Part shown: one piece after another, positions 1 through 64,000 of the stretch
Layout of the letters: each line of letters starts with the position of its first letter
Position numbering within the stretch: position 1 is the stretch's first letter
Source of the DNA: Ruegeria halocynthiae
GTDB lineage: Bacteria; Pseudomonadota; Alphaproteobacteria; Rhodobacterales; Rhodobacteraceae
DNA: 64,000 nt
Direction of reading: 5' to 3'
Assembly: GCF_900106805.1 (NCBI RefSeq)
Contig: NZ_FNNP01000002.1
Coordinates: 124,001 to 188,000 of the forward strand
Notes under the pieces: model-generated
Databases searched by the model: none
What the model was told of the DNA's origin: nothing
The model's input: only the letters and a program-made list of their open reading frames with translations
Made by a program: the position numbers and the translations under genes

Positions 1-2
1 TC

Positions 3-887
3 TACTCAGAAGTTCTGGGCCTGCAGGTCTCGGACGAAAGTGACAGTCATGTCTATCTGCGCGCGATGGAGGAACGTGGGCATCACTGCGTAATCCTGCA
101 GAAATCTGATCAGCCGGGTACCGTGGAAGTCATGGGTTTCAAAACTTTTGACGAAGAGGACCTGGATCGGGCCGAGGCCTATTTTCAATCCAAAGGCCGC
201 CCAACCGCCTGGGTTGACCGCCCATATCAGGGCCGAACTTTGCTGACCTCGGACAATATGGGCATTCCGCTAGAGTTTTATCACAAGATGGACCGATTGG
301 GGCCGATCCATCAAAACTACGCGCTCTATCGTGGTGTAAAACCGTTGCGGATTGATCATTTCAACTGTTTTTCGACCAATGTTGACAACAGCGTTGCCTT
401 CTACAGCGATTTTGGATTTCGTGTCACTGAGTACACAGAAGATGAAGACAGCAAGAAATTGTGGGCCGCCTGGATGCACCGCAAGGGTGGGGTGCATGAC
501 ATGGCTTTCACCAATGGCAAAGGCCCACGAATGCACCACGTTGCCTTCTGGGTGCCCACCCCGCTGAATATCATTGATCTGCTCGATCTGATGTCCACCA
601 CTGGATATGTGGACAACATCGAACGCGGCCCGGGGCGGCACGGTATTTCGAATGCCTTCTTCCTGTATATCCTCGACCCCGATGGCCACCGGATTGAGAT
701 CTATTGTTCAGATTATCAGACCGTTGACCCTGATCTGGAACCGATCAAGTGGGATCTGAAGGACCCGCAGCGTCAGACGCTTTGGGGTGCACCGGCACCG
801 CGCAGCTGGTTTGAACACGGTACGTCCTTTGTGGGTGTCGATGTAAACGAACCGGATCTGTCCGCATCCCCGATCATCGCACCGTAA
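3..887 (+). CDS. hpaD: 3,4-dihydroxyphenylacetate 2,3-dioxygenase (type I extradiol), 5' end cut
   Basis: Ring-cleavage enzyme of the homoprotocatechuate pathway: it opens 3,4-dihydroxyphenylacetate next to the hydroxyls to give 5-carboxymethyl-2-hydroxymuconate semialdehyde. The reading frame is already open at base 3, so the start lies left of the window and 294 codons are visible. Two VOC (glyoxalase-fold) modules can be followed. The catalytic half carries the 2-His-1-Glu iron/manganese triad in IDHFNCF, MHHVAFW and HRIEIYCSDY. The long tail after the last Glu (IKWDLKDPQRQTLWG) is typical of the Brevibacterium HPCD/HpaD family and not of the LigB-type HpaD of E. coli. The following genes supply the next pathway steps, which supports the substrate. 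The family call is firm; the metal is not visible from sequence. Confidence 0.9.
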   Translation, partial: YSEVLGLQVSDESDSHVYLRAMEERGHHCVILQKSDQPGTVEVMGFKTFDEEDLDRAEAYFQSKGRPTAWVDRPYQGRTLLTSDNMGIPLEFYHKMDRLGPIHQNYALYRGVKPLRIDHFNCFSTNVDNSVAFYSDFGFRVTEYTEDEDSKKLWAAWMHRKGGVHDMAFTNGKGPRMHHVAFWVPTPLNIIDLLDLMSTTGYVDNIERGPGRHGISNAFFLYILDPDGHRIEIYCSDYQTVDPDLEPIKWDLKDPQRQTLWGAPAPRSWFEHGTSFVGVDVNEPDLSASPIIAP

Positions 888-897
888 GAAGAATAAT

Positions 898-1222
898 ATG
901 ATCGAACTGAGCGACCTCGGTCTGTTACGTGAGGCTACCCTTGTTGACGCAGGCTGGGTTGCGGCCGATGCCGAGACAGGAATTGCTGCAGCCGACCCGG
1001 CAAGCGGAGTGGTTATCGGTCATGTTCCCAATCTGGGCGCGCCCGAGACCACACGAGTCATAGAGACAGGTGGCGACGTACCTTCACCGTGCTCGACAAT
1101 GATGAACTAGACGCCACGGTCGAGGGAGCGGTGTTGAGAAGTTTCGCACCAATGGACTAGATGATTTCATGGAACTCAAATATCTCTGCATGGGCGGGAT
1201 TGATGCCGCCGAGGAGGCCTAA
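898..1222 (+). pseudogene. Internally deleted succinate-semialdehyde dehydrogenase (gabD-like) remnant
   Basis: A normal aldehyde dehydrogenase of this family has about 480 residues; here three short pieces survive. The first 56 codons (ATG at 898; LLREATLVDAGWV, VVIGHVPNLGAPETTRVIE) match the family N terminus. Next comes a piece resembling the mid-protein ELGGNAPF..DDADLDAAVEGA block (ETGGDVP, then after a frame change FTVLDNDELDATVEGAV). Last is the family C terminus (GLDDFMELKYLCMGGI) ending at TAA 1220-1222. That TAA still overlaps the ATG of the next gene, so the original translational coupling is preserved while the enzyme is lost. Succinic semialdehyde is the end product of this pathway, so the parent enzyme made sense here. 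It could instead have been hpaE, but the C-terminal piece reads more like GabD. Confidence 0.8.
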
Positions 1223-2076
1223 TGCGCTTTGCAACTTACACCGCCAACGGAAAAACTCATTTTGGTGCGATCACCGATGAGGGCGCGATAGCGTTGAACA
1301 ACGAATTTCCCGATCACAACAGTCTTTATGAAGTTGTCGCGGCAGGGGCATTCGATCAGTTGGCTGCCGCCGTCGAAGGAAAATCGGTCACACATACGGA
1401 TTTCACCTATGAAATGGTGATGCCGGATGTACGACGTATCCTCTGCGTTGGCGTGAACTTTCCTGACCGCAACGCGGAATACAAGGATGGAAGTGCTCAA
1501 CCCAAATACATGTCGCTGTTTCCGCGTTTCGCCAGCGGCTTTACCGGGCACGACTGCCCGCTGATCCGCCCACCAGAGAACCATACGCTGGATTACGAAG
1601 GCGAAGTGGCTATCGTGATCGGCAAGGCGGGCCGCCGGATTTCGCAGGATGACGCATATGACCACATCGCGGCCTTGACCCTATGCAACGAAGGCACGAT
1701 CCGCGATTGGGTCCGCCACGCCAAGTTCAACGTTACTCAGGGCAAGAACTGGGACAACTCCGGCGCCATCGGTCCATGGCTGGTTCCCTTTTGCGACGCC
1801 GCCCAACTGGACGACGCTCGCATCCAGACCCATGTGAACGGAGAGTTGCGCCAGGACGATACGCTGAACCGCATGATGTTCCCGATCCGGCGCGAGATCG
1901 AATACATTTCGACCTTCATGACCCTGCGGCCCGGCGACATCATCGTCACCGGCACGCCGACCGGTGCGGGTGCGCGGTTTGATCCGCCGAAATACCTGGC
2001 GCCCGGTGATGTGGTCGAGGTGTCGGTCGAGGGTATCGGCATCTTGCGCAACTCCATCGAGGACGAATTGCTATGA
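1222..2076 (+). CDS. Fumarylacetoacetate hydrolase-family decarboxylase/isomerase (HpaG-like)
   Basis: Expected to act on 5-carboxymethyl-2-oxo-hex-3-ene-1,6-dioate and its product (decarboxylation and isomerisation) in homoprotocatechuate degradation, in the cytoplasm. The 284-residue protein has the FAH fold signature: YEGEVAIVIGK supplies the two acidic metal ligands (E126, E128), and the third position lies in CNEGTIRDW, where the usual Asp is Glu157, as in the HpaG-type subfamily I know. The C-terminal GDIIVTGTPTGAG block is also present. It is one FAH module, whereas E. coli HpaG is a tandem of two. The ATG overlaps the pseudogene stop (TAATG) and is preceded by GAGGAGG. Its stop overlaps hpaH by four bases, so it is operonic. 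The exact reaction is inferred from context. Confidence 0.85.
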   Translation: MRFATYTANGKTHFGAITDEGAIALNNEFPDHNSLYEVVAAGAFDQLAAAVEGKSVTHTDFTYEMVMPDVRRILCVGVNFPDRNAEYKDGSAQPKYMSLFPRFASGFTGHDCPLIRPPENHTLDYEGEVAIVIGKAGRRISQDDAYDHIAALTLCNEGTIRDWVRHAKFNVTQGKNWDNSGAIGPWLVPFCDAAQLDDARIQTHVNGELRQDDTLNRMMFPIRREIEYISTFMTLRPGDIIVTGTPTGAGARFDPPKYLAPGDVVEVSVEGIGILRNSIEDELL

Positions 2077-2873
2077 CCCCCGAGGATCACTCGCTTGCTG
2101 CTGCTGATTTGTTGAATGCCGAACGCACGCGTAAGCAGATCGGACTGTTGACGCTGCGCCATCCCGAAATGGGGATGGACGACGCCTATGAAGTGCAGAA
2201 TGCCATCTATCGCGTCAAGCTGGCCGAAGGGCGCAAGGTTATCGGTTGGAAGATCGGCCTGACATCGAAGGCGATGCAGCATGCGTTGAACATCGACATC
2301 CCCGACAGCGGCATCCTGTTCGACAATATGGAGTTCGAAACTGGTGCGACCGTTCCCGCCGGACGTTTTATCCAGCCCCGGGTCGAAGCCGAAATTGCGT
2401 TTGTCATGAAGGACGCCATCGGAGGCGCCGATGTGACCCGAGCCAAGGTTTTACAGGCAACCGACTATGTTGCTCCGTCGATCGAGATCCTCGACACGCG
2501 CATTCAGCGTACCAACCCTGAGACCGGAAAGGCGCGCACCGTGTACGATACGATCAGCGATAACGCCGCCAATGCCGGCATTGTACTGGGCGCTGCGCAC
2601 CATGCGGTGGATGCCTTCGACCTGCGCTGGGTTGGCGCTCTGACCTTCCGTGACGGCGAAATCGAGGAAACCGGCTTGGGCGCGGGTGTGCTGAACGATC
2701 CGGTCGAAAGCGTTGTCTGGCTGGCGCGGCGCATGGCGCAATACGGTCAGAGCATCGAACCCGGCCAGGTCATCCTGTCCGGAAGCTTCATCCGCCCTGT
2801 CGAGTGTCCGCCGGGCGCGGAAATCCACGCTGATTTCGGGTCTTTCGGGTCCGTCGATATCAATTTTGCATAA
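2073..2873 (+). CDS. hpaH: 2-oxo-hept-4-ene-1,7-dioate hydratase
   Basis: Adds water to 2-oxo-hept-4-ene-1,7-dioate to give the 4-hydroxy-2-oxo acid that HpaI cleaves. At 266 residues it has the usual length of the MhpD/HpaH family. Family marks are VIGWKIGLTSKAMQ near residue 55, the acidic metal-site strand PRVEAEIAFVMK near residue 110, and a C-terminal VILSGSFIRPVE loop. The ATG lies inside an ATGA overlap with the preceding FAH gene. The following aldolase starts 12 bases after the stop and has its own ribosome site (AAGGAG), so the set is one transcript. Confidence 0.92.
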   Translation: MTPEDHSLAAADLLNAERTRKQIGLLTLRHPEMGMDDAYEVQNAIYRVKLAEGRKVIGWKIGLTSKAMQHALNIDIPDSGILFDNMEFETGATVPAGRFIQPRVEAEIAFVMKDAIGGADVTRAKVLQATDYVAPSIEILDTRIQRTNPETGKARTVYDTISDNAANAGIVLGAAHHAVDAFDLRWVGALTFRDGEIEETGLGAGVLNDPVESVVWLARRMAQYGQSIEPGQVILSGSFIRPVECPPGAEIHADFGSFGSVDINFA

Positions 2874-2885
2874 AGGAGCCGCGCT

Positions 2886-3944
2886 ATGCCCGCCCCACAA
2901 AACGTGTTCAAGGCCGCGCTGAAAGCCGGAGAGCCTCAGATCGGATGTTGGATCGGTATGGCCGACGCCTATGCCGCAGAAATCGCCGCAACCGCCGGCT
3001 TTGACTGGTTGCTGGTCGATGGCGAACACGCGCCCAACGATCTGCGATCGATCCTAGAACAGGTGCGCGTGATCGAAGGTTCGGGCAGCGTGCCGGTTGC
3101 GCGTTTGCCAATTGGTGAAACCTGGATGATCAAGCAATACCTGGACGCGGGCGTTCAGAGTATCTTGGTGCCTATGGTCGAAAGCGCCGATCAGGCGCGC
3201 GCGCTGGTGCGGGCGGTACAGTATCCCCCGCGTGGCGTACGGGGCGTAGGCTCGTCTCTTGCACGGGCTTCGCAGTTTGCGGCGATCCCAGATTATCTCA
3301 CAACGGCGGATGAGGAAATCTGTCTGTTAATTCAGGTTGAAAACAACGCAGGCATGGCCGCGCTGGATGAAATACTGACGGTGGAGGGCGTCGACGGAGT
3401 TTTCATCGGCCCGGCAGATCTGGCGGCCGATATGGGCCAGCTTGGCAACGCAGGTCATCCGGACGTTGAGCAGGCGGTTACAGACGGCCTGGCCCGAATT
3501 GTTGCATCCGGAAAGGCTGCGGGTATCCTTACCCTTGACCCGGCGATGCAACGCAATTGCCTTGATTTAGGCGTGACCTTTCTGGCAACCGAAATCGATG
3601 TAACGCTCTTCGCAAAAAGCATGAGAGCGAAAGCTCAGAGCGGGTTCGCCCTATTACCGCAGCAGATAGTAACGGGTCAGGCCGAGACCGGGAACGCCAG
3701 TAAATATCTGCAGCAATTGTGCAAACACTGGTCCCACAAGGGACAGGTCGAATTTGATGTCTACGCCGGGACCATTTCATTTGCCAGCGGCAACTCGGTA
3801 AAGCTGAAAGCAACTTCCGAAGCCTTGGAAATCGAAGCATCGGTAAGTCCACGCGGCGATCTGGACCGTTGGAAAATCGCAATCACCGACCACCTGAAAC
3901 GTTTCGCCTTTCGCGAAGAGTTCGAACTGTACTGGAACAACTAA
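2886..3944 (+). CDS. hpaI: HpaI aldolase fused to a DUF2218-like C-terminal domain
   Basis: Residues 1-250 are a class II HpaI/HpcH aldolase, which splits 4-hydroxy-2-oxoheptanedioate into pyruvate and succinic semialdehyde. All expected active-site residues are visible: His48 in DGEHAPND, Arg73 in VARLP, Glu152 in QVEN and Asp178 in GPADLA. Family members normally stop near residue 250-267. Here the frame continues without a break into about 90 residues that read like DUF2218: ASKYLQQLCKHWSHK, VEFDVYAG and DHLKRFAFREEF. DUF2218 proteins are usually free-standing, of unknown function and often near metal-uptake genes. The fusion may be real, or an old deletion may have joined two genes. It is the last gene of the operon and is followed by IS debris. 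Confidence 0.88.
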   Translation: MPAPQNVFKAALKAGEPQIGCWIGMADAYAAEIAATAGFDWLLVDGEHAPNDLRSILEQVRVIEGSGSVPVARLPIGETWMIKQYLDAGVQSILVPMVESADQARALVRAVQYPPRGVRGVGSSLARASQFAAIPDYLTTADEEICLLIQVENNAGMAALDEILTVEGVDGVFIGPADLAADMGQLGNAGHPDVEQAVTDGLARIVASGKAAGILTLDPAMQRNCLDLGVTFLATEIDVTLFAKSMRAKAQSGFALLPQQIVTGQAETGNASKYLQQLCKHWSHKGQVEFDVYAGTISFASGNSVKLKATSEALEIEASVSPRGDLDRWKIAITDHLKRFAFREEFELYWNN

Positions 3945-4339
3945 CGGCCTACAATTGGAGGCACCCCGCTTTTTCGCAGACTTTATTCTGCCTCACAGAC
4001 TCCAGCCGTTTGGCACAATGCTGAATGACCTTAATGCAAGATGCACATGGATTTTGCCTGGAAAAGCCAACATTGGCCACAATATGTATCACAACTCCAT
4101 GAATCCCAATGTAGGTATTCCCAGGATTGTGCGGGCAAACGTCCCAATCCAGACAACAGTTAAAGACGGCACAAGTGTAGGTACGTAATACCATCGCTGA
4201 ATTAAGTTCAGCGCGGGGTTCTTGCATCGCAAGTGCACGGCGGCAGGATTGAACCAGCGATCTCGACCACGTGATGCTGCCCTGACAGGGTTTACGCATT
4301 CACAGAATGATTGTGACCCTCACCCGGGGGATCCTTTAT
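3945..4339. other. Intergenic stretch with no supportable gene
   Basis: Open frames exist on both strands (for example minus 3949-4299), but none shows a recognisable domain, ribosome site or coherent composition. On the minus strand around 4245-4290 there is a tRNA T-arm-like GGTTCAATCC; the surrounding stems do not pair, so it is not called as a tRNA. The stretch lies between the catabolic operon and an IS3 remnant and is probably transfer-related debris. Confidence 0.5.
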
Positions 4340-4510
4340 TTATAACAAGAATCTATGAGTCTGGTATTCATGTTCTTGGTTGTTGGTTTGGGCAAGCACG
4401 CCAGGCGCGGAGCCCGCACATTGCCCAAGCGTCTGGCGTGCTTCTACGAGCTTTTTCTGTTTGCAAGCATCGAGTGCGGCGTGACGATTGTTATAGTCGT
4501 AGTGCCAGAG
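4340..4510 (-). mobile_element. IS3-family transposase (OrfB) C-terminal remnant
   Basis: Read on the minus strand, this stretch encodes LWHYDYNNRHAALDA, then EARQTLGQCAGSAPGVLAQ, then EYQTHRFLL and a stop at 4340-4342. This resembles the C-terminal end of IS3-group OrfB transposases, where WRxDYNxxRPHSxLG is followed by a GSAPGALAQ-type tail. The frame is broken by a stop just upstream (around 4520), and the catalytic DDE region is absent, so it is inactive. A matching OrfA start lies at 8469 on the same strand. Confidence 0.6.
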
Positions 4511-4678
4511 CGCCAACCGGAATTAATTTTTGAAGCATTCGAAATTTCGTTGGCGATCTTCGAAAAAGGCGCGAGTGTAGTTTTGTACCCCGATGACTAC
4601 AAACCCTGCTTCTCGAAAATCTCTCTTAGCACAAGTTCGAAAAACTTGCTCAGATAGTGGCTCTGAGATGAAAGAATC

Positions 4679-5518
4679 CTATATACCGATCTTGCGAAGT
4701 CGATATGCCAATCGACGATATAGAACTGGTGGCAACAGGTCTTTCAAAATTGCGTGCCGCGCTTCAATTTTGTCATGCTGGTCAGCTGTACCAGGGCGCG
4801 GCTTGAATAACGTGCTGTGCGACTTTCGGGTCTCATCCCACGTCGCTGTGTAATAGTAGAGCGCGATGGACATTCGTGGTTCACCGGTGGGGCTGTTAAC
4901 TGTTTCCGGGTTGCCGTGCCAGCTTTCTGAAGACGTATTGAAACAAGCCATTCGGTTGAACAGCGGGACAAAGCTTTTGACCTTTCTGCTCATGTCTTTT
5001 TCCCAGACTTCGAACGATCCGCCCCAGTCCTGCTGCCAATCCTTGTTGAGATAGATGAGAATATTAAGCCGACGCTCCAAGTTCATCTTACCATGATGAT
5101 TAAAATCAGCATGAATATCCAAATGACCGCCATTGGCGACGACATGAACGCCTGCTCCCATAAAATAGGGATCCGGGATAAGACCATCAATTCCCGTAAG
5201 TTCTTCAAGAAAAGCAAGAAACGGGCGCGAGTTCAACGCATAAAATAACTGCCGGGTATAGGGAGGCAGCCGCTCTGGTATGTAGCTTGTTTTCAACTTT
5301 TCCTGAACGCGATCGAAACTCGATTCCGCCTCGGGCAAAGATTCCAATTCTTCTTTTACACGTTCCAGAATTTCGGGGGGCAGGAAATCGTCATAAGAAC
5401 CATGCGGGTAGGGTTGTTCATTTTGATAGGTTTCTGCGAAGGGTTCTGCTGCTTTTCTTGCTTCAGCAGAGGAAATTAGCAGAGTCTCGGGATTGAGAGG
5501 ATAAACAACTTTGTTCAT
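4679..5518 (-). CDS. 2-oxoglutarate/Fe(II)-dependent oxygenase
   Basis: Hydroxylase-type oxygenase of the prolyl-4-hydroxylase/2OG-FeII_Oxy superfamily. The ATG at 5518 is chosen because AAGAAGG lies about 11 bases upstream; an in-frame ATG at 5584 would add 22 residues but lacks such a site. With this start the protein has 279 residues. The iron triad is visible: H136 and D138 in HADF and H201 in SWHG. Arg215 in PRMSIALYY should bind 2-oxoglutarate. Members like this sit in many exopolysaccharide and O-antigen loci and may modify a sugar or a surface protein, but the substrate cannot be read. It is followed at higher coordinates by the exosortase, which is transcribed in the same direction and is probably cotranscribed. 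Confidence 0.82.
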   Translation of the reverse strand: MNKVVYPLNPETLLISSAEARKAAEPFAETYQNEQPYPHGSYDDFLPPEILERVKEELESLPEAESSFDRVQEKLKTSYIPERLPPYTRQLFYALNSRPFLAFLEELTGIDGLIPDPYFMGAGVHVVANGGHLDIHADFNHHGKMNLERRLNILIYLNKDWQQDWGGSFEVWEKDMSRKVKSFVPLFNRMACFNTSSESWHGNPETVNSPTGEPRMSIALYYYTATWDETRKSHSTLFKPRPGTADQHDKIEARHAILKDLLPPVLYRRLAYRLRKIGI

Positions 5519-5613
5519 GATCTTAGATGCCTTCTTAAACATTGTGCATGGCTTAAACAGTTCAGCCAACCGGTAAGCTTCCAAGGGTTACCATGCATAC
5601 TAATACTATCTCA

Positions 5614-7293
5614 TCACGGTATAAATCTCGGTAGTTGCGGCAAAATGCTGCGTGTTGCTTCATTCAGCCTGTTCTCCGCTTGAATCATACCTTCATCATC
5701 ATTGCTGGAAATGGGGGTAATCAAACGCACGATTGCGCTGTCATTCCGGCCGTATCGTACTTTGCCAGCCAATAGTAGAAGTTTAGCTTTTAGCCCTGAA
5801 CTTGTGCGTTGGCTTTGTTGTTCAAACCAAAAATAGACAAGCATCCTGGTCGTACCCTTTTGGATAATGGCCCGGTTCAAGCTAAATGCCATTTCTGGCG
5901 AAACGGGTGCGTCAATCTTATTCAGTTGCGCAATTTCCCAACCTGCACCGGGCAAACATACCTCGGGAGAGTGAACGCCACCATCATTCTGATCCCTGTA
6001 CCAAGCCATAAAGAGATCAACCGGAGCTTGATCGCCAAACTGCCGGATTTCTGCCGAGTAATAATCATCCGCGCCCAATACTTGCTCGATGACGGGATCA
6101 AGCGCACGTTGGTGGCCAGCTTGCCAGCCATCTATGTCAGATGGGAACAGAGCGAAAGGATCGCGTGAGATGGTATGTGTTTCGAGTTTAGGAATTGTAG
6201 GCCATAAAATTGTGAGACTCACGGCCAAGAGAGAGCAAAAGACCAACGCCGCCGATGGTGCAAGATATTGCAATCGCATGGCCTGAGCGCCAACACCGCT
6301 CGTTTCCAGATCCAGCGCATCCGTTAAACTTATTTTGTCACGGCGTAGCAAAACCAGTGTCCAAGCCAGCAAAAATAGAATGAATATGCAGGCGGCAAAT
6401 ATTACCCATCCTTCAAAGAAATGCGAGAAACCTTCAACATATTCAATGCCATAGTTGTTGACAATTACCCCAGCGATCGCAATTCGCACTGAGTTCATCA
6501 AAATCGTGATCGGCGCCGCAGCAATCAACAAGACCGCTTTGTGCCAAACTGGACCTTGGTACAAGACTGCGAAGATGTAAGAGAAACTGAGGATCGGGAA
6601 CAGATATCGTAAACCCGAACACGCCTCTGCCACGTGCAGCTTGTAGACCCCAAGATCAATAATGTTGCCATCCAGAAAAACAGGAACATTCATCATTTGG
6701 AGGAAAAATACCCCCAATTCGGATGATACGCCCTGAAGGTATGTGGAAACTCCATAGTAGAGGCCGATTGGCAAGGGCAGCATATAGATCAAATGAAAAA
6801 CGGGCGGCCAGAATTGCCGCCCCTGCTGCCAACCAAAACTAAGCAGAACAACCGCCCCGACCCAAAGTATCATGGCATAGGCGACGATGTCACCGATCTG
6901 CACAAGCTTTCCGATCAAGGCCAATGCAAAAGCAAAAACCAGTAATGCAACACCGGGTCTTCGGTCACACACAGATTGTGTATCGATCGGAACGGTCTTC
7001 AACTGACGTAGAAACAGAAACAACGACAGTACGGGAATAAGGGGGCCATGGCTATATTCTGGCAAGCGCCAGGCTGACAGAAGTTCGGAAAACCCATCTT
7101 CGAAGAAAAGAAATGATGCTAGTGTGATCACCAGCAACCAAAACATACCCCAAGTTGATAGTGCGGAAGCAGCACCCAACGTGGTTTGCGGACTCGATAA
7201 TTTGTCCAACGACTTGATACCTCTGCCCATTAAAAAGGCGACACTATACACAACTGACGGTATATCATAGCTCAGCCACCGACAATAATCCAC
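5614..7293 (-). CDS. xrtD: Exosortase with C-terminal EpsI-like domain, probable XrtD (VPLPA-CTERM) type
   Basis: Inner-membrane cysteine transpeptidase-like enzyme that processes proteins carrying a C-terminal CTERM sorting signal and is linked to exopolysaccharide production. About eight membrane helices occupy residues 45-318. The catalytic set is present: Cys225 in EACSGLRY, Arg270 in NSVRIA and His291 in SHFFEGW. Residues about 380-555 form the periplasmic EpsI (DUF3485) domain, with HSPEVCLPGAGW as its hallmark. This fusion, in a rhodobacterial-type genome, fits XrtD, but XrtA-type enzymes can also be fused to EpsI, so the letter is provisional. A start at Met23 (7227) is also possible because neither ATG has a clear ribosome site. 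No protein in the window ends in a recognisable VPLPA-CTERM tail, so the substrate is encoded elsewhere. Confidence 0.85.
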   Translation of the reverse strand: MDYCRWLSYDIPSVVYSVAFLMGRGIKSLDKLSSPQTTLGAASALSTWGMFWLLVITLASFLFFEDGFSELLSAWRLPEYSHGPLIPVLSLFLFLRQLKTVPIDTQSVCDRRPGVALLVFAFALALIGKLVQIGDIVAYAMILWVGAVVLLSFGWQQGRQFWPPVFHLIYMLPLPIGLYYGVSTYLQGVSSELGVFFLQMMNVPVFLDGNIIDLGVYKLHVAEACSGLRYLFPILSFSYIFAVLYQGPVWHKAVLLIAAAPITILMNSVRIAIAGVIVNNYGIEYVEGFSHFFEGWVIFAACIFILFLLAWTLVLLRRDKISLTDALDLETSGVGAQAMRLQYLAPSAALVFCSLLAVSLTILWPTIPKLETHTISRDPFALFPSDIDGWQAGHQRALDPVIEQVLGADDYYSAEIRQFGDQAPVDLFMAWYRDQNDGGVHSPEVCLPGAGWEIAQLNKIDAPVSPEMAFSLNRAIIQKGTTRMLVYFWFEQQSQRTSSGLKAKLLLLAGKVRYGRNDSAIVRLITPISSNDDEGMIQAENRLNEATRSILPQLPRFIP

Positions 7294-7569
7294 TCAACAA
7301 TTTAACGTATGATCGCAGGTGTTTGAACGCCTGTCATACATCGTTCGAATATGTAGCGCGCGAATATGAGAACCTGGGAATTTATGCCTCCCGAATTTCA
7401 GGGTTTGCTACGCAATGGGCGAGGTCATCCAGCTAAACTTGACCGGAACTTGATTGATGGTAGCTTCTGACCGGGAGAGAGAACAACTGTTGGTGGGGGT
7501 TTTTAACCAACTGGGCCGGCTTTCGTATTGCCGCATTTGTAACATTAATCTTTGCAGGAGAATATTAAC

Positions 7570-8283
7570 ATGAGGTTTCCGGGCAGAAGAACAATTGGTG
7601 CGTACTCGATGAAAGCGCAGGCGTTTCTTTATCATGCTATGAAAATGTCGCGCGTGACGGAAGAAATGCGCCGTGTAAATTTGGCTGAGGCAATGGGGTT
7701 TGATGGACAGTGGGATGATCATCGTGAATTCCAAATGGCTTTCTTGCAAGAAAACGGATTGAATGAACAAACTCGCTTTCTCGAGATTGGCAGTGGCCCA
7801 CTCACGCTAGGGATCCCTCTGATACAGTTACTAGATGCCGGAAATTACACGGGTGTTGACATCAGAGAGAACGTGTCGAATTTGGCTTATAATGAAATAG
7901 CACGCGCGGGTCTCGCACGGAAAAATCCCAGGTTAATTGTCTCTGACAATTTTGGTGCTTCTTCCTTGGGTGACGAAACCTTTGATGTAATATGGTCATT
8001 TTCGGTACTTTTTCATCTAAGCGATGATCTTGTTAACGCGCTGTTTTCCAATGTTAAAAAACGACTCTCGCCGAAGGGTCGTTATTGGGCAAACTACAAT
8101 AACATATCAGAAGAGAGCCAGTGGCTAGAGTTCCCATTTGTGAACCGCACAGGCGATTTTTATGAGCGAATAGCAAAGAATAATGGCCTATCCTATAATG
8201 AGCTTGGCGCGATCCAACAGCTCGGCTTCAACGGGCGGGGGCAAGAAAAAAACAACGTAATGTTCGAGCTGGCACATGCCTGA
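7570..8283 (+). CDS. Class I SAM-dependent methyltransferase
   Basis: A 237-residue protein with the SAM-binding loop FLEIGSGPLTLGIP (motif I), an acidic residue after strand 2 in YTGVDIRE, and FDVIWSFSVLFHL at the motif IV position. The ATG at 7570 is chosen because AGGAG lies nine bases upstream; the frame is open slightly further left without a ribosome site. It is transcribed away from the exosortase, with 276 bases between them that probably hold both promoters. The base composition is visibly more AT-rich than the catabolic genes to the left, suggesting transfer. Methylation of a glycan is plausible from context, but the acceptor is unknown. Confidence 0.78.
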   Translation: MRFPGRRTIGAYSMKAQAFLYHAMKMSRVTEEMRRVNLAEAMGFDGQWDDHREFQMAFLQENGLNEQTRFLEIGSGPLTLGIPLIQLLDAGNYTGVDIRENVSNLAYNEIARAGLARKNPRLIVSDNFGASSLGDETFDVIWSFSVLFHLSDDLVNALFSNVKKRLSPKGRYWANYNNISEESQWLEFPFVNRTGDFYERIAKNNGLSYNELGAIQQLGFNGRGQEKNNVMFELAHA

Positions 8284-8863
8284 ACATTTTTTTCAACAAA
8301 CTCTGCTCAATTCAGGAAGTTTGGTTTGGTTGTGTTACGAAGTTTCTTGCTGACCGATGAGATCACACTGAAATGGACAGAGGCCGGGCGTGAATTGCCG
8401 CGAGCGGATCAAGTGCGCAACCTTGATCATCCCGATTAACTGCGCCTCGATGAAGGGGTTCTTGCGCATTCGTCTGCTTCTTCGAGCTCGACATCACAAC
8501 GATGGCGGCTTCGGGGCAGGTCAGGTCGCCTGATAAAACAATGAGTTTGCGTGTCAGAATTGGTGATCTGCCCTACTTTTGCGCCAGTTTCTTTGTAGAG
8601 TTGTGATCAATCCCATAGAGTGGAGACTTGAGGCCCTGGAATGAATTTTGTATCAAATTGCTGTGGAAAACCTGTCTGCTCGGTTTTGTCGACCACTGTC
8701 AGTAAGTATCTATGTTGTGTATTATCAAAGGTTTGCCCGTTGTGTTGATGCATCGATTTGATTGTTCGTATTTTATTCAAAAAACATACTATGCGTCGCA
8801 AGGCTTCGCGAATAAGTGGATAGGTGGAATTGTTTCTGACCATTTGGCGAAGCGAGAGTTGGC
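8284..8863. other. Gene-free stretch containing an IS3 OrfA start remnant
   Basis: No intact gene is seen. On the minus strand an ATG at 8469 begins MRKNPFIEAQLIGMIK, which resembles the first 16 residues of IS3-family OrfA (MRKxxFTExQIIGMIK) and then diverges. The rest of the stretch is AT-rich and uninformative; a 78-codon minus-strand frame at 8607-8843 has no recognisable feature. The last part should hold the promoter of the glycosyltransferase that starts at 8864. Confidence 0.5.
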
Positions 8864-9844
8864 GTGAGTGCGCGTGCAGACACCGGCATTGTTGTAATTG
8901 GAAGAAATGAAGGCGACCGCCTGGTCAATTGTCTGAAATCGTTGACGAGCGAAGTTGAGCTGGTGGTTTATGTAGACAGTGGTTCAACCGACTCTTCTGT
9001 CGATCACGCTGAAGAACTGGGTGTAAAATGTGTTTGTTTGGGTGATGACCTACCATTCACTGCGGCGCGTGCGCGCAATGCAGGGTTTGAGTTTATTCTG
9101 AGTCAGCCAAATTCACCAAAGTTTGTCCAGTTTGTTGATGGCGATTGCCTACTAGAGAGCGGTTACATTGAAAAAGCCACAGCGACCCTTTCCGATGAGC
9201 CGGAGCTTGCGCTTGTTACGGGCTGGCGCGCTGAAATCAACCCAAAGGCTAGCATTTTTAACGAAATGTGCGACTACGAATGGCATCGACCTTCAGGCGA
9301 CATAATGGCGTGTGGTGGTGATATGATGGTGCGTTCTTCGGCATTTGAAGAGGTGAGTGGCTTTAACCCTGCAGTTATTGCAGCGGAAGACGACGAATTT
9401 TGTGTGAGACTTCGCAAAGCTGGTTGGCGTCTGCGCCGCCTGCCAATTGCAATGACACTTCATGACGCCAACATGTTTGAGTTCAATCAATGGTGGAGCC
9501 GGGCAACCCGAACTGGACATGGATTTGAGCAAGTAAATAATATACACCCAGACTACTTTGTGCGGGAACGTAGAAGAACTTGGATCTATGGGGCTGTTTT
9601 ACCCGCCTTGGGGATATTGGGTATTTTGATTTTTCTGCCTTTGTTCTTCTTGGTGGTTTTGATCTATGGTTATTCGTTTTTTCGAACAATGCGAGGGCTG
9701 ACGATTTCAGGAGTGCCCAAAAGCCGTGCCATGCGCTATGCCTTTTTCTTTCTGTTGTCGAAATTCCCAAACCTCATTGGCGCTCTGACCTACAGGTGGC
9801 GCAAGCTTAAGGGCTCTGACATGTTGATTATTGAGTACAAGTGA
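8864..9844 (+). CDS. Family 2 glycosyltransferase, membrane-anchored
   Basis: A 326-residue inverting GT-A transferase. Visible marks are the nucleotide-binding VDSGSTDSS (residues 37-45), the DGD metal motif at 92-94 (FVDGDC), and an acidic acceptor-side block EDDEFCVRLRKAGW. A hydrophobic pair of segments at about 245-275 and a second one near 290 would fix it to the inner membrane. The start is GTG at 8864, preceded by GCGAGAG. The next gene begins before this one ends, so the two are coupled. Such enzymes build exopolysaccharide repeat units; donor and acceptor are not readable. Confidence 0.85.
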   Translation: MSARADTGIVVIGRNEGDRLVNCLKSLTSEVELVVYVDSGSTDSSVDHAEELGVKCVCLGDDLPFTAARARNAGFEFILSQPNSPKFVQFVDGDCLLESGYIEKATATLSDEPELALVTGWRAEINPKASIFNEMCDYEWHRPSGDIMACGGDMMVRSSAFEEVSGFNPAVIAAEDDEFCVRLRKAGWRLRRLPIAMTLHDANMFEFNQWWSRATRTGHGFEQVNNIHPDYFVRERRRTWIYGAVLPALGILGILIFLPLFFLVVLIYGYSFFRTMRGLTISGVPKSRAMRYAFFFLLSKFPNLIGALTYRWRKLKGSDMLIIEYK

Positions 9845-9854
9845 ATTTGCTGAG

Positions 9855-11948
9855 ATGAAAAAACCAATTCGTGTCGGAATTATTGGGGCAGGCTATATCG
9901 CAAATTGGCACGCAGATGCGATATCTGCGACCGATAACGTTGAGCTTGCATGTGTGGTCGACGCTAACTCAAGCGCTGCAAAACTGTTTGGGTCTGCTCG
10001 AGGGATTGAATCATTTTCTTCGGTCGACAAGATGCTTGCCGATAATGCTGTTGATGCTGTCCATGTTTTAACACCGCCAAGTGTTCATCGAAAGGTTGCA
10101 CTAGACTGCATCGCCGCCGGCGTGCCCGTGCTGATTGAGAAGCCCGTAGCTCTCACTTCTGCCGATGTCGAAGCTATCGACTCCGAAGCGACGAAACGCG
10201 GAGTACTGTGGGCGGCAGGGCACAATTTTCTTGCGCTGCCATCTTACGTGCGACTCAAGCAGAAACAGAAATCCGGATGTCTGGGGCGCATCTCATCTGC
10301 TGAGATCAACTGGGCTTTTCCTTTAGGAGCGCTTCGTTCTGGCCCATACAGCATCTGGCTTATGCGTGAAACGCGAAATCTGTTGCTGGAACTTGGGCCT
10401 CATCTGTTTGCTTTCGCAGTCGATCTGTTTGGGCCCCTCGAAATCCTCCATTTGCAAACCACAAACGAAATCGATTTACCCGGAGGTTTTAGCAGACCAC
10501 AGATTTGGCGCATTCTGGCGCGCGCGGGTGGGGTCGACCTAACCATTAACCTGTCTCTTGTCGAAACCCACGATGACCGCTCGGTGGTTTTGCGTGGATC
10601 TTCGGCCGTGGCACGTCTTGACTATGCAAATGATACATTGGTTCTGGCCGAGGCCAACACTTCTGGTCTTGTGCTCAATCCTCTTCGCAATGCGACCGCA
10701 CAAGGCATCAGCCTTTTGGGGCAAGGTTTAACAAACAGCGCAAGGCAACTTATTTCTCTCAATCAAAAGTCACCCTATGGCCTGAGCTTTCGCGGTATGT
10801 GCGCCGAGTTTTACCGTGCAATTGCCGAAAATCGTAAGGTTGATGCCCGGTTTTCGGGCTCTAACGCCCATGCGGTCATGAGTGCTATCGAGAAGACTCT
10901 GGCGTTCTTACCCGAAGACCCCAAACCTGCCAAACCGCGAAGTAAGCCAAACCCAACGGCACTTGTCATCGGAGGGACGGGGTTCATTGGGCGTGTGCTT
11001 ACCAGAAAGCTGGTTGAAAAGGGTGTGGATGTGCGGGTCCTGTCGAGAGGCGAAACGCACTCTTTCGATGACATATCCAATAAGGTCGAGACCCGAAGTG
11101 TGTCGCTGCATGATGAAGCCGAAATCGTTGCGTCTATGGAAGGGATCACCACCGTATATCACCTCGGTAAATCTGAGGATCAAACTTGGGAGGCGGCGCT
11201 GAGAAACGATGTTGCTGTGACTGAGCGCATCGCCGAGGCAGCCTTGAACGCAAATGTGCGAAGATTTGTATATACCGGCACAATCGCTTCCTATGACATG
11301 TCCAATTCCGAAACAAACATCACCGAAAACACCGGTTTCGAAAGTAACATGCAAAACCGCAATATCTACGCTCGGTCCAAAGCAGAATGCGAGTCTCGCC
11401 TCATGGCGTTGTGTGAGCAAAAGGGTTTGGCGGTGAGTATCGCGCGCCCAGGCATTGTTGTGGGCTGTGGGGGGCCATTGCAACACTGGGGGATCGGCAG
11501 GTGGCATGGACCGGGGGCCATTAAGCTCTGGGGAAATGGGCGAAACACACTGCCGTTCGTTCTGGTCGATGATGTGGTCGAGGGGCTAATCCTGATGGCA
11601 GAAAAGGATGAGGCCATCGGCGAGAGTTTCAATCTCATCGGAGAACCGATGCTTTCAGCGCGTGACTATTTTGATGAAATTCACAGAGTCCTTGGCCCGC
11701 GCATTAAGGTGTCATCAGGGCCGCTGTGGTCATACTACGCATCAGATGTCGTAAAGTTTTTTCTAAAACACAAAGTGTTAGGCCGTCGTGGTTTGTCAAA
11801 ACCAAATTTGCGCGATTGGAAGAGTCGCGCGCATCTATCCCAGTTTGACAACACGAAACCCAAATCGGTTCTTGGCTGGTCGCCGGAAGCTGATGTCGAG
11901 AAATTTGTGAGCTTGGCGATCAACAATACCAGTATGTTTGGCTTCTAA
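9855..11948 (+). CDS. Fusion of a Gfo/Idh/MocA oxidoreductase and an NAD-dependent epimerase/dehydratase
   Basis: Two sugar-nucleotide-type enzymes in one chain of about 697 residues. Counting from the upstream TTG at 9831 (705 residues), the first half has the Rossmann motif VGIIGAGYIANWH (15-27) and the Gfo/Idh catalytic EKP at 103-105. A Pro/Lys-rich linker (about 362-375) leads to an extended SDR with GGTGFIG at 381-387 and the catalytic pair Tyr513/Lys517 in IYARSK. The ATG at 9855 is preferred, although TTG 9831, which overlaps the glycosyltransferase stop, is possible. Together the halves could oxidise and epimerise or rearrange one nucleotide sugar. Both active sites look intact, so it is not a decayed pair. 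Confidence 0.85.
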   Translation: MKKPIRVGIIGAGYIANWHADAISATDNVELACVVDANSSAAKLFGSARGIESFSSVDKMLADNAVDAVHVLTPPSVHRKVALDCIAAGVPVLIEKPVALTSADVEAIDSEATKRGVLWAAGHNFLALPSYVRLKQKQKSGCLGRISSAEINWAFPLGALRSGPYSIWLMRETRNLLLELGPHLFAFAVDLFGPLEILHLQTTNEIDLPGGFSRPQIWRILARAGGVDLTINLSLVETHDDRSVVLRGSSAVARLDYANDTLVLAEANTSGLVLNPLRNATAQGISLLGQGLTNSARQLISLNQKSPYGLSFRGMCAEFYRAIAENRKVDARFSGSNAHAVMSAIEKTLAFLPEDPKPAKPRSKPNPTALVIGGTGFIGRVLTRKLVEKGVDVRVLSRGETHSFDDISNKVETRSVSLHDEAEIVASMEGITTVYHLGKSEDQTWEAALRNDVAVTERIAEAALNANVRRFVYTGTIASYDMSNSETNITENTGFESNMQNRNIYARSKAECESRLMALCEQKGLAVSIARPGIVVGCGGPLQHWGIGRWHGPGAIKLWGNGRNTLPFVLVDDVVEGLILMAEKDEAIGESFNLIGEPMLSARDYFDEIHRVLGPRIKVSSGPLWSYYASDVVKFFLKHKVLGRRGLSKPNLRDWKSRAHLSQFDNTKPKSVLGWSPEADVEKFVSLAINNTSMFGF

Positions 11949-12322
11949 TATCCAAGCCTTGGGCCGCTGTTCGATTTCTTGCCTGCCCCGCATGAGTGCG
12001 AAACGTCGGGTCATGAACTTTTTCCCGATGTGACGAGTAACAGAAGTCCTTAAGCCTCACGTAGCGGGAAGATGATCGGGTTATACAATGCCGGTCAATG
12101 CCACTTTGTTTGACCGACGAACTCGCGCGGCTGAACGCAGCAACAGGGTCCCTCATGTGCTGGCGCTGATCTATGCCTGAGTTTCTCGGCCTCACAGAGA
12201 GCTGGTGATGTGATTTGATACCTATACGTGACCAGATTGTTTACTGTATTCGCCTCGGACTCCCCAAATACAGTTGCTCTAGGAAAGGGCTAAGAGCTTT
12301 GTGGCGGGAAGTGATTGATAAG
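11949..12322. other. Convergent intergenic region with an inverted repeat
   Basis: No gene is supportable. The region lies between two convergent genes and contains an 8-base inverted repeat, ACTGTATT at 12243-12250 and AATACAGT at 12267-12274, separated by 16 bases. It is not followed by a T-run, so it is not a classic terminator. Confidence 0.45.
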
Positions 12323-13192
12323 TCAGCGTCCGCGCGTCCACTCAGAAGTGCTCCAGCGTAAACGCGCAAGTAGGTTGATGCCGGAATAAATTATGAAATT
12401 CTTTGGATTGGCAAAAAGTAACCTTGCCAGACCCCGCAACCCCAAGGAATTTTTAACCTCGTTTCGAACAAGTTCAGGATAGTGCTTATACACTTCGGCG
12501 ACCCCCGTATCCTGGCGGCGACGAACACGCACAAGGTTTCGAAATCCTTCAACCATCGGCCAATGATATAGTGCCGGAACTTCAATACGCTCTTCAGGCG
12601 CAAAGTGCAGTCGAACAAATGTGTCGTCAGAAATAATGTCTGGGAACGAGCCCCATCTTTCCCGCCCTGGGCGGTTCACCGAAAAAAGGCCTGCCCCCAC
12701 AGCACCGCCGGTCACAAACGGTAATCTGACCCACATACCGGCATATGCGCGTGTGACCCAGGTCTGGGCGGACATCACGGCAAGTGTGCCCGTGGCATAA
12801 ACTGGTTCTGGCGTAGTCAATGCACGCGCCAATTGCCCCAATAACGCCGGATCACAATGAACATCAGCGTCCAGATAAACCAATCCTGCCCCCCGCGCTT
12901 GGCCTTCAGCCGCATTGAGGGACCTAAGCTTACCACCTATTTGTAAGTCCAGCACAATCAAATCCCAACCACGCGCGGCAAACTCTGGCTCAAAACTTTT
13001 GGCAATTGCAACGGTCCGGTCGGTGCAGGCATTTGCAGCCACAATCACTTCAACCTGATCGACGGACTGATCCTGCGCCAGAAGTGAGAAAAGGCAACTT
13101 GCTATATAGTTTTCTTCGTTTCGAGCTGCGATAATAACACTGAGTGAACAATCGGAAGCCTTGTTATCGGTGACAAACACTGAGTTTTCCAT
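12323..13192 (-). CDS. Family 2 glycosyltransferase
   Basis: A 289-residue GT2 enzyme. The N-terminal SVIIAARNEENYI strand, the donor-binding AANACTDRT and the metal-binding YLDADVHCD are all present, and a DDTFVRLHF block follows at the usual spacing. The ATG at 13192 is chosen over 13213 because AAGG lies upstream at suitable distance. There is no clear membrane anchor, although the last 30 residues are mildly hydrophobic. It is divergent from the Tat-exported SGNH-like gene, with about 300 bases between. It is likely a glycan-assembly enzyme of the same surface locus; the sugar is unknown. Confidence 0.83.
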   Translation of the reverse strand: MENSVFVTDNKASDCSLSVIIAARNEENYIASCLFSLLAQDQSVDQVEVIVAANACTDRTVAIAKSFEPEFAARGWDLIVLDLQIGGKLRSLNAAEGQARGAGLVYLDADVHCDPALLGQLARALTTPEPVYATGTLAVMSAQTWVTRAYAGMWVRLPFVTGGAVGAGLFSVNRPGRERWGSFPDIISDDTFVRLHFAPEERIEVPALYHWPMVEGFRNLVRVRRRQDTGVAEVYKHYPELVRNEVKNSLGLRGLARLLFANPKNFIIYSGINLLARLRWSTSEWTRGR

Positions 13193-13512
13193 GTTGGTTA
13201 ACCTTGCAGGCACAGTCAGCTAAATATCATATAAATGTGCGTCAGCCTCAATCGCCCAAAATCTCAAGTAAATATAGACCGAACTCATAGGCAAATCCCA
13301 TTTCCTCCGTGCAGGCATGGCGAAACTAGGAGCCAAAACAAAGTAACTGTAATGCGCAACTCCTAGCAAAACTGATGGCCTCTTGAAACTTCAGGCCCAA
13401 ACCTAATTCCGTACTATATTGATCTGTGTTTCTTGTTCCAATGACCGTAAGTTTTTGGTTTGATTGTGACAACTCTACCCGTGTTATAGGAATAGTCGAT
13501 TGAGAGGGCCAG
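13193..13512. promoter_or_regulatory. Divergent promoter region
   Basis: This gene-free stretch separates a minus-strand glycosyltransferase from a plus-strand exported protein and should contain both promoters. I see no strong operator palindrome. The plus-strand gene has AGAGGG directly upstream of its ATG. Confidence 0.4.
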
Positions 13513-14481
13513 ATGAGCAATCAGTACTTTCACCGCAGAGACATATTGAAGACTGTCCTGAGCGCACCCGCGCTCATCCTCACAACGTCAGTTTCAAGGG
13601 CCAGTTCAGCTCCGACCAAACGTGACCCATTACCTGTATTTTCTCGACAGATTCATTCAGGGCACAGCCTGACCGACGCAGCTATCTGGATGGGAGAGGG
13701 ATGGCCCGACAAGCATTATGCTAAACTTCTCAAAACTCTCGGGCGCGGCAAACCGAACATCGCCCGCTCGACGGTTCCCGGCTCGACCATGCTTTATCGT
13801 CAAGAGAACGAGCCCGAAGGCGGTTGGAATGATATTGCGGATTATGAAGCAATTATCATTACAGAACGAAACGATACCTATCCGTTTTCCGTATATGAAG
13901 ATAAGTATAAATGGATTAATGAAATCAGAGCGGAACGTCGGCAAACCATGACGGATTGGTTCAAACGGTCCCAAAAGATCGGGAATAATGGCCAAGGAAG
14001 TGAATTCTTTTACTACACGCCTTGGCCAGGGCACTCGAACTATACCCGTCCCGACGAAAAGCACGTGTACATCCCAAAGAACTGGCGCGATCGTCTGTTA
14101 CATGACGAAGTCGAACATCTGGATGTTGCGTCTGCAGCTGAAAGAAATGTCGGATCCGATGGCAAAATATGGATCGTACCCGGCAATGCGATGATGATGC
14201 GAATCTATGATGATGCCGAAGCAGGTAAAGTTCCGGGCATAGCGGATGGTGAAGCGTTTTTGACCAGTCCAGACTGGTGGGGGGATGATGTGCACCCAAC
14301 TGGGTTTGGCAGTTTAGCGCTTGCGTATCTGCACATGTACGTCGTGCACCATGTCGATCCTCGTGGCAAAGTTTATGCCCGAATTGACCTGGACCCGGCG
14401 CCAAATTCGGAGCAGGCGACTTATATCCAGGAAATGATCTACGATCTGATCCAGAACTATCCTCGCGCCGGTGTCGTGTAA
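13513..14481 (+). CDS. Tat-exported SGNH/GDSL-like hydrolase
   Basis: A 322-residue protein with a twin-arginine leader: HRRDILK followed by a hydrophobic segment and small residues near position 33 (SRASSA), so it is probably exported folded. The mature part has two SGNH landmarks: GHSL (Ser nucleophile position; His replaces the usual Asp of GDSL) and near the C terminus DDVHPTGFG, giving the Asp-x-x-His pair of block V. The same two landmarks occur in the protein at 19921-20859, so they look like distant paralogues. SGNH proteins often add or remove acetyl groups on glycans; that role is an inference from the surrounding exopolysaccharide genes. The oxyanion-hole Gly and Asn blocks are less clear. 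Confidence 0.62.
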   Translation: MSNQYFHRRDILKTVLSAPALILTTSVSRASSAPTKRDPLPVFSRQIHSGHSLTDAAIWMGEGWPDKHYAKLLKTLGRGKPNIARSTVPGSTMLYRQENEPEGGWNDIADYEAIIITERNDTYPFSVYEDKYKWINEIRAERRQTMTDWFKRSQKIGNNGQGSEFFYYTPWPGHSNYTRPDEKHVYIPKNWRDRLLHDEVEHLDVASAAERNVGSDGKIWIVPGNAMMMRIYDDAEAGKVPGIADGEAFLTSPDWWGDDVHPTGFGSLALAYLHMYVVHHVDPRGKVYARIDLDPAPNSEQATYIQEMIYDLIQNYPRAGVV

Positions 14482-14967
14482 GTCAGGGTGACTGCAATAG
14501 TTGCGCACAGACTTATCATTGCAGCCTCCACCTCATTTTCCGATCTAAGCTTGGGTCTTTTGGGGAAATATCATCGGCAATGGTCAGCCTCCCGAGCTTG
14601 GGTCGCAATTATTTGACTTGCGGCCATTCCACTTCAGTGACTTCTCCAATCTTCGTCTGGACACGCCTATTACTTTCTCTAAACTTAACTTTTCCCAAAT
14701 CTGCAATAAACGCTCTGTGGAGCGCGCGTCGAAAACTTACGTTGTAGTAACAGGTCTACATCACTGGTGCAGTGGGCTAGGGCAGCGTAGGCACTCAGTT
14801 ATTTGCTCGTTCTTTGATCAAAGTTAAAGAATGTGAATTGAGACCAAAAAACTCATCATGAGAGAGGTTGGATTTGAGGCGGATAAACACCTGGATCAAA
14901 TAGGAAAAATATATACTCAATAAGGTACGAATGTATATTATGATATAATATACCTCCGGCCCAGCCA
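14482..14967. other. AT-rich gene-free stretch with a perfect hairpin
   Basis: No gene is seen. A 9-base perfect inverted repeat with a 3-base loop (GTATATTAT at 14933-14941, ATAATATAC at 14945-14953) lies 14 bases past the stop of the minus-strand sulfotransferase and could stop or stabilise its transcript, although it is AT-rich and has no U-tract. Confidence 0.5.
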
Positions 14968-15828
14968 TTAGCTACCTTTATTAACTTTTTCTATAACTAA
15001 ATAGCTGTAGATTTTACGGAGGATTCTAACAACAAAGAAAGAACATGTTCTATCGTAGTCAATAATTCTATCTCTCGCCGGAACTTGGGAGGCCTTTTTT
15101 ATGATCTGGCCATCCGTTAGCGAATCCAGGTTCTTTTGCAAGAGTAGCCCGTAGCTGCAAATATCATTCAAAAAATCCTCAGGCTCATCTCGAAAATCTT
15201 CGTAAAATAAGTATTTGATATCAACACCAAGAAAGGTCAATCGAAGCGCAAACAACCGAAATCGAATAGCAACTGCGATTCTGCGAAACATTATTCCCAA
15301 AATTGAAGCAAGAGAAACGCGATGCATTGTTGTTTCTAAGTTTTTTCGGTAACTCGCTTGCTCTTGCTCTGACATATTTGCGTAGTCAAATTGCGCGTGG
15401 CCGTGGCCAGCAGCACCTTTCTTTGCGGTTTTGCTGATTGCCAAACTGGCAACGAGTTCCAAAAAATCACGGCGCGCCAAGATAAAGACTTGCACGTTGT
15501 TTTTCTTAAATATTTTGGCTATATCTTTTATGGGCCCATGAGGTCGCCATTTAAATCCGATGGACTCAACCGGCTGCCCGCGTTTATTTGATGAAATATA
15601 GTTTTGAAAACCCCAATCGTCACCGAGATCAAACGTATTAGAGGAAAAAATCTTATCCATAGTATTTAATAAGTTAAAATCTGGATTACTCTTGTAGAAC
15701 TTATTAATCCAGAATCTATCAAGCTCTTCCAGTATGGGAACTGAAATGTCTTTATGCCGACTAAGTGCATCTACAATCGCGGTGCTGCCTTCCCGCGCAT
15801 GGAAAAGAATGATGAAGTTTCTTGACAT
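14968..15828 (-). CDS. Sulfotransferase-family protein
   Basis: Likely transfers sulfate from PAPS to a glycan or other acceptor. Near the N terminus the strand-loop FIILFHAREGSTAIVDAL corresponds to the 5'-phosphosulfate-binding loop (the RSGST/REGST type). Further in, VQVFILARRDFLELVASL fits the 3'-phosphate-binding strand with an Arg and hydrophobic turn. With the ATG at 15828 the protein has 286 residues; an ATG at 15849 and a TTG at 15873 are in frame. The gene is clearly more AT-rich than its neighbours and is flanked by AT-rich gene-free DNA on both sides, so I take it as recently acquired. It is transcribed alone. The acceptor is unknown; a sulfated exopolysaccharide would suit a marine host. 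Confidence 0.65.
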   Translation of the reverse strand: MSRNFIILFHAREGSTAIVDALSRHKDISVPILEELDRFWINKFYKSNPDFNLLNTMDKIFSSNTFDLGDDWGFQNYISSNKRGQPVESIGFKWRPHGPIKDIAKIFKKNNVQVFILARRDFLELVASLAISKTAKKGAAGHGHAQFDYANMSEQEQASYRKNLETTMHRVSLASILGIMFRRIAVAIRFRLFALRLTFLGVDIKYLFYEDFRDEPEDFLNDICSYGLLLQKNLDSLTDGQIIKKASQVPARDRIIDYDRTCSFFVVRILRKIYSYLVIEKVNKGS

Positions 15829-15873
15829 ATTCGCTGCACTCAAACTCATAAGAAGGTAATACTTTTGCGACAA

Positions 15874-16472
15874 TATTAATCATGCCTGGCGATTTGGTTC
15901 AACCTATAGGAACCAAACCTGACACTAAGCGATTAATGCGGATAGACATGACTGAACAGTGGGTTCGCGCAACCGTTGCGTCGTTTACCTGGCTGAATGA
16001 TCCAAAGCTGTACAGCAGTTTTTGAGAATAGGCCGTCAGATGCGATAATTTTTCAAGCACCACCATTTGCAGTCAATTTGACCGTGATCCGCGTCGACTT
16101 CCCATACTTTAGATTTATTGAAGCAGTAATCTTCAACCACCCGTCTTCGCTGTTTGTGAGGGTCATGGAGTTTTCGATGAACTGCATTCATTGGGTCTAT
16201 TGGGCTACCGTAGACTGATCGGTGCCGGAAAACCTCGCTCTAATGCACCAGATGTAGGCCATGCATTAAAAATCACTATCGACCACACAGGCGAAGCTGA
16301 TGCGAATTGATCCCTGCTGATCACCATTGCCGTTGACACATAGAACTACACTCAAGGTTGGAAGCGGGCCCATTTTGTCAATAAAGCCCCACAAAACCCG
16401 TGGCGATTTTAGAGCAGGTATGACAAGGTTTTTGGACCATGGAGCAAATTGGATAGACGAAAAATATTGACA
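15874..16472. other. Gene-free stretch upstream of the rhamnose operon
   Basis: An 8-base perfect inverted repeat with a 9-base spacer, TTTGGTTC (15893-15900) and GAACCAAA (15910-15917), sits just upstream of the sulfotransferase and could be an operator. The remainder shows only broken frames. One of them, at about 15950-16025 on the plus strand, faintly recalls the end of IS5-type transposases, but too weakly to call. The promoter of rfbC must lie near 16400-16470. Confidence 0.45.
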
Positions 16473-17039
16473 ATGGATTTGGTACCGCTTGCAATTCAAG
16501 AAATCAAGTTGATCACGCCCAAGCGCTTTGGCGATCATCGCGGGTTCTTTTCTGAGACCTACAATCTGGACAGTTTTACCGCCTGCGGAATTGATACGGT
16601 CTTCGTGCAGGATAACCACTCGCTTTCCGGCACGTCCGGCACGATACGCGGCCTGCATTTCCAATCCCCTCCGAAGGCACAAGCGAAGTTGGTGCGCTGC
16701 GGGCATGGTAGGCTGTTTGACGTCGCTGTCGATATCCGCAAAGGTTCGCCCACTTTTGGCCGATGGGTTGGCGAGGAACTCAGTTTTGAGAATGGTCGAA
16801 TGATGTTAGTACCCGCAGGTTTTGCACATGGTTTCATGACCTTGGAGCCTGATACTGAAATTATCTACAAGTGCTCGGAAGTCTACGCGCCTGAAACAGA
16901 AGGCGCCATTCGGTGGGATGATCCCGATATTGGAATTATTTGGCCGCTGGACATGGCTGAGCCGCAATTGTCAGATAAAGATAGTGTAGCCCCGTTTTTG
17001 CGCGAGATAGAGACCCCGTTTACGATTGAGGATAGTTAA
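16473..17039 (+). CDS. rfbC: dTDP-4-dehydrorhamnose 3,5-epimerase
   Basis: Third step of dTDP-L-rhamnose synthesis: epimerises C3 and C5 of dTDP-4-keto-6-deoxyglucose. With the ATG at 16473 the length is 188 residues, normal for RmlC; the frame extends left only to a TTG. Motifs of the cupin active site are [13 protein letters not shown], the catalytic His in IRGLHFQ, and [18 protein letters not shown] with the Tyr. The stop overlaps the rfbB ATG by one base (TAATG). It is the first gene of the four-gene operon. Confidence 0.95.
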
Positions 17040-18079
17040 TGAAAATCATGGTCACGGGCGGTGCAGGTTTTATCGGTTCTGCTGTTATCCGCCGCGCGAT
17101 TGCCCAGGGGCATTCGGTCGTGAATGTCGACGCTCTTACTTACGCCTCTTGCCTGGATAATGTCGCCTCGGTAGCGGATGCGTCAGGTTATGCGTTCAAA
17201 AAGGCCGACATCCGGGATGCGGGTGCAATGACGTCGATTTTGGAGCAGTACCAACCTGATGCGATCATGCATCTGGCGGCTGAAAGCCATGTGGATCGCT
17301 CGATCGATGGCCCTGCGGCCTTTATCGACACCAATATAACCGGGACATATGTGTTACTGGAAGCAGCCCGTGCATATTGGCTGAATTCCGACAAACCCGA
17401 CAGCTTTCGCTTCCATCACATCTCGACCGATGAGGTTTTCGGGTCGTTGGGAGAAACCGGTTACTTCACGGAAGACAGTCCTTATCAGCCCAATTCTCCC
17501 TATTCTGCCTCGAAGGCGGGCTCAGACCACCTTGTACGGGCTTGGCGGGAAACGTATGGCCTGCCGGTGGTTGTGACCAATTGTTCGAACAACTACGGGC
17601 CTTTCCAGTTTCCGGAAAAGCTTGTACCGGTCGTGATCCTCAACGCGTTATCTGGAAAACCCATCCCAATCTACGGGGCAGGGGACAATATACGCGACTG
17701 GCTGCATGTCGAAGACCATGCCGAAGCGCTGCTACTTGTGTTGGAAAAGGGCAAGCTGGGCCGAAGCTACAACATAAGCGGCGAGAATGAGATGACCAAT
17801 CTCGATCTGGTCAAAATGCTCTGTGCGATTTTGGATCGGTTGAAGCCGGGAACAACGCCATATGCCGATCTGATCACCTTCGTCACCGACCGCCCTGGCC
17901 ACGATCGTCGCTATGCTATTGACCCGACCCGCATCCGGGAAGAACTGAATTGGCGACCTTCTTACACACCAGAAACGGGGCTTGAGCAATCGGTTCAGTG
18001 GTATCTGGACAATCGCGCGTGGCTAAGTGCGTTGCAGGCGCGTAGCGGAGTGGGTGAGAGGCTTGGAATAACAAAATGA
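17039..18079 (+). CDS. rfbB: dTDP-glucose 4,6-dehydratase
   Basis: Second step of the pathway: oxidises C4 and removes water across C5-C6 of dTDP-glucose. The 346-residue extended SDR shows the NAD motif GGAGFIGS at the N terminus, the Thr-Asp-Glu triad of dehydratases in STDEVFGSL, and Tyr/Lys in [21 protein letters not shown] is the family signature. It is coupled to rfbC by a one-base overlap and to rfbD by an ATGA overlap. Confidence 0.96.
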
Positions 18080-18945
18080 AGGCACTGATGTTCGGTTATG
18101 ACGGGCAGGTGGCCACTGAATTACGGCGGCAGGCGAAATTGCATGGTGTCGAAGTCGAGGCGCTGAAGCGTTCTCAGGCGGATTTGTCTGACCCGTCGGC
18201 CTGTGCTGCGATTGTCCGGAATACGGATGCCGATGTAATTATCAATGCCGCCGCTTACACAGCGGTCGACAAGGCTGAAAAGGAACAGAGGCTGGCTCAG
18301 CTGATCAATAGTGATGCGCCGGGTGCCATGGCAAGCGCGGCGGCCGATCGTGACCTGCCATTTTTGCATATCTCGACAGATTACGTTTTTGATGGGTCGG
18401 GTGATGTGCCTCGCACAACCGAAGACCAGCCCAACCCTCTGGGTGTGTATGGTCAGACCAAGCTGGACGGAGAGCGCCAAGTTGCTGAAGCAGGCGGATG
18501 GCACGCAATTCTGCGCACAAGCTGGGTTTTCTCGGCTCATGGGAACAACTTCGTAAAAACCATTCTCAGGCTCGCCGCAGCCCGAGACCAGTTGGCTATT
18601 GTCGCTGACCAGATCGGGGGGCCGACACCAGCTGCCGATATCGCCGGCACACTGATAACCATCGCCATGCGTGGCAAACAAGCAGACGGGGGCGTGTTTC
18701 ACTATTCCGGCGCTCCCGAAGCCAGTTGGGCAGATTTCGCACGGGCGATTGTATTGCAGGCGGGCTTAGACGTTCAGATCGTGGATATTCCGACCGATAA
18801 TTACCCAACCCCCGCACCCAGGCCGCTGAATTCACGCCTCGAGTGTTCGCGCCTCAAGGACACTTATGAAATCTTGCAACCTGACTGGAAAACCAGCCTG
18901 ATCAATGTATTGGCCGAGCTGAAGACACAGGCGCCTGAACCCTGA
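18076..18945 (+). CDS. rfbD: dTDP-4-dehydrorhamnose reductase
   Basis: Last step: reduces the 4-keto group to give dTDP-L-rhamnose. The 289-residue protein has the shortened RmlD-type nucleotide motif near its N terminus ([10 protein letters not shown]), the [13 protein letters not shown] block, STDYVFDG, and the Tyr/Lys pair in [11 protein letters not shown]. The ATG overlaps the rfbB stop. rfbA begins 11 bases after its stop with its own AGAGGA ribosome site. Confidence 0.95.
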
Positions 18946-18956
18946 GAGGACAAGTT

Positions 18957-19823
18957 ATGCAGCGCAAAGGTATTATTCTTGCCGGTGGGTCCGGCACCCG
19001 GCTTTACCCGATCACCATGGCGGTTTCGAAGCAGTTGCTGCCGATCTACGACAAGCCAATGATCTTTTATCCCCTCAGTGTGCTCATGCTGTCCAACATC
19101 CGAGAGATCGCAATTATCACTACCCCGCAGGATCAGGATCAGTTCCAACGCCTACTGGGCGACGGCAGCCAATATGGGCTTTCGCTGACCTGGATCACAC
19201 AGCCTTCTCCGGATGGTCTGGCACAGGCGTATTCGCTGGCCGAGGGTTTTCTTGCAGGTGCTCCGTCAGCGATGATTCTGGGTGACAATATCTTTTTCGG
19301 CCACGGCCTTCCGGATCTGTTGCTAGAGGCAAATGAGCAAATGCAAGGCGGGACAGTATTTGCTTATCGTGTAGCCGATCCCGAACGGTATGGAGTGGTT
19401 GATTTCGAGGGTAAGAAAGCACGGGGCATCGTTGAAAAACCCAAAGTTCCACCCTCGAATTACGCAGTAACCGGGCTTTATTTTCTTGATGGGGACGCAC
19501 CGGCACGGGCGCGACAGGTCCAGCCTTCTGAGCGTGGTGAGTTAGAGATTACTTCGCTGCTCGAGATGTATCTTAAAGAAAGTCTGTTGAACGTTCAGAC
19601 CATGGGTCGCGGCTTTGCTTGGCTGGATACGGGCACCCATGGGTCTTTGTTGGATGCCGGGAACTTTGTGCGCACACTCACTGATCGACAAGGCCTGCAA
19701 ACCGGCAGCCTGGACGAGATTGCCTGGACCAATGGCTGGATTGACGATGCGGCGTTGGAAGAGCGCGCCCAATTGTTCGTCAAATCGACCTACGGTGCGT
19801 ACCTAAAAAACCTGCTGAACTGA
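18957..19823 (+). CDS. rfbA: Glucose-1-phosphate thymidylyltransferase
   Basis: First committed step: joins dTTP and glucose-1-phosphate. The 288-residue protein begins with the uridylyltransferase loop GGSGTRLYPITMAVSKQLLP, then has YDKPMIFYPL, the metal-site LGDNIFFGHGL, and the sugar-binding VEKPKVPPSNYAVTGLYF. It is the normal length, and the operon is complete (C-B-D-A). It is convergent with the natural-product operon, about 100 bases away, with no obvious terminator between them. Confidence 0.96.
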   Translation: MQRKGIILAGGSGTRLYPITMAVSKQLLPIYDKPMIFYPLSVLMLSNIREIAIITTPQDQDQFQRLLGDGSQYGLSLTWITQPSPDGLAQAYSLAEGFLAGAPSAMILGDNIFFGHGLPDLLLEANEQMQGGTVFAYRVADPERYGVVDFEGKKARGIVEKPKVPPSNYAVTGLYFLDGDAPARARQVQPSERGELEITSLLEMYLKESLLNVQTMGRGFAWLDTGTHGSLLDAGNFVRTLTDRQGLQTGSLDEIAWTNGWIDDAALEERAQLFVKSTYGAYLKNLLN

Positions 19824-19920
19824 GCCAGGGGTGCGCCGCTCTATGGATTTGTATCGACGTGAAATGCCGACCTTTGAACCCCTATCTGCGCGCGATCCTG
19901 CCGGACAGATCGAGTAGAAT

Positions 19921-20859
19921 TCAGTCTGATGCAACACCTGTCCTCGTATTTTTCTGGACGACATCCCAAACGGTTTCCTGCATCAATTGCGCAGCCTCTG
20001 AACCAAGATCATCCGCAATTGTACCGTCCGCCTTTGCCAACTTGTGCGGCAGGCCGACCGGAGATGTCTGATACAGTACCGCATAGTGTGTGAGTGCAAC
20101 GAGATATAGACCGTAGTCACTAAGGTGAATGTTGTCCGAAAACAGATCACTGCGATTAGAAATGGGGCCGATACCCCCACGGTTTTCAACCTCTCGCACA
20201 AACTGCGCCATGACCTGACCGGCAGGTATGATATAGACTGGTTCTGGCTTATCCTCATATGTTGCGGCACGGCGGAGGATTTCCGTCTCCCAATAGCGCT
20301 CTAGATCATTGTCCAACCGTTCCAGCCAGTCTTCGGCGCCGTCCAACATGTGCCAGGTTTCGTACAGGTAAATGCGCATCTCTGGATTGGATTGTCTCCC
20401 GAGTTGCACCCATTCATGTAGGTATTTTGCACTGTCGAAGTATTTGATGGCGTCGCGTATTTCGACCATCTCGGTTAACACAAGTGTGTCGTAGTCTCCG
20501 GTCGCAATCGCCTCTCTGGCGTCCTGATGCCCCGAAGGCATGTTCCTTATCTCGAATCCGTTGATGGTTTCGTCCGGCTCCCAATGCGCCATCAATGGGG
20601 TGCCCCAACCCAACTGACTGCTGAAATTGTGCTCATTCCCGGCCAGTTGCTTTACCATCAACGGCATGTCAGGGCCAACTAGGCTATGGCCAAGGTGAAA
20701 GACATTTTGTGGGGTAGATGGCGCAGGGGCTGGCGTATCATACAGCGCATTGAAAGCTTCAGCGTCCATCGGCTTGCTCGTGCCAAGCCGCATGAAACCG
20801 GCGAATGCGGTCAATGCAAGCAAGGCGAATGCTGGAACATAGCGTTTAAGTCTGATCAT
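19921..20859 (-). CDS. Membrane-anchored or exported SGNH/GDSL-like protein, last gene of the NRPS/PKS operon
   Basis: A 312-residue protein (ATG 20859) with one hydrophobic N-terminal segment (VPAFALLALTAFAGF), so it faces the periplasm or is secreted. The SGNH landmarks are LGHSL (Ser position) and, near the C terminus, SDNIHLSDYG, giving Asp-x-x-His. It shares this layout, including GHSL in place of GDSL and an ALTHYAV-type helix after block V, with the protein at 13513-14481. The start lies 14 bases inside the PPTase gene, implying translational coupling to the biosynthetic operon. It might acylate, deacylate or hydrolyse the exported product; this is an inference from position only. Confidence 0.62.
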   Translation of the reverse strand: MIRLKRYVPAFALLALTAFAGFMRLGTSKPMDAEAFNALYDTPAPAPSTPQNVFHLGHSLVGPDMPLMVKQLAGNEHNFSSQLGWGTPLMAHWEPDETINGFEIRNMPSGHQDAREAIATGDYDTLVLTEMVEIRDAIKYFDSAKYLHEWVQLGRQSNPEMRIYLYETWHMLDGAEDWLERLDNDLERYWETEILRRAATYEDKPEPVYIIPAGQVMAQFVREVENRGGIGPISNRSDLFSDNIHLSDYGLYLVALTHYAVLYQTSPVGLPHKLAKADGTIADDLGSEAAQLMQETVWDVVQKNTRTGVASD

Positions 20860-21556
20860 AAAACTTGTGCCTGTGCGCTGTTGAGAACGGTATTTCGGCA
20901 AAACCTGCGTAGGTGAAAATAAAGTTCCTGATGGTGATCAGTCGGGTTTCGACCGACAGGGTCTCGGTCTGTTTATTCGCCTTCAGGACAAAACCTGTGC
21001 AGTTTTGAAATGGCAGCTCTAACTCTACCTCGTTAAACCCAATCACCTGCCCGGTCAGCGGATAGAGTGCTTTGTAAATACTCTCTTTCACACAAAAAAT
21101 TTGTGTCGCCAGCCGTCGATGCTGAGCAGAGCCTTGGGTGTCCAGCCAGGCCCGTTCGGACGGGGTGCAGATAATCTCTTCGAATTCAGAACCCAGCGGC
21201 GCCTCTGGTTCAACATCGATGCCGATGCTGACTTTGTGATAGTCATGTGCCACGGCCGCAATACAGATGTCGTCACTGTGGGTGATGGAGCCCACAATTC
21301 CGGCAGGCCAGACCGGACTGCGATCCGCGGCCATTGGGATGGCGTAAGAGGGCAAGTTCAAGTCTTTCATCGCCTGGCGCGCAGCCGCACGGCCCGAAGC
21401 AAATTCCAGCCGTCGCTTGTTGAGGGCATTCGCCATGGCTGGTTCTTCTTCCGGCAACAAGGCCCCATTCAGCGCTTTGGGGTCCGTTACCCCAACGCCA
21501 ATATCTGGGCCAAGTACATTCTGTAACTCGGCTCTTATCTGCTCAAGCCGGCTCAC
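20846..21556 (-). CDS. 4'-phosphopantetheinyl transferase (Sfp/EntD type)
   Basis: Transfers phosphopantetheine from CoA to the carrier-protein serines of the NRPS and PKS beside it. At 236 residues it has EntD-like length. The magnesium-binding motif is VSIGIDVEPE, and the second signature is FCVKESIYKALYP (WxxKES type). The preceding IVGSITHSDD resembles the EntD entry loop. The start is GTG at 21556, overlapping the NRPS stop (GTGA), so it is made together with the enzymes it activates. Confidence 0.92.
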   Translation of the reverse strand: MSRLEQIRAELQNVLGPDIGVGVTDPKALNGALLPEEEPAMANALNKRRLEFASGRAAARQAMKDLNLPSYAIPMAADRSPVWPAGIVGSITHSDDICIAAVAHDYHKVSIGIDVEPEAPLGSEFEEIICTPSERAWLDTQGSAQHRRLATQIFCVKESIYKALYPLTGQVIGFNEVELELPFQNCTGFVLKANKQTETLSVETRLITIRNFIFTYAGFAEIPFSTAHRHKFYDQT

Positions 21557-24500
21557 GCAGAGCGTCTGCGCGCCCGCATCTCGCGCCGCCGTGCCATTGC
21601 ATCGCTGCGGCTGCTGGCTTTATCGGGTGATGGCTGGGCAGAGGCAGTTTCAGTTGACTTTACGCCCGTCTTCTTTTCAACCGTCTCGGCCAACGCCGAT
21701 AGGGTCGGGAACCGGAAAACATCAGTAATGCTGAGGTTCGGCACATTCAGGTCTTTGCGAATTTCACGATGCGCCTGCACCGCCAGCAAGGAATGCCCGC
21801 CAAGATCGAAGAAGTTGTCCCGCCCGCTGATGTCAGAAACGCCCAATAATTGCGACCAGATCGCAGCAATCTTTTGTGCGACCGAACCGCCAGACACTGG
21901 TGCGGCCGCCCCAGGCGTGACCTGAGGTTTCTGATCCACAGGAGCAGGCAAGGCCTTGCGGTCCACTTTCCGGTTCGGAGTTAACGGAAAGCTGCCCAAG
22001 GTGACGAAATGCGTTGGCACCATGTATTCCGGTAGTTTAGAAGCCAGAGCCTGGCGCAATATCTTTTCATCGACAGGCTGATCGACAGTCATATAAGCCG
22101 CGAGTTGCACCAGATTGGGCGTATCTTCGCGCGCGATGACAACCGACTGACGTACACCGGATTGCGCGTCCAGCAGGCTTTCGATCTCGCCCAATTCGAT
22201 ACGGTAGCCACGCAGTTTGATCTGAAGATCGGCGCGGCCCAGGAAATCGAGCCGTCCGTCCGTCCGCCAGCGCACAAGGTCTCCGGTACGATAGAGCCGA
22301 GCGTTTGTTATCTCCGAGAACGGATCGGGGAGGAAACGCTCGGCGATCAGATCTTCGCGCTGCCAATAACCGCGGGTGACACCGGCACCGCCAATATACA
22401 ACTCTCCGGCCATACCAATGGGGACGGGGTTCATGTCTTCGTCCAGCACATAGACCTGCGTATTGGCGATCGGAGTTCCGACATTGACCACGCCCTCTGC
22501 GGCCGTCGCGGTTTCCGTCGTGGACCAGATCGTCGTTTCCGTGGGTCCGTACATGTTTTCGATATGCGCCGGAGACAGCTTGTTGATCTGTTTGACGAGA
22601 GATCCGGGCAACGCCTCGCCGCCAATCATTATGTGTTTTACCTTGGAGAGGGCAAAGCGCGCCTCATCACTCATCAAGATCATCTGCGCCATGCTTGGAG
22701 TGCATTGCAGATGGCTGACCTTATGGCGAATGATCTGGGTAGCGATGGAATAATCATCCTCAGCCAGTTCTGTACCCTGATTTGACAGGCGCAGTACTTC
22801 GGCCAATGGCTTTAACCCCTCCATCACCTGAGCAACCGAGATTCCGTAGTCAATCAGGCAGGCAATCTCATCGACACCAATCCGTTTCAGTTCCTCGACG
22901 CGGTTCAGGCAATCTTCGAGGGTACCGAACAGACCGGAATCCTCGAAATAACGAAGGAAGGCGAAATCGAGGATGCCTTCCATTTCATCTTCGGAGAGAC
23001 TACCCAAATCCAGTTGGAACGGGTTAGACACACCTTTGGGTTTCTTGAAGGCGGGGAAGGCCCAAGCATATTGCTTGATCAGCCCGGCAGCCGAACGCAA
23101 GTAGTCCTTCATCGGCTCGCGTGCGACTTCGCGCACCTCTTCGCGATCCTGCCCAACATAGGTGTGCAGCATCAGAGTGACCTTGTAATCGTCGGGATCA
23201 TAACCCGCTTCGCGCAAGGCAGTGTGGTAGATGCCGATCTTGTCAGCGACCTCTTGCACGCTCTGACCCAGCAGGTGAGTCAGGACATTGGCCCCGATGG
23301 CCCCTGCCTCGCGCCAGGTATCCGGGTTTCCAGCGGTGGTAACCCAGACGGGTAACGTTTTTGAGACCGGGCGCGGTTGCGTAACCACACCATGCATGTC
23401 CCCGGACTTGGTGGGGAACTCTACCATTTCACCGGCCCAGAGCTGGCGTAGAGTGTTGATTGCTTCAAGCATCGCGGGTTTGTTTTCGGGCGGCGTATTC
23501 TCGGGTCGCAGAACGAAATCATCAGGCTGCCAACCCGAGGCGATGGCAAGGCCCGCGCGCCCATTGGTAAGATTGTCGATCACCGCCCATTCCTCGGAAA
23601 TGCGCGCAGTATGGTGCAAGGGCGCAACGCAGCTGCCCGCGCGCACACCGATATTCTCGGTTACGGCTGCAACGGCTGCGCCAGTAACCGAGGGGTTAGG
23701 GTAGGGGCCTCCGAAAGCGTGGAAATGACGCTCGGGCGTCCAAACCGCGCAGAACCCGTTCTGGTCGCCGAACCTCGCGCCCTCAAGAAGCAGTTTGTAT
23801 TTGTCACGCCCAACGCCATCGTCGTTGCCCCAATAGAACAGGCTGAACTCCATCCCTTTGCCGGTGATGGATTTGCCCGGGGCTGAATCCCCAGCCACCA
23901 AAGCACGGTTCTCGTCGTCGCTGAGGACGAGTTTGAACCCGCGCGCCAAGGTCCAGAACAATTCGAGCACCGAAATGTCGAAGGATAGGCTGGTCACCGC
24001 AAGCCAGACTCCGGCAGGGTCATAACTGATGCGATCATCCATGCCGGTGAAAAAATTCGACACGTTGCGGTGCTCGACCATTACCCCTTTGGGCCGCCCT
24101 GTCGAACCCGAGGTATAAATCAGATATGCGAGGTTGGAAGAGGTCACGCCGCTGTCGACATTGTCCGTCGGTGCGCTTCCCAACCGCTCATCCGTGTCCA
24201 GCAGCAGAGGTTGCGCGCCGTGGGCTGGTAAGCCGGATGCCAGCGCAGATTCCGTCAGAACGACCTTTGCTCCGCTATCCTCAAGATAAAGTGCCGTCCG
24301 GTCTGCTGGGTAGGCTGGATCCATGGGAACATATGCTCCACCTGCCTTCAAAATACCCAGTGCACCAATCAGCAAAAGCGGAGAGCGTTTGACATGTAAA
24401 CCCACAAGCGTGTCAGGTCCCACGTCCAATTCGCGCAGGACATGTGCAACCTGATTGGCCAATGCATTCAATTCTGAGTAAGAAAAGCTGAGGTTTTCAA

Positions 24501-26175
24501 AGACCAACGCAGGAGCATCCGGCGTGCGTTCGACCTGTGCTTCGAAATGCTCGTGTACGCAGGTGGTCTCGTCATAGGCGATGGATGTGTTGTTCCAGTC
24601 CATCAGGATCTGGGTGCGTTCGGTTTCTGGAATAATGGGAAGTTCGGCAATCGGCTGATCCGCAGTGAGCGGATCAGACAGCGAGGCAAGAAGATTCTCC
24701 AATCGGGCGGCAAACAGATGCAGGGCCGCCTCTGAAACATGACCGCTGTCGGCGAACAACATGGCCTGCCCGTCGGATGTGGCGAGTGTCAGACTTGTGC
24801 CCGGTATGAGCCCAATTGATATCGCGTCTGCCAGTCCTATCACAGGCGTTTGCAACGGCGCCACGCCCGGCAACCGTGCCGGTAGATCGCAGGCAAACGG
24901 ACCCAGTTCGCACGCTTGAATGATGCTTTGATCAAAGCGTTGTTGTGCGTCCGCGAATGTCTGTTCCGCGGTAAAGCGCACAGGAACCCAGCTGTTGAGA
25001 TAAGGCGAGGCCGCTTTGTTCAAGCAAAGCGCCAGGTCGAAGGTTGAGGCATCCCCAAGGCGCGACATGAGAGTGGCCAGTGCAGCTTGAACCGCGCTCT
25101 CTGCAAGACCTGCAGGCACATGCAGAGCCTGCGATCGCGGAGCGCCCGACGGCAAAGCTGAATTGATCAGAGGAATGTCGACAGATTGCAGCGTTTCCAG
25201 CCGAGCGCGCCACTCCGGCTCGGCGGTCAGCGTATCTGTGATGACCTGATTGATTGAGACCGTCTGTTCGGCAGTCAGCGTGGGCAGGGCGCTGCCGCCG
25301 TTCAAAACGCCATCAGTCGGCACAGGCGTGCCCAGACCATTCTGCAAGTTGCCGATCTCGAGCGCCCCCTCACCGGTGGCGACGGTCAAGCTCTCGGCGC
25401 TGCTGGCAAGAATAGTGCCGGGCGCGGCGTCGGATTGCTGATGGTTTACTCTGGCCGAACCGATCAGCCAGATATGACCATCGCGCTCTACCTTCGGACG
25501 GCAAAGTGGGTTCCAGTAGTCTCCGTGATCCAGCGCACGGACCAGTGAGACCAGTTCACGCGCGGGCTTTGCAAAATCCAACCGGGCCGCTGCCTCGGGG
25601 CGATCGTTTTTGGCAAAATAGCTTCGTTGCGACAAATCCTGAGGGGCCGGAGCCTGACCCGTTTCCAGCGCTAGGATCACATCGCTAAAGCTTTCGATCG
25701 CGGCGCCATAGCATTTGGTGTTCAGCGTCAGAGCGGTTTCGTTGTCGCTGATATCGAACAGATTTTGAGCGACGATGCCACCCTCATCCACACCGCCCGA
25801 GATCATGTGCCAAGTAATCCCGTGCTGCGTTTCGCCATTCAGTATCGCCCAAACTGGCGCGTTCAGGCCCGCATAGCGTGGCAGCGGCCCGTCATGGAAA
25901 TTTACAGCGCCCTTTTGAGCTTTGTCCAAAAGTGGCTGAGGCAGCAAATCAAGGTTGGCGATGCTGAACAACCAGTCAAACGGCGCCCCTTCGATGCGAA
26001 CCAGCAAATCCGGGCCAGGCGTATAAAAGGGCAGCGAATGGGACTTTGCCCAATCCTCGACATCTGAATTGCGCGTGGCCACCCCCTGAATGCTGTGCCC
26101 CGCCTCCAGCAGCATTTCCCCGCATTGAATGACAAGGGATTCATGGCCGATAAGAAATGTGCTGAGCGACATCAT
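21553..26175 (-). CDS. NRPS: formyltransferase, degenerate condensation-like region, adenylation domain split by a luciferase-like monooxygenase, PCP
   Basis: A single-module synthetase of 1540 residues. The ATG at 26175 overlaps the upstream glycosyltransferase stop and has GGAGAG before it. Residues 1-300 form a methionyl-tRNA formyltransferase-like domain with the catalytic Asn92/His94 (VNFHDGPLPRYAG) and Asp130 (GGVDEGG). Residues about 310-510 resemble a shortened condensation domain without an HHxxxDG motif. Adenylation runs 518-768 (YTSGSTGRPKG at 687; SFDISVLEL at 731) and resumes at about 1130-1410 (NMYGPTETTIW, YRTGDLVRW, NRKVDRKAL). Between these, about 775-1128 is an FMN-dependent luciferase-like monooxygenase (FSLFYWGND, AVWTPERHFHAFGG, ASGWQPDDF). 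The PCP serine is Ser1462 in DNFFDLGGHSLL. There is no thioesterase. Formyl-A-PCP initiation is known from linear gramicidin LgrA, and the inserted LLM from the Atu3671/MupA family. The amino acid activated is not deduced. Confidence 0.92.
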   Translation of the reverse strand: MMSLSTFLIGHESLVIQCGEMLLEAGHSIQGVATRNSDVEDWAKSHSLPFYTPGPDLLVRIEGAPFDWLFSIANLDLLPQPLLDKAQKGAVNFHDGPLPRYAGLNAPVWAILNGETQHGITWHMISGGVDEGGIVAQNLFDISDNETALTLNTKCYGAAIESFSDVILALETGQAPAPQDLSQRSYFAKNDRPEAAARLDFAKPARELVSLVRALDHGDYWNPLCRPKVERDGHIWLIGSARVNHQQSDAAPGTILASSAESLTVATGEGALEIGNLQNGLGTPVPTDGVLNGGSALPTLTAEQTVSINQVITDTLTAEPEWRARLETLQSVDIPLINSALPSGAPRSQALHVPAGLAESAVQAALATLMSRLGDASTFDLALCLNKAASPYLNSWVPVRFTAEQTFADAQQRFDQSIIQACELGPFACDLPARLPGVAPLQTPVIGLADAISIGLIPGTSLTLATSDGQAMLFADSGHVSEAALHLFAARLENLLASLSDPLTADQPIAELPIIPETERTQILMDWNNTSIAYDETTCVHEHFEAQVERTPDAPALVFENLSFSYSELNALANQVAHVLRELDVGPDTLVGLHVKRSPLLLIGALGILKAGGAYVPMDPAYPADRTALYLEDSGAKVVLTESALASGLPAHGAQPLLLDTDERLGSAPTDNVDSGVTSSNLAYLIYTSGSTGRPKGVMVEHRNVSNFFTGMDDRISYDPAGVWLAVTSLSFDISVLELFWTLARGFKLVLSDDENRALVAGDSAPGKSITGKGMEFSLFYWGNDDGVGRDKYKLLLEGARFGDQNGFCAVWTPERHFHAFGGPYPNPSVTGAAVAAVTENIGVRAGSCVAPLHHTARISEEWAVIDNLTNGRAGLAIASGWQPDDFVLRPENTPPENKPAMLEAINTLRQLWAGEMVEFPTKSGDMHGVVTQPRPVSKTLPVWVTTAGNPDTWREAGAIGANVLTHLLGQSVQEVADKIGIYHTALREAGYDPDDYKVTLMLHTYVGQDREEVREVAREPMKDYLRSAAGLIKQYAWAFPAFKKPKGVSNPFQLDLGSLSEDEMEGILDFAFLRYFEDSGLFGTLEDCLNRVEELKRIGVDEIACLIDYGISVAQVMEGLKPLAEVLRLSNQGTELAEDDYSIATQIIRHKVSHLQCTPSMAQMILMSDEARFALSKVKHIMIGGEALPGSLVKQINKLSPAHIENMYGPTETTIWSTTETATAAEGVVNVGTPIANTQVYVLDEDMNPVPIGMAGELYIGGAGVTRGYWQREDLIAERFLPDPFSEITNARLYRTGDLVRWRTDGRLDFLGRADLQIKLRGYRIELGEIESLLDAQSGVRQSVVIAREDTPNLVQLAAYMTVDQPVDEKILRQALASKLPEYMVPTHFVTLGSFPLTPNRKVDRKALPAPVDQKPQVTPGAAAPVSGGSVAQKIAAIWSQLLGVSDISGRDNFFDLGGHSLLAVQAHREIRKDLNVPNLSITDVFRFPTLSALAETVEKKTGVKSTETASAQPSPDKASSRSDAMARRREMRARRRSA

Positions 26176-27191
26176 TACTCTCCAATAACAGGCTTGGACA
26201 GGGTGTCCTGTTTGCCTTTGCGCATTAGTGCGCGGAAACAAGCGGACAGATCATGCCAGGCAAGGGTACGCAAAAAATAAGGTGGAACACCACTGCGCCT
26301 ATTTGTGATTAAGCAACGCAGCCAATGCAGAAAGCCACCTGCCAAATGCACGCATGTGGCGCAAGCGGCATAAAATGCTCCGTGGTTCTTAACAAAATAA
26401 TGCAGGCGGGAATCAAACCAGTAAGTCGGCACCCGGCTCCAGGTTTTCATGCCGGTTGAAACAGAACCGATGTGCATGACTTCACTGGGGCGCACGTAGT
26501 CGGTGCGATAACCCGCCTTCCTGGCCCGTCGACACAAGTCCGTTTCCTCGAAGTACAGGAAAAACCGTTCGTCAAAGAGGCCGATCTCATCCAGAACGCT
26601 CTGCCGCATCATCAGGCTGGCACCGGCCAACCAGTCAACCGGGCGGGTCTCAGACGGGATGGGAATAGGAACGATCCGGTTCTTGAACAGTCTGGTGACG
26701 GGCCCGAATTTGATAGCTGCCTCGAATTCGCCGGCAATTGTGGGGAACCGAAAGCTGGTCAGGTGCGGGTCATCGTCTTCGCCATAAATATAGCTGCCTG
26801 CAAAACCTGCTTCTGGCGTTGATTCCAGATGCGTTAGCAACAGGTCGATGGCGTTGGGGCTAGGGAAAGCATCGGAATTCAGGATGTAGACGTAATCGGG
26901 TCGTGAGCCATCGGACAAACCGGCCCGAATACCCACATTATTACCCGCGCCAAATCCGCCGTTGTGCCCAGATTGTATGACACGCACATGATTGTCCCGG
27001 TCCCAGCCCTGTTTCTGAATATGGGTCGAGATAGCCTCGAAAGAGCCATCCTTTGAATCATTGTCCACGACGATGATCTCTCCCGCGATCCCGGCCATCG
27101 CCTGCCGTGCAGCATTGATTGACCGCAGGGTCATGTCCGGTGTTTTGTAGTTCAGGATAACCGTCAGTAGTTTGGGGCCAGACATACTCAT
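26175..27191 (-). CDS. Family 2 glycosyltransferase (rhamnosyltransferase-like) inside the NRPS/PKS operon
   Basis: A 338-residue GT2 enzyme of the WbbL/rhamnosyltransferase group: donor motif VVDNDSKDGS, metal motif YILNSDAFPSP, the WLAGASLMMRQ and GLFDERFFLYFEETDLCRRARKAGY block typical of dTDP-rhamnose users, and an amphipathic C terminus. The ATG overlaps the PKS stop (ATGA) and its stop overlaps the NRPS start, so it is an integral operon member. It probably attaches a sugar to the NRPS/PKS product. The rfbCBDA operon next door makes dTDP-L-rhamnose, making that sugar the leading candidate. Confidence 0.87.
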   Translation of the reverse strand: MSMSGPKLLTVILNYKTPDMTLRSINAARQAMAGIAGEIIVVDNDSKDGSFEAISTHIQKQGWDRDNHVRVIQSGHNGGFGAGNNVGIRAGLSDGSRPDYVYILNSDAFPSPNAIDLLLTHLESTPEAGFAGSYIYGEDDDPHLTSFRFPTIAGEFEAAIKFGPVTRLFKNRIVPIPIPSETRPVDWLAGASLMMRQSVLDEIGLFDERFFLYFEETDLCRRARKAGYRTDYVRPSEVMHIGSVSTGMKTWSRVPTYWFDSRLHYFVKNHGAFYAACATCVHLAGGFLHWLRCLITNRRSGVPPYFLRTLAWHDLSACFRALMRKGKQDTLSKPVIGE

Positions 27192-30100
27192 TCCGCCGCT
27201 TCCTGCAGGGTGGGGCGTGGGCGCATGACCTTACGTTCGGCATTTTCCAGACAGGTCTTCATCTGCGCTGCCAACACACGGACATTAGGTTCCAACACCA
27301 TCGAGTCATGGTCGCCCGGAACCTCAAACACTTCGATTTGCGGTGCCCAGGATGTCCAGTCGTTGTCATGAGTGAGATAGTGCCGATCAGGATGTATCAA
27401 CTGGTCTGGGCCCACTTCCCACTTCCCAACCAATGGTGGGCGGAACAGTGTCAGAGGGCCATCCCACGGGCGCAGCGGGTAAGTCGCCACACTTTCCAGA
27501 AAGGCGGCCTCGATTTCAGTGTCATGGAACTGCTGGCCTGTTTCGGTCGTCTCGTTTCTGGGTTGACGTTTTTCTATTTCCCAAGCGATCCGGTTCTTGG
27601 CCCATTCGATCGGGTAGCTTGCACCCTTGTCGCGCATCTCCAGCCACTGGATCATCAGGCGGTCTCGCTTGGTCAGAGGACGGCGCACGGGCAAGGGCGT
27701 ATCCAGCATGATCATCGCGGCGATCTCTTCACCGGCCTCGGTCAACTGGCGCGCGATCTCATAGGCTGTAATGCCTCCACCCGAGAAGCCACCAAGCATA
27801 TACGGGCCCTTTGGCTGTACCTGCCGCATCTCGGCGATATAATCGGTGGCGGCCTCACGCAGATCGCGATGGGGTTCCTCATCGCCATAAAGTCCGCGCG
27901 CCTGCAGGCCATAGAAGGGTCGGTCAGTGCCTACCAGATGCGCCAGATGGCGCAGGTTCAACACGTTGCCGAACATGCCCGCCACCAGAAAGAATGGTGT
28001 CTTTGGCCCACCTTCACCGGAATGCATCGGCACCAGATGGGTAAAGCGGCGTTCCGGCGTGGCTGGGGCTGCAGAAGGTGCGTCTCCCTCACCTCCGTCT
28101 TTCGGCACACCGCGGGCGGCGATCAGGTCGGCGCATTTACGGATGGTCGGCGCCTCGAACAGGACCGAGATTGGGAAGTCCACGTTATAGGCTTTACGAA
28201 TCTGCGCGAACAGACGTACCGCGATTAGAGAGTGCCCGCCGAGATCGAAGAAACTGTCTTCGACACCGATCTCATCGACGCCCAACAGCTCTTGCCAGAA
28301 CCCGGCCAAGCGCCGTTCGATGTCATTTTCTGGCGCGACATAATCTGAGTCCAACTCAGGCCGCTGAAACTTCTGATCAGTGCTTTCGGTGGATGCCCCA
28401 CTGTCGGCAGCCTGCGCAATCAACCCGCTTAGATCAAGCGAGGACAGGATGATCTGCGACTGTCCGCTGGCGAGCGCCTTGAAGAACAGATTGGGCCCTT
28501 CGGCCGCAGGAATGCCCTGAGATAGGTTATGGCGCAGACGATCTTCGGCTGGGGACAAGGGGGCCGGGGTATCGACCTCAGAAGTGACCGCAGGGGCGCT
28601 TTCGGTGAAGGCGAAGTCCACCGCATCCTCCATCCGGTGGATCGAGAAGCCTTCAACTTCGATGCAGATCGTTCCATCCGGAGCGGCGATGGTGACATCG
28701 AAGCTGGCGGTTTCGCCCTCGGCCCGGTTGTCGCCCGCATTGCGGACCCAACTGACGATCTGCGCAGGCAGCGGGGCAAACACGCGCACGGATCGATAAG
28801 AGACCGGCACCCACAGGTGTGAGGCCTGATATCCCGCAATCAATTCCATCGCCCAGCCTGTGGCCAGATCCATCAGGGCAGGGTGCAGGTGATAGCCTGC
28901 CTCCATATCCGTCTGCAGGCCCTCGGGCAGTGCTAGATGAGCAAGACCTTCATCCTGCCCCAGCGCGGTCGAGGTCAGTACCCGCCAGCGCGGACCAAAA
29001 TTCAGATGCGCCTCCTGTGGGGATCGCAGACGCCCTGCACCCTCGGCCTGATGGGCCGGGCCGCAGCGGGCCGCGATGGCCGCTACGTCTAACGGCGCAG
29101 GCGCGATCAGTGGTAGCAGCGACAGGCTGGCCTGTGCATTCAGTTCGAACGCGTCATTGGACCCGCTCTCGACCGTCAGATCATAGCCGACATCACTGCG
29201 GGGCAGGCGCAGTCGGACCTGTTGATCTTCGCTGTCCGACACCGCAAGCGGGCGCAGGAAATACAGGTCTCGAATTTCAAACGGGCCAGTTTCGCCCTGT
29301 ACCTGCAGCGCTTCAGAGGCCAGCTCCAGATAACCGGTACCAGGCACCAGAGCGTGGCCAGCCTTGGTCCGGTGATCGTTCAGGAACCAACGGTCATGGG
29401 CGTTGTAGGTCGCAGTCAGCAGGCGATTGCCAGCGTCATCGAAACTCGCCTGATCCAGCATCGGAACATCCGCCGAGGTGATGGGTGCGGGTTCAATGGT
29501 CCCGGTCCGCACGTCCATCGCGTCGGCTGCCATGCCAACGTCGGCCCAGATGCCCCAGTTGATTGAAAGAACCTGCGTTCTCCCTCCTGCGCGGGCGCGG
29601 GCATAAGCGTTAAGATAGTCATTGGCGGCCACATAATCGACCTGACCCACCGGTGCTGTCGCCGTCGAGCTGGACGAGAACAGAACCAACCAGTCCAACG
29701 ACCCATCAGGAAAGATCTGGTCGATGACCTGCGTGCCGTGAATCTTGGGGGTAAAGACATCCTCAATCTCCATCATGGTCTTGGTCATGATAGGAGCGTC
29801 ATCGATCAACCCGGCGGCATGGATTACGCCGTTGATCTCGCCGAATTCCTGCATCGCGCTGGCAACACATTGGCGCATCTCTTCGACGTTGCTGACATCC
29901 ACCGACATAGGCAACACTTTCCCGCCAACAGCTTCCAGCTTTTGGATGGCGCGAATACGGCGAGCGATCTTGTCCTGCGGGGCCGAGTTACTCACAACGT
30001 TTTCCCATTGGTCCCGTGGTGGCAGCTCGCCGCGCGCGAGCAGAACGATATTGGCATTCACCTTAGAAACAAGTGCTTCGGCGAGCGTCAGGCCAATGCC

Positions 30101-33100
30101 GCCAAAACCGCCGGTGATCAGATAGGTGCCACCGTCGCGCAGGGGCAGGTCGTCTAGAGAAGGTTCTGCCAGAGCCTGCGGGCGATAGCCCTGTTCAAAA
30201 CGTTTGCCTGCGCGGATTGCCGCTGTGAACGACGCGGGCGGTGCCAGCAGATCTTCTAGCACCTGATCCGCCAGGCCTTCCGGCAGGGCAGGCGCGCGGC
30301 GTTTGCCAGCGCTTTGTGGCAGATCGATATCCAGCAATGCGCAGGTCAGGCCGGGGAATTCGCGCGGAATCACACGGGTCGGGCCAGTGACAGTCGCTTT
30401 TTCCGGGTAGGGCAGGGCCTCATCCCGAACCTGCAATGCGCCCGAGCTCAGCACATGGAGATGCAGAGGCATCGGCAGGTCTTCATCCCCGATCGCCTGC
30501 GCCAAGAAGAACAGGCTGTAAAAGCCCTGCTCAAGATTGCGGTGGAAGAAGCTGCCGCCGGGACGGAAGGTCTCGGCCTGTGTCAGCAGCCAGCCATGCA
30601 CGATCCGGGTCGGAATGCGTTCTTGCGCGACCAGATCGCGGATCAGCGCATCGTAGCTTTCGCGCCCACGTTCCGGGGCAAGTTGATAGTGATCCTCATT
30701 GATCCGCGCAAAGGCATCTCCCGGTGTGACTGTGATCACCTTATGCCCGGCTTGTCTCAAACGCTCTGTCAAGGTGGTGCAGAGTCCGGCGTTATCTGCA
30801 AATATCAGCCAGCTTTCCTGCGCCGCATCTGACAGATCGTCCGTCACATCGACATCGCAAGCCGAATATTTTGGCGTCCAGGCAACGCGATAGCCCCAGT
30901 CGGCGCTATCTTCAGTGCGCATCAACCATTGGCTGGCCGTCTCCGCCTGCGTCTTGCCGGGTTCGATGAAATAGGGCGAACGCTGGAAGGCATAGGTCGG
31001 CAGAGGTACCCGGTTGCGGCGCGCCTCACCCCAGATCTGTTCCCAGTCGAACGTTCCGCCCAATGCCCAAACCCGGCCCAGCATGGCCAGAAAATAGGCA
31101 TCGTCAGCCACATTATCATTTGGGTGGCGCAGGCTGCTGATCACCTGATTAGCGTCCACCTTGTCATGTTGCCCGGTCAGCGAGGCCAGCGCTTTTCCCG
31201 GCCCAACCTCGATATAGATGCGTTCGGGGTTTTCGGACAGTGTGGTGATGCAATCGGCGAAATGAACGGTGTTGCGCAGATGACCGACCCAGTATTCGGG
31301 GTCCGTGGCCTCAGCCTCGGTGATCCAATTACCGCTGCGGTTCGAGGGGAATGGGATCTGCGGCGCCTTCAGTTCAATCGAGCGCAGATAGTCGCCGAAA
31401 TCCTGCAGGATCGGCTCCAGCATCCGCGAATGCGCCGCGATATCTATTGGGATGCGTTGACAGTCGACGCCCTGATTGTGCAGGCGTTCTTCCAGATCAT
31501 CCAGCGCCGCCTGCGGTCCAGTTGCAACGCTCAGGCTTGGGGCGTTGACAGCACCCAAATCAAGGTCATTGCCCAATAACGGACTTAGATCGACGGCGGG
31601 CAAGGGGACGCTCAGCATCCCGCCGGCAGGAACCGTATCGAACAGACGCCCACGCAGGTGCACCAGACCGATGCAATCCTCGAACGACATAACACCGGAC
31701 ACGCAAGCGGCGGTGTTTTCTCCCATCGAATGGCCAACCAGCGCGGTGGGGGTCACACCCCATTCCATCCACAGTTTCGCCAGCGCATATTCGGTAATCA
31801 TGATCAGCGGCAGCTGCACCGAGGGTGTTTTCAACCTCTCATCTGCCGCCTCTTCCTGACCCGGTTTGGGTAACCAAATTGTGCGAATATCGTAGTCGAT
31901 CTTGGCCTGCAGAACATCCAGACCACGGTCCATCCAGTCGGCAAAGACCGGCTCGGTCTCATAGAGGTCCCGTGCCATGCCTGCATATTGCGCCCCTCCG
32001 CCGGGGAACATGAACACATGCTCGGGCGCGTCCGAGATCACCGTATGCGTGAACACCCGGCGCGGATCATTTTCCTCAAAGATCGCGGCGGCTTCCTCAT
32101 GGGTTTCAGCGACAATCACACGCCGTTTCTCAAACCCGCGCCGCCCGTTTTTCAGAGTCCAAGCGATGTCCGCCAGGTCCTGATCGGGATTGGTGCGCAA
32201 GTGCTCGGCCAGTGCCGCGCTGTTGGCGTCCAGTGCCTTTTTGCCCCGCGCCGAAACCGTGAGGATTTGAAACGGCCAATCCGAAGGTTCGGACGCGGTG
32301 CGTTCGGGCGCTTCCTCCACAATGGCATGGGCGTTTGTTCCGCCAACACCCAGAGAATTTACCCCGGCACGACGCGGCCCCTTGTGCGAGATCCACTCAG
32401 TCAGGGTGTCATTCACCCGGAAGGGGCTGTTTTCAAAATCAATCGCCGGGTTGGGCGTTTCATACCCAAGGCTGGGGGGGATCTGCTTGTGATGCAGCGC
32501 CAGAGAGGTTTTGATCAGACTTGCCACACCAGCGGCTGTATCCAGATGACCAATATTGGTTTTGACCGAACCTAACCGACAGAACCCCGTTTCCTGCGTC
32601 GTCTCCGAGAACGCCTGTGTCAACGCAGCCACTTCGATCGGGTCGCCCAGATAGGTGCCTGTGCCGTGGCATTCGATGTAATCCACTGTGTCGGCAGTTA
32701 CATCTGCCATTAAATGCGCCTCAGAGATCGCGGCGGCCTGGCCGTCGACGGAAGGCGCCAAATATCCGGCTTTGGCGGCCCCATCATTGTTGATTGCCGT
32801 GCCGCGGATCACGCCCCAGATATGATCGCCATCTTTGATGGCATCGGAAAGGCGTCGTAGAACGACAACGCCTGCGCCAGAACCAAATACGGTGCCTTGG
32901 GCGCGATGGTCGAAGGCATGGCAATGGCCGTCAGGCGACAGCACCTCTCCTTCTTTGTAGATATACCCTCTGTTTTGGGGGAATTCGATCGTAACTCCGC
33001 CTGCAATTGCCATATCGCATTCGCCAGTCAACAGGGCCTGCGCCGCATAATGCGTTGCTACCAGCGAGGTCGAACACGCGGTCTGCACGTTTACACTTGG

Positions 33101-33631
33101 CCCTTTGAGGTCGAGGATATGGCTCAGTCGAGTCGAAAGGAAATCCTTGTCGTTGCCGGTATGGCGCAACAGGAACATGCCCACATCGTCAACCAGATCT
33201 CGGTTTGAACAGACATTGAAATAGAAGTAACTGCCCATACCACAGCCAGCGAAGACGCCAATGGGCCCGGAAAAATTCTCTGGCGGATGCCCCGCGTTTT
33301 CCATCGCTTCCCATGCGACCTCCAGAAACTGGCGGTGCTGAGGGTCCATAATAGCTGCTTCTTTGGGGGAAAGACCAAAGAACTCGGCGTCAAATTCTTC
33401 AAACCGGTCCAGAGGTGCGGCAAACGGAACATAGTCAGGCCGTTCGAGAAGATGCGGAGATTCGCCATTAGCAAGAAGATGTTCCCTGCTGATCTGGCGG
33501 ATAGATTCCGTTCCGTCGCGCAGGTTGAACCAATAGGCATCGATTGAAGACGCACCGGGCAAATGTGCAGCCATGCCAACGATTGCGATGTCGCCGTCCC
33601 TGGCAGAACTATTGACTATTGAACCATCCAT
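27188..33631 (-). CDS. Type I polyketide synthase, KS-AT-KR-DH-ACP-TE
   Basis: One complete module of 2147 residues. KS: Cys186 (TACSTSL), His322 (ECHGTGT), His362 (NIGHLD). AT: Ser635 in VGHSMGE; the specificity position reads IAAHS (731-735), neither the malonyl HAFH nor the methylmalonyl YASH form. KR: GGFGGIG at 1174-1180, Tyr1333 and Asn1337. DH: His1420 (NDHRTKAGHALVPGTGYLE) and Asp1588 (HPALMDL). ACP: Ser1801 (DLGGHSL). TE: Ser1950 in GGFSGGG with His2108. The KR precedes the DH, the reverse of the common cis-AT order. A C-terminal thioesterase suggests this module acts last although its gene is first, so the chain would start on the NRPS and receive one extension here. The loading partner is inferred, not seen. 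It is the first gene of the minus-strand operon. Confidence 0.94.
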   Translation of the reverse strand: MDGSIVNSSARDGDIAIVGMAAHLPGASSIDAYWFNLRDGTESIRQISREHLLANGESPHLLERPDYVPFAAPLDRFEEFDAEFFGLSPKEAAIMDPQHRQFLEVAWEAMENAGHPPENFSGPIGVFAGCGMGSYFYFNVCSNRDLVDDVGMFLLRHTGNDKDFLSTRLSHILDLKGPSVNVQTACSTSLVATHYAAQALLTGECDMAIAGGVTIEFPQNRGYIYKEGEVLSPDGHCHAFDHRAQGTVFGSGAGVVVLRRLSDAIKDGDHIWGVIRGTAINNDGAAKAGYLAPSVDGQAAAISEAHLMADVTADTVDYIECHGTGTYLGDPIEVAALTQAFSETTQETGFCRLGSVKTNIGHLDTAAGVASLIKTSLALHHKQIPPSLGYETPNPAIDFENSPFRVNDTLTEWISHKGPRRAGVNSLGVGGTNAHAIVEEAPERTASEPSDWPFQILTVSARGKKALDANSAALAEHLRTNPDQDLADIAWTLKNGRRGFEKRRVIVAETHEEAAAIFEENDPRRVFTHTVISDAPEHVFMFPGGGAQYAGMARDLYETEPVFADWMDRGLDVLQAKIDYDIRTIWLPKPGQEEAADERLKTPSVQLPLIMITEYALAKLWMEWGVTPTALVGHSMGENTAACVSGVMSFEDCIGLVHLRGRLFDTVPAGGMLSVPLPAVDLSPLLGNDLDLGAVNAPSLSVATGPQAALDDLEERLHNQGVDCQRIPIDIAAHSRMLEPILQDFGDYLRSIELKAPQIPFPSNRSGNWITEAEATDPEYWVGHLRNTVHFADCITTLSENPERIYIEVGPGKALASLTGQHDKVDANQVISSLRHPNDNVADDAYFLAMLGRVWALGGTFDWEQIWGEARRNRVPLPTYAFQRSPYFIEPGKTQAETASQWLMRTEDSADWGYRVAWTPKYSACDVDVTDDLSDAAQESWLIFADNAGLCTTLTERLRQAGHKVITVTPGDAFARINEDHYQLAPERGRESYDALIRDLVAQERIPTRIVHGWLLTQAETFRPGGSFFHRNLEQGFYSLFFLAQAIGDEDLPMPLHLHVLSSGALQVRDEALPYPEKATVTGPTRVIPREFPGLTCALLDIDLPQSAGKRRAPALPEGLADQVLEDLLAPPASFTAAIRAGKRFEQGYRPQALAEPSLDDLPLRDGGTYLITGGFGGIGLTLAEALVSKVNANIVLLARGELPPRDQWENVVSNSAPQDKIARRIRAIQKLEAVGGKVLPMSVDVSNVEEMRQCVASAMQEFGEINGVIHAAGLIDDAPIMTKTMMEIEDVFTPKIHGTQVIDQIFPDGSLDWLVLFSSSSTATAPVGQVDYVAANDYLNAYARARAGGRTQVLSINWGIWADVGMAADAMDVRTGTIEPAPITSADVPMLDQASFDDAGNRLLTATYNAHDRWFLNDHRTKAGHALVPGTGYLELASEALQVQGETGPFEIRDLYFLRPLAVSDSEDQQVRLRLPRSDVGYDLTVESGSNDAFELNAQASLSLLPLIAPAPLDVAAIAARCGPAHQAEGAGRLRSPQEAHLNFGPRWRVLTSTALGQDEGLAHLALPEGLQTDMEAGYHLHPALMDLATGWAMELIAGYQASHLWVPVSYRSVRVFAPLPAQIVSWVRNAGDNRAEGETASFDVTIAAPDGTICIEVEGFSIHRMEDAVDFAFTESAPAVTSEVDTPAPLSPAEDRLRHNLSQGIPAAEGPNLFFKALASGQSQIILSSLDLSGLIAQAADSGASTESTDQKFQRPELDSDYVAPENDIERRLAGFWQELLGVDEIGVEDSFFDLGGHSLIAVRLFAQIRKAYNVDFPISVLFEAPTIRKCADLIAARGVPKDGGEGDAPSAAPATPERRFTHLVPMHSGEGGPKTPFFLVAGMFGNVLNLRHLAHLVGTDRPFYGLQARGLYGDEEPHRDLREAATDYIAEMRQVQPKGPYMLGGFSGGGITAYEIARQLTEAGEEIAAMIMLDTPLPVRRPLTKRDRLMIQWLEMRDKGASYPIEWAKNRIAWEIEKRQPRNETTETGQQFHDTEIEAAFLESVATYPLRPWDGPLTLFRPPLVGKWEVGPDQLIHPDRHYLTHDNDWTSWAPQIEVFEVPGDHDSMVLEPNVRVLAAQMKTCLENAERKVMRPRPTLQEAAE

Positions 33632-33925
33632 TATTTAACCAATTCGAATATAATCTTTCTGGGCAAACTTCTGCAAACAGCGCTTGTGTCCGATAGCTGA
33701 GTTTTTCGACGACTTTCTTGCCAGCCTGTCGGGCGTTGTAGTTAGTCTAGTAAGGACATTTTTCTTTGGCAAATCAGTTCTGGCGAACCAAAATTCATGA
33801 AGAAGACTTGTTAGGTGGAAATTTAAACTTGCGGTCAATCCTGCTGTTATTCCGCTATTGTTGATCTTCCGGCGCTGTACCGGGCGACATTTCAAAAGCG
33901 AACGACAGAACCCATGTGATTCTGA
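33632..33925. promoter_or_regulatory. Upstream region of the NRPS/PKS operon
   Basis: An AT-rich gene-free gap that should carry the promoter for the biosynthetic operon. There is no clear Shine-Dalgarno before the PKS ATG (ATTGGTTAAATAATG). I find no convincing Fur box or lux box here. Confidence 0.4.
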
Positions 33926-35338
33926 TTAAGGCCTCCATGCAAATTCTCGACCGATTGAAAAGAACGCAAGAGGGCTCGTCGCACGCCCCAAGCCATCTTC
34001 ATCTCGGACGCGGTAGTTCAGGCCGGCGTTAACTACCCACTCGGATTCAAGTTCATAACTGTACACTGCATTTAGGTCCGTACGCTTAACCCGCGGGTCA
34101 ACGGCGGTGTCGTCAGTAAGTACCTGTGTTGCCGACAAACCAAGTCGTGATGAGGGGCCCAGACCAAAGGTATAAACGATATCCAGAATGTACTCGTCGC
34201 GAAACACGTCATCGTCGGTAATCACGACATCGCGGTCGAAAAACACTCGAAGCTCGTTTTCGCCAAAGACCTGCTCATAGTTTAATGAGCCAATTGGTTC
34301 AGTTTTGCCACCATCGGTGTGCGCAACACCCAGACTTGCCGACAGGCTGCCGCCAAAGACTTCCCGGCTGCGGCCAACCCGCACACGATTTAGACGCCCG
34401 GCCGTTGCGAGTTCCGTCCCAAAGTCGAGTGTCGCAGTGCCGTTGGTCAAGTCATGTTCAATACCAAAGTCTCCGATCGGACCGGTAGTGACGGTATCTC
34501 CTGCGATATCACGCCGATCATCAATGTCGGTATACCCAAGCCCAAAATTAACGCGCGTGCGCGCCGAAAGTTCGTGAGATATTCCAACGATAATGTCTCG
34601 GGTTCTTCGATCCCTTTGATCTTCGTCATCTTCCTCAAAACGTTCGGCACTAAAATCGAGCGTAGCCGTCGTCACAGGAGACAGGACAAAACTCATGCCC
34701 GCTCCGGCACTGATAGTACTGCTATCAAAAAGTGTCGGGCTTGTTTGGTCAATATACTGGAGCTCCCGCGCATCCACCCGGAAATAGTATCCAATCAGAT
34801 CCTGTCGTCCGAAATCCATCTGATAAGCAAGGTTGTATTCACGCCGAGTGCCATCACCCGTCAGATCGGGAAAATCAGACGGTATCTGCAGAACGCCTTC
34901 GTCATCGACAAAAGTCCTTAGCGAACGCGAAAATCCGATATCGTAACTTGAAAAGTTTGCTCCAAAATCGAGGCCGGCATTGGCGCCCTCACGGATATAA
35001 TCAAGGTCGAATATTGAATCGCCAATATCGAACTCACTGCCTCTATCGGGTAAATCCGACCAGCGCAGCGCAGTAACCGCATCCAGGCTGAGGCTCTGAA
35101 TCGGGGTTTCGCTGGACAATCCGAAGGACAAGATCGTGGACGCAATTGTTCCCTGGTCTTCTTCAGGGACATCGAGGGTGAGGTTTTCTCCGGATTCTAT
35201 GCGTTGCGCAATGCCCAGCGACATCTGAGTGCCGCCAGGGTCCAGATCCACACCCTGAGCTTTGGCTGGATCGCTATTGATTACCACAAGACAAACAACG
35301 GCAAAAATCGTCGTTTGCAGAAGTGACTTTTGCTTCAC
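33926..35338 (-). CDS. Outer-membrane beta-barrel protein of an exopolysaccharide locus
   Basis: A 470-residue protein with a Sec signal peptide (hydrophobic core, cleavage near AKA-QG at 28). The mature chain is made of alternating hydrophobic/polar strands with turns rich in Asp, Gly and Asn, as in large beta-barrels; phrases such as DIGFSRSLRTF, LDFSAERFEEDD and RVNFGLGYTDIDD illustrate this. It resembles the barrel proteins that accompany exosortase/PEP-CTERM exopolysaccharide clusters (TIGR03016-like), but this is by general character. It starts 20 bases after the Wza-like gene, so the two are cotranscribed. It may form the outer-membrane exit for the polymer. Confidence 0.7.
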   Translation of the reverse strand: MKQKSLLQTTIFAVVCLVVINSDPAKAQGVDLDPGGTQMSLGIAQRIESGENLTLDVPEEDQGTIASTILSFGLSSETPIQSLSLDAVTALRWSDLPDRGSEFDIGDSIFDLDYIREGANAGLDFGANFSSYDIGFSRSLRTFVDDEGVLQIPSDFPDLTGDGTRREYNLAYQMDFGRQDLIGYYFRVDARELQYIDQTSPTLFDSSTISAGAGMSFVLSPVTTATLDFSAERFEEDDEDQRDRRTRDIIVGISHELSARTRVNFGLGYTDIDDRRDIAGDTVTTGPIGDFGIEHDLTNGTATLDFGTELATAGRLNRVRVGRSREVFGGSLSASLGVAHTDGGKTEPIGSLNYEQVFGENELRVFFDRDVVITDDDVFRDEYILDIVYTFGLGPSSRLGLSATQVLTDDTAVDPRVKRTDLNAVYSYELESEWVVNAGLNYRVRDEDGLGRATSPLAFFSIGREFAWRP

Positions 35339-35358
35339 TGCACCGCCCCTTTTAGGGG

Positions 35359-35958
35359 TTACTCGAACAAGCGCCGTTGCGGGATTACAATCACATCACC
35401 GTCGGCCAACTTAGTCGATCCCCCTGTACCCGTGCCGTCTAACATCGCATCATAGTTAAACTGGTACACTGTTTCTTTGCCTGACTTGTCCGTGCGGCGT
35501 AGCATTATTCGCTTTGTGGCCGCAAACCTGGAAAACCCACCCATTTCTCCGAAAAACTGCAGGATCGTTGTCCCGCGCACCGGGTTGTGCCGGCCCGGTG
35601 AACCGGCTTCCCCAATCACATATACATCTATTGTGCGCGCCGGCAGTGGCTCTCTTGGTACGTTGAGTGCGCCGAGCGACACAAACACATTTGGTTGAGA
35701 GGCAAAGTTCGGAGCGAGCAATCGCGCAAGATCACCGCTGATCTCTTCAACGCTTCGCCCTCCGGCACGTACAGATCCTGCCAACGGCACATTGATTCTT
35801 CCGTCGGGACGCACCAGAACCTCTCGATTCAGGCTTTCATCTTCCAGAACTTCAATACGCAGCGTGTCCCCGGATTGAATTCTGTAACCTTGTGCCATGA
35901 CCGGCAAAGCAATAGAGCCAATGATGATTGAGACGAGCAACGCGACAATAGATTTCAT
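35359..35958 (-). CDS. Polysaccharide export protein (Wza/OPX-like)
   Basis: Periplasmic or outer-membrane component of polymer export. The ATG at 35958 is chosen because GGAAGAG lies seven bases upstream; the frame is open to 36072 without a better site. The signal peptide ends near VMA-QG. YRIQSGDTLRIEVLEDESL begins the Poly_export domain, and an SLBB-like segment (DVYVIGEAGSPGRH) follows. At 199 residues it is short, lacks the C-terminal helix of E. coli Wza, and lacks a lipobox cysteine, so a partner barrel is needed; the next gene could be it. Confidence 0.88.
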   Translation of the reverse strand: MKSIVALLVSIIIGSIALPVMAQGYRIQSGDTLRIEVLEDESLNREVLVRPDGRINVPLAGSVRAGGRSVEEISGDLARLLAPNFASQPNVFVSLGALNVPREPLPARTIDVYVIGEAGSPGRHNPVRGTTILQFFGEMGGFSRFAATKRIMLRRTDKSGKETVYQFNYDAMLDGTGTGGSTKLADGDVIVIPQRRLFE

Positions 35959-36228
35959 ATTCATACTCTTCCGTTTTGCCTTGAGCCCATTCCGACTTCT
36001 CGCCGGATGCTCGCAAACATTACACCGGCTCATTTTGGCTTTCTTTTTTTTGAAATGCCACGTTTTCTTCAAACAATCTCAAAGTTGGTCGATTCTTGAT
36101 GCAGCTTGGCTACGATGCCATCTGCTTGTTTGGGGCAATGACATAATTGTGCCATATTTGCGCTTTTGCTTCGCCGCATTAACGCAAGAAAATAGCAGTT
36201 AATCAGTAGCGTTGAGGACTTCGTAAGA

Positions 36229-36432
36229 ATGATTGTCGGACTAATCTTGATGGGAGTTATTGTTGGAGTTGCCTCCGGCGCCACAGCTCTGTTGATTGGA
36301 TCATCTTTAGGTACGGCTTTATTCATCTATGTGTGTTCTGGTTGTGTGTTCGTCTTTGGAGTGGGTGCCGCACTGATAATCCGTCCAACAAAGACCTGCC
36401 CTTCTTACCCGGAACACGTGACAGCGCACTGA
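36229..36432 (+). CDS. Small membrane protein, unknown
   Basis: A 67-residue frame with two hydrophobic helices (about 2-26 and 29-50) and a short polar tail. Strong hydrophobic patterning suggests a real inner-membrane protein, but the ribosome site is weak and there is no recognised family. It lies alone on the plus strand between the TPR lipoprotein gene, which it meets head-on, and the Wza-like gene. It could be chance. Confidence 0.4.
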   Translation: MIVGLILMGVIVGVASGATALLIGSSLGTALFIYVCSGCVFVFGVGAALIIRPTKTCPSYPEHVTAH

Positions 36433-36459
36433 CAGAGGCGAATGTGACGCCAGACGAAC

Positions 36460-38889
36460 TCATTCGTCAGAAGGCAAAGAGCTCAATAGCTCGCGCGCTC
36501 TATCAGCCTGCGAAACTTGCTGATCACCGAACAACTCGACCGCTTTGGTTAACGCCTCTATTGCATTCTCATTGCGTCCTAGCGCTGCGTAGGTTTCCCC
36601 TAAATGGTAGTGAACCAAGGGGTTCCCTGGCAAATTGGATGCCGCAGAATTCAGGTAATCCAGCGCTTCCGTAAGGTTGCCTCTGCGAAAAGCAATCCAG
36701 CCGTAAGTGTCCTGATATGCAGGGACATCAGAACCACGCAACCGCCGCGCAACCGCGTAGGCTCTTGAAAGGCTCTCCTCATCATCACGATAAGTAGTGA
36801 TCAGGCTGGCCAGATTGTTTGCAACGATCTGATTGCCCGAATTTTCGAGATAAAGTTCTTCATAAACTTCGATGGCACCCTCGTAATCACGCAGACGTTC
36901 CAGTTGTCCGGCCCGCAGATACTTGGGTAAGAAAGCATCCGGCTCAGCGGCCGCAGCGGTGTTTATAACGGCGGTCAATTCTTCTTCACGTCCTTGAGAA
37001 ATCAGAATGCGGCTGAGTTGACGCAAAGCCCGCACATCGCTGGGGAAATCCGTCAGCAAGGCCCGGTAGGATTGTTCGGCCTTATCCACGTCGCCTTCAA
37101 CAATTTGTAGGCCCGCTTGAATAAATCGCAGATTCGGGTTGTTGGGATCCTGCGTCAATCGTTCATTCAGTGTCGCGCGGGCTTCTTCCACTTGGTTGTC
37201 CTGAATGAGCGCATCAATCAGATTGGACAGAGCCACAATGTTGTTTCCGTCCGCTTCAACCAGCTCGCTCAGGAACGCGACGGCTTCGTTTGTTCGGCGC
37301 TGGCTCACCAGCAATGCGGCCTCGATTCGATCAGCGGCCGCATCACCATCTGGACTTCCTTGCGCCCGAAGCTGCCACACCACGCGCGTCACACGATCCC
37401 AGCTCTGTTGGCGCAGCAGAATTTCACCCATGGCGGCCAGCAGATCGATATCGAAGGGATTCACATTCAGCGCATCCGTAAGTACCGTTTCAGCGACATC
37501 CAGACGGTTCGACTTCAGCAGGAACTCTGCATAACGTAAGGATTCCCCGGATGCACGACCAGAGGCTTCGACCGCCAGCGCATAGCGTTCGCCAGCAAGT
37601 TCGCGGGCGCCGGTACGTTCATGGGCTTGTCCCATCAGCACCATGATACCGGGATCGCGGGGCGCACCCGCCTGAGCGGCACGAAGTGTTAGGATGGCAT
37701 CCTCGGGACGATCATCTTCGATCTGCCAGGCCGCGCGCATTTTCAAAGCTTCGACATGGCCTTGCGATTCAGAAAGCACTTTATCAACCAGTGCTTTCGC
37801 ACCGGGCGTATCACCGGTGCTGAACAGCATCCGCGCGAGGTTTACCTTTAGATTTGCCGTTTCTTCCGAAGCTTCTGCCCCGTCCAGCAGCTCTTGCATC
37901 GTAGCTATTGCCGCGTCTGAATTCCCTTCTTCGAAGTCCAGAGCTGCGCGGGTCGCAAGATATGTATTGTGTTCCGGGTTCTCGGCGATCAAGCGATCCA
38001 GCTCATTCCGAACGGAGTCGGAATCTTGGGTTTGACGCAGGAAATCAACGATCCGCAGATTTTCGATTGGGCCAGCTTCAGGCGCTTCTGCAAGCTTGCG
38101 CAAAAATGCTTCGGCTGCTGCCAGATCGTCCTGCTCCATATACCAAGCAAGCAGCATGTTCCGAGCGGGCAGATCTTCAGGAAAACGCTCTGTCATGGCC
38201 CGGAGTGCTTCACCGATCGCCAAATCTTCTCTTTGAGCGGTCAGGATATTCAACCTGATCACATAGAGGTCATATTCATCGGGCAGATGTGTAAGCGCTT
38301 CATCAATCCGTCGCAAAGCACGATCAAAATCTCCTGCTGTAACGTCATAGTTGACTAACAAACGCCATGCCAAACGGTCGGATGGATTCTCTGCAAGCAC
38401 GGATTCTGCAATTGCCTTCGGCGCATCCAGAGCTGCAGTATCACCCGATTGTGTGGCTTCTCCAAAATCTAGAACCGCGTTCAGGAAAACAACATCACTG
38501 TTCTCTGGCGCCAGTTCGCGGGCGGCCCTGCCATGGCGAATAGATTCTTCCCAGGCGTTAAACTCCAAAAGCAAGCGGGTCAAAGGAATGCGGGCTTCGA
38601 CATTATCGGGGTTCTGTTCAACAACGCGCAAGTACTGGCTTATCGCTTCCTGTTTCTCGCCCGTCTTTGCCAGCATACTGGCATAAAGGAGGCGTCCATC
38701 CTTGTGCTCAACATCAAATTTGATCACGTTGCGCAGCTCGACCAGAGCACGAACGACATCACCCTCTTCCAGCAGTTCAAGTGCAGATTGATAATGCCGT
38801 TCCGCGCGTTTTTTTGAGTCATCGCACCCAGTCAGAAACAACGCGGTAATTATCACGGCAAGTGGCAGAACAGACAGACGGTGCAACAT
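36460..38889 (-). CDS. prsT: PrsT-like TPR-repeat lipoprotein
   Basis: An 809-residue periplasm-facing lipoprotein: the signal peptide ends in LFLTGC (lipobox cysteine at about 22), followed by some twenty TPR/TPR-like helical pairs across the whole chain (for example EHKDGRLLYASMLAKTGEKQ and NPLVHYHLGETYAALGRNE). The size and layout match the PEP-CTERM/exosortase-system TPR lipoprotein family. Such proteins scaffold exopolysaccharide assembly and export machines. It lies downstream of the sugar transferase on the same strand, 66 bases apart, and is likely in that operon. Confidence 0.82.
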   Translation of the reverse strand: MLHRLSVLPLAVIITALFLTGCDDSKKRAERHYQSALELLEEGDVVRALVELRNVIKFDVEHKDGRLLYASMLAKTGEKQEAISQYLRVVEQNPDNVEARIPLTRLLLEFNAWEESIRHGRAARELAPENSDVVFLNAVLDFGEATQSGDTAALDAPKAIAESVLAENPSDRLAWRLLVNYDVTAGDFDRALRRIDEALTHLPDEYDLYVIRLNILTAQREDLAIGEALRAMTERFPEDLPARNMLLAWYMEQDDLAAAEAFLRKLAEAPEAGPIENLRIVDFLRQTQDSDSVRNELDRLIAENPEHNTYLATRAALDFEEGNSDAAIATMQELLDGAEASEETANLKVNLARMLFSTGDTPGAKALVDKVLSESQGHVEALKMRAAWQIEDDRPEDAILTLRAAQAGAPRDPGIMVLMGQAHERTGARELAGERYALAVEASGRASGESLRYAEFLLKSNRLDVAETVLTDALNVNPFDIDLLAAMGEILLRQQSWDRVTRVVWQLRAQGSPDGDAAADRIEAALLVSQRRTNEAVAFLSELVEADGNNIVALSNLIDALIQDNQVEEARATLNERLTQDPNNPNLRFIQAGLQIVEGDVDKAEQSYRALLTDFPSDVRALRQLSRILISQGREEELTAVINTAAAAEPDAFLPKYLRAGQLERLRDYEGAIEVYEELYLENSGNQIVANNLASLITTYRDDEESLSRAYAVARRLRGSDVPAYQDTYGWIAFRRGNLTEALDYLNSAASNLPGNPLVHYHLGETYAALGRNENAIEALTKAVELFGDQQVSQADRARELLSSLPSDE

Positions 38890-38955
38890 CAGTAACTTTC
38901 CAGCAGGGCAATCCTGCCGACAGAATGCGGCTTTAAATTCACATTTTGAAGAGGC

Positions 38956-39648
38956 TTAGTAACCAGTGCCGCGCAGCACCACTCCGGCTGTAGCGAACAA
39001 GACACTCAGGTCCGTCCTAAATGACAGGCATTCGGAATAAGTCGCGTCAAAGTCAGCCCGGCTGGCAAAGCTGCCTTCATTTCGATCCGAAACCTGCCAC
39101 AGACCGGTGATGCCCGGACGCAATGCATAATATGCTGTGCCGGGATAGAGCCCCTGCTGATCTGGCATCATGGGGCGCGGGCCGACAAGGCTCATATCCC
39201 CTGTCAGAACGTTGAACAGTTGCGGCAACTCATCCAGAGATGTTTTACGCAATACACGGCCAAGCGCAGTAATCCGTGGGTCGTTCTTGAGCTTCTGCGT
39301 CTCGTCCCACTCTTTGCGAGCAGCCGGATTGTCAGCAAGATAACGATCCAGCTGCGTGTAGGCGTTGGGTACCATGCTACGTAACTTCCACATCGTGAAG
39401 AGTTTGCCGTTTCGTCCTACGCGCTTTTGTCCATAGAATGGATTCGTGCCATCACAAGCAATAAGCGCCGCCATGCCAAGGATGAACGGAAGAACAATCG
39501 GCAGCGCGAGGACGACAAATACAAGATCAACAGCGCGTTTGAAAATCTGAGGATATGCTCCCGGCGATTCGGAAGACGCTGAGACGATGCCATTCGTCTG
39601 AGATGCGGAGCGGAGATAGCACGAGAAACTGGTATCTTGAACAGTCAT
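38956..39648 (-). CDS. Undecaprenyl-phosphate sugar-1-phosphate transferase (priming, ExoY/WcaJ C-terminal type)
   Basis: Starts the polymer by loading a sugar-phosphate onto undecaprenyl phosphate at the inner membrane. At 230 residues it is the short form: one membrane segment (about 36-60, [21 protein letters not shown]) and the bacterial sugar-transferase domain. Family marks are [49 protein letters not shown] and GLWQVSDR. The first sugar is not readable. Its upstream region contains two inverted repeats shared with the divergent ExeA-like gene. Confidence 0.92.
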
Positions 39649-40413
39649 AATCTATATTTCACTCTTTACCAAAGGCCTTACAAAACGGCCCAATTTACCC
39701 ACACATGCCCTGAAAGTAGGGCTCTAAACAACTTCGGCTGCTAGTATGATTTATGTCAGAATTAAGTCTGCAGCCGTATTCACGCCATCATCTTAACACT
39801 ATTTTAAGCAATAGCTCAAACCCACTAATGCAAAAAAGTAAAAACTTGGACTACATCAAGGCCAATCTGATGATCAGAGCCGAATTGTTTCCGTACTTTG
39901 ATCAACCTATGGACCTGAGGGCTTAAAGGGGTGTTCGGCAATTGTGCGACAATACTGGCTTGTCCTTGTCCCAGGTTAACCTGGTCAGAGAGTCACATAC
40001 TTCACAGTGCGAAGGCAACTGAGCTGTTATTGTCGTGAATGAGTTACGAGGTGAACCACTATTAGTATTATGAATTATATATATTTTTTACGAAGAGGTG
40101 CGCGCGGTGCAATTGTTGAATCGAACCTCGCAAAGGTAGTGTTGGTTGGTCGCTCGAAGACAATCGGACCTGATCGAACCATTGGCCGGGGTAACCGGCC
40201 GTGTACGCCGAAATGATCGCAAAACATGTTGAGAGGATCTTTGAGGCCAGTTGGAATTGCCTTATCTCAAGTGAGTTGGTACCCAAAGGCGTTTCGTGTA
40301 AAAGTAGAGAGGCCCACTCTGATCAAACTGAGGGCCTTGTTGGTTGCTGTGGATCGATGGCCTGCTTGTTTCTGGGCTGCTGATTCACCCTGATCAGGAG
40401 AAAGCAGAGATTC
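39649..40413. promoter_or_regulatory. Long divergent regulatory region with several inverted repeats
   Basis: 765 bases without a supportable gene, between the priming transferase (minus) and the ATPase/Wzz/kinase operon (plus). Three symmetric elements stand out: ATTGT-GCG-ACAAT at 39941-39953; the perfect 14-base palindrome CCAGGTTAACCTGG at 39971-39984; and the GC hairpin GGCCGG-5-CCGGCC at 40184-40200. The first two are 17 bases apart and look like binding sites for dimeric repressors or activators. The third has no T-run. Control of exopolysaccharide synthesis from here is likely. Confidence 0.5.
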
Positions 40414-41529
40414 ATGTCTCATCGAGTTCCTTCTGCAAAAGAACAAGAGTCGGCGCGGCTTTTTCTGCGACGCCGGTGGAGACGATCAAACAAGCATAAA
40501 ATTTTGTCACAAACCCATGATTTCGGCATGGATTTGTCAGAAAATTCTAAGCAATCGGTTCAAATACCGTGCAATAATGATCTCGGACTACACAAACAGG
40601 CCCCGAATGCAAATGAGTACAAGGACTTGAGCATCAGCCCTGCCCATACGCCCAACGCGCCGGACAACGGCAGCTCGCTCGATATTTATACTGCCCATTT
40701 TGGGCTGAAGGAGCGGCCGTTCTCTCTGCTGCCCGATCCCGACTTTCTATTCTGGTCTCAAGCACATTTGCAGGCATATACGATGCTGGAATACGGCATA
40801 CTTACACGCGCACCGATTACTTTGATTACAGGAGAAGTCGGCGCTGGCAAAACGACACTCCTGCATCAACTGCTGAAATCAGTTGGCAGCGATGTGAAAA
40901 TTGGTTTGATCTCCAATGCTCATGGTGATCGAGGAGAGCTTTTGCGCTGGGTTCTGATGTCGCTGGATCAACCAGCGCCGGCAGATGCGACCTATGTCGA
41001 TCTATTTGCCACCTTCCAAAAGCATCTGATTGATGAGTATGCACGGGGGCATAGGGTTATACTGATATTTGACGAAGCCCAAAATCTGAGCGCTGAATCG
41101 CTCGAAGAGCTCAGAATGTTTACGAACATCAACTCTAATAAGGATGAACTTTTACAACTGGTTCTGGTGGGTCAGCCTGAGTTGCAGGAAATCATCCGGC
41201 GCCCTGATATGCGCCAGTTTGCGCAGCGTGTTGCATCCAGTTTCCATCTACGTGCAATGGATGTGAAAACAGTAAGAAAATATGTCGGGCACAGGCTGGA
41301 AGTGGCTGGTGCCGAAAGAAATTTTTTCAGCCCTGCGGCAACGGACCTTATCTATGAGCTGACAGGCGGTGTTCCAAGGCTGGTAAATCAGCTCTGCGAT
41401 CTGGCCTTGGTTTATGCATTTACGCGCGGACGAAAAGGCGTCGTGCGGCATACGGTAGAATTGGTTTTGGCCGACGGTGCTTTTTTTGCAGCCAGCCTGC
41501 CAAGTGAGGAAGGCGGGTTGGCGTCATGA
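40414..41529 (+). CDS. ExeA/GspA-like AAA ATPase of an exopolysaccharide locus
   Basis: A 371-residue ATPase with Walker A GEVGAGKTT (140-148), Walker B VILIFDEAQNLS and the ExeA hallmark FGLKERPFSLLPDPDFLFWS at 96-115. Relatives accompany exosortase-type exopolysaccharide clusters (XrtA-associated ATPase). Most begin just before that hallmark, whereas this one carries about 90 extra polar residues; the ATG at 40414 has AGGAG 14 bases upstream, so I keep the long form. The stop overlaps the next ATG (ATGA), giving a three-gene operon with the chain-length protein and kinase. Confidence 0.85.
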   Translation: MSHRVPSAKEQESARLFLRRRWRRSNKHKILSQTHDFGMDLSENSKQSVQIPCNNDLGLHKQAPNANEYKDLSISPAHTPNAPDNGSSLDIYTAHFGLKERPFSLLPDPDFLFWSQAHLQAYTMLEYGILTRAPITLITGEVGAGKTTLLHQLLKSVGSDVKIGLISNAHGDRGELLRWVLMSLDQPAPADATYVDLFATFQKHLIDEYARGHRVILIFDEAQNLSAESLEELRMFTNINSNKDELLQLVLVGQPELQEIIRRPDMRQFAQRVASSFHLRAMDVKTVRKYVGHRLEVAGAERNFFSPAATDLIYELTGGVPRLVNQLCDLALVYAFTRGRKGVVRHTVELVLADGAFFAASLPSEEGGLAS

Positions 41530-43082
41530 TGAATGATGTTCGATTTTATCTGTCGTTGTTTCTAAGGCGGTTGCCTCTCTTTGCTTTCGTGTTTCTGTTC
41601 TGCACGGCTGGCGGGCTGTTTCTCGCGGTAAGCCTTCCACCTGTTTATAAGGCAGAGGCTCAACTTGTCGTGGAATCCCCCCAAATTCCGGGAGAGCTTG
41701 CCTCATCGACAGTTCAGGCGAGCGTTGTAGAAATACTGGAAGTGACCCAGCAGCGCATTCTGACGCGGGCCAATCTGTTGGACCTCGCCCGGCGTTTTAG
41801 GATCTACGAAGACGTCCCCGACATAACGCCGGATGTAGTTGTGGACGATATGCGTTCCAGAATTGAGATTGAGCTGCCCTTCAACACGTTTAACCGCGCT
41901 TCCTTTGTGACCGTTTCTTTCGCTGCGCCAACTGGTGAAATGTCGGCGCAGGTCACTAATGAGCTGGTAACCCAGATTCTGCAGGAAAATGTCGCCATGC
42001 GGACAAATGTAACGGGTCAAACGTTGGACTTTTTTGTTCAGGAAGTGGCGCGACTGGACTCTGAGTTGGGTGATCAGGGTGCCAAAATTCTGAAATTCAA
42101 AGAAGCCCATAAAGACGCTTTGCCAGACAGTCTGGATTACCACCGAAACCGTCAATCATCGTTGCAGGAAAGGCTTCTTCAACTTGATCGGGAACTGTCC
42201 GGATTACGAGACCGGCGTGCGCGTCTGATTGATATCTATGAACGCACCGGACGGTCGGATTTGGCGGGCGAAAGCCTTACCCCAGAACAACGGCGCTTGC
42301 GACAGTTGCAAGATGAAAGAGCCTCGGCCCTTGTTATCTATTCTCCCGATCATCCGCGCATTAAGTCTCTGGACGGTCAGATAGCAGTACTTGAAGCCGC
42401 CAATATCAAACTTGGTCTAGGGACCGAGTCTGCCCCCAATTTCACCGCATTTGAGCTGCAGGTTTCTGACATAGATGGTCAGATAGAATTCATCGAAGAG
42501 CAGAAAACCATCATCAACAATGAGCTGGCGGTGCTTGCAAAATCCATTGAAACCACGCCGACAAACGCAATCGCGCTTGGGTCGCTGGAGCGCGACTACG
42601 AAAATCTGCGACTTCAATATGCCCAAGCGACAGCCAGCTTGGCTGAGGCCCGCACGGGGGATCAGATCGAGGCGCAATCTCGCGGCCAACGCATAACGGT
42701 TACTGAGCAGGCTGTGGTTCCCAACAGCCCATCAGAGCCCAATCGCAAAAAATTTGCGGCAGCCGGAGTGGCTGGGGGAATTGGCCTCTCGGCGGGATTG
42801 TTTTTACTTCTGGAGTTGCTCAACAACACTATTCGGCGCCCTATAGATGTCACGACACGGCTTGGCGCTCCAGTTTTTGGAACGGTTCCATATATTCAAA
42901 CCGCCGGTGAGCGGCTGTTCCGACGCAGCGTGATTGCGGCAAGCTTTGTTGTCCCTATCGCCGCGGTTTGCATCGGATTGTATCTAGTCCATCAATACTA
43001 CTTGCCGCTTGATCTTTTCTTAGAGAAAGTTTCCGAACGGCTTGGTGTCGATTCATTGCTTAATCGTTTCAATCTGGGTTAA
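41526..43082 (+). CDS. Wzz/GNVR polysaccharide chain-length determinant
   Basis: An inner-membrane co-polymerase of 518 residues that sets polymer length and works with the BY-kinase. A first membrane helix lies at about 10-32 (LPLFAFVFLFCTAGGLFLA), followed by the periplasmic Wzz domain, a long coiled-coil stretch (about 165-360), and the GNVR-type region before two C-terminal helices (about 412-435 and 465-487). The proline-rich VVPNSPSEPNRKK just before the final helix is the family signature. No kinase domain is attached; it is supplied by the next gene, 14 bases downstream. Confidence 0.88.
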   Translation: MMNDVRFYLSLFLRRLPLFAFVFLFCTAGGLFLAVSLPPVYKAEAQLVVESPQIPGELASSTVQASVVEILEVTQQRILTRANLLDLARRFRIYEDVPDITPDVVVDDMRSRIEIELPFNTFNRASFVTVSFAAPTGEMSAQVTNELVTQILQENVAMRTNVTGQTLDFFVQEVARLDSELGDQGAKILKFKEAHKDALPDSLDYHRNRQSSLQERLLQLDRELSGLRDRRARLIDIYERTGRSDLAGESLTPEQRRLRQLQDERASALVIYSPDHPRIKSLDGQIAVLEAANIKLGLGTESAPNFTAFELQVSDIDGQIEFIEEQKTIINNELAVLAKSIETTPTNAIALGSLERDYENLRLQYAQATASLAEARTGDQIEAQSRGQRITVTEQAVVPNSPSEPNRKKFAAAGVAGGIGLSAGLFLLLELLNNTIRRPIDVTTRLGAPVFGTVPYIQTAGERLFRRSVIAASFVVPIAAVCIGLYLVHQYYLPLDLFLEKVSERLGVDSLLNRFNLG

Positions 43083-43096
43083 CGGAGAAAGACGCG

Positions 43097-43945
43097 ATGG
43101 AACGTATTCAGGCAGCAATCCAGAAAGCCCGCGAATCCAGACAGGATCAGGATGAACCGGAGAAGGCAAAAGGGGGGACTTCTCCTGCGCTTGCCTTTGA
43201 ACACGACCAGCAAGACCAAATTCTCCCGCATTCTTCTGCAGACCAGCTCTGGGCGGAATTGACCAAAATCCAATTGGACCCACGTCAACTGCATCGGGCG
43301 CGCATCATCGCCGATCAGGCAGGCGAAGACGCAGCCTCATTTGATGTTTTGCGCACCAGAATGATTCATCAGATGCAAAGCAACAATTGGCGTCGCGTTG
43401 CAATCACTTCGCCTGGATCGGCTTGTGGAAAAACCACTTTATGTCTGAATCTGGCTTTCAGTTTTGCGCGTCAGCGTGACATAAAAACGATGGTTATCGA
43501 CCTAGATATGCGTCGCCCGTCCATTGACAAGCTTCTGAATCCTACAGGACAACGCAGCTTTGCAAATGCGCTTGAACGAGAAAGTGCGCCAGAAGAACAT
43601 ATGTTGTGCTTCGAACGTAAACTCGCCTTTGCCACCAACAGTATGCCTGCAAAAAATCCTGCCGAGCTTCTGCAGGACAAAGGTTCTGCGCATGTCATCG
43701 ACCGCTTGGAAGAGCGCTACAAACCCGATGTGATGTTGTTCGACACGACGCCGATGTTAGCATGTGATGATACGTATGCGTTTCTGGACCAGATTGATTG
43801 CGTGCTTCTGGTTGCCGCCGCCGACAGTACAACTGCCGAAGAACTCGAGAAATGTGAAAGCGAAATAAGCGCCCGAACCAACCTTATGGGTGTTGTGCTG
43901 AACAAATGCCGTTATCTGAACAAAGCAGATAGTTATGGCTATTGA
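43097..43945 (+). CDS. BY-kinase (CpsD/CapB-type tyrosine autokinase)
   Basis: Cytoplasmic ATPase/tyrosine kinase that partners the Wzz-like protein. Walker A is SPGSACGKTT (105-114), Walker A' is VIDLDMRRPS, and Walker B is VMLFDTTPML. The 282-residue chain ends NKADSYGY, so the usual C-terminal tyrosine cluster is reduced to two tyrosines plus one about ten residues earlier. The N-terminal MERIQAAIQKARE resembles XrtA-associated autokinases. Its last seven bases overlap the end of the convergent gene on the other strand. Confidence 0.88.
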   Translation: MERIQAAIQKARESRQDQDEPEKAKGGTSPALAFEHDQQDQILPHSSADQLWAELTKIQLDPRQLHRARIIADQAGEDAASFDVLRTRMIHQMQSNNWRRVAITSPGSACGKTTLCLNLAFSFARQRDIKTMVIDLDMRRPSIDKLLNPTGQRSFANALERESAPEEHMLCFERKLAFATNSMPAKNPAELLQDKGSAHVIDRLEERYKPDVMLFDTTPMLACDDTYAFLDQIDCVLLVAAADSTTAEELEKCESEISARTNLMGVVLNKCRYLNKADSYGY

Positions 43946-45501
43946 GCCTCAATCTCTTCCGCATTCTGCATTTCTAACACAGGTTGCCCGTTCGGTGATT
44001 TGATCATCTGATAGTCAACTGTTTTGTCCGATGACGAAGCACCATCGGCGGCAAAGTCGATTATGCTGCCATCCGCAGAGACCCGGCGCCATTGATTCAG
44101 CTGACCAGCATGATCGTAGTCGAACGTATCCTGCCACGCTGCGGACCAATGCAGTAGCGGATCGTAGGGTGCAGATCGTCCTTCCGCATCATAATCTATG
44201 GTGTGCAATCGCATCGCACCCGCTTCATCTAACTTGTACTCCCTAAGCTGGTGCGAAGGAAAGCTAACGGACAGAATTGCCGGTGCACTGAACTGAGCGC
44301 CGTTCCAGGCGATCACGCCGACATCTACCCGTGATGTCAGGCGAGGATGGCGAGGATTAATCGCAATCGGCTCGTGCCAGGCGATTTCTATGGTGGCCTG
44401 TTGGCCATCCTCTGTCGGGCTAAAGTGGATTTTCTCAGGGTCTCCACGCAGCGCGGTCCAAAAAAACTGCAAGTCACGCCCATTGGGGTCTTTTGTATCT
44501 TCCACCGAAAGGGTGATTTGTTTTTTGTATTCCGGTCCGCGCCAGATCCGTGCAATCGCGGATGGGGTTGTGAAATGCTGCTCGGTCAAACCCGCCAGAT
44601 CGGCATCCGGTCCAAAATCTTCGGAAATAACCTTCATCCGGATCATTGATGGGATATCCTCTGGGGCGATCGAAGCCGCGAGCGAAACCATACGTTCTGG
44701 GGACAGGCTCTCAATTTCAAACACGGTGGGGTGTGCTGAACCGGACTTATACGCATCTGCACCATAAGACCCTTTTAACGAGCGCCGCAGGATCATTTGC
44801 AGAGTAGGGGCAATAAGTTTCTCTTCTTCCAGACGCATACGCGTTTCTGGCTGAAAAGCCGCGAGCGTCATGGCAAATGCACGTAAAAACGCTTGATCAG
44901 AGCCGGATGACCCTTGCGATATAACCATATATGGCCAATTTGCGGGGAACAGGTCGACTTCATCATGATCCCGGTGCTCGGGGTAGACATACAAATGATT
45001 GGTCGCATAACCCCGGAACTGCCTCGCAGGCGACATTGGAGTAGTCATCGCCAATCGCCCAAGACTGCGCGGAGCATCGCCACCTGTGACTGCGGTGGAA
45101 GAATTGCCAAGTGTGGGTAAGGGAAACAGTATTTCGCCGGCAAGCCCATAGTCCAAACTGGTGGCTTGCAATTCCTGAGCATAATCTAGGTGTGATATCT
45201 GAGGAAACAGGCCCATGGGCAAAGCTGAATGCGACCGGTCGCGATTATCATACAGTACGCCATTCAAGCCTGCTGCCTGATTGCGCACATCCAATCGCCG
45301 CAGAATATTGGCAGCTGTGCCTGGTTCATCGGAAGAAATCACCGGAATTGCAGATTCTGGTTCAGGAAGGTCCAATTTCGGAACTATCCAACCGAACGGG
45401 GCAACTTGTATGAGATCGGAAATCCCCAGTCGGGCTGTTTCGGCGCAGGCTGACCCAAACAGGCAGATGGCATAGAGTGTGCAGAAAAACCTTAAGGCCA
45501 T
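43939..45501 (-). CDS. Exported protein of unknown function
   Basis: A 520-residue protein with a clear Sec signal peptide (FFCTLYAICLFGSACA, cleavage near residue 20). I do not recognise a family. The mature part is rich in beta-prone segments, has one region resembling an Ig or Fn fold (ARIWRGPEYKKQITLSVED to VDVGVIAWN, about 315-405), and near the C terminus has YD-repeat-like phrases (YDAEGRSAPYDPLLHW, FDYDHAGQLNQWRRV). No catalytic motif is evident. It sits inside the exopolysaccharide locus, tail to tail with the BY-kinase (7-base overlap) and upstream of nothing on its strand, so a periplasmic or surface role with the polymer is a guess. Confidence 0.7.
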   Translation of the reverse strand: MALRFFCTLYAICLFGSACAETARLGISDLIQVAPFGWIVPKLDLPEPESAIPVISSDEPGTAANILRRLDVRNQAAGLNGVLYDNRDRSHSALPMGLFPQISHLDYAQELQATSLDYGLAGEILFPLPTLGNSSTAVTGGDAPRSLGRLAMTTPMSPARQFRGYATNHLYVYPEHRDHDEVDLFPANWPYMVISQGSSGSDQAFLRAFAMTLAAFQPETRMRLEEEKLIAPTLQMILRRSLKGSYGADAYKSGSAHPTVFEIESLSPERMVSLAASIAPEDIPSMIRMKVISEDFGPDADLAGLTEQHFTTPSAIARIWRGPEYKKQITLSVEDTKDPNGRDLQFFWTALRGDPEKIHFSPTEDGQQATIEIAWHEPIAINPRHPRLTSRVDVGVIAWNGAQFSAPAILSVSFPSHQLREYKLDEAGAMRLHTIDYDAEGRSAPYDPLLHWSAAWQDTFDYDHAGQLNQWRRVSADGSIIDFAADGASSSDKTVDYQMIKSPNGQPVLEMQNAEEIEAQ

Positions 45502-45538
45502 ACTCGATAAACTAATTGAGAAAACAAGCTGTTCATAC

Positions 45539-46309
45539 CTAATTTCGCAGATACCTGAGCTTCAGTGCCTGCCAGAACAAACCCGGCAATATTAGAATGC
45601 AGCGACCATAGCGCGCTGCAAGCCTGCTGGGGTTTCCCAGCGCGCGCCAAAGCCATTCCAGCGCGAGCATTCTGACCCAGCGTGGGGCTCGGGACTGACG
45701 ACCTGATATAAAATCAAGGCCCGCGCCGATTGACACAAAACCACATTCCGGAGCCAATTCCAGCCCACGAGCGGCAAGCAATTCCTGTTTCGGAGCGCCC
45801 AGAGCAAGAAAACAGAGCTTTGCGCCAGAAGCCCTTATTGTTCTTAACTGCGATGCGGCATCGTCCCCTGCCGGGTCAAACCCAAAAGGAGGTGCAATTC
45901 GGGCAACGACTCGTAATCCGGGGTAGGCCTGTTCCAGATGATCTGCAGCCAGATTCAAAGTCTCTTTGGTTGCACCTAATAGGGCAATCGGAACATTTTG
46001 TTCAGCTGCCAGCTTTGACAGGGGAAGAATCAAATCTGAACCCGGCATTAACTCGATAGGGCGCCCCGCAATTCGCGATAGCCATACGATTGGGTTCCCA
46101 TCCGCAACGACATGAGTGTGCGCTTTATAAGCCTCGAAGAATTCTGGCATGTGGCGCATCTTGACTATGTGATCCAGATTCAGCGTCGCAAGTGCAAACC
46201 CCCGGCAGTTTTGCCAATAGTCTGACACGCTATCCAGAAGCTCGCCATGAGTGGTATAGCTGACTAAATCTAAGAATTCTGTCTCTGCATAAGTTCTGGA
46301 TTCAGTCAT
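45539..46309 (-). CDS. WecG/TagA/CpsF-family glycosyltransferase (GT26)
   Basis: Adds a second sugar, usually an N-acetylmannosamine type, to a lipid-linked primer. The family blocks are all present: NLDHIVKMR near the N terminus, VVADGNPIVWLSRIAGRP, MPGSDLILPL, IALLGATKETL, CFLALGAPKQELLA and CGFVSIGAGLDFISGRQSRAPRW. With the ATG at 46309 the protein has 256 residues, normal for GT26. It probably acts after the priming transferase encoded at 38956-39648. The intergenic gap to the exported-protein gene is under 40 bases, so they are cotranscribed. Confidence 0.9.
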   Translation of the reverse strand: MTESRTYAETEFLDLVSYTTHGELLDSVSDYWQNCRGFALATLNLDHIVKMRHMPEFFEAYKAHTHVVADGNPIVWLSRIAGRPIELMPGSDLILPLSKLAAEQNVPIALLGATKETLNLAADHLEQAYPGLRVVARIAPPFGFDPAGDDAASQLRTIRASGAKLCFLALGAPKQELLAARGLELAPECGFVSIGAGLDFISGRQSRAPRWVRMLALEWLWRALGNPSRLAARYGRCILILPGLFWQALKLRYLRN

Positions 46310-46810
46310 TTTAAAATCACAAATCATCAAGAAAAATATTGGCTAGTCTCCGTTTTTGATGCCCCGTTTTTGTTTGGATGTCTATGAAATCTCGCAACTC
46401 ATCTCAGTATTGGTGTTCAAGCACTACTTCCACATTGGTCGAAACTATGACTCTGAGCTTCGCCGCAAACGTTAAATGGTTGTGGTGATCTCGAAAAAAG
46501 CGCAATCAGCCTCGAAGTGTTTGTCGATGCCTCCAAAACCCTGCCCATCGTCATAATCTGCATCACTTCAGGGTTCGCCCAACACGCGCGGCTCATCAAA
46601 GGCAACACTCGCAAACAGAAATGGGGGGTCTTTGCAGATTCGGTATGATAAAATACTGCCCAAAATATATCATAATACATAGATAATCTTGCACATCTGT
46701 GCTGAGCTTTTTACGCTTTGATGTGAGGAGCGAAGCGATATTATTGCTGCGATGCGGATGGGAAAAACAGTGTTGGTATCGATTGTTGGTTGTTCAAAAG
46801 GACTAGTGAC
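46310..46810. promoter_or_regulatory. Divergent gene-free region
   Basis: About 500 bases separate the GT26 gene (minus) from the HAD-UbiA operon (plus). Frames on both strands lack recognisable content. The stretch 46640-46700 is AT-rich and is the likeliest promoter zone for the UbiA operon. I see no strong palindrome. Confidence 0.4.
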
Positions 46811-48274
46811 ATGAATGCTTCCGCTGCCTCACCGGGATGTGAAACCAAACAGGGTCAGGGCACCACTCTTGCTGTAGATTTGGACGGTACGCTGATTGCT
46901 TCTGATATGCTTCACGAAACATTCTGGGCATCGATTTCTCAGAATTGGCGGGCAATGTTCGCTGCACCTGTCGCGTTGATAAAGGGCCGCGCTGCACTGA
47001 AATCGAAGCTGCAAGATCTGGGGCAGGTGAGCGTCGACGCCCTTCCTTATAACCAAGCGGTCATTGAATACATCAAAACTTGGCGCGAAAGTGGTAATCC
47101 GGCGGTCCTTGTCACAGCTTCGGATCAACGTATCGCAGACCAGATCGCTGCCCATGTCGGCGTATTCGACGCCGTTTATGGCTCTGACGGGAACATTAAT
47201 CTGAAGGGCATAAATAAGGCCAAGTTCCTTGAACAGAAATATGGTGCAAATGGGTTCGCCTACGTGGGTGACAGCAACGCCGACCTCGCTGTCTGGGACA
47301 AAGCCAACAAAGCGATCACGGTCAACGCCTCGGGCGCTTTGCGCGATAAGGTGAATCACTTGGATTGTGAGGTTGAACATCTAACTACAGGTGGTGTCTC
47401 GCGCCGGGCATATCTCAGGGCGATGCGTCCGCATCAATGGGTGAAAAACGTATTGGTGTTTCTACCCATGATCGCGGCACATAGTTTTACAACTCATACG
47501 ATGGTCAACAGCCTGTTCGCATTCATGTCATTCTGCCTGATTGCGTCGAGCGTTTATGTTGTGAACGATCTGCTGGACCTCAAAGCTGATCGCGAACATC
47601 CGCGCAAGCGGAACCGACCCTTCGCTTCGGGTGCAATTCCAGTTTCGCATGGCATTTGGATGGCTGGGGGCTTGTTATTTGCAGGGGGTATGCTCGCTGC
47701 GCTTACCAATCTGGCTTTCGCCGGAATCATAGTGATCTATTTCGGCCTCACCACTGCCTACTCCGTTGCACTCAAGCGCAAGCTTATCGTGGATGTCTGC
47801 ACTCTTGCCGGTCTGTATACAATCCGGATCATTGCAGGCGGAGCCGCCACCGAAATCGGCTTGTCAGTATGGTTGCTCGCATTTTCGATCTTCCTGTTCT
47901 TTTCTCTGGCGGCGGTCAAACGGCAGGCCGAGTTGGTGGATAGTGCCAAACGCGGAACGCTGAAAACATCGGGGAGAGACTATCAAGTCGACGATCTTCC
48001 GGTGATGACGCAGATGGCTGTTGCGTCCGGGTACCTTTCGGTTCTGGTCTTGGCGCTCTACTTGAATTCCCCAGGCGTTGTCGCACTTTATGCCTGGCCT
48101 GTCGCGCTTTGGGGCATTTGTCCTATTTTGCTATATTGGATTAGCCGCGTCATCATGATTACCCACCGAGGCCATATGCACGACGATCCCATCGTTTTCG
48201 CAGCCCGAGATCGTGTAAGCCGGATTTGTTTTTTACTTGTAGCCGTCTTGGTTATTGGAGGCGCTGCCCTGTGA
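46811..48274 (+). CDS. HAD phosphatase-UbiA prenyltransferase fusion (decaprenylphosphoryl-5-phosphoribose synthase-like)
   Basis: Expected to attach 5-phosphoribose to polyprenyl phosphate and remove the 5-phosphate. With the ATG at 46811 (AGGA eight bases upstream) it has 487 residues. Residues about 20-195 are a HAD domain: nucleophile D23 and acid D25 in AVDLDGTL, then VTASDQ and YVGDSNADL. The rest is a UbiA membrane domain with about nine helices. Its first motif is NDLLDLKADREHPRKRNRP, and the second region reads YTIRIIAGGAATEI, both strikingly like mycobacterial Rv3806c (NDxxDxxADREHPTKRxRP, YLIRAIAGGVATKI). The enzyme pair phosphoribosyltransferase plus phosphatase in one chain makes sense of the pathway, and the DprE1/DprE2-like genes follow directly. 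Confidence 0.85.
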   Translation: MNASAASPGCETKQGQGTTLAVDLDGTLIASDMLHETFWASISQNWRAMFAAPVALIKGRAALKSKLQDLGQVSVDALPYNQAVIEYIKTWRESGNPAVLVTASDQRIADQIAAHVGVFDAVYGSDGNINLKGINKAKFLEQKYGANGFAYVGDSNADLAVWDKANKAITVNASGALRDKVNHLDCEVEHLTTGGVSRRAYLRAMRPHQWVKNVLVFLPMIAAHSFTTHTMVNSLFAFMSFCLIASSVYVVNDLLDLKADREHPRKRNRPFASGAIPVSHGIWMAGGLLFAGGMLAALTNLAFAGIIVIYFGLTTAYSVALKRKLIVDVCTLAGLYTIRIIAGGAATEIGLSVWLLAFSIFLFFSLAAVKRQAELVDSAKRGTLKTSGRDYQVDDLPVMTQMAVASGYLSVLVLALYLNSPGVVALYAWPVALWGICPILLYWISRVIMITHRGHMHDDPIVFAARDRVSRICFLLVAVLVIGGAAL

Positions 48275-48696
48275 ACCTGAAAACCCTCGTTCTACGTTAT
48301 TCTTTCTTTGCCGCCCTCGCGACAGTAGCCAATATTGGGGCGCAACGGTTCGTTTTCGATGTTCTTGGCGACAACGCATTGATCCCGGCGATTTTGGTCG
48401 GAACGGCAGTCGGGTTGGTGCTAAAATACATTCTGGACAAGCGCTGGATCTTCTATGACCTTAACGGCGGAATATCGGATCACGGCAAAAAGTTTTCAGC
48501 TTATACCGCGATGGGGATCGTCACGACATTTATATTTTGGGGTATGGAAACCACGTTCTGGCTGATCTGGCGGACGGATATGATGCGTGAAGTGGGTGCG
48601 ATCCTGGGCCTCGCCATCGGGTATGTCGTAAAGTTTCATTTGGATCGCAGATTTGTCTTTACCAACTCTATGCTATCGGTTGGCGCATCCAGATGA
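48271..48696 (+). CDS. GtrA-family membrane protein
   Basis: A 141-residue protein with four membrane helices in GtrA spacing (about 8-30, 36-55, 76-98, 108-130) and the charged loop KYILDKRWIFYD followed later by VKFHLDRRFVFTN, both typical of GtrA. GtrA proteins are thought to help move polyprenyl-linked sugars across the inner membrane. The start is GTG at 48271, overlapping the UbiA stop, with GGAGG nine bases upstream. In mycobacteria a GtrA-like protein (Rv3789) accompanies the arabinan-precursor genes, which matches this context. Confidence 0.85.
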   Translation: MNLKTLVLRYSFFAALATVANIGAQRFVFDVLGDNALIPAILVGTAVGLVLKYILDKRWIFYDLNGGISDHGKKFSAYTAMGIVTTFIFWGMETTFWLIWRTDMMREVGAILGLAIGYVVKFHLDRRFVFTNSMLSVGASR

Positions 48697-50018
48697 AACT
48701 GTCCGGATGGGGTAAATACCCGGTAGTTGATTGCCAGCTCAGCAAACCCCGCAGCGAAGAGGAGCTTTCGCAGTCGGTACTTAAATCAAACGCCATTGCC
48801 CGAGGCAATGGGCGGGCCTATGGCGACAGCGCGCTGAACCGGACCAACACGATCGATATGCGCAAGTTTAGCCACATGCTTTCGTTCGATCCCAAATCAG
48901 GTCAGTTGGTCGCCGAATCCGGGGTACTATTGTCCGACATTATCAAAGCCTTCCTGCCGCGTGGATGGTTTCCCATCGTCACACCAGGCACCCGGTTCGT
49001 GAGCCTTGGAGGCATGGTGGCAGCCGATGTCCATGGCAAGAACCACCACGTTGATGGATCGTTCGGGAATTGTATCGACTGGCTGGACGTTATGAGCGCC
49101 GATGGCAACGTAATGCGATGCTCGCGTACTGAGAATGCAGAATTGTTCAATTGGACGATCGGCGGGATGGGCCTTACAGGCGTAATCCTGCGCGTGGCGT
49201 TGCGTCTTCGATCAGTCAACACCGGTTGGATACGGCAAACCACTCATGTTGCACAAAACCTCGACACAGCAATCGACATGTTTGAGGATTCGCTTGACGC
49301 GACCTATTCGGTCGCCTGGATTGATTGCTTGAGCAGCGGCGACGCTCTGGGGCGATCCTTGGTTATGTTGGGGGAACACGCCACGCTGAGCGAATTGCCC
49401 AACAAGTGTCGCGCGAACCTTTTTCCGTCGGTGTCCAAGCCAAAATTGGCGGTGCCTTTCAGTCTGCCGAGATTTTGCCTGAACACGTACTCCGTTCGTG
49501 CCTTTAACGCGCTCTACTATTGGAATGGCAAACGCGGCGACGCAACCAGCTATGTTAACTGGAACAGTTATTTCTACCCGTTAGATTCCATCATGAATTG
49601 GAATAGGATTTATGGGCGCAAAGGTTTTGCGCAATTTCAATGCGTTCTGCCGCTGGGCAATGCGCGAACCAGCTTGAATGACATGTTAGAGGAAATAGCA
49701 GCGTCAGGGCGCGGATCATTTCTTGCGGTGCTCAAACGCTTCGGCAAACAGGAAAGCCGGTTTTCGTTCCCAATGGAAGGGTATACTCTGGCCCTGGATT
49801 TCCCGATCTCCAACGGCTCGGTTTCACTGATCCAAAAACTGGGTCAGATGACTGCGAAAGGAGGGGGGCGGATCTATCTCGCCAAAGACAGCATTATGAA
49901 TGCTCAGTCCCTCCGCGCAACCGACGCTGCGCGCGTCGCCGAATTCGAAACGATGAGACAAACTAGCGGGGCGGCAGAGCGTTTTGCCTCGATGCAATCA
50001 GAAAGGCTGAAACTATGA
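48693..50018 (+). CDS. DprE1-like FAD-dependent oxidase (decaprenylphosphoryl-ribose 2-oxidase homologue)
   Basis: Flavoenzyme of the VAO/PCMH family, 441 residues, expected to oxidise C2 of polyprenyl-phosphoryl-ribose. FAD-binding blocks follow DprE1 closely: RGNGRAYGDSALN (about 37), TPGTRFVSLGGMVAADVHGKNHH (about 109-131) and GSFGN. The C-terminal substrate domain has LKRFGKQ and SFPMEGYTLALDFP. In the mycobacterial enzyme the cysteine targeted by benzothiazinones (Cys387) lies in GWNxCVDFP; here that position is Ala (codon 49791-49793). The ATG overlaps the gtrA stop, and its own stop overlaps the next gene. Confidence 0.88.
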   Translation: MKLSGWGKYPVVDCQLSKPRSEEELSQSVLKSNAIARGNGRAYGDSALNRTNTIDMRKFSHMLSFDPKSGQLVAESGVLLSDIIKAFLPRGWFPIVTPGTRFVSLGGMVAADVHGKNHHVDGSFGNCIDWLDVMSADGNVMRCSRTENAELFNWTIGGMGLTGVILRVALRLRSVNTGWIRQTTHVAQNLDTAIDMFEDSLDATYSVAWIDCLSSGDALGRSLVMLGEHATLSELPNKCRANLFPSVSKPKLAVPFSLPRFCLNTYSVRAFNALYYWNGKRGDATSYVNWNSYFYPLDSIMNWNRIYGRKGFAQFQCVLPLGNARTSLNDMLEEIAASGRGSFLAVLKRFGKQESRFSFPMEGYTLALDFPISNGSVSLIQKLGQMTAKGGGRIYLAKDSIMNAQSLRATDAARVAEFETMRQTSGAAERFASMQSERLKL

Positions 50019-50752
50019 GCAATGGTCCGGTTCTGATCCTTGGCGCGCGTTCCGACATCGCCCAAGCAACCGCGCACGAATACGCGGAACACGGGTATCC
50101 TATTCAATTGGCTGCCCGCAACTCTGAAACACTACAGATCATCAAACATGATTTCGAAACCAGATATCAAATTCAAGTTACTCTGCACGACTTTGATGTT
50201 CTTGATGTTGAGCGTCACGCAGAATTCGTCGACGGTCTACCCGAACTGCCCGAGATTGTCGTTTGCGCGGTCGGAGCACTGGGCAATCAAGAGGAAGATG
50301 AAAAAGACATACTGGGCGCAGCACAGATCATACGCTCCAATTTCGAAGGCCCAGCCAGTATTCTCGCAGTGTTGGCAAACAGGTTTGAGAAACGTGCATC
50401 AGGCTCATTGGTGGGGATCAGTTCGGTGGCGGGTGAACGCGGGCGGGCAACAAATTATATCTACGGATCAGCCAAGGCTGGGTTCTCCGCATATCTTTCA
50501 GGCTTACGCAATCGCCTGTCAAAAAAGGGTGTGCATGTCGTTACGGTTCTACCAGGCTTTGTAGACACTAAAATGACAGAGAGTCTGGATTTGCCTGAAA
50601 AACTCACGGCTCAACCTTCCGAAGTAGCATCAGCCATCGTCCGAGCGACAAAAAAGCGGAAGAATATCGTGTATTCCAAACCTGTTTGGGCCTTTATCAT
50701 GACAGTAATACGCAGCATTCCAGAATTTTTGTTCAAGAAAATGCGTATATAG
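50015..50752 (+). CDS. DprE2-like SDR (decaprenylphosphoryl-2-keto-erythro-pentose reductase homologue)
   Basis: Reduces the keto sugar made by the DprE1-like enzyme, giving polyprenyl-phosphoryl-D-arabinose. It has 245 residues. The NAD(P) motif is the atypical LILGARSDIAQATA (GARSDIA in place of GxxxGIG), which is also the DprE2 pattern; the catalytic Ser is in SLVGISSVAG, and Tyr/Lys in YIYGSAKAGF. A hydrophobic C-terminal segment (PVWAFIMTVIRSIPEFLF) could sit at the membrane, where its lipid substrate is. It is the last gene of the four-gene operon; all three junctions are 4-base overlaps. Confidence 0.88.
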   Translation: MSNGPVLILGARSDIAQATAHEYAEHGYPIQLAARNSETLQIIKHDFETRYQIQVTLHDFDVLDVERHAEFVDGLPELPEIVVCAVGALGNQEEDEKDILGAAQIIRSNFEGPASILAVLANRFEKRASGSLVGISSVAGERGRATNYIYGSAKAGFSAYLSGLRNRLSKKGVHVVTVLPGFVDTKMTESLDLPEKLTAQPSEVASAIVRATKKRKNIVYSKPVWAFIMTVIRSIPEFLFKKMRI

Positions 50753-51166
50753 CACCAATTCAGCTGTCGACGCCGTAGGACCGGGACCCATTGAGTTTTT
50801 TGAGCGCGTGCATGCCTCCCCCTTCACAACGCCGATCAATCTGACGTCAGTACCTGCTGTACAGATATAGGGGTTTGAGTAACCGAGGATATCGGGCTCA
50901 TCACAGCCAATACCGGGCAACCACATCGCACAAAACCGACCGAAGGTTCGGTGCTGGGGATCTGTGCATTGTGTCGACGCTCAGATCAGTTGCAACCTGA
51001 TGTCGGAGCTGGTTGCACACAGCTGCACAGCTGATTTCAGAAAATACGACTCAACCCTCAGCAATTGACAACCCTATCCAATCTTGGATTCAAAACCGCA
51101 GAGTTACAGAAAAAGACTGCATGAATGGAAGCGTATGATGTGAGGTCTATCATGTTGCTCCAAATA
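50753..51166. other. Convergent gene-free stretch with a short palindrome
   Basis: 414 bases between the DprE2-like gene and the convergent T1SS adaptor gene. Contains the perfect 10-base palindrome CTGACGTCAG at 50841-50850, immediately followed by TACCTGCTGTACAG. No gene or convincing terminator is seen. Confidence 0.4.
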
Positions 51167-52477
51167 TCAGTCGCGCAAAGCTTGTTCTTTGATCTTGAGA
51201 ACGGGTTGGATCAGGTAGTCCAGCACTGATTTTCGCCCTGATAAGATGTCGACTTCAGCAATCATCCCGGGGATGATCTCAACGGCGGCACCGCCTGCAT
51301 CCAGCATGGTGTCTGATGTCTGAATCTCGACTACAAAGACTTCTTCTTCGCTCCGCTCAGTACGGGTGATAGTGTCAGCGCCAATTCGCACAATATCACC
51401 ATCCAGGCTACCGTATCGCGAAAAGTCATAGGCTGTAATTTTGATTTTGACCTTTTGCCCAGCGTGCAGGAATGCAATGTCCTTGGGGCGAACGTAAGCT
51501 TCAACCAGTAAGCGGTCATCCAAAGGCACGATTTCGATCAATTCTTCGCCGCTTCGGGCCATCCCACCAATTGTTGTCCGGTGAATCCGGTTTACGATAC
51601 CCCGAACAGGCGCACGGATTTGTGCGCGGGCTGCGCGGTCACGCAAAGAGGGAAGGGCAGGTTGCAACGCCGCCAGTTCTGCTGAAACCAATGCCAGATC
51701 TGTTAGTGCGGCGCTGCGGAACCGGCTGCGCGTGGCGCGAACCTTGTCATCTACTTCATCAAGTCCAACCTTCAATCGGCTGATTACCGCTTCGGCCCGC
51801 ACTTTACGGCCTTTCCATTCAGCTTCGCTACGGCGTAGGGCCAGCAGGGTTGTTGCGGGCTCCATCCTTTGTTCAACCAAAGGCACCATCATTGCGCGTT
51901 CTTCAGCCAATACATCTAGTGTCTCTGCTGTCGTGACTTGATCAACCAGACCTTCTTCGTATTCGCGTTGCCGCTGTTCGCGTTGTCTGATTAGAATTGT
52001 GATCTCGGCTGCGAGTTCCGCTTGCCGTCCGTGGTAGAGCGCGGTTTCTGACCGAACCACATCCGGAGCGCCCGTCAGCAGGGCTTCGTCAAACGCAAGA
52101 TCAGTTCCATCGATTTCGGCCTGCAACCGTTGGGCGCGAGCCATCAATCCGAAGGCGCGTTGCTGCTCCTGACTCAACTCTCTTTCGATCTGGTTGGTGT
52201 CGAGTTCCATAAGCAAAGTTTCCGCCTCAACCACCAGTCCTTCGTGCACATGCAGAGACTGCAACACACCCGGCTCGGTGGCTTCTATCACCTGGATATC
52301 GCCGGATGGAACAATACGACCATCCGCCTTTACGACATCGTCCAATTCGGTGAAATGGGCCCAGACCACAGCGCTGGTCAGACAACCTAGGATCAGCAGA
52401 AGCAATAGGGAGCCCCTTAGCGGGGCCTGCCCGCGCAACTCGCGCGCAAGGTGTTCCAGATCAGGATGCCGCGACAT
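51167..52477 (-). CDS. T1SS membrane fusion protein (HlyD family)
   Basis: Periplasmic adaptor linking the ABC permease to the TolC-like channel. The 436-residue protein has one N-terminal membrane helix (about 20-40, LLLLILGCLTSAVVWAHF), a lipoyl-type half (VIEATEPGVLQSLHVHEGLVV), a long coiled-coil hairpin (about 100-275) and the closing half with IRAPVRGIVNRIHRTTIGG and the C-terminal AEVDILSGRKSVLDYLIQPV. The start lies 17 bases inside the permease gene. Complete and of usual length. Confidence 0.93.
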   Translation of the reverse strand: MSRHPDLEHLARELRGQAPLRGSLLLLLILGCLTSAVVWAHFTELDDVVKADGRIVPSGDIQVIEATEPGVLQSLHVHEGLVVEAETLLMELDTNQIERELSQEQQRAFGLMARAQRLQAEIDGTDLAFDEALLTGAPDVVRSETALYHGRQAELAAEITILIRQREQRQREYEEGLVDQVTTAETLDVLAEERAMMVPLVEQRMEPATTLLALRRSEAEWKGRKVRAEAVISRLKVGLDEVDDKVRATRSRFRSAALTDLALVSAELAALQPALPSLRDRAARAQIRAPVRGIVNRIHRTTIGGMARSGEELIEIVPLDDRLLVEAYVRPKDIAFLHAGQKVKIKITAYDFSRYGSLDGDIVRIGADTITRTERSEEEVFVVEIQTSDTMLDAGGAAVEIIPGMIAEVDILSGRKSVLDYLIQPVLKIKEQALRD

Positions 52478-54593
52478 TCAGGTGCCTCCCGGTGTTCCGA
52501 ACATGCTGTGTCAGGATGCTTTTGGCGCCGTCCATGGCAACTTTGCCATCCTCGATCACTATGACCCGATCAACAAGCTCCAACAGACTGGTCCGATGCG
52601 TGACGATCACCATCGTCGTGTCGGGTGTGGCCTCTTTCAGGCGCCCAATAACCTCGGCTTCGGATTTGACGTCCATCGCACTTGTCGGCTCATCCAGCAG
52701 CAACACCGGAGGACGACCGATCAACGCCCGAGCCAGTGCAATGGCCTGCCGCTGACCGCCAGACAGCCCCTCTCCGCGTTCGGCCAATTGCTGATCATAT
52801 CCGCGTGGGTGCCGCGCAATGAAGTCTTCGACCCCGGCGATGCGCCCGGCGCGGATCAAGTCGTCATCGCGTGGGCGGACAGAGCCGCTGGAAATATTGT
52901 CGCGGACGGTACCAGAGAACAGCCAAACATCCTGTAAAACCGAGCCAATGTTGCGTCGCAGGTCGCCTGGATCGATCTGACGAATGTCCAGTCCGTCCAG
53001 CATCACCGATCCGACACGCGGTTGGTAAAGGCCCAGCAACAGTCGCGCGATTGTGCTTTTACCCGATCCGATTTGGCCGAGAATGGCCACTTTTTCACCA
53101 GGCTCAATGACAAATGAAACGCCATTCAAAGTGTCGTCGGATTGATCGGGATAGGCAAAATGAACATTGTTGAATGTAACGCGTCCGGAAAACTCGGACC
53201 GGCTGATCCATGATCGACCCTCGGGCCGCTCATTATCAGCCTTCATCAGAGCATCGAGATTACGAAACGCGCTGCGGGCCTGATTGACGCGCGTCAACGT
53301 CTGCGCCAGTTGCCCGAGCGGTGCCAGAGCACGCCCCGTCAACATCACGGACGCCACAAGCGCACCCATGCTTGTTTGACCGTCCGTGATCAGGAATACG
53401 CCATAAAACACAACAAGAATTTGCGCGGCTTGCTGCGTAAAACCTGTCAGATTCAGGGCGAACTGTGTGACGGCCCGACTGCGCGCCCCGTGGTTCGATT
53501 GGCGTTTCATGGCGCCCTCCCATCGGGTTCTCATCTGGCGCCCGGCGGCGGTCGTCTTGATGGTCTCCAGGCCTGTTACTGCCTCAACCAGTACCGATTG
53601 TTTGGATTGTCCGTCGGCAAAGCTCTTATCTGCAAGGCGTGACAAGATCGGTTGCACCGCAAGCCCGCTCAGCAAAACGATGGGCACCGCGAGCGCCGGA
53701 ACAAGCGCCAGCGAACCGCCCACCATGTGGATCGTGAGAATAAACACCGCAATGAATGGCAAATCTACAACGGTGACAAGTGTGGCGGATGTGAAGAACT
53801 CGCGCAAGGTTTCGAATTCACGCACCGTGCTGACCATCGCACCGGTAGAGCCGGTGCGGGATGTCATGCGAATGTTCAGCACCTGATCAAAAACGCGGCG
53901 GCCCATAATCATATCAGCGTTCTGACCGGCACGATCAATGAACCCAGCACGTAGGAGCTTTAGCGCGAAGTCAAAAACCAGCGCCAGGCACACACCTATG
54001 GTCAAGGCGATAAGGGATTCGGTCGCTTCGTTGGGCAAAATCCGATCATAGACGATCATGATGAACACTGAGGTCGAAAGTCCCAGGACATTTGCCATCG
54101 CCGCGGCCAATGCCACTTGGGCATAAGACCAGCGATTCGCGGACAGAGCGGACCAGAACCAATGGCCGCTTTGACCTACTTCTTGTTGACGCGCCTCCTC
54201 ATTGTGCATACGTCGAAATAACAGAGCGTAGCCTGTGTAGACTTCGATTAAACTGGTTTCGGGCACTACGCCAAGACCGTCATCCAAAGCCGGGTCATAT
54301 AGCAGCAGATCGCCACTTTGCGATCGCCCGTGAAACACAACGGCTCGATCCCCTTCCAACAACAAGATCGCCGGCGCCAGTGCAGAATCAAAGGCCTCAA
54401 GACGTTGTGCACCAAACCCGACCTGCAGGCCCGCCTGCTGAGCGGCCGCCATCGCATCGCGCACAGTCAGATCACCCGTATCACCAGACAAAGCAGCATT
54501 CAGTGCCGCCACGGTCAGTGGGCGTTCCAGCGTGGAAGCGACATTCAACATGCAAGCTTCCAGTTCGGTCAGTGAAGTGCGGCTTTTCTTCAT
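52461..54593 (-). CDS. T1SS ABC permease/ATPase with C39-like N-terminal domain
   Basis: Energises type I export. With the ATG at 54593 (ATGA overlap with the TolC-like stop) it has 710 residues. Residues about 1-125 form a C39-like domain; there is no leader-peptidase Cys/His dyad, so it probably only holds the substrate, as in LapB/HlyB-type systems. Five or six membrane helices follow (about 150-420), then the nucleotide-binding domain with Walker A ILGQIGSGKST, signature LSGGQRQ, Walker B VLLLDEPTSAMD and switch His in VTHRTSL. The neighbouring adhesin is the obvious substrate. Confidence 0.94.
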   Translation of the reverse strand: MKKSRTSLTELEACMLNVASTLERPLTVAALNAALSGDTGDLTVRDAMAAAQQAGLQVGFGAQRLEAFDSALAPAILLLEGDRAVVFHGRSQSGDLLLYDPALDDGLGVVPETSLIEVYTGYALLFRRMHNEEARQQEVGQSGHWFWSALSANRWSYAQVALAAAMANVLGLSTSVFIMIVYDRILPNEATESLIALTIGVCLALVFDFALKLLRAGFIDRAGQNADMIMGRRVFDQVLNIRMTSRTGSTGAMVSTVREFETLREFFTSATLVTVVDLPFIAVFILTIHMVGGSLALVPALAVPIVLLSGLAVQPILSRLADKSFADGQSKQSVLVEAVTGLETIKTTAAGRQMRTRWEGAMKRQSNHGARSRAVTQFALNLTGFTQQAAQILVVFYGVFLITDGQTSMGALVASVMLTGRALAPLGQLAQTLTRVNQARSAFRNLDALMKADNERPEGRSWISRSEFSGRVTFNNVHFAYPDQSDDTLNGVSFVIEPGEKVAILGQIGSGKSTIARLLLGLYQPRVGSVMLDGLDIRQIDPGDLRRNIGSVLQDVWLFSGTVRDNISSGSVRPRDDDLIRAGRIAGVEDFIARHPRGYDQQLAERGEGLSGGQRQAIALARALIGRPPVLLLDEPTSAMDVKSEAEVIGRLKEATPDTTMVIVTHRTSLLELVDRVIVIEDGKVAMDGAKSILTQHVRNTGRHLNVAAS

Positions 54594-55930
54594 AGTGATC
54601 CGTCCCACGCGATCAACGTTACTCCCAACAAATCCAGAATGTCCCCGGTCAGGCTGAGGGCAGCATAGTTGGTCAGAAAATAGCTTTGCTCTGCGAGTAT
54701 CAGCCGTTCCTGAGCATTTACGTAATCCTGTTGCGCATCCAGAATTTCGATCAGGCTGCGACGACCGATGGAGAATTGAGCCCGCGCTGCAGCGACGCTT
54801 TCGGCATTGGCCTGCGTCGCTATCCGTGCTTCACGTAGGCGCAGTGCCCCTGCCTTCTGATCAGAGCGGATGAAACCCAGTTCACGACCGATTTCACGGA
54901 TCAGAACCTCCCGATCTGCCTCAGCCCGTTCGACCTGTGCAGCGGCAGCCGCAATCGCGGCACGACGCCGGCCCGTGCTGTCTAGTTCATAGTTTACGGA
55001 CAAATCGACCCCAACATCTGCATCATCAAAATCATCCTGATCTGCAAATGCGGCAACGCGAACATCTGGTTGGCGACGGGCCTGGGCAGCTGCCCAATCC
55101 GCACGTGCGGCGATCACAGTGGCATCTGCACGCCGTATCTGTGGACTATCCAACACGATCTGCGAGTCGCTTCGTTTAAGATCCGGAGCCGGAATTGCAG
55201 GTGGCAACCTGCCCGGAGCTGCCCCAAAAACCTCTCGGAACCGTGCTTCAGCCCGATCTACCCGCGCCTGTGCATCCGCAAATCGGGTCCGCGCGTCCGC
55301 CACTCTGGATTGCGCCGTCAAGACGTCTGCATTGGATCCAAGCCCGCCTGACACCCGGTCGGTGATCTGCCGCTCGATACCCTCGTGAACCTGGACATTC
55401 TTGCGAGTGATTCCCAGCAACTCTCGCCGATCCAAAACCATAACGTAGGTTTCAATAGCTGCCAAAGCCGTGGCGGCTGCGGCCTGTAGTTGATCGCCCC
55501 GACTTTCCAGAACACGAGCGCGAGCGGCGGCCAAATCATTCGCCGCTGCGCCGCCATCATAGACCAATTGCGAAACACGCAGATAGGGTGACACATCTCC
55601 GTCATTGGAACCCGTCCGATGGGATCGTGCGTTCAGACCCAGCGAAACTTGGGGCAGAAACGCGCCGCTTGCAGCATTTCGGTTTGCTTGCGCGATACCC
55701 ATTCCCGAATTGCTGCGTGCCACAGTCGGGCTGCTCTGTACTGCTGACCGTACACGCTGACCAAAAGTACTTTTGGTCAGACTGCTCGACGGTTCAATTG
55801 CGCCTGCTCCTGTGGTTCCGTTCGAAAATGATGTTTCGACAATGGACAGATCCGGTGTGGGCGCGCAGGCTGAGATCGACAGCACTCCCAACAAACTCAA
55901 AGCCCTGATTGCGCGCTTAACCCATTGCAT
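54590..55930 (-). CDS. T1SS outer-membrane channel (TolC family), lipoprotein
   Basis: Trimeric outer-membrane exit duct. The 446-residue chain begins with a lipoprotein signal (LLGVLSISAC, Cys at about 22), followed by two OEP repeats rich in Ala and Arg helices; internal similarity is seen between RAAFGQRVRSAVQSSP-like and later PQIRRADATVIAARAD segments. The start overlaps the end of the sapC-like gene by 14 bases, and its stop overlaps the permease start, so it is the middle of the secretion operon. Confidence 0.92.
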   Translation of the reverse strand: MQWVKRAIRALSLLGVLSISACAPTPDLSIVETSFSNGTTGAGAIEPSSSLTKSTFGQRVRSAVQSSPTVARSNSGMGIAQANRNAASGAFLPQVSLGLNARSHRTGSNDGDVSPYLRVSQLVYDGGAAANDLAAARARVLESRGDQLQAAAATALAAIETYVMVLDRRELLGITRKNVQVHEGIERQITDRVSGGLGSNADVLTAQSRVADARTRFADAQARVDRAEARFREVFGAAPGRLPPAIPAPDLKRSDSQIVLDSPQIRRADATVIAARADWAAAQARRQPDVRVAAFADQDDFDDADVGVDLSVNYELDSTGRRRAAIAAAAAQVERAEADREVLIREIGRELGFIRSDQKAGALRLREARIATQANAESVAAARAQFSIGRRSLIEILDAQQDYVNAQERLILAEQSYFLTNYAALSLTGDILDLLGVTLIAWDGSL

Positions 55931-56723
55931 GGATCACCTCCTGACGCGCCTGACCTTGGTATACGTCTTCGGCTATCGCGGCAATGAAGCCGTCCAATTT
56001 GCGACATGGCTCTGCGTCCTGAAAGGCACCCCTTTCCTGCGCGCGCAACAGCCAGGCGCAATGGGACAGCGAAACCTGATGGGCATGAATCAGCCGCAAG
56101 GTCCCGCTGGCGAGCAAAGTCAGGTTGTAGGCGTCTGGCAAGTGCTCCAGTCGTTGTGCATCAATACCCCAATACCCTTGTGGTAACGTAGTCTCTTCGT
56201 GCTGTTGTAGTGGCTCGAATAGATCCATTGCAGCGATTATCGAACACTGACGGTCCGTCTCGATTGCGGCTACCTGACGGTTTTGAAAAAAGTGCAGCAC
56301 ATCACTCAGGTTTTGTGACAACTGACCATCCTTGGTGAAAAACGGATTGTCCTGAGGATCACGTGTAACCAGGCCCGAACTTTCGTTTACAAGCAGACGC
56401 GACCGGGCGCCGCTTTCGCAAGCAGTTTCCGCTTGAAATGGAAAGCAACGCAACGCCGAGGGCACGTAAGGCGCAAGCCAACGCCCGCTCTGGCATACGA
56501 AGGGGGAAACGGTATCGGGAATGATCGAGAATAGAGCGACGGGTACGAAACTCTCCTTGATCAAGCGGAATACAATCGGAAATGATGTTGCAATCTGTGG
56601 AATCTCGGAGATGACAACCGGGCAGGCATCAATTTCCTCCGCAAAGCAATAGGAGGTGAAGCGACGCCAATATCGATTGCTGTGCCGATCGAGGCTGACT
56701 GGGAAAAGGCCGTTCTCTGCCAT
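55917..56723 (-). CDS. SapC-family protein
   Basis: A 268-residue protein of the SapC family (PF07277), first noted beside S-layer protein genes and their type I secretion. Family features: PVSLDRHSNRYWRRFTSYCFA at the N terminus, VVISEIPQIATSFPIVFRL, FVCQSGRWLAPYVPSALRCFPF and NLTLLASGTLRLIHAHQVSL. The ATG at 56723 is chosen for AGAGG six bases upstream; 56771 is open without one. It lies between the adhesin and the TolC-like gene. The function is unproven in the family; a cytoplasmic helper for secretion of the surface protein is my inference. Confidence 0.82.
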   Translation of the reverse strand: MAENGLFPVSLDRHSNRYWRRFTSYCFAEEIDACPVVISEIPQIATSFPIVFRLIKESFVPVALFSIIPDTVSPFVCQSGRWLAPYVPSALRCFPFQAETACESGARSRLLVNESSGLVTRDPQDNPFFTKDGQLSQNLSDVLHFFQNRQVAAIETDRQCSIIAAMDLFEPLQQHEETTLPQGYWGIDAQRLEHLPDAYNLTLLASGTLRLIHAHQVSLSHCAWLLRAQERGAFQDAEPCRKLDGFIAAIAEDVYQGQARQEVIHAMG

Positions 56724-56787
56724 TTGTTCCTCTTGTTCTGGAGTGGCGGCCCGTGATCGCCGGATCGCCAAAGGCTGCGCTTGCCAT

Positions 56788-59700
56788 TCAGGCGGAGGCG
56801 CCGGTTGGGTCGGTCATCAGGATGTTGTCTGAAGTCAGATCACTTAGATCGGAAAGCCCTTCGAACTGTGCGAGTGTCTCTATCGTAGCAGTGCTTGCAT
56901 TCGAGTAATCGACCTTGACCAGAATGCTGTCCGTGCCATCGGTGGCAAGAAGAAACACTTCATCCCCTGCCTGTGCGCCATTCAGGCTTGCGGCAGCACT
57001 TGCGATGGTATCTGGGTTGAGGTCTGCAAGAGCGGTTTCCAGACCGACGAAGCCAGTGTTGCTACCGATGCTGCCTCCCGTGGTCAGGGATTCCACGTCG
57101 GTGCCGTCGCCACGCAATGATGCCGGGTCCAGCCCCTGGAACATCAACGCGTCTGCAATGTCGGTTGCTGGGCCCAATGAGAAACCATTGATACTGTCAA
57201 CGCCGTTTGCGGAGGGATCAGCCTCAAAAACCACAACATCGCGACCAGCACCGGACAAATCGATGGTGTCGTCACCATCGCCGCCGCGGATCACGTCATC
57301 GACGTTTGATCCCGTCAGACTATCCGCGCCGCTGGTGCCAAGATGGAACTGTGACGGCCCGCCGTCGGACGTGGTCAGCGTCAAGACGATAGGCTGAGCC
57401 GCGTCCTCGATCGTCATCGTGAATGCAACGACAGGCTGCGACAAATCCCCATAACTGATGGCGGCACCCGAAAAGCTGATGGCTGAACCGCCACTCGGAT
57501 TGGCCAGAAAGAGATCAAAATCAGAGTTCTCTGTCTCGGAACCAATGTCGTAGGTCGCGACTGATGGATCGAACCCCAATTCAGCGGTAAATGCCAATCC
57601 GCTTGAGATATCGCGATCCGTGTCTGCATAGATCTCGAAGGTCACAGTCGTTCCGCTGCGCCCGGCTTCTGTGATGACGTAGGCCGCAGGCACATGAGTA
57701 GTAACCTCTTCGGACACTGGAACAGGATCAGGGCCGCCCGAGACTGTCGCCTGTGCTTCGAAATCGAGGGTATCTCCGGCCTCGACAGCGGCAAAGCTTG
57801 ATGCGGGAACGGACAGGCTCCAACTGCCATCCACCGTCACAGTAGCGCTCCCAAGCGAGACAGAGTTCAGTGTTACATCCACGGCCTGACCCATCGCCAA
57901 TCCGGCAGAGCTGCCTGTTATCGTCAACCCGCTGCTTTGCGCATTGCTGAGCGACACCGCATCGTCAGTTCCCAGTTTGTTGATGTTCAGGATCGGCTGA
58001 AAGTCTGTTGTCAATGTTGTGGAAGCGTTGGGCGCAGGGTTTCCTGCCGCATCCTGGGCCGACGCTGTAATCGGAAAACTACCACCATCGCCCAACCCGA
58101 TCAGGTCAATCGAAGGAATGCTTGTACTCCAAAGGCCGCCAGAAACCATGGCGGTATAGTTCTGACCATTGAAACTGACTGTAACGGTCTGCCCGTCCTC
58201 AGCAGTGGTTGTTCCCGACACACTGAGATCAGTATTTCGCTCTACGACATCCAGAACTGGGCCAACCGTCAGCGGATTTAAGGTGACAGTAGGTGCACTG
58301 AGATCGGTACTGAAGCTAGTGGTGGCACTGTTATTGTTACCTGCCACATCTGCAATTGAAGCGTTTACATCATATGTTTCTGCGTCCTGCAGTCCGCTCA
58401 AATCGGCGGCGGTAGCTGTATAGGTCCAGACGCCACCGCTGACGGTTGCGGTTCCGCCGACCAACACCGCGCCGCCGGATTGCACAATCTGTACCGAGAC
58501 CTGTGTACCATTTGCCGCGTCCGATGTCCCCGATACGATCAAATCTGTTGCTTGCTCGGCCGCGTTTACCACCGCTCCATCGGATAGAGATGAAATCGTT
58601 AGTGTGGGCGCCGTGAAATCCGTATCGAAACTGCTGGACGCTTGTATAGCCGGATTGCCTGCCGCGTCAGAGATATCTGCGGTTGCCGTAATCGTTGACC
58701 CATCGGGTAGTGCTACCAGATCCGTTGCAGGGACAGTCACCGCCCATGCGCCACCCGAGGTCGCACCCGTATAGGTTTGACCATTCAGGGATACGGTAAC
58801 GATTTGCCCATCCTCTGCTGTTGTAGTTCCAGATATGGTCAGGTCATTGCCGCGTTCTGACGCATTCATAACTGCGCCGTCAGAGAAGCCGTCAATGTTC
58901 AGCGTAGGGGTGGTAACGTCCTTGGACAGGCCAACACTGGCCTGGGGAGCCATGAGGCCATCGGCATCAGAAACATCCGCAGTAACGTTGAAATCACCGC
59001 CGTCAGCCAGCGCCACAAGATCTGCGGTTGGAACTGTCACACTCCAATTACCACCTGATACGGTGCCAGTATAGGTTTGCCCACCCAGCGTTACAGTTAC
59101 CTGCTGCCCATCAGTTACGTTTCCTGTCGTACCATCGACAGTCAGGTCCGAACCGGTTTCTACGGCATTCAGGCTGGCACCCACTGACAAAGGCGTGATC
59201 GCGATTGATGGACCTGTCAAATCGACCGCAACGGTGATCGAAATCGGAGTAGCTGGATTGCCCGCTGCATCACTGACAGAAACCGCAACGGATGCAGGAA
59301 CTCCGGTTGTCAAACCCGCCAGATCGGCATTCGGGATGGTCACCGACCAACCGCCGCCCATTGCGGAGCCCGAGTATTCCCGGTTCTCGAAATACACGGT
59401 GACCATCTCACCATCTTCGGCCGTAGTTGTACCAGTCAAAATAAGGTCGCCAACGACGTCGGCCAGATTAATGGATCCACCGCCCACTGGATTCAGCGTA
59501 AGGTCAGGCGCGTCGAGATCAGTGTCGAAGCTACCGCTTGCCTGAGTGGCTGGATTGCCTGCGCGATCCGCCACATCCGCCGCCACCGGTATGCTCGTAC
59601 CATCTGGCAACGCGGCGAGGTCCGCTGCTGGCACAGTAACGCTCCAACCGCCACCCGAGACCGAGCCGGTATACGTCTGCCCACCAAGTGTTACAGTGAC

Positions 59701-60639
59701 GGTTTGCCCATTTTCCGCATCCGTGGTGCCCGTAACGTCGAGATCCACCCCTTGTTCTGCGGCATTCATCACCGCACCGGCCGAGAAATCAGTGATTGCC
59801 AATACAGGTGGCACAGTATCGACGTCAAACCGAGCGGTTTCTGCCGACAGTTCCACCCCTTCGCCATCTAGATAGCGAACCGAAACATCTGAGATTCCTT
59901 GGGGCAACCCGGCAGCCTCGACCTGGGTCAGCGAAATGCTCCAGCTTCCATCACCTGCGGGAGTAATGGTTTTGGTTACCGATCCAATCGTAACCTCGAC
60001 CGCGGCTGTTCCTTCCGGTGACGTTGTCTGGCTACTGATATTGTTGAGCGCATTTGCTTGTAGCTCGGCTAAATTCAGACTGGGCGGGCGCGGCGGGGCG
60101 GGTGCAACGGAGGGCTCATCGCCATCATCGTCATCACCACCGCCCCCGCCGCCGCCCCCTCCGGCAGCGGCTGCCGCACCGGCGACACCAAGTCCACCCA
60201 ATGCCAGCCCCGAACCGCCGACACCGCCTGCGGCAGCTGTCGCTCCGGCAGCTTCTGCTGCCACACTGAACTGGGCAATCTCTCCAACGGCTTCATCCGC
60301 GACCATGATCGTGCCATTTTCCAGAACTTCCACGTTCTCAGCTGCAACAACGACCGTCCGGCCGTCCGCCAATTTCAACTGCACGTCGCCATTCGGAAGT
60401 AATGTCGCTGACCGGACGCCTGGAATCGCCTCGGCAAACTGATAGCTGGCGAGCTGTTCGTCAGTGGCCTGCGCAAGTGCGGGCAGCGCCATCAATGTCG
60501 AACCGAACGCGCCTGCAACACTGCGACCGACCCATCGCTGAAGCTTTTTGTCGATCCATTGGCGGATATGGCGATTGCGTTCTGCATCGGGCTGGGCGTC
60601 CGCGATCGATTTATTGGTCGAAACGGTATCTTTGGTCAT
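56788..60639 (-). CDS. Large Ig-repeat adhesin with cohesin-like and RTX domains, T1SS substrate
   Basis: A 1283-residue surface protein. Layout: N-terminal module resembling a BapA-type prefix (about 1-125, GDVQLKLADGRTVVV); a Gly/Ala/Asp low-complexity hinge (about 130-180); then about eight Ig-like repeats of 90-100 residues (about 185-985), each with a DLTVSGTTTAEDGQ-type strand, QTYTGxVSGGxWSV and an AADLAALPDG turn. Residues 986-1092 are cohesin-like (VTFEIYADT, LAFTAELGFDPSVATYDIG, VVAFTMTIED). Calcium-binding RTX nonapeptides follow (GGDGDDTID), and then an acidic C terminus that would be the secretion signal. No Sec peptide is at the start, consistent with type I export. GTGAGGG precedes the ATG. 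It is first in a five-gene operon with SapC, TolC, ABC and HlyD. Confidence 0.88.
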   Translation of the reverse strand: MTKDTVSTNKSIADAQPDAERNRHIRQWIDKKLQRWVGRSVAGAFGSTLMALPALAQATDEQLASYQFAEAIPGVRSATLLPNGDVQLKLADGRTVVVAAENVEVLENGTIMVADEAVGEIAQFSVAAEAAGATAAAGGVGGSGLALGGLGVAGAAAAAGGGGGGGGGDDDDGDEPSVAPAPPRPPSLNLAELQANALNNISSQTTSPEGTAAVEVTIGSVTKTITPAGDGSWSISLTQVEAAGLPQGISDVSVRYLDGEGVELSAETARFDVDTVPPVLAITDFSAGAVMNAAEQGVDLDVTGTTDAENGQTVTVTLGGQTYTGSVSGGGWSVTVPAADLAALPDGTSIPVAADVADRAGNPATQASGSFDTDLDAPDLTLNPVGGGSINLADVVGDLILTGTTTAEDGEMVTVYFENREYSGSAMGGGWSVTIPNADLAGLTTGVPASVAVSVSDAAGNPATPISITVAVDLTGPSIAITPLSVGASLNAVETGSDLTVDGTTGNVTDGQQVTVTLGGQTYTGTVSGGNWSVTVPTADLVALADGGDFNVTADVSDADGLMAPQASVGLSKDVTTPTLNIDGFSDGAVMNASERGNDLTISGTTTAEDGQIVTVSLNGQTYTGATSGGAWAVTVPATDLVALPDGSTITATADISDAAGNPAIQASSSFDTDFTAPTLTISSLSDGAVVNAAEQATDLIVSGTSDAANGTQVSVQIVQSGGAVLVGGTATVSGGVWTYTATAADLSGLQDAETYDVNASIADVAGNNNSATTSFSTDLSAPTVTLNPLTVGPVLDVVERNTDLSVSGTTTAEDGQTVTVSFNGQNYTAMVSGGLWSTSIPSIDLIGLGDGGSFPITASAQDAAGNPAPNASTTLTTDFQPILNINKLGTDDAVSLSNAQSSGLTITGSSAGLAMGQAVDVTLNSVSLGSATVTVDGSWSLSVPASSFAAVEAGDTLDFEAQATVSGGPDPVPVSEEVTTHVPAAYVITEAGRSGTTVTFEIYADTDRDISSGLAFTAELGFDPSVATYDIGSETENSDFDLFLANPSGGSAISFSGAAISYGDLSQPVVAFTMTIEDAAQPIVLTLTTSDGGPSQFHLGTSGADSLTGSNVDDVIRGGDGDDTIDLSGAGRDVVVFEADPSANGVDSINGFSLGPATDIADALMFQGLDPASLRGDGTDVESLTTGGSIGSNTGFVGLETALADLNPDTIASAAASLNGAQAGDEVFLLATDGTDSILVKVDYSNASTATIETLAQFEGLSDLSDLTSDNILMTDPTGASA
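57687..59832 (-). repeat. Tandem Ig-like repeat array within the adhesin gene
   Basis: Seven recognisable units of roughly 280-300 bases, each opening with a PxLxIxxLSxGAVxNAxE phrase and a GTTTAEDGQ turn. The fourth unit is the longest; the last unit is diverged (SLSNAQSSGLTITG). An eighth, more diverged unit lies just N-terminal. DNA-level similarity is moderate, so recombination between units could change copy number. Confidence 0.75.
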
Positions 60640-60862
60640 TTTGCCCTCACATTAGATGGACACTGGGAGTTGGGTGACACGTTGTTCCCGGTCCGAATCT
60701 GTTCATCCGTATTGCGGTCTGGTTATCCATGCGGCCGGACCGGAAAGATTTTAGTTAAACTGAAACCGAAGTCCTTGTTTTCACCACATTCCTGCTCTGG
60801 TTTCGGTCTGGGCATCGTTTCATCCTGTTTTCATTGCCAGGGATGGCAGGGGGTAACGGGCG
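60640..60862. promoter_or_regulatory. Divergent promoter region with a paired CCGGTCCG motif
   Basis: 223 bases between the adhesin (minus) and the propeller/dockerin protein (plus). An 8-base motif occurs twice in opposite orientation: CCGGTCCG at 60688-60695 and CGGACCGG at 60736-60743, 40 bases between the arms. This spacing suits a looping or cooperative regulator serving both genes, but no protein is assigned. Confidence 0.5.
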
Positions 60863-62908
60863 ATGATGCTTCAGTTCGAAAGAGTGGTGGCAACGGGGAC
60901 CGCAGCGCTCGATTCAGGTATCGGCGATACGGCTTTAAAAACGTTTAACGGAGAAACGTATCTCTACAGCACGACCGGACCGGGGGGCGGGATCGTGTCC
61001 TGGCGACTTGTGGAGAGCGGCAACCCAACGGAGCAGGATCAGCAGTACTTTGGTGCTTCGATTGCTCATCAGGTCGATCGAAGCGGAACCCCGATTCATC
61101 TGGCAGGCAGTGATCTGCTGGTTCTTGATGTCGATACCGCCACGGGCCTTGTTGGATATAGCCTTAACCCAGACGGCACCATCGGGGCGTTACAGGAATC
61201 CGCTGCACTGGCAGGCGGAGGGGATCTTGATGCAGCGGTTCAGCTGACGTTCGGCGCCACCAACCTGCTGGCACTGGCGCATGAAGACACTGGCCAAATC
61301 GGAACCTACCGCATCAACGGCGATGGGTCGCTTAGCCCGGCAGCCAGTATCACAGCATCAACAAGCACGCTGGAAACCCTGCAATCGGGGTCGAATCACT
61401 TTATCATCGCTGCAGACGCTGTGAGCAGCATGATTTCGACTTATACGGTCGATCAAAGTACCGGTGCGCTCTCAGCAGTGGCGGGCAACGAAGACATCCA
61501 AATGCTGGGGATCAACTCTCCAACCGCGGTCGAAACGGTTCAGGCCTATGGAAAATCCTGGGTCGTCGTTGCCGGGTCCGGCAGCAACTCGCTGAGTGTC
61601 ATGGAACTGGGCAGCAACGGCCAATTGAAGCCAACGGATCAGGTGCTGGATACCCTTCACACCCGGTTTGGATCGGTGCAGGACCTTTCAATCGTTCAGG
61701 CCGATGGCAGGATCTTTGTTGTGGCGGGCGGTGGTGATGATGGGATCACGCTGTTCACGATGACCCCGGACGGGCAACTCATCCATATAGACAGTTTCGC
61801 AGATACGCTGGACAGCGGATTGCAGAATGTGCAGACGATCAGCGCTGCGCCCGTTGGTGATGAGTTACAGATATTTGCGGCCTCCCAACAGGATGCTGGC
61901 CTCACCCAGCTGAGTGTGTCGATTGCGGATCTTGGCTTTGTTGCCGAAGGCTATGGGACTGTAACGGGCACTGCGCAGGATGACATGCTGAGCGGCGGGA
62001 TACTGGACACGACCCTGAACGGAGGGGCAGGGGACGATATTCTGATCACTGGCACGAGTGCCACGACCATGACAGGTGGTTCCGGAGCAGATATTTATGT
62101 GATCCGTCAAAGCAGCGGTCCGACCACGATCACCGATTTTCAGGCTGGTACCGACCGCCTTGATCTGACTGACTATCCATTTCTGCGAACACCAGCGCAG
62201 TTGGATTTCACGTCGACCGCCCAAGGGGCACGAATCGCATATCGAGGCGAAACGATCGAGCTTGTCTCGGATGCCGGAACCACTCTGACAAGCGCGCAGG
62301 TGTTCGGGGCGGGGTTCAGTGGGCCCGACCACATCCCTGTTGATCTTGGCAGCGGGCCGGACAACAACGCCTCGGATGGGGTTTCAGGCAGATTTACGTT
62401 GAACTCAGCCTCGTCAAATGCAGCGGCGGGGAATGCCGAAATTCGGTTCACCCCTGACGGGGGTTCTGCATTGGTGGCACAGGCCAACGCGCAGGGAGAA
62501 TTTGAGCTGGATTTGCCCGACGGGACGTTTCCCGGCCAGTTGGACATCGTCAAATCCTATTCAACAGCCAGCAATGAAATTAACGCACTGGATGCCTTGC
62601 AGGTTCTGCGCATATCTGTTGGCCTCGACCCTACATTCGGTCCAGCAACTGCCGAAAACTTCATTGCGGCGGACATCACCCGAGACGGAACAATAAATGC
62701 GCTGGATGCACTGGCGATTCTTCAGATTTCGGTAGGTCAATCCACCTCGCATAATGCTGAATGGGTCTTTCTGGATGGCGACGCGGATCTGTCCGCGATT
62801 TCACGAAACAACGTGGTTTATGAAACCGGAGCAGAGGTTCCCGTCATTGATGGAGCTCTTGAGGTCGACATGAGCTCGATCCTGCTTGGCAATATCGAGG
62901 CTGTTTGA
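60863..62908 (+). CDS. Beta-propeller/RTX protein with C-terminal dockerin-like domain
   Basis: A 681-residue secreted protein with no Sec signal. Residues about 10-360 contain repeated blades of lactonase/YVTN character (VVAGSGSNSLSVMELGSNGQL, VVAGGGDDGITLFTMTPDGQL, LLALAHEDTGQIGTYRINGDG). About 370-450 carries RTX calcium motifs (GGAGDDILI, GGSGADIYV) and the DFxxGTDRLDLTDY segment, consistent with type I secretion. Residues 571-625 are dockerin-like: two copies of INALDALxxLxISVG, the second preceded by a full F-hand DITRDGTINALD (Asp604, Thr606, Asp608, Asp615); the first copy lacks the acidic loop. The gene is divergent from the cohesin-bearing adhesin. Binding partner and ligand are inferred only. 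Confidence 0.82.
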   Translation: MMLQFERVVATGTAALDSGIGDTALKTFNGETYLYSTTGPGGGIVSWRLVESGNPTEQDQQYFGASIAHQVDRSGTPIHLAGSDLLVLDVDTATGLVGYSLNPDGTIGALQESAALAGGGDLDAAVQLTFGATNLLALAHEDTGQIGTYRINGDGSLSPAASITASTSTLETLQSGSNHFIIAADAVSSMISTYTVDQSTGALSAVAGNEDIQMLGINSPTAVETVQAYGKSWVVVAGSGSNSLSVMELGSNGQLKPTDQVLDTLHTRFGSVQDLSIVQADGRIFVVAGGGDDGITLFTMTPDGQLIHIDSFADTLDSGLQNVQTISAAPVGDELQIFAASQQDAGLTQLSVSIADLGFVAEGYGTVTGTAQDDMLSGGILDTTLNGGAGDDILITGTSATTMTGGSGADIYVIRQSSGPTTITDFQAGTDRLDLTDYPFLRTPAQLDFTSTAQGARIAYRGETIELVSDAGTTLTSAQVFGAGFSGPDHIPVDLGSGPDNNASDGVSGRFTLNSASSNAAAGNAEIRFTPDGGSALVAQANAQGEFELDLPDGTFPGQLDIVKSYSTASNEINALDALQVLRISVGLDPTFGPATAENFIAADITRDGTINALDALAILQISVGQSTSHNAEWVFLDGDADLSAISRNNVVYETGAEVPVIDGALEVDMSSILLGNIEAV

Positions 62909-62928
62909 AGGTGGTCGCGCAGCCCGTG

Positions 62929-64000
62929 TCACTCTCGGAAGGCGCGATAGAAATAATCGGCCAACGGCTTGATCAGGTAAGACAATGGCGTACGCTCATC
63001 GGTTTTGATCATCGCTTCGACCGGCATACCAGGCAAAAGTTCCTGGCCATTCAGGCGTTCTAGTTGCCCTTCGTCGGGCACAACTTCGGCCCGATAGAAG
63101 GTAAACCCACTGGCTTCATCCGTGAAGGTATCCGCCGATACATTGATCACGTGACCGTTGAGTTCCGGCGTGTCGCGCTGGTTGAAAGCAGGGAAGCGCA
63201 AGGCGACCTCCTGACCACGATGCAGTTGGTCCACATGCAGCGCGTCAACACGTGCAGCGACCAGCAAAGGCGTATCTTGCGGCACAACATACATCATTGG
63301 TTCACCCGGCTGGATCACCGACTGGATTGCAAAAACCTGACTGTCATAAACAGTGCCCGCCACGGGAGCGCGAATATCGAGACGCGACAACCGCTCGGTC
63401 AGTGACAGGCGACGCTCGGCCAACTCAACAGCGCGGGACTGTACATCCCGAAGCTCGGTGATGGCTTCTTCGCGCCGGGTGGCCTGCAACTCAACAATCT
63501 GAATCTCCGTTGTCGCGATCTGTCCCGTCAGCCGTGCGATCGTTGATTCGAGGCTGCCGATCTGTCCCGTCAGGCTTGCCTCTTCCCTCTGCAGGGCCGA
63601 AACGCGGCTGGCTTGTGTCAGACCGCGTTCCAGTAGTCCTTGTTGATCTTCTAGCTCAGTCCTGATCAGCTTGACCTGAGTGTTCAGCGACGCCAATTGC
63701 GCCTGAGTACCCTCAATTTCGTTTTCGATCTGGGTTTTCTGTTTGCCCAACTGATCGATCTGCTGGCTTAGTGTATCCAGCCTGGCATTGAACAAGCGTT
63801 GTTGACCTTCCAACAGATCGTCACCAATCGATTCGCGGAGTTTCAATTCTTGCAGGTTTTGATCAAGCACATCTGCATCGTCGCCGTCCCGTTCAGCTTC
63901 TAACCGGGCCTTTCGCGCAAGCAACTCGAACAATTGAGAGTCCACGATGGTTTTTTCCGAGGCCAGAAACGTGTCATCGAGCCTCAACATCATATCTCCA
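62929..64000 (-). CDS. Second T1SS membrane fusion protein (HlyD family), 5' end beyond the window
   Basis: Periplasmic adaptor for another type I exporter. The frame is still open at the right edge (GDMMLRLDDT), so the N-terminal membrane helix is missing from view. Visible are the coiled-coil hairpin (ARKARLEAERDGDD to VSALQREEASLTGQIG), the second lipoyl-like strand (DIRAPVAGTVYDSQVFAIQSVIQPGEP) and the C-terminal LNGQELLPGMPVEAMIKTDERTPLSYLIKPL. It differs in sequence from the adaptor at 51167-52477. Its gene ends 20 bases from the convergent propeller/dockerin gene, which could be exported by this second system. Confidence 0.9.
   Translation of the reverse strand, partial: GDMMLRLDDTFLASEKTIVDSQLFELLARKARLEAERDGDDADVLDQNLQELKLRESIGDDLLEGQQRLFNARLDTLSQQIDQLGKQKTQIENEIEGTQAQLASLNTQVKLIRTELEDQQGLLERGLTQASRVSALQREEASLTGQIGSLESTIARLTGQIATTEIQIVELQATRREEAITELRDVQSRAVELAERRLSLTERLSRLDIRAPVAGTVYDSQVFAIQSVIQPGEPMMYVVPQDTPLLVAARVDALHVDQLHRGQEVALRFPAFNQRDTPELNGHVINVSADTFTDEASGFTFYRAEVVPDEGQLERLNGQELLPGMPVEAMIKTDERTPLSYLIKPLADYFYRAFRE

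What the first reader, a model, noticed from the sequence alone, without database searches (positions are those of the whole stretch)
19921..33631. Undescribed-looking NRPS/PKS operon predicted to make an N-formylated, oxidised, glycosylated aminoacyl-polyketide
Five minus-strand genes joined by overlaps encode a one-module PKS with thioesterase, a glycosyltransferase, a one-module NRPS starting with a formyltransferase domain, a PPTase and an exported SGNH-like protein. Seen: all catalytic motifs and gene couplings. Known: formyl-A-PCP starts linear gramicidin; LLM domains occur in NRPS/PKS proteins. Inferred: NRPS loads and formylates an amino acid, PKS extends once and releases, GT adds a sugar, and the SGNH-like protein processes the product. 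I do not know a characterised pathway with this domain set.
Basis: partly seen in the sequence, partly recalled or inferred. Interest (0 to 1): 0.87.

Follow-up and report, generated by a model that had tools for sequence, protein, structure and literature searches.

The report
Polysaccharide-linked peptide-polyketide operon of roseobacters
A conserved set of peptide- and polyketide-making enzymes, known for years in marine roseobacters without a known product, sits inside genes for making a secreted sugar coat, so it most likely builds a chemical part of that coat rather than a free antibiotic-like compound.

Summary
The five genes are real and intact, but the operon is not undescribed: it matches the conserved roseobacter PKS / glycosyltransferase / NRPS / PPTase cluster of unidentified product (Gromek 2016, passage). 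The formyltransferase-NRPS is in 124 of 292 genomes of the order, and in Hydrogenophaga and Shinella and Aminobacter plasmids. In relatives EPS assembly/export genes lie by the cassette in 51 of 60 loci against 1 of 20 controls (reference set partly drawn from these loci). A cassette-type flippase and the SGNH protein occur almost only with it: 103 of 104 and 77 of 78 genomes. Catalytic residues and a glycine-like code are nearly invariant; the DH motif is altered. Best reading: a line making a formyl-glycine-derived, flavin-oxidised, malonate-extended acyl unit for EPS. The EPS link is well supported; the product is inferred. Against it: XrtD is not co-distributed (21 of 82 XrtD genomes carry the NRPS), and no Wzx/Wzy was detected in the window.

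The parts
27188..33631 (-). Type I PKS, KS-AT-KR-DH-ACP-TE (2147 aa)
   Evidence: active-site residues invariant in 118 sequences, DH motif 2 altered
26175..27191 (-). GT2-family glycosyltransferase, translationally coupled to PKS and NRPS
   Evidence: rhamnosyltransferase model far below its cut-off; coupling
21553..26241 (-). NRPS initiation module: formyltransferase, linker, adenylation domain with inserted luciferase-like monooxygenase, PCP; likely true start ATG 26175
   Evidence: Fmt N/H/D 124/124; code DILQ[M/L/F/Y/A]G[M/L][I/V]WK in all 124
20846..21556 (-). 4'-phosphopantetheinyl transferase
19921..20859 (-). Exported SGNH / DUF4886-like protein (from ATG 20859), predicted carbohydrate esterase or acyltransferase
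   Evidence: 77 of 78 genomes that have it also have the NRPS
16449..19823 (+). rmlC, rmlB, rmlD, rmlA: dTDP-rhamnose supply
   Evidence: all four; rmlC
33926..35338 (-). Outer-membrane protein, weak match to TIGR03016 (PEP-CTERM system associated), below cut-off
35359..36072 (-). Wza-type polysaccharide export protein
   Evidence: over cut-off
36460..38889 (-). PrsT-like TPR protein (below NCBIfam cut-off)
38956..39648 (-). Initiating bacterial sugar transferase (WbaP-like)
40414..43945 (+). EPS assembly: ATPase (TIGR03015-like), Wzz-like chain length protein, tyrosine autokinase-like protein
45539..46330 (-). WecG/TagA/CpsF-family glycosyltransferase
   Evidence: TIGR00696, over cut-off
12323..13213 (-). 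GT2 glycosyltransferase; genes whose best reference match is this one lie near the cassette in 39 or 37 of 60 related loci
5614..7293 (-). VPLPA-CTERM-specific exosortase XrtD (local neighbour; not co-distributed with the cassette)

Best explanation
The operon is a cassette dedicated to exopolysaccharide. SHOWN from sequence: it encodes a formylating-type NRPS starter module with a glycine-like adenylation code and an inserted flavin monooxygenase, a one-module PKS with thioesterase, a GT2, a PPTase and an exported SGNH-fold protein, embedded in EPS genes and, in relatives, in Wzx/Wzy-type EPS operons with a cassette-type flippase. INFERRED mechanism: the PPTase activates the carriers; the A domain loads glycine; Fmt formylates it; the LLM oxidises the PCP-bound unit (probably at C-alpha); the PKS adds one malonate-derived C2 unit and reduces the keto group (dehydration uncertain); the TE releases or transfers the short acyl unit, which becomes a substituent of, or link in, the lipid-linked sugar repeat unit built with the GT; the unit is flipped and polymerised, and the SGNH protein adds, moves or removes the acyl group outside the cytoplasm.
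For: EPS genes flank the cassette: any EPS marker in 50 of 60 loci vs 2 of 20 control stretches from 20 of the same genomes (window proteins as reference); with a reference set enlarged by proteins from these loci, assembly/export genes 51 of 60 vs 1 of 20. Directly upstream of the PKS, same strand: Wzx in 50 and Wzy-like in 34 (30 + 4) of 129 loci; directly downstream SGNH 48, Wzz 47. The L044-type flippase at E<=1e-123 is in 104 of 292 genomes, 103 with the NRPS; SGNH in 78, 77 with the NRPS, six of them on another contig than the NRPS. Five of six annotated plasmid regions that I opened (of 75 matching records) show polysaccharide genes around it: Ruegeria (2), Shinella, Paracoccus, Aminobacter. 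Catalytic residues and Gly-like code conserved; PKS and NRPS distances correlate, r=0.90. SGNH fold resembles carbohydrate esterases and an LPS acetyltransferase periplasmic domain, moderate scores.
Against: No chemistry was tested; product and attachment are inferences. No hit of PF13440 or PF04932 lies in the window (whole own genome searched: one weak PF13440 hit on contig 24, one weak PF04932 hit about 89 kb beyond the window) and no window ORF matches the relatives' Wzx or Wzy; PF01943 was not searched genome-wide. No L044-type flippase at 1e-60 in the 17 genomes of the genus shown, the four cassette carriers included. XrtD is not tied to it: 21 of 82 XrtD genomes carry the NRPS, fewer than expected. 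At 1e-60 the flippase occurs without the NRPS in 20 of 130 genomes. 47 of 124 NRPS genomes lack the SGNH protein at 1e-40. Four of 60 loci showed no EPS marker even with the enlarged set. A TE that simply hydrolyses would give a free acid. In a S. meliloti plasmid a 36% identical Fmt lies among transposases and other AMP-binding/NRPS genes. Counts are not corrected for relatedness.
Confidence: 0.62

Rival explanations
1. A free secreted secondary metabolite: a formyl-glycyl-polyketide, glycosylated and exported, whose genes happen to lie in a variable EPS island.
For: Domain logic of an initiation NRPS plus PKS with TE gives a free acid; papers treat such clusters as secondary-metabolite clusters (passages).
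Against: The EPS setting recurs in different flanking arrangements and taxa; near one-to-one occurrence with one flippase type at strict cut-off. Limit: my neighbour scan could only name genes in its EPS-oriented reference set; 27 upstream and 26 downstream direct neighbours of 129 loci stayed unnamed, so an exporter or regulator could hide there.
Confidence: 0.18
2. A specialised lipid, anchor or acceptor: the PKS/NRPS product carries the polysaccharide, or is the acceptor for exosortase-sorted proteins, rather than being a repeat-unit part.
For: The window and some relatives have XrtD close by (12 of the 21 genomes with both have them within about 35 kb, read from the places); a VPLPA-CTERM protein lies near the cassette on a Ruegeria plasmid; the exosortase acceptor is an open question (recalled); RkpA-type synthases serve K-antigen production in rhizobia (recalled, not tested).
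Against: XrtD is depleted, not enriched, among NRPS genomes (21/124 vs 61/168, Fisher p=3e-4); one PKS module suggests a short product.
Confidence: 0.12
3. A small signal or cofactor made by the cassette that regulates EPS assembly (for example through Wzz and the tyrosine kinase) without entering the polymer.
For: Wzz lies directly downstream in 47 of 129 loci and a tyrosine kinase in 17 of 60 and 27 of 80 loci.
Against: Does not explain the specific co-occurrence with a flippase and an exported SGNH protein.
Confidence: 0.05

Closest known systems
Conserved roseobacter PKS/GT/NRPS/PPTase cluster (Gromek 2016, PMC5014874, which cites Martens 2007; the latter not seen)
   Same: Same four gene types; the Leisingera sp. 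JC1 record itself (L175) is among the hits and shows part of a PKS, the NRPS, PPTase and SGNH genes (the GT was not listed by my ORF selection there).
   Different: The passages read treat it as a secondary-metabolite cluster with unidentified product; the word polysaccharide does not occur in that paper's main text. The EPS, flippase and SGNH links are added here.
Formylating NRPS initiation module (linear gramicidin synthetase LgrA)
   Same: Fmt-A-PCP order without C domain; LgrA chains are the best PDB matches; Fmt N/H/D conserved.
   Different: Adenylation domain contains an LLM and has a glycine-like code (LgrA's first A domain loads valine, recalled); a PKS gene follows instead of a second NRPS module.
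NRPS/PKS-linked LLMs (TIGR04020; PuwE; MtaG of myxothiazol, recalled)
   Same: TIGR04020 475.8 bits; PuwE structure 6ket matches the LLM, 343.8 bits; inserted in an A domain as recalled for MtaG.
   Different: Here in a starter module with formyltransferase; in PuwE the monooxygenase lies between a PKS and an NRPS module (passage).
Oxime starters of necroxime/lobatamide type
   Same: Glycine primer modified by an oxygenase domain at the start of a PKS/NRPS line (PMC7318616, passages).
   Different: Those are multimodular trans-AT lines for cytotoxic benzolactones, with methyltransferase domains; here one NRPS and one PKS module.
XrtA/PEP-CTERM-type EPS loci
   Same: Related OMP, export, PrsT, ATPase, Wzz and tyrosine kinase proteins in the window; XrtD exosortase.
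   Different: All six of those XrtA-type models match below their cut-offs; 103 of 124 cassette genomes lack XrtD.

Membership tests
Conserved roseobacter PKS/GT/NRPS/PPTase cluster | Adjacent PKS, GT, NRPS and PPTase genes in a roseobacter | tested here: met
   nearest named genomes are Ruegeria
Conserved roseobacter PKS/GT/NRPS/PPTase cluster | Same product | not testable with these tools
   Product unidentified in print
Formylating NRPS initiation module (LgrA-type) | N-terminal formyltransferase with N/H/D, A, PCP, no C domain | tested here: met
Formylating NRPS initiation module (LgrA-type) | Formylates the aminoacyl-PCP | not testable with these tools
   Needs enzyme assay
A-domain-embedded monooxygenase module (MtaG-type, recalled) | LLM inserted between the two parts of the A domain | tested here: met
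   AMP-binding from 566 to 779 and again from about 1160, LLM 799-1149
A-domain-embedded monooxygenase module (MtaG-type, recalled) | Glycine specificity | tested here: inconclusive
   Code DILQ-G--WK in 124/124 resembles the glycine code DILQLGLIWK, which is recalled; no assay; the second (glycine, recalled) LgrA A domain reads differently
A-domain-embedded monooxygenase module (MtaG-type, recalled) | Terminal module giving a primary amide | tested here: not met
   No C domain found, so the module is read as a starter; the TE is on the PKS
Wzx/Wzy-type EPS cluster | Initiating sugar transferase, Wza, Wzz/tyrosine kinase | tested here: met
Wzx/Wzy-type EPS cluster | Wzx flippase and Wzy polymerase | tested here: inconclusive
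   Not found in the window (Pfam on the ORFs scanned); present beside the cassette in many relatives, the Wzy one by a weak match
Formyl-glycine oxazole starters (oxazolomycin, conglobatin; recalled) | Beta-keto group kept for cyclodehydration | tested here: inconclusive
   KR catalytic residues intact in 118/118, which argues against; no cyclodehydratase among the five genes

The most novel reading that the evidence does not exclude
A PKS/NRPS assembly line is a dedicated monomer factory of an exopolysaccharide: a formyl-glycine-derived, flavin-oxidised polyketide acid is built covalently into the repeat unit, as pendant group or in-chain link, flipped by a dedicated flippase and edited by a dedicated SGNH enzyme. 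This would be a hybrid sugar-polyketide polymer widespread in marine roseobacters and present in Hydrogenophaga and some Hyphomicrobiales plasmids.
Probability: 0.42. Interest if true: 0.82.

Novelty: new variant of a known kind. Interest (0 to 1): 0.58.

Why it matters
The roseobacter cluster has been in print for years with no product. If its product is part of the extracellular polysaccharide, extracts screened for small molecules would miss it, and one EPS analysis of a deletion mutant could settle the question. It would also extend assembly-line enzymology to polysaccharide building in a group important for marine biofilms, and give a chemical role to one flippase type and one SGNH family.

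Tried and rejected
Exosortase link: the window lies beside XrtD, so I tested whether NRPS and XrtD co-occur in 292 genomes of the order; they do not (21 of 124 NRPS genomes vs 61 of 168 others, Fisher p=3e-4), so the cassette is not treated as a general part of the XrtD system. Oxazole starter and terminal amide were considered and set aside because the KR is intact and the NRPS is read as a starter. Glycine code: I could not confirm the recalled reference code; two papers searched for it did not hold it and a third was not held, and the LgrA glycine domain reads differently. Literature: ten searches. No paper linking this cluster to polysaccharide showed by title or abstract start in the listings; subscription papers, Martens 2007 included, are mostly not held. 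Of eight papers opened with matches (PMC7318616, PMC8739492, PMC4062626, PMC4219810, PMC4359443, PMC5014874, PMC13101523, PMC8273931) I saw passages only. antiSMASH and MIBiG were not available. My first 'strong' flippase list was not a clean E-value cut; I redid it with clean cuts and report only those. In one search one KR serine and one KR aspartate were read one position off; the right ones are. In the first form of this report I had said that no exporter or regulator recurs beside the cassette; cannot show that and the line was changed.
Full report
OBSERVATION. The window is C25:124001-188000 of a 4.24 Mb genome in 35 contigs. The nearest named genomes by the NRPS formyltransferase domain are Ruegeria sp. 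ANG-S4 (83%) and R. conchae TW15 (80%), so it is most likely a Ruegeria. The five minus-strand genes are present as described. Domain searches give PKS KS-AT-KR-DH-ACP-TE; GT2; NRPS formyltransferase, A domain with inserted LLM, PCP; PPTase; and a weak DUF4886 match for the exported protein. No Condensation domain is found in the NRPS; a poorly conserved linker (mean 32% identity to relatives) lies between formyltransferase and A domain. PKS residues 941-1102 match PF21394 and 910-1000 a KR prefix domain; I take this as the structural half of the KR.

IS IT FUNCTIONAL? After dropping short (under 1400 and 2000 aa) or identical sequences, 124 NRPS and 118 PKS rows remained of 141 each, the window included. 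Formyltransferase Asn, His and Asp are invariant in 124. The ten-residue specificity code, placed by hand from motifs, is DILQMGMIWK in 73, DILQLGMIWK in 29, DILQFGMIWK in 13, DILQYGMIWK in 5 and four single variants, one of them DILQLGLIWK, which I recall as the standard glycine code. The PCP serine is present in 122 (two gaps). KS Cys-His-His, AT Ser and His, KR Ser-Tyr-Lys-Asn and the second Asp of the LDD motif, DH His and Asp, ACP Ser and TE Ser-Asp-His are invariant in 118. Against a plain textbook module: the residue four after the DH Asp is Gly in 118 of 118 and the His motif is one residue longer than I recall as usual, so dehydration is uncertain; the AT motif AAHS does not by itself prove malonyl. 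The LLM is the best conserved part of the NRPS (mean 77.7% identity to the window).

DISTRIBUTION. The formyltransferase domain finds NRPS-type relatives (E below 1e-50) in 124 of 292 genomes of the order (list, counted). In the class, 10 of 337 genomes match at 1e-30, five of them from the window's own family. 75 plasmid records match at 1e-30; most of the ones counted by genus are rhizobial, and the rhizobial ones listed are only 35-43% identical. One of the records (H15, Paracoccus marcusii from Cancer pagurus, 225,058 bases) fits the 225-kb plasmid whose hybrid NRPS/PKS cluster is reported in PMC8273931 (passages).

SETTING. The window holds dTDP-rhamnose genes, a WbaP-like sugar transferase, Wza, a PrsT-like TPR protein, ATPase, Wzz, tyrosine kinase, WecG, further GTs and the XrtD exosortase. 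In the 60 related loci any of the window-type EPS markers (assembly, sugar and GT genes) occurs in 50, against 2 of 20 control stretches at round coordinates in 20 of the same genomes. With a reference set enlarged by Wzx, Wzy, Wzz and ManC proteins taken from these loci (which favours them), assembly/export genes occur in 51 of 60 against 1 of 20, and any marker in 56 of 60 against 4 of 20 (none: L038, L039, L042, L046); in the 80 named loci 64 and 74, the six without any (L118, L121, L137, L159, L175, L181) all lying on loci of 14 kb or less. Recurrent orders are GT2 - Wzx - PKS - GT - NRPS - PPT - Wzz - tyrosine kinase, and Wzy-like - PKS - GT - NRPS - PPT - SGNH - larger SGNH protein - GT2. 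Directly upstream of the PKS on the same strand, 50 of 129 loci have Wzx and 34 a Wzy-like gene; directly downstream of the cassette 48 have SGNH and 47 Wzz; 27 upstream and 26 downstream neighbours were not in my reference set. The Wzx assignment rests on Pfam (Polysacc_synt_3, 170 bits, one protein tested); the Wzy one is weak (20.8 bits, below cut-off, in one of two tested). Of six annotated plasmid regions opened, five show polysaccharide genes around the cassette (two Ruegeria, Shinella, Paracoccus, Aminobacter); in R. conchae M340 XrtD, rml genes and a flippase lie within about 20 kb; the sixth, S. meliloti, has no such setting. In Shinella and Aminobacter the PKS is divergent from the NRPS and no GT lies between, so the GT position is not universal.

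CO-OCCURRENCE. Over the same 292 genomes: the SGNH protein (1e-40) is in 78, of which 77 have the NRPS; the one exception (G203) has it cut at a contig end. Six of the 77 have it on another contig than the NRPS (G046, G134, G258, G273, G276, G291). The L044 flippase is in 130 at 1e-60 (110 with NRPS), 107 at 1e-120 (104) and 104 at 1e-123 (103); in G002 flippase and NRPS are 1.9 Mb apart on one contig. XrtD is in 82, of which 21 have the NRPS, fewer than expected. These counts treat genomes as independent, which they are not. PKS and NRPS distance matrices correlate at r=0.90; for all six gene pairs tested (r 0.58 to 0.90) none of 300 permutations reached the value; shared descent alone also raises such values.

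SGNH PROTEIN. AlphaFold model pLDDT 93.2; best PDB fold DUF4886 4i8i (TM 0.49/0.58, rmsd 7.4), followed at weaker scores by GDSL and platelet-activating-factor-type hydrolases, an LPS acetyltransferase periplasmic domain, sialate O-acetylesterases and CE2/CE3 esterases. A hydrolase or acyltransferase acting on acyl groups of a glycan fits, but scores are moderate. No PDB sequence relative was found at E 1.

KNOWN OR NEW. Gromek et al. 2016 (PMC5014874; passages read) state that Leisingera sp. JC1 has a previously described hybrid PKS/NRPS cluster conserved amongst roseobacters (citing Martens 2007), encoding a polyketide synthase, glycosyl transferase, NRPS and phosphopantetheinyl transferase, with unidentified product. 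The JC1 record is one of my hits (L175). P. inhibens PKS and NRPS genes Inhi_1972 and Inhi_1974 are listed in PMC4062626 (passage); that they are this cassette is my inference from their numbers. The operon is therefore a member of a known orphan family. In the listings no title or abstract start ties it to polysaccharide, within a library that lacks most subscription papers.

VERDICT. Sequence facts are confirmed; the claim 'undescribed' is wrong; the free-metabolite reading is weaker than an EPS-dedicated role. The product structure is inference.

Noticed in passing
window 46790-50752 (+): UbiA/HAD prenyltransferase, DprE1-like oxidase (388 bits, cut-off 500) and, by eye, a GtrA-like and an SDR protein in a row, resembling a decaprenyl-phospho-arabinose type supply in an alphaproteobacterial EPS locus; a UbiA, GtrA, FAD oxidoreductase, SDR block lies beside the cassette on a Ruegeria plasmid (L204).
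   Followed up: partly
window 13513-14481 (+): A second secreted SGNH-looking protein (motif SGHSL by eye), weakly similar to the 841-aa SGNH protein of a relative (31% over 106 residues).
   Followed up: partly
window 14968-15873 (-): No Pfam or NCBIfam hit; the N-terminal part looks like a sulfotransferase by eye.
   Followed up: no
L069 15967-18492, L051 16045-18573, L091 15628-17370: A conserved protein of about 840 aa (SGNH part plus about 550 residues; no Pfam match for L069), whose C-terminal part also occurs as a separate 580-aa protein (L091), next to the cassette in many Leisingera/Ruegeria-type loci.
   Followed up: partly
L163 15607-20287: In Seohaeicola the cassette is followed by a GT61, an AMP ligase and a PLP ornithine/DAP-type decarboxylase, reminiscent of exosortase A-associated accessory genes (recalled).
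   Followed up: partly
L157 15369-21014, L130 16776-21023: In Hydrogenophaga a GT1 and a further NRPS-like gene (AMP-binding, PCP, C, A in L157, cut by the locus end) follow the cassette.
   Followed up: partly
window 51167-63993: ABC transporter, HlyD at 62929-63993, by eye a second HlyD-like and a TolC-like protein, and a 1283-aa protein with bacterial Ig-like domains: a probable type I secreted adhesin region next to the EPS locus.
   Followed up: no
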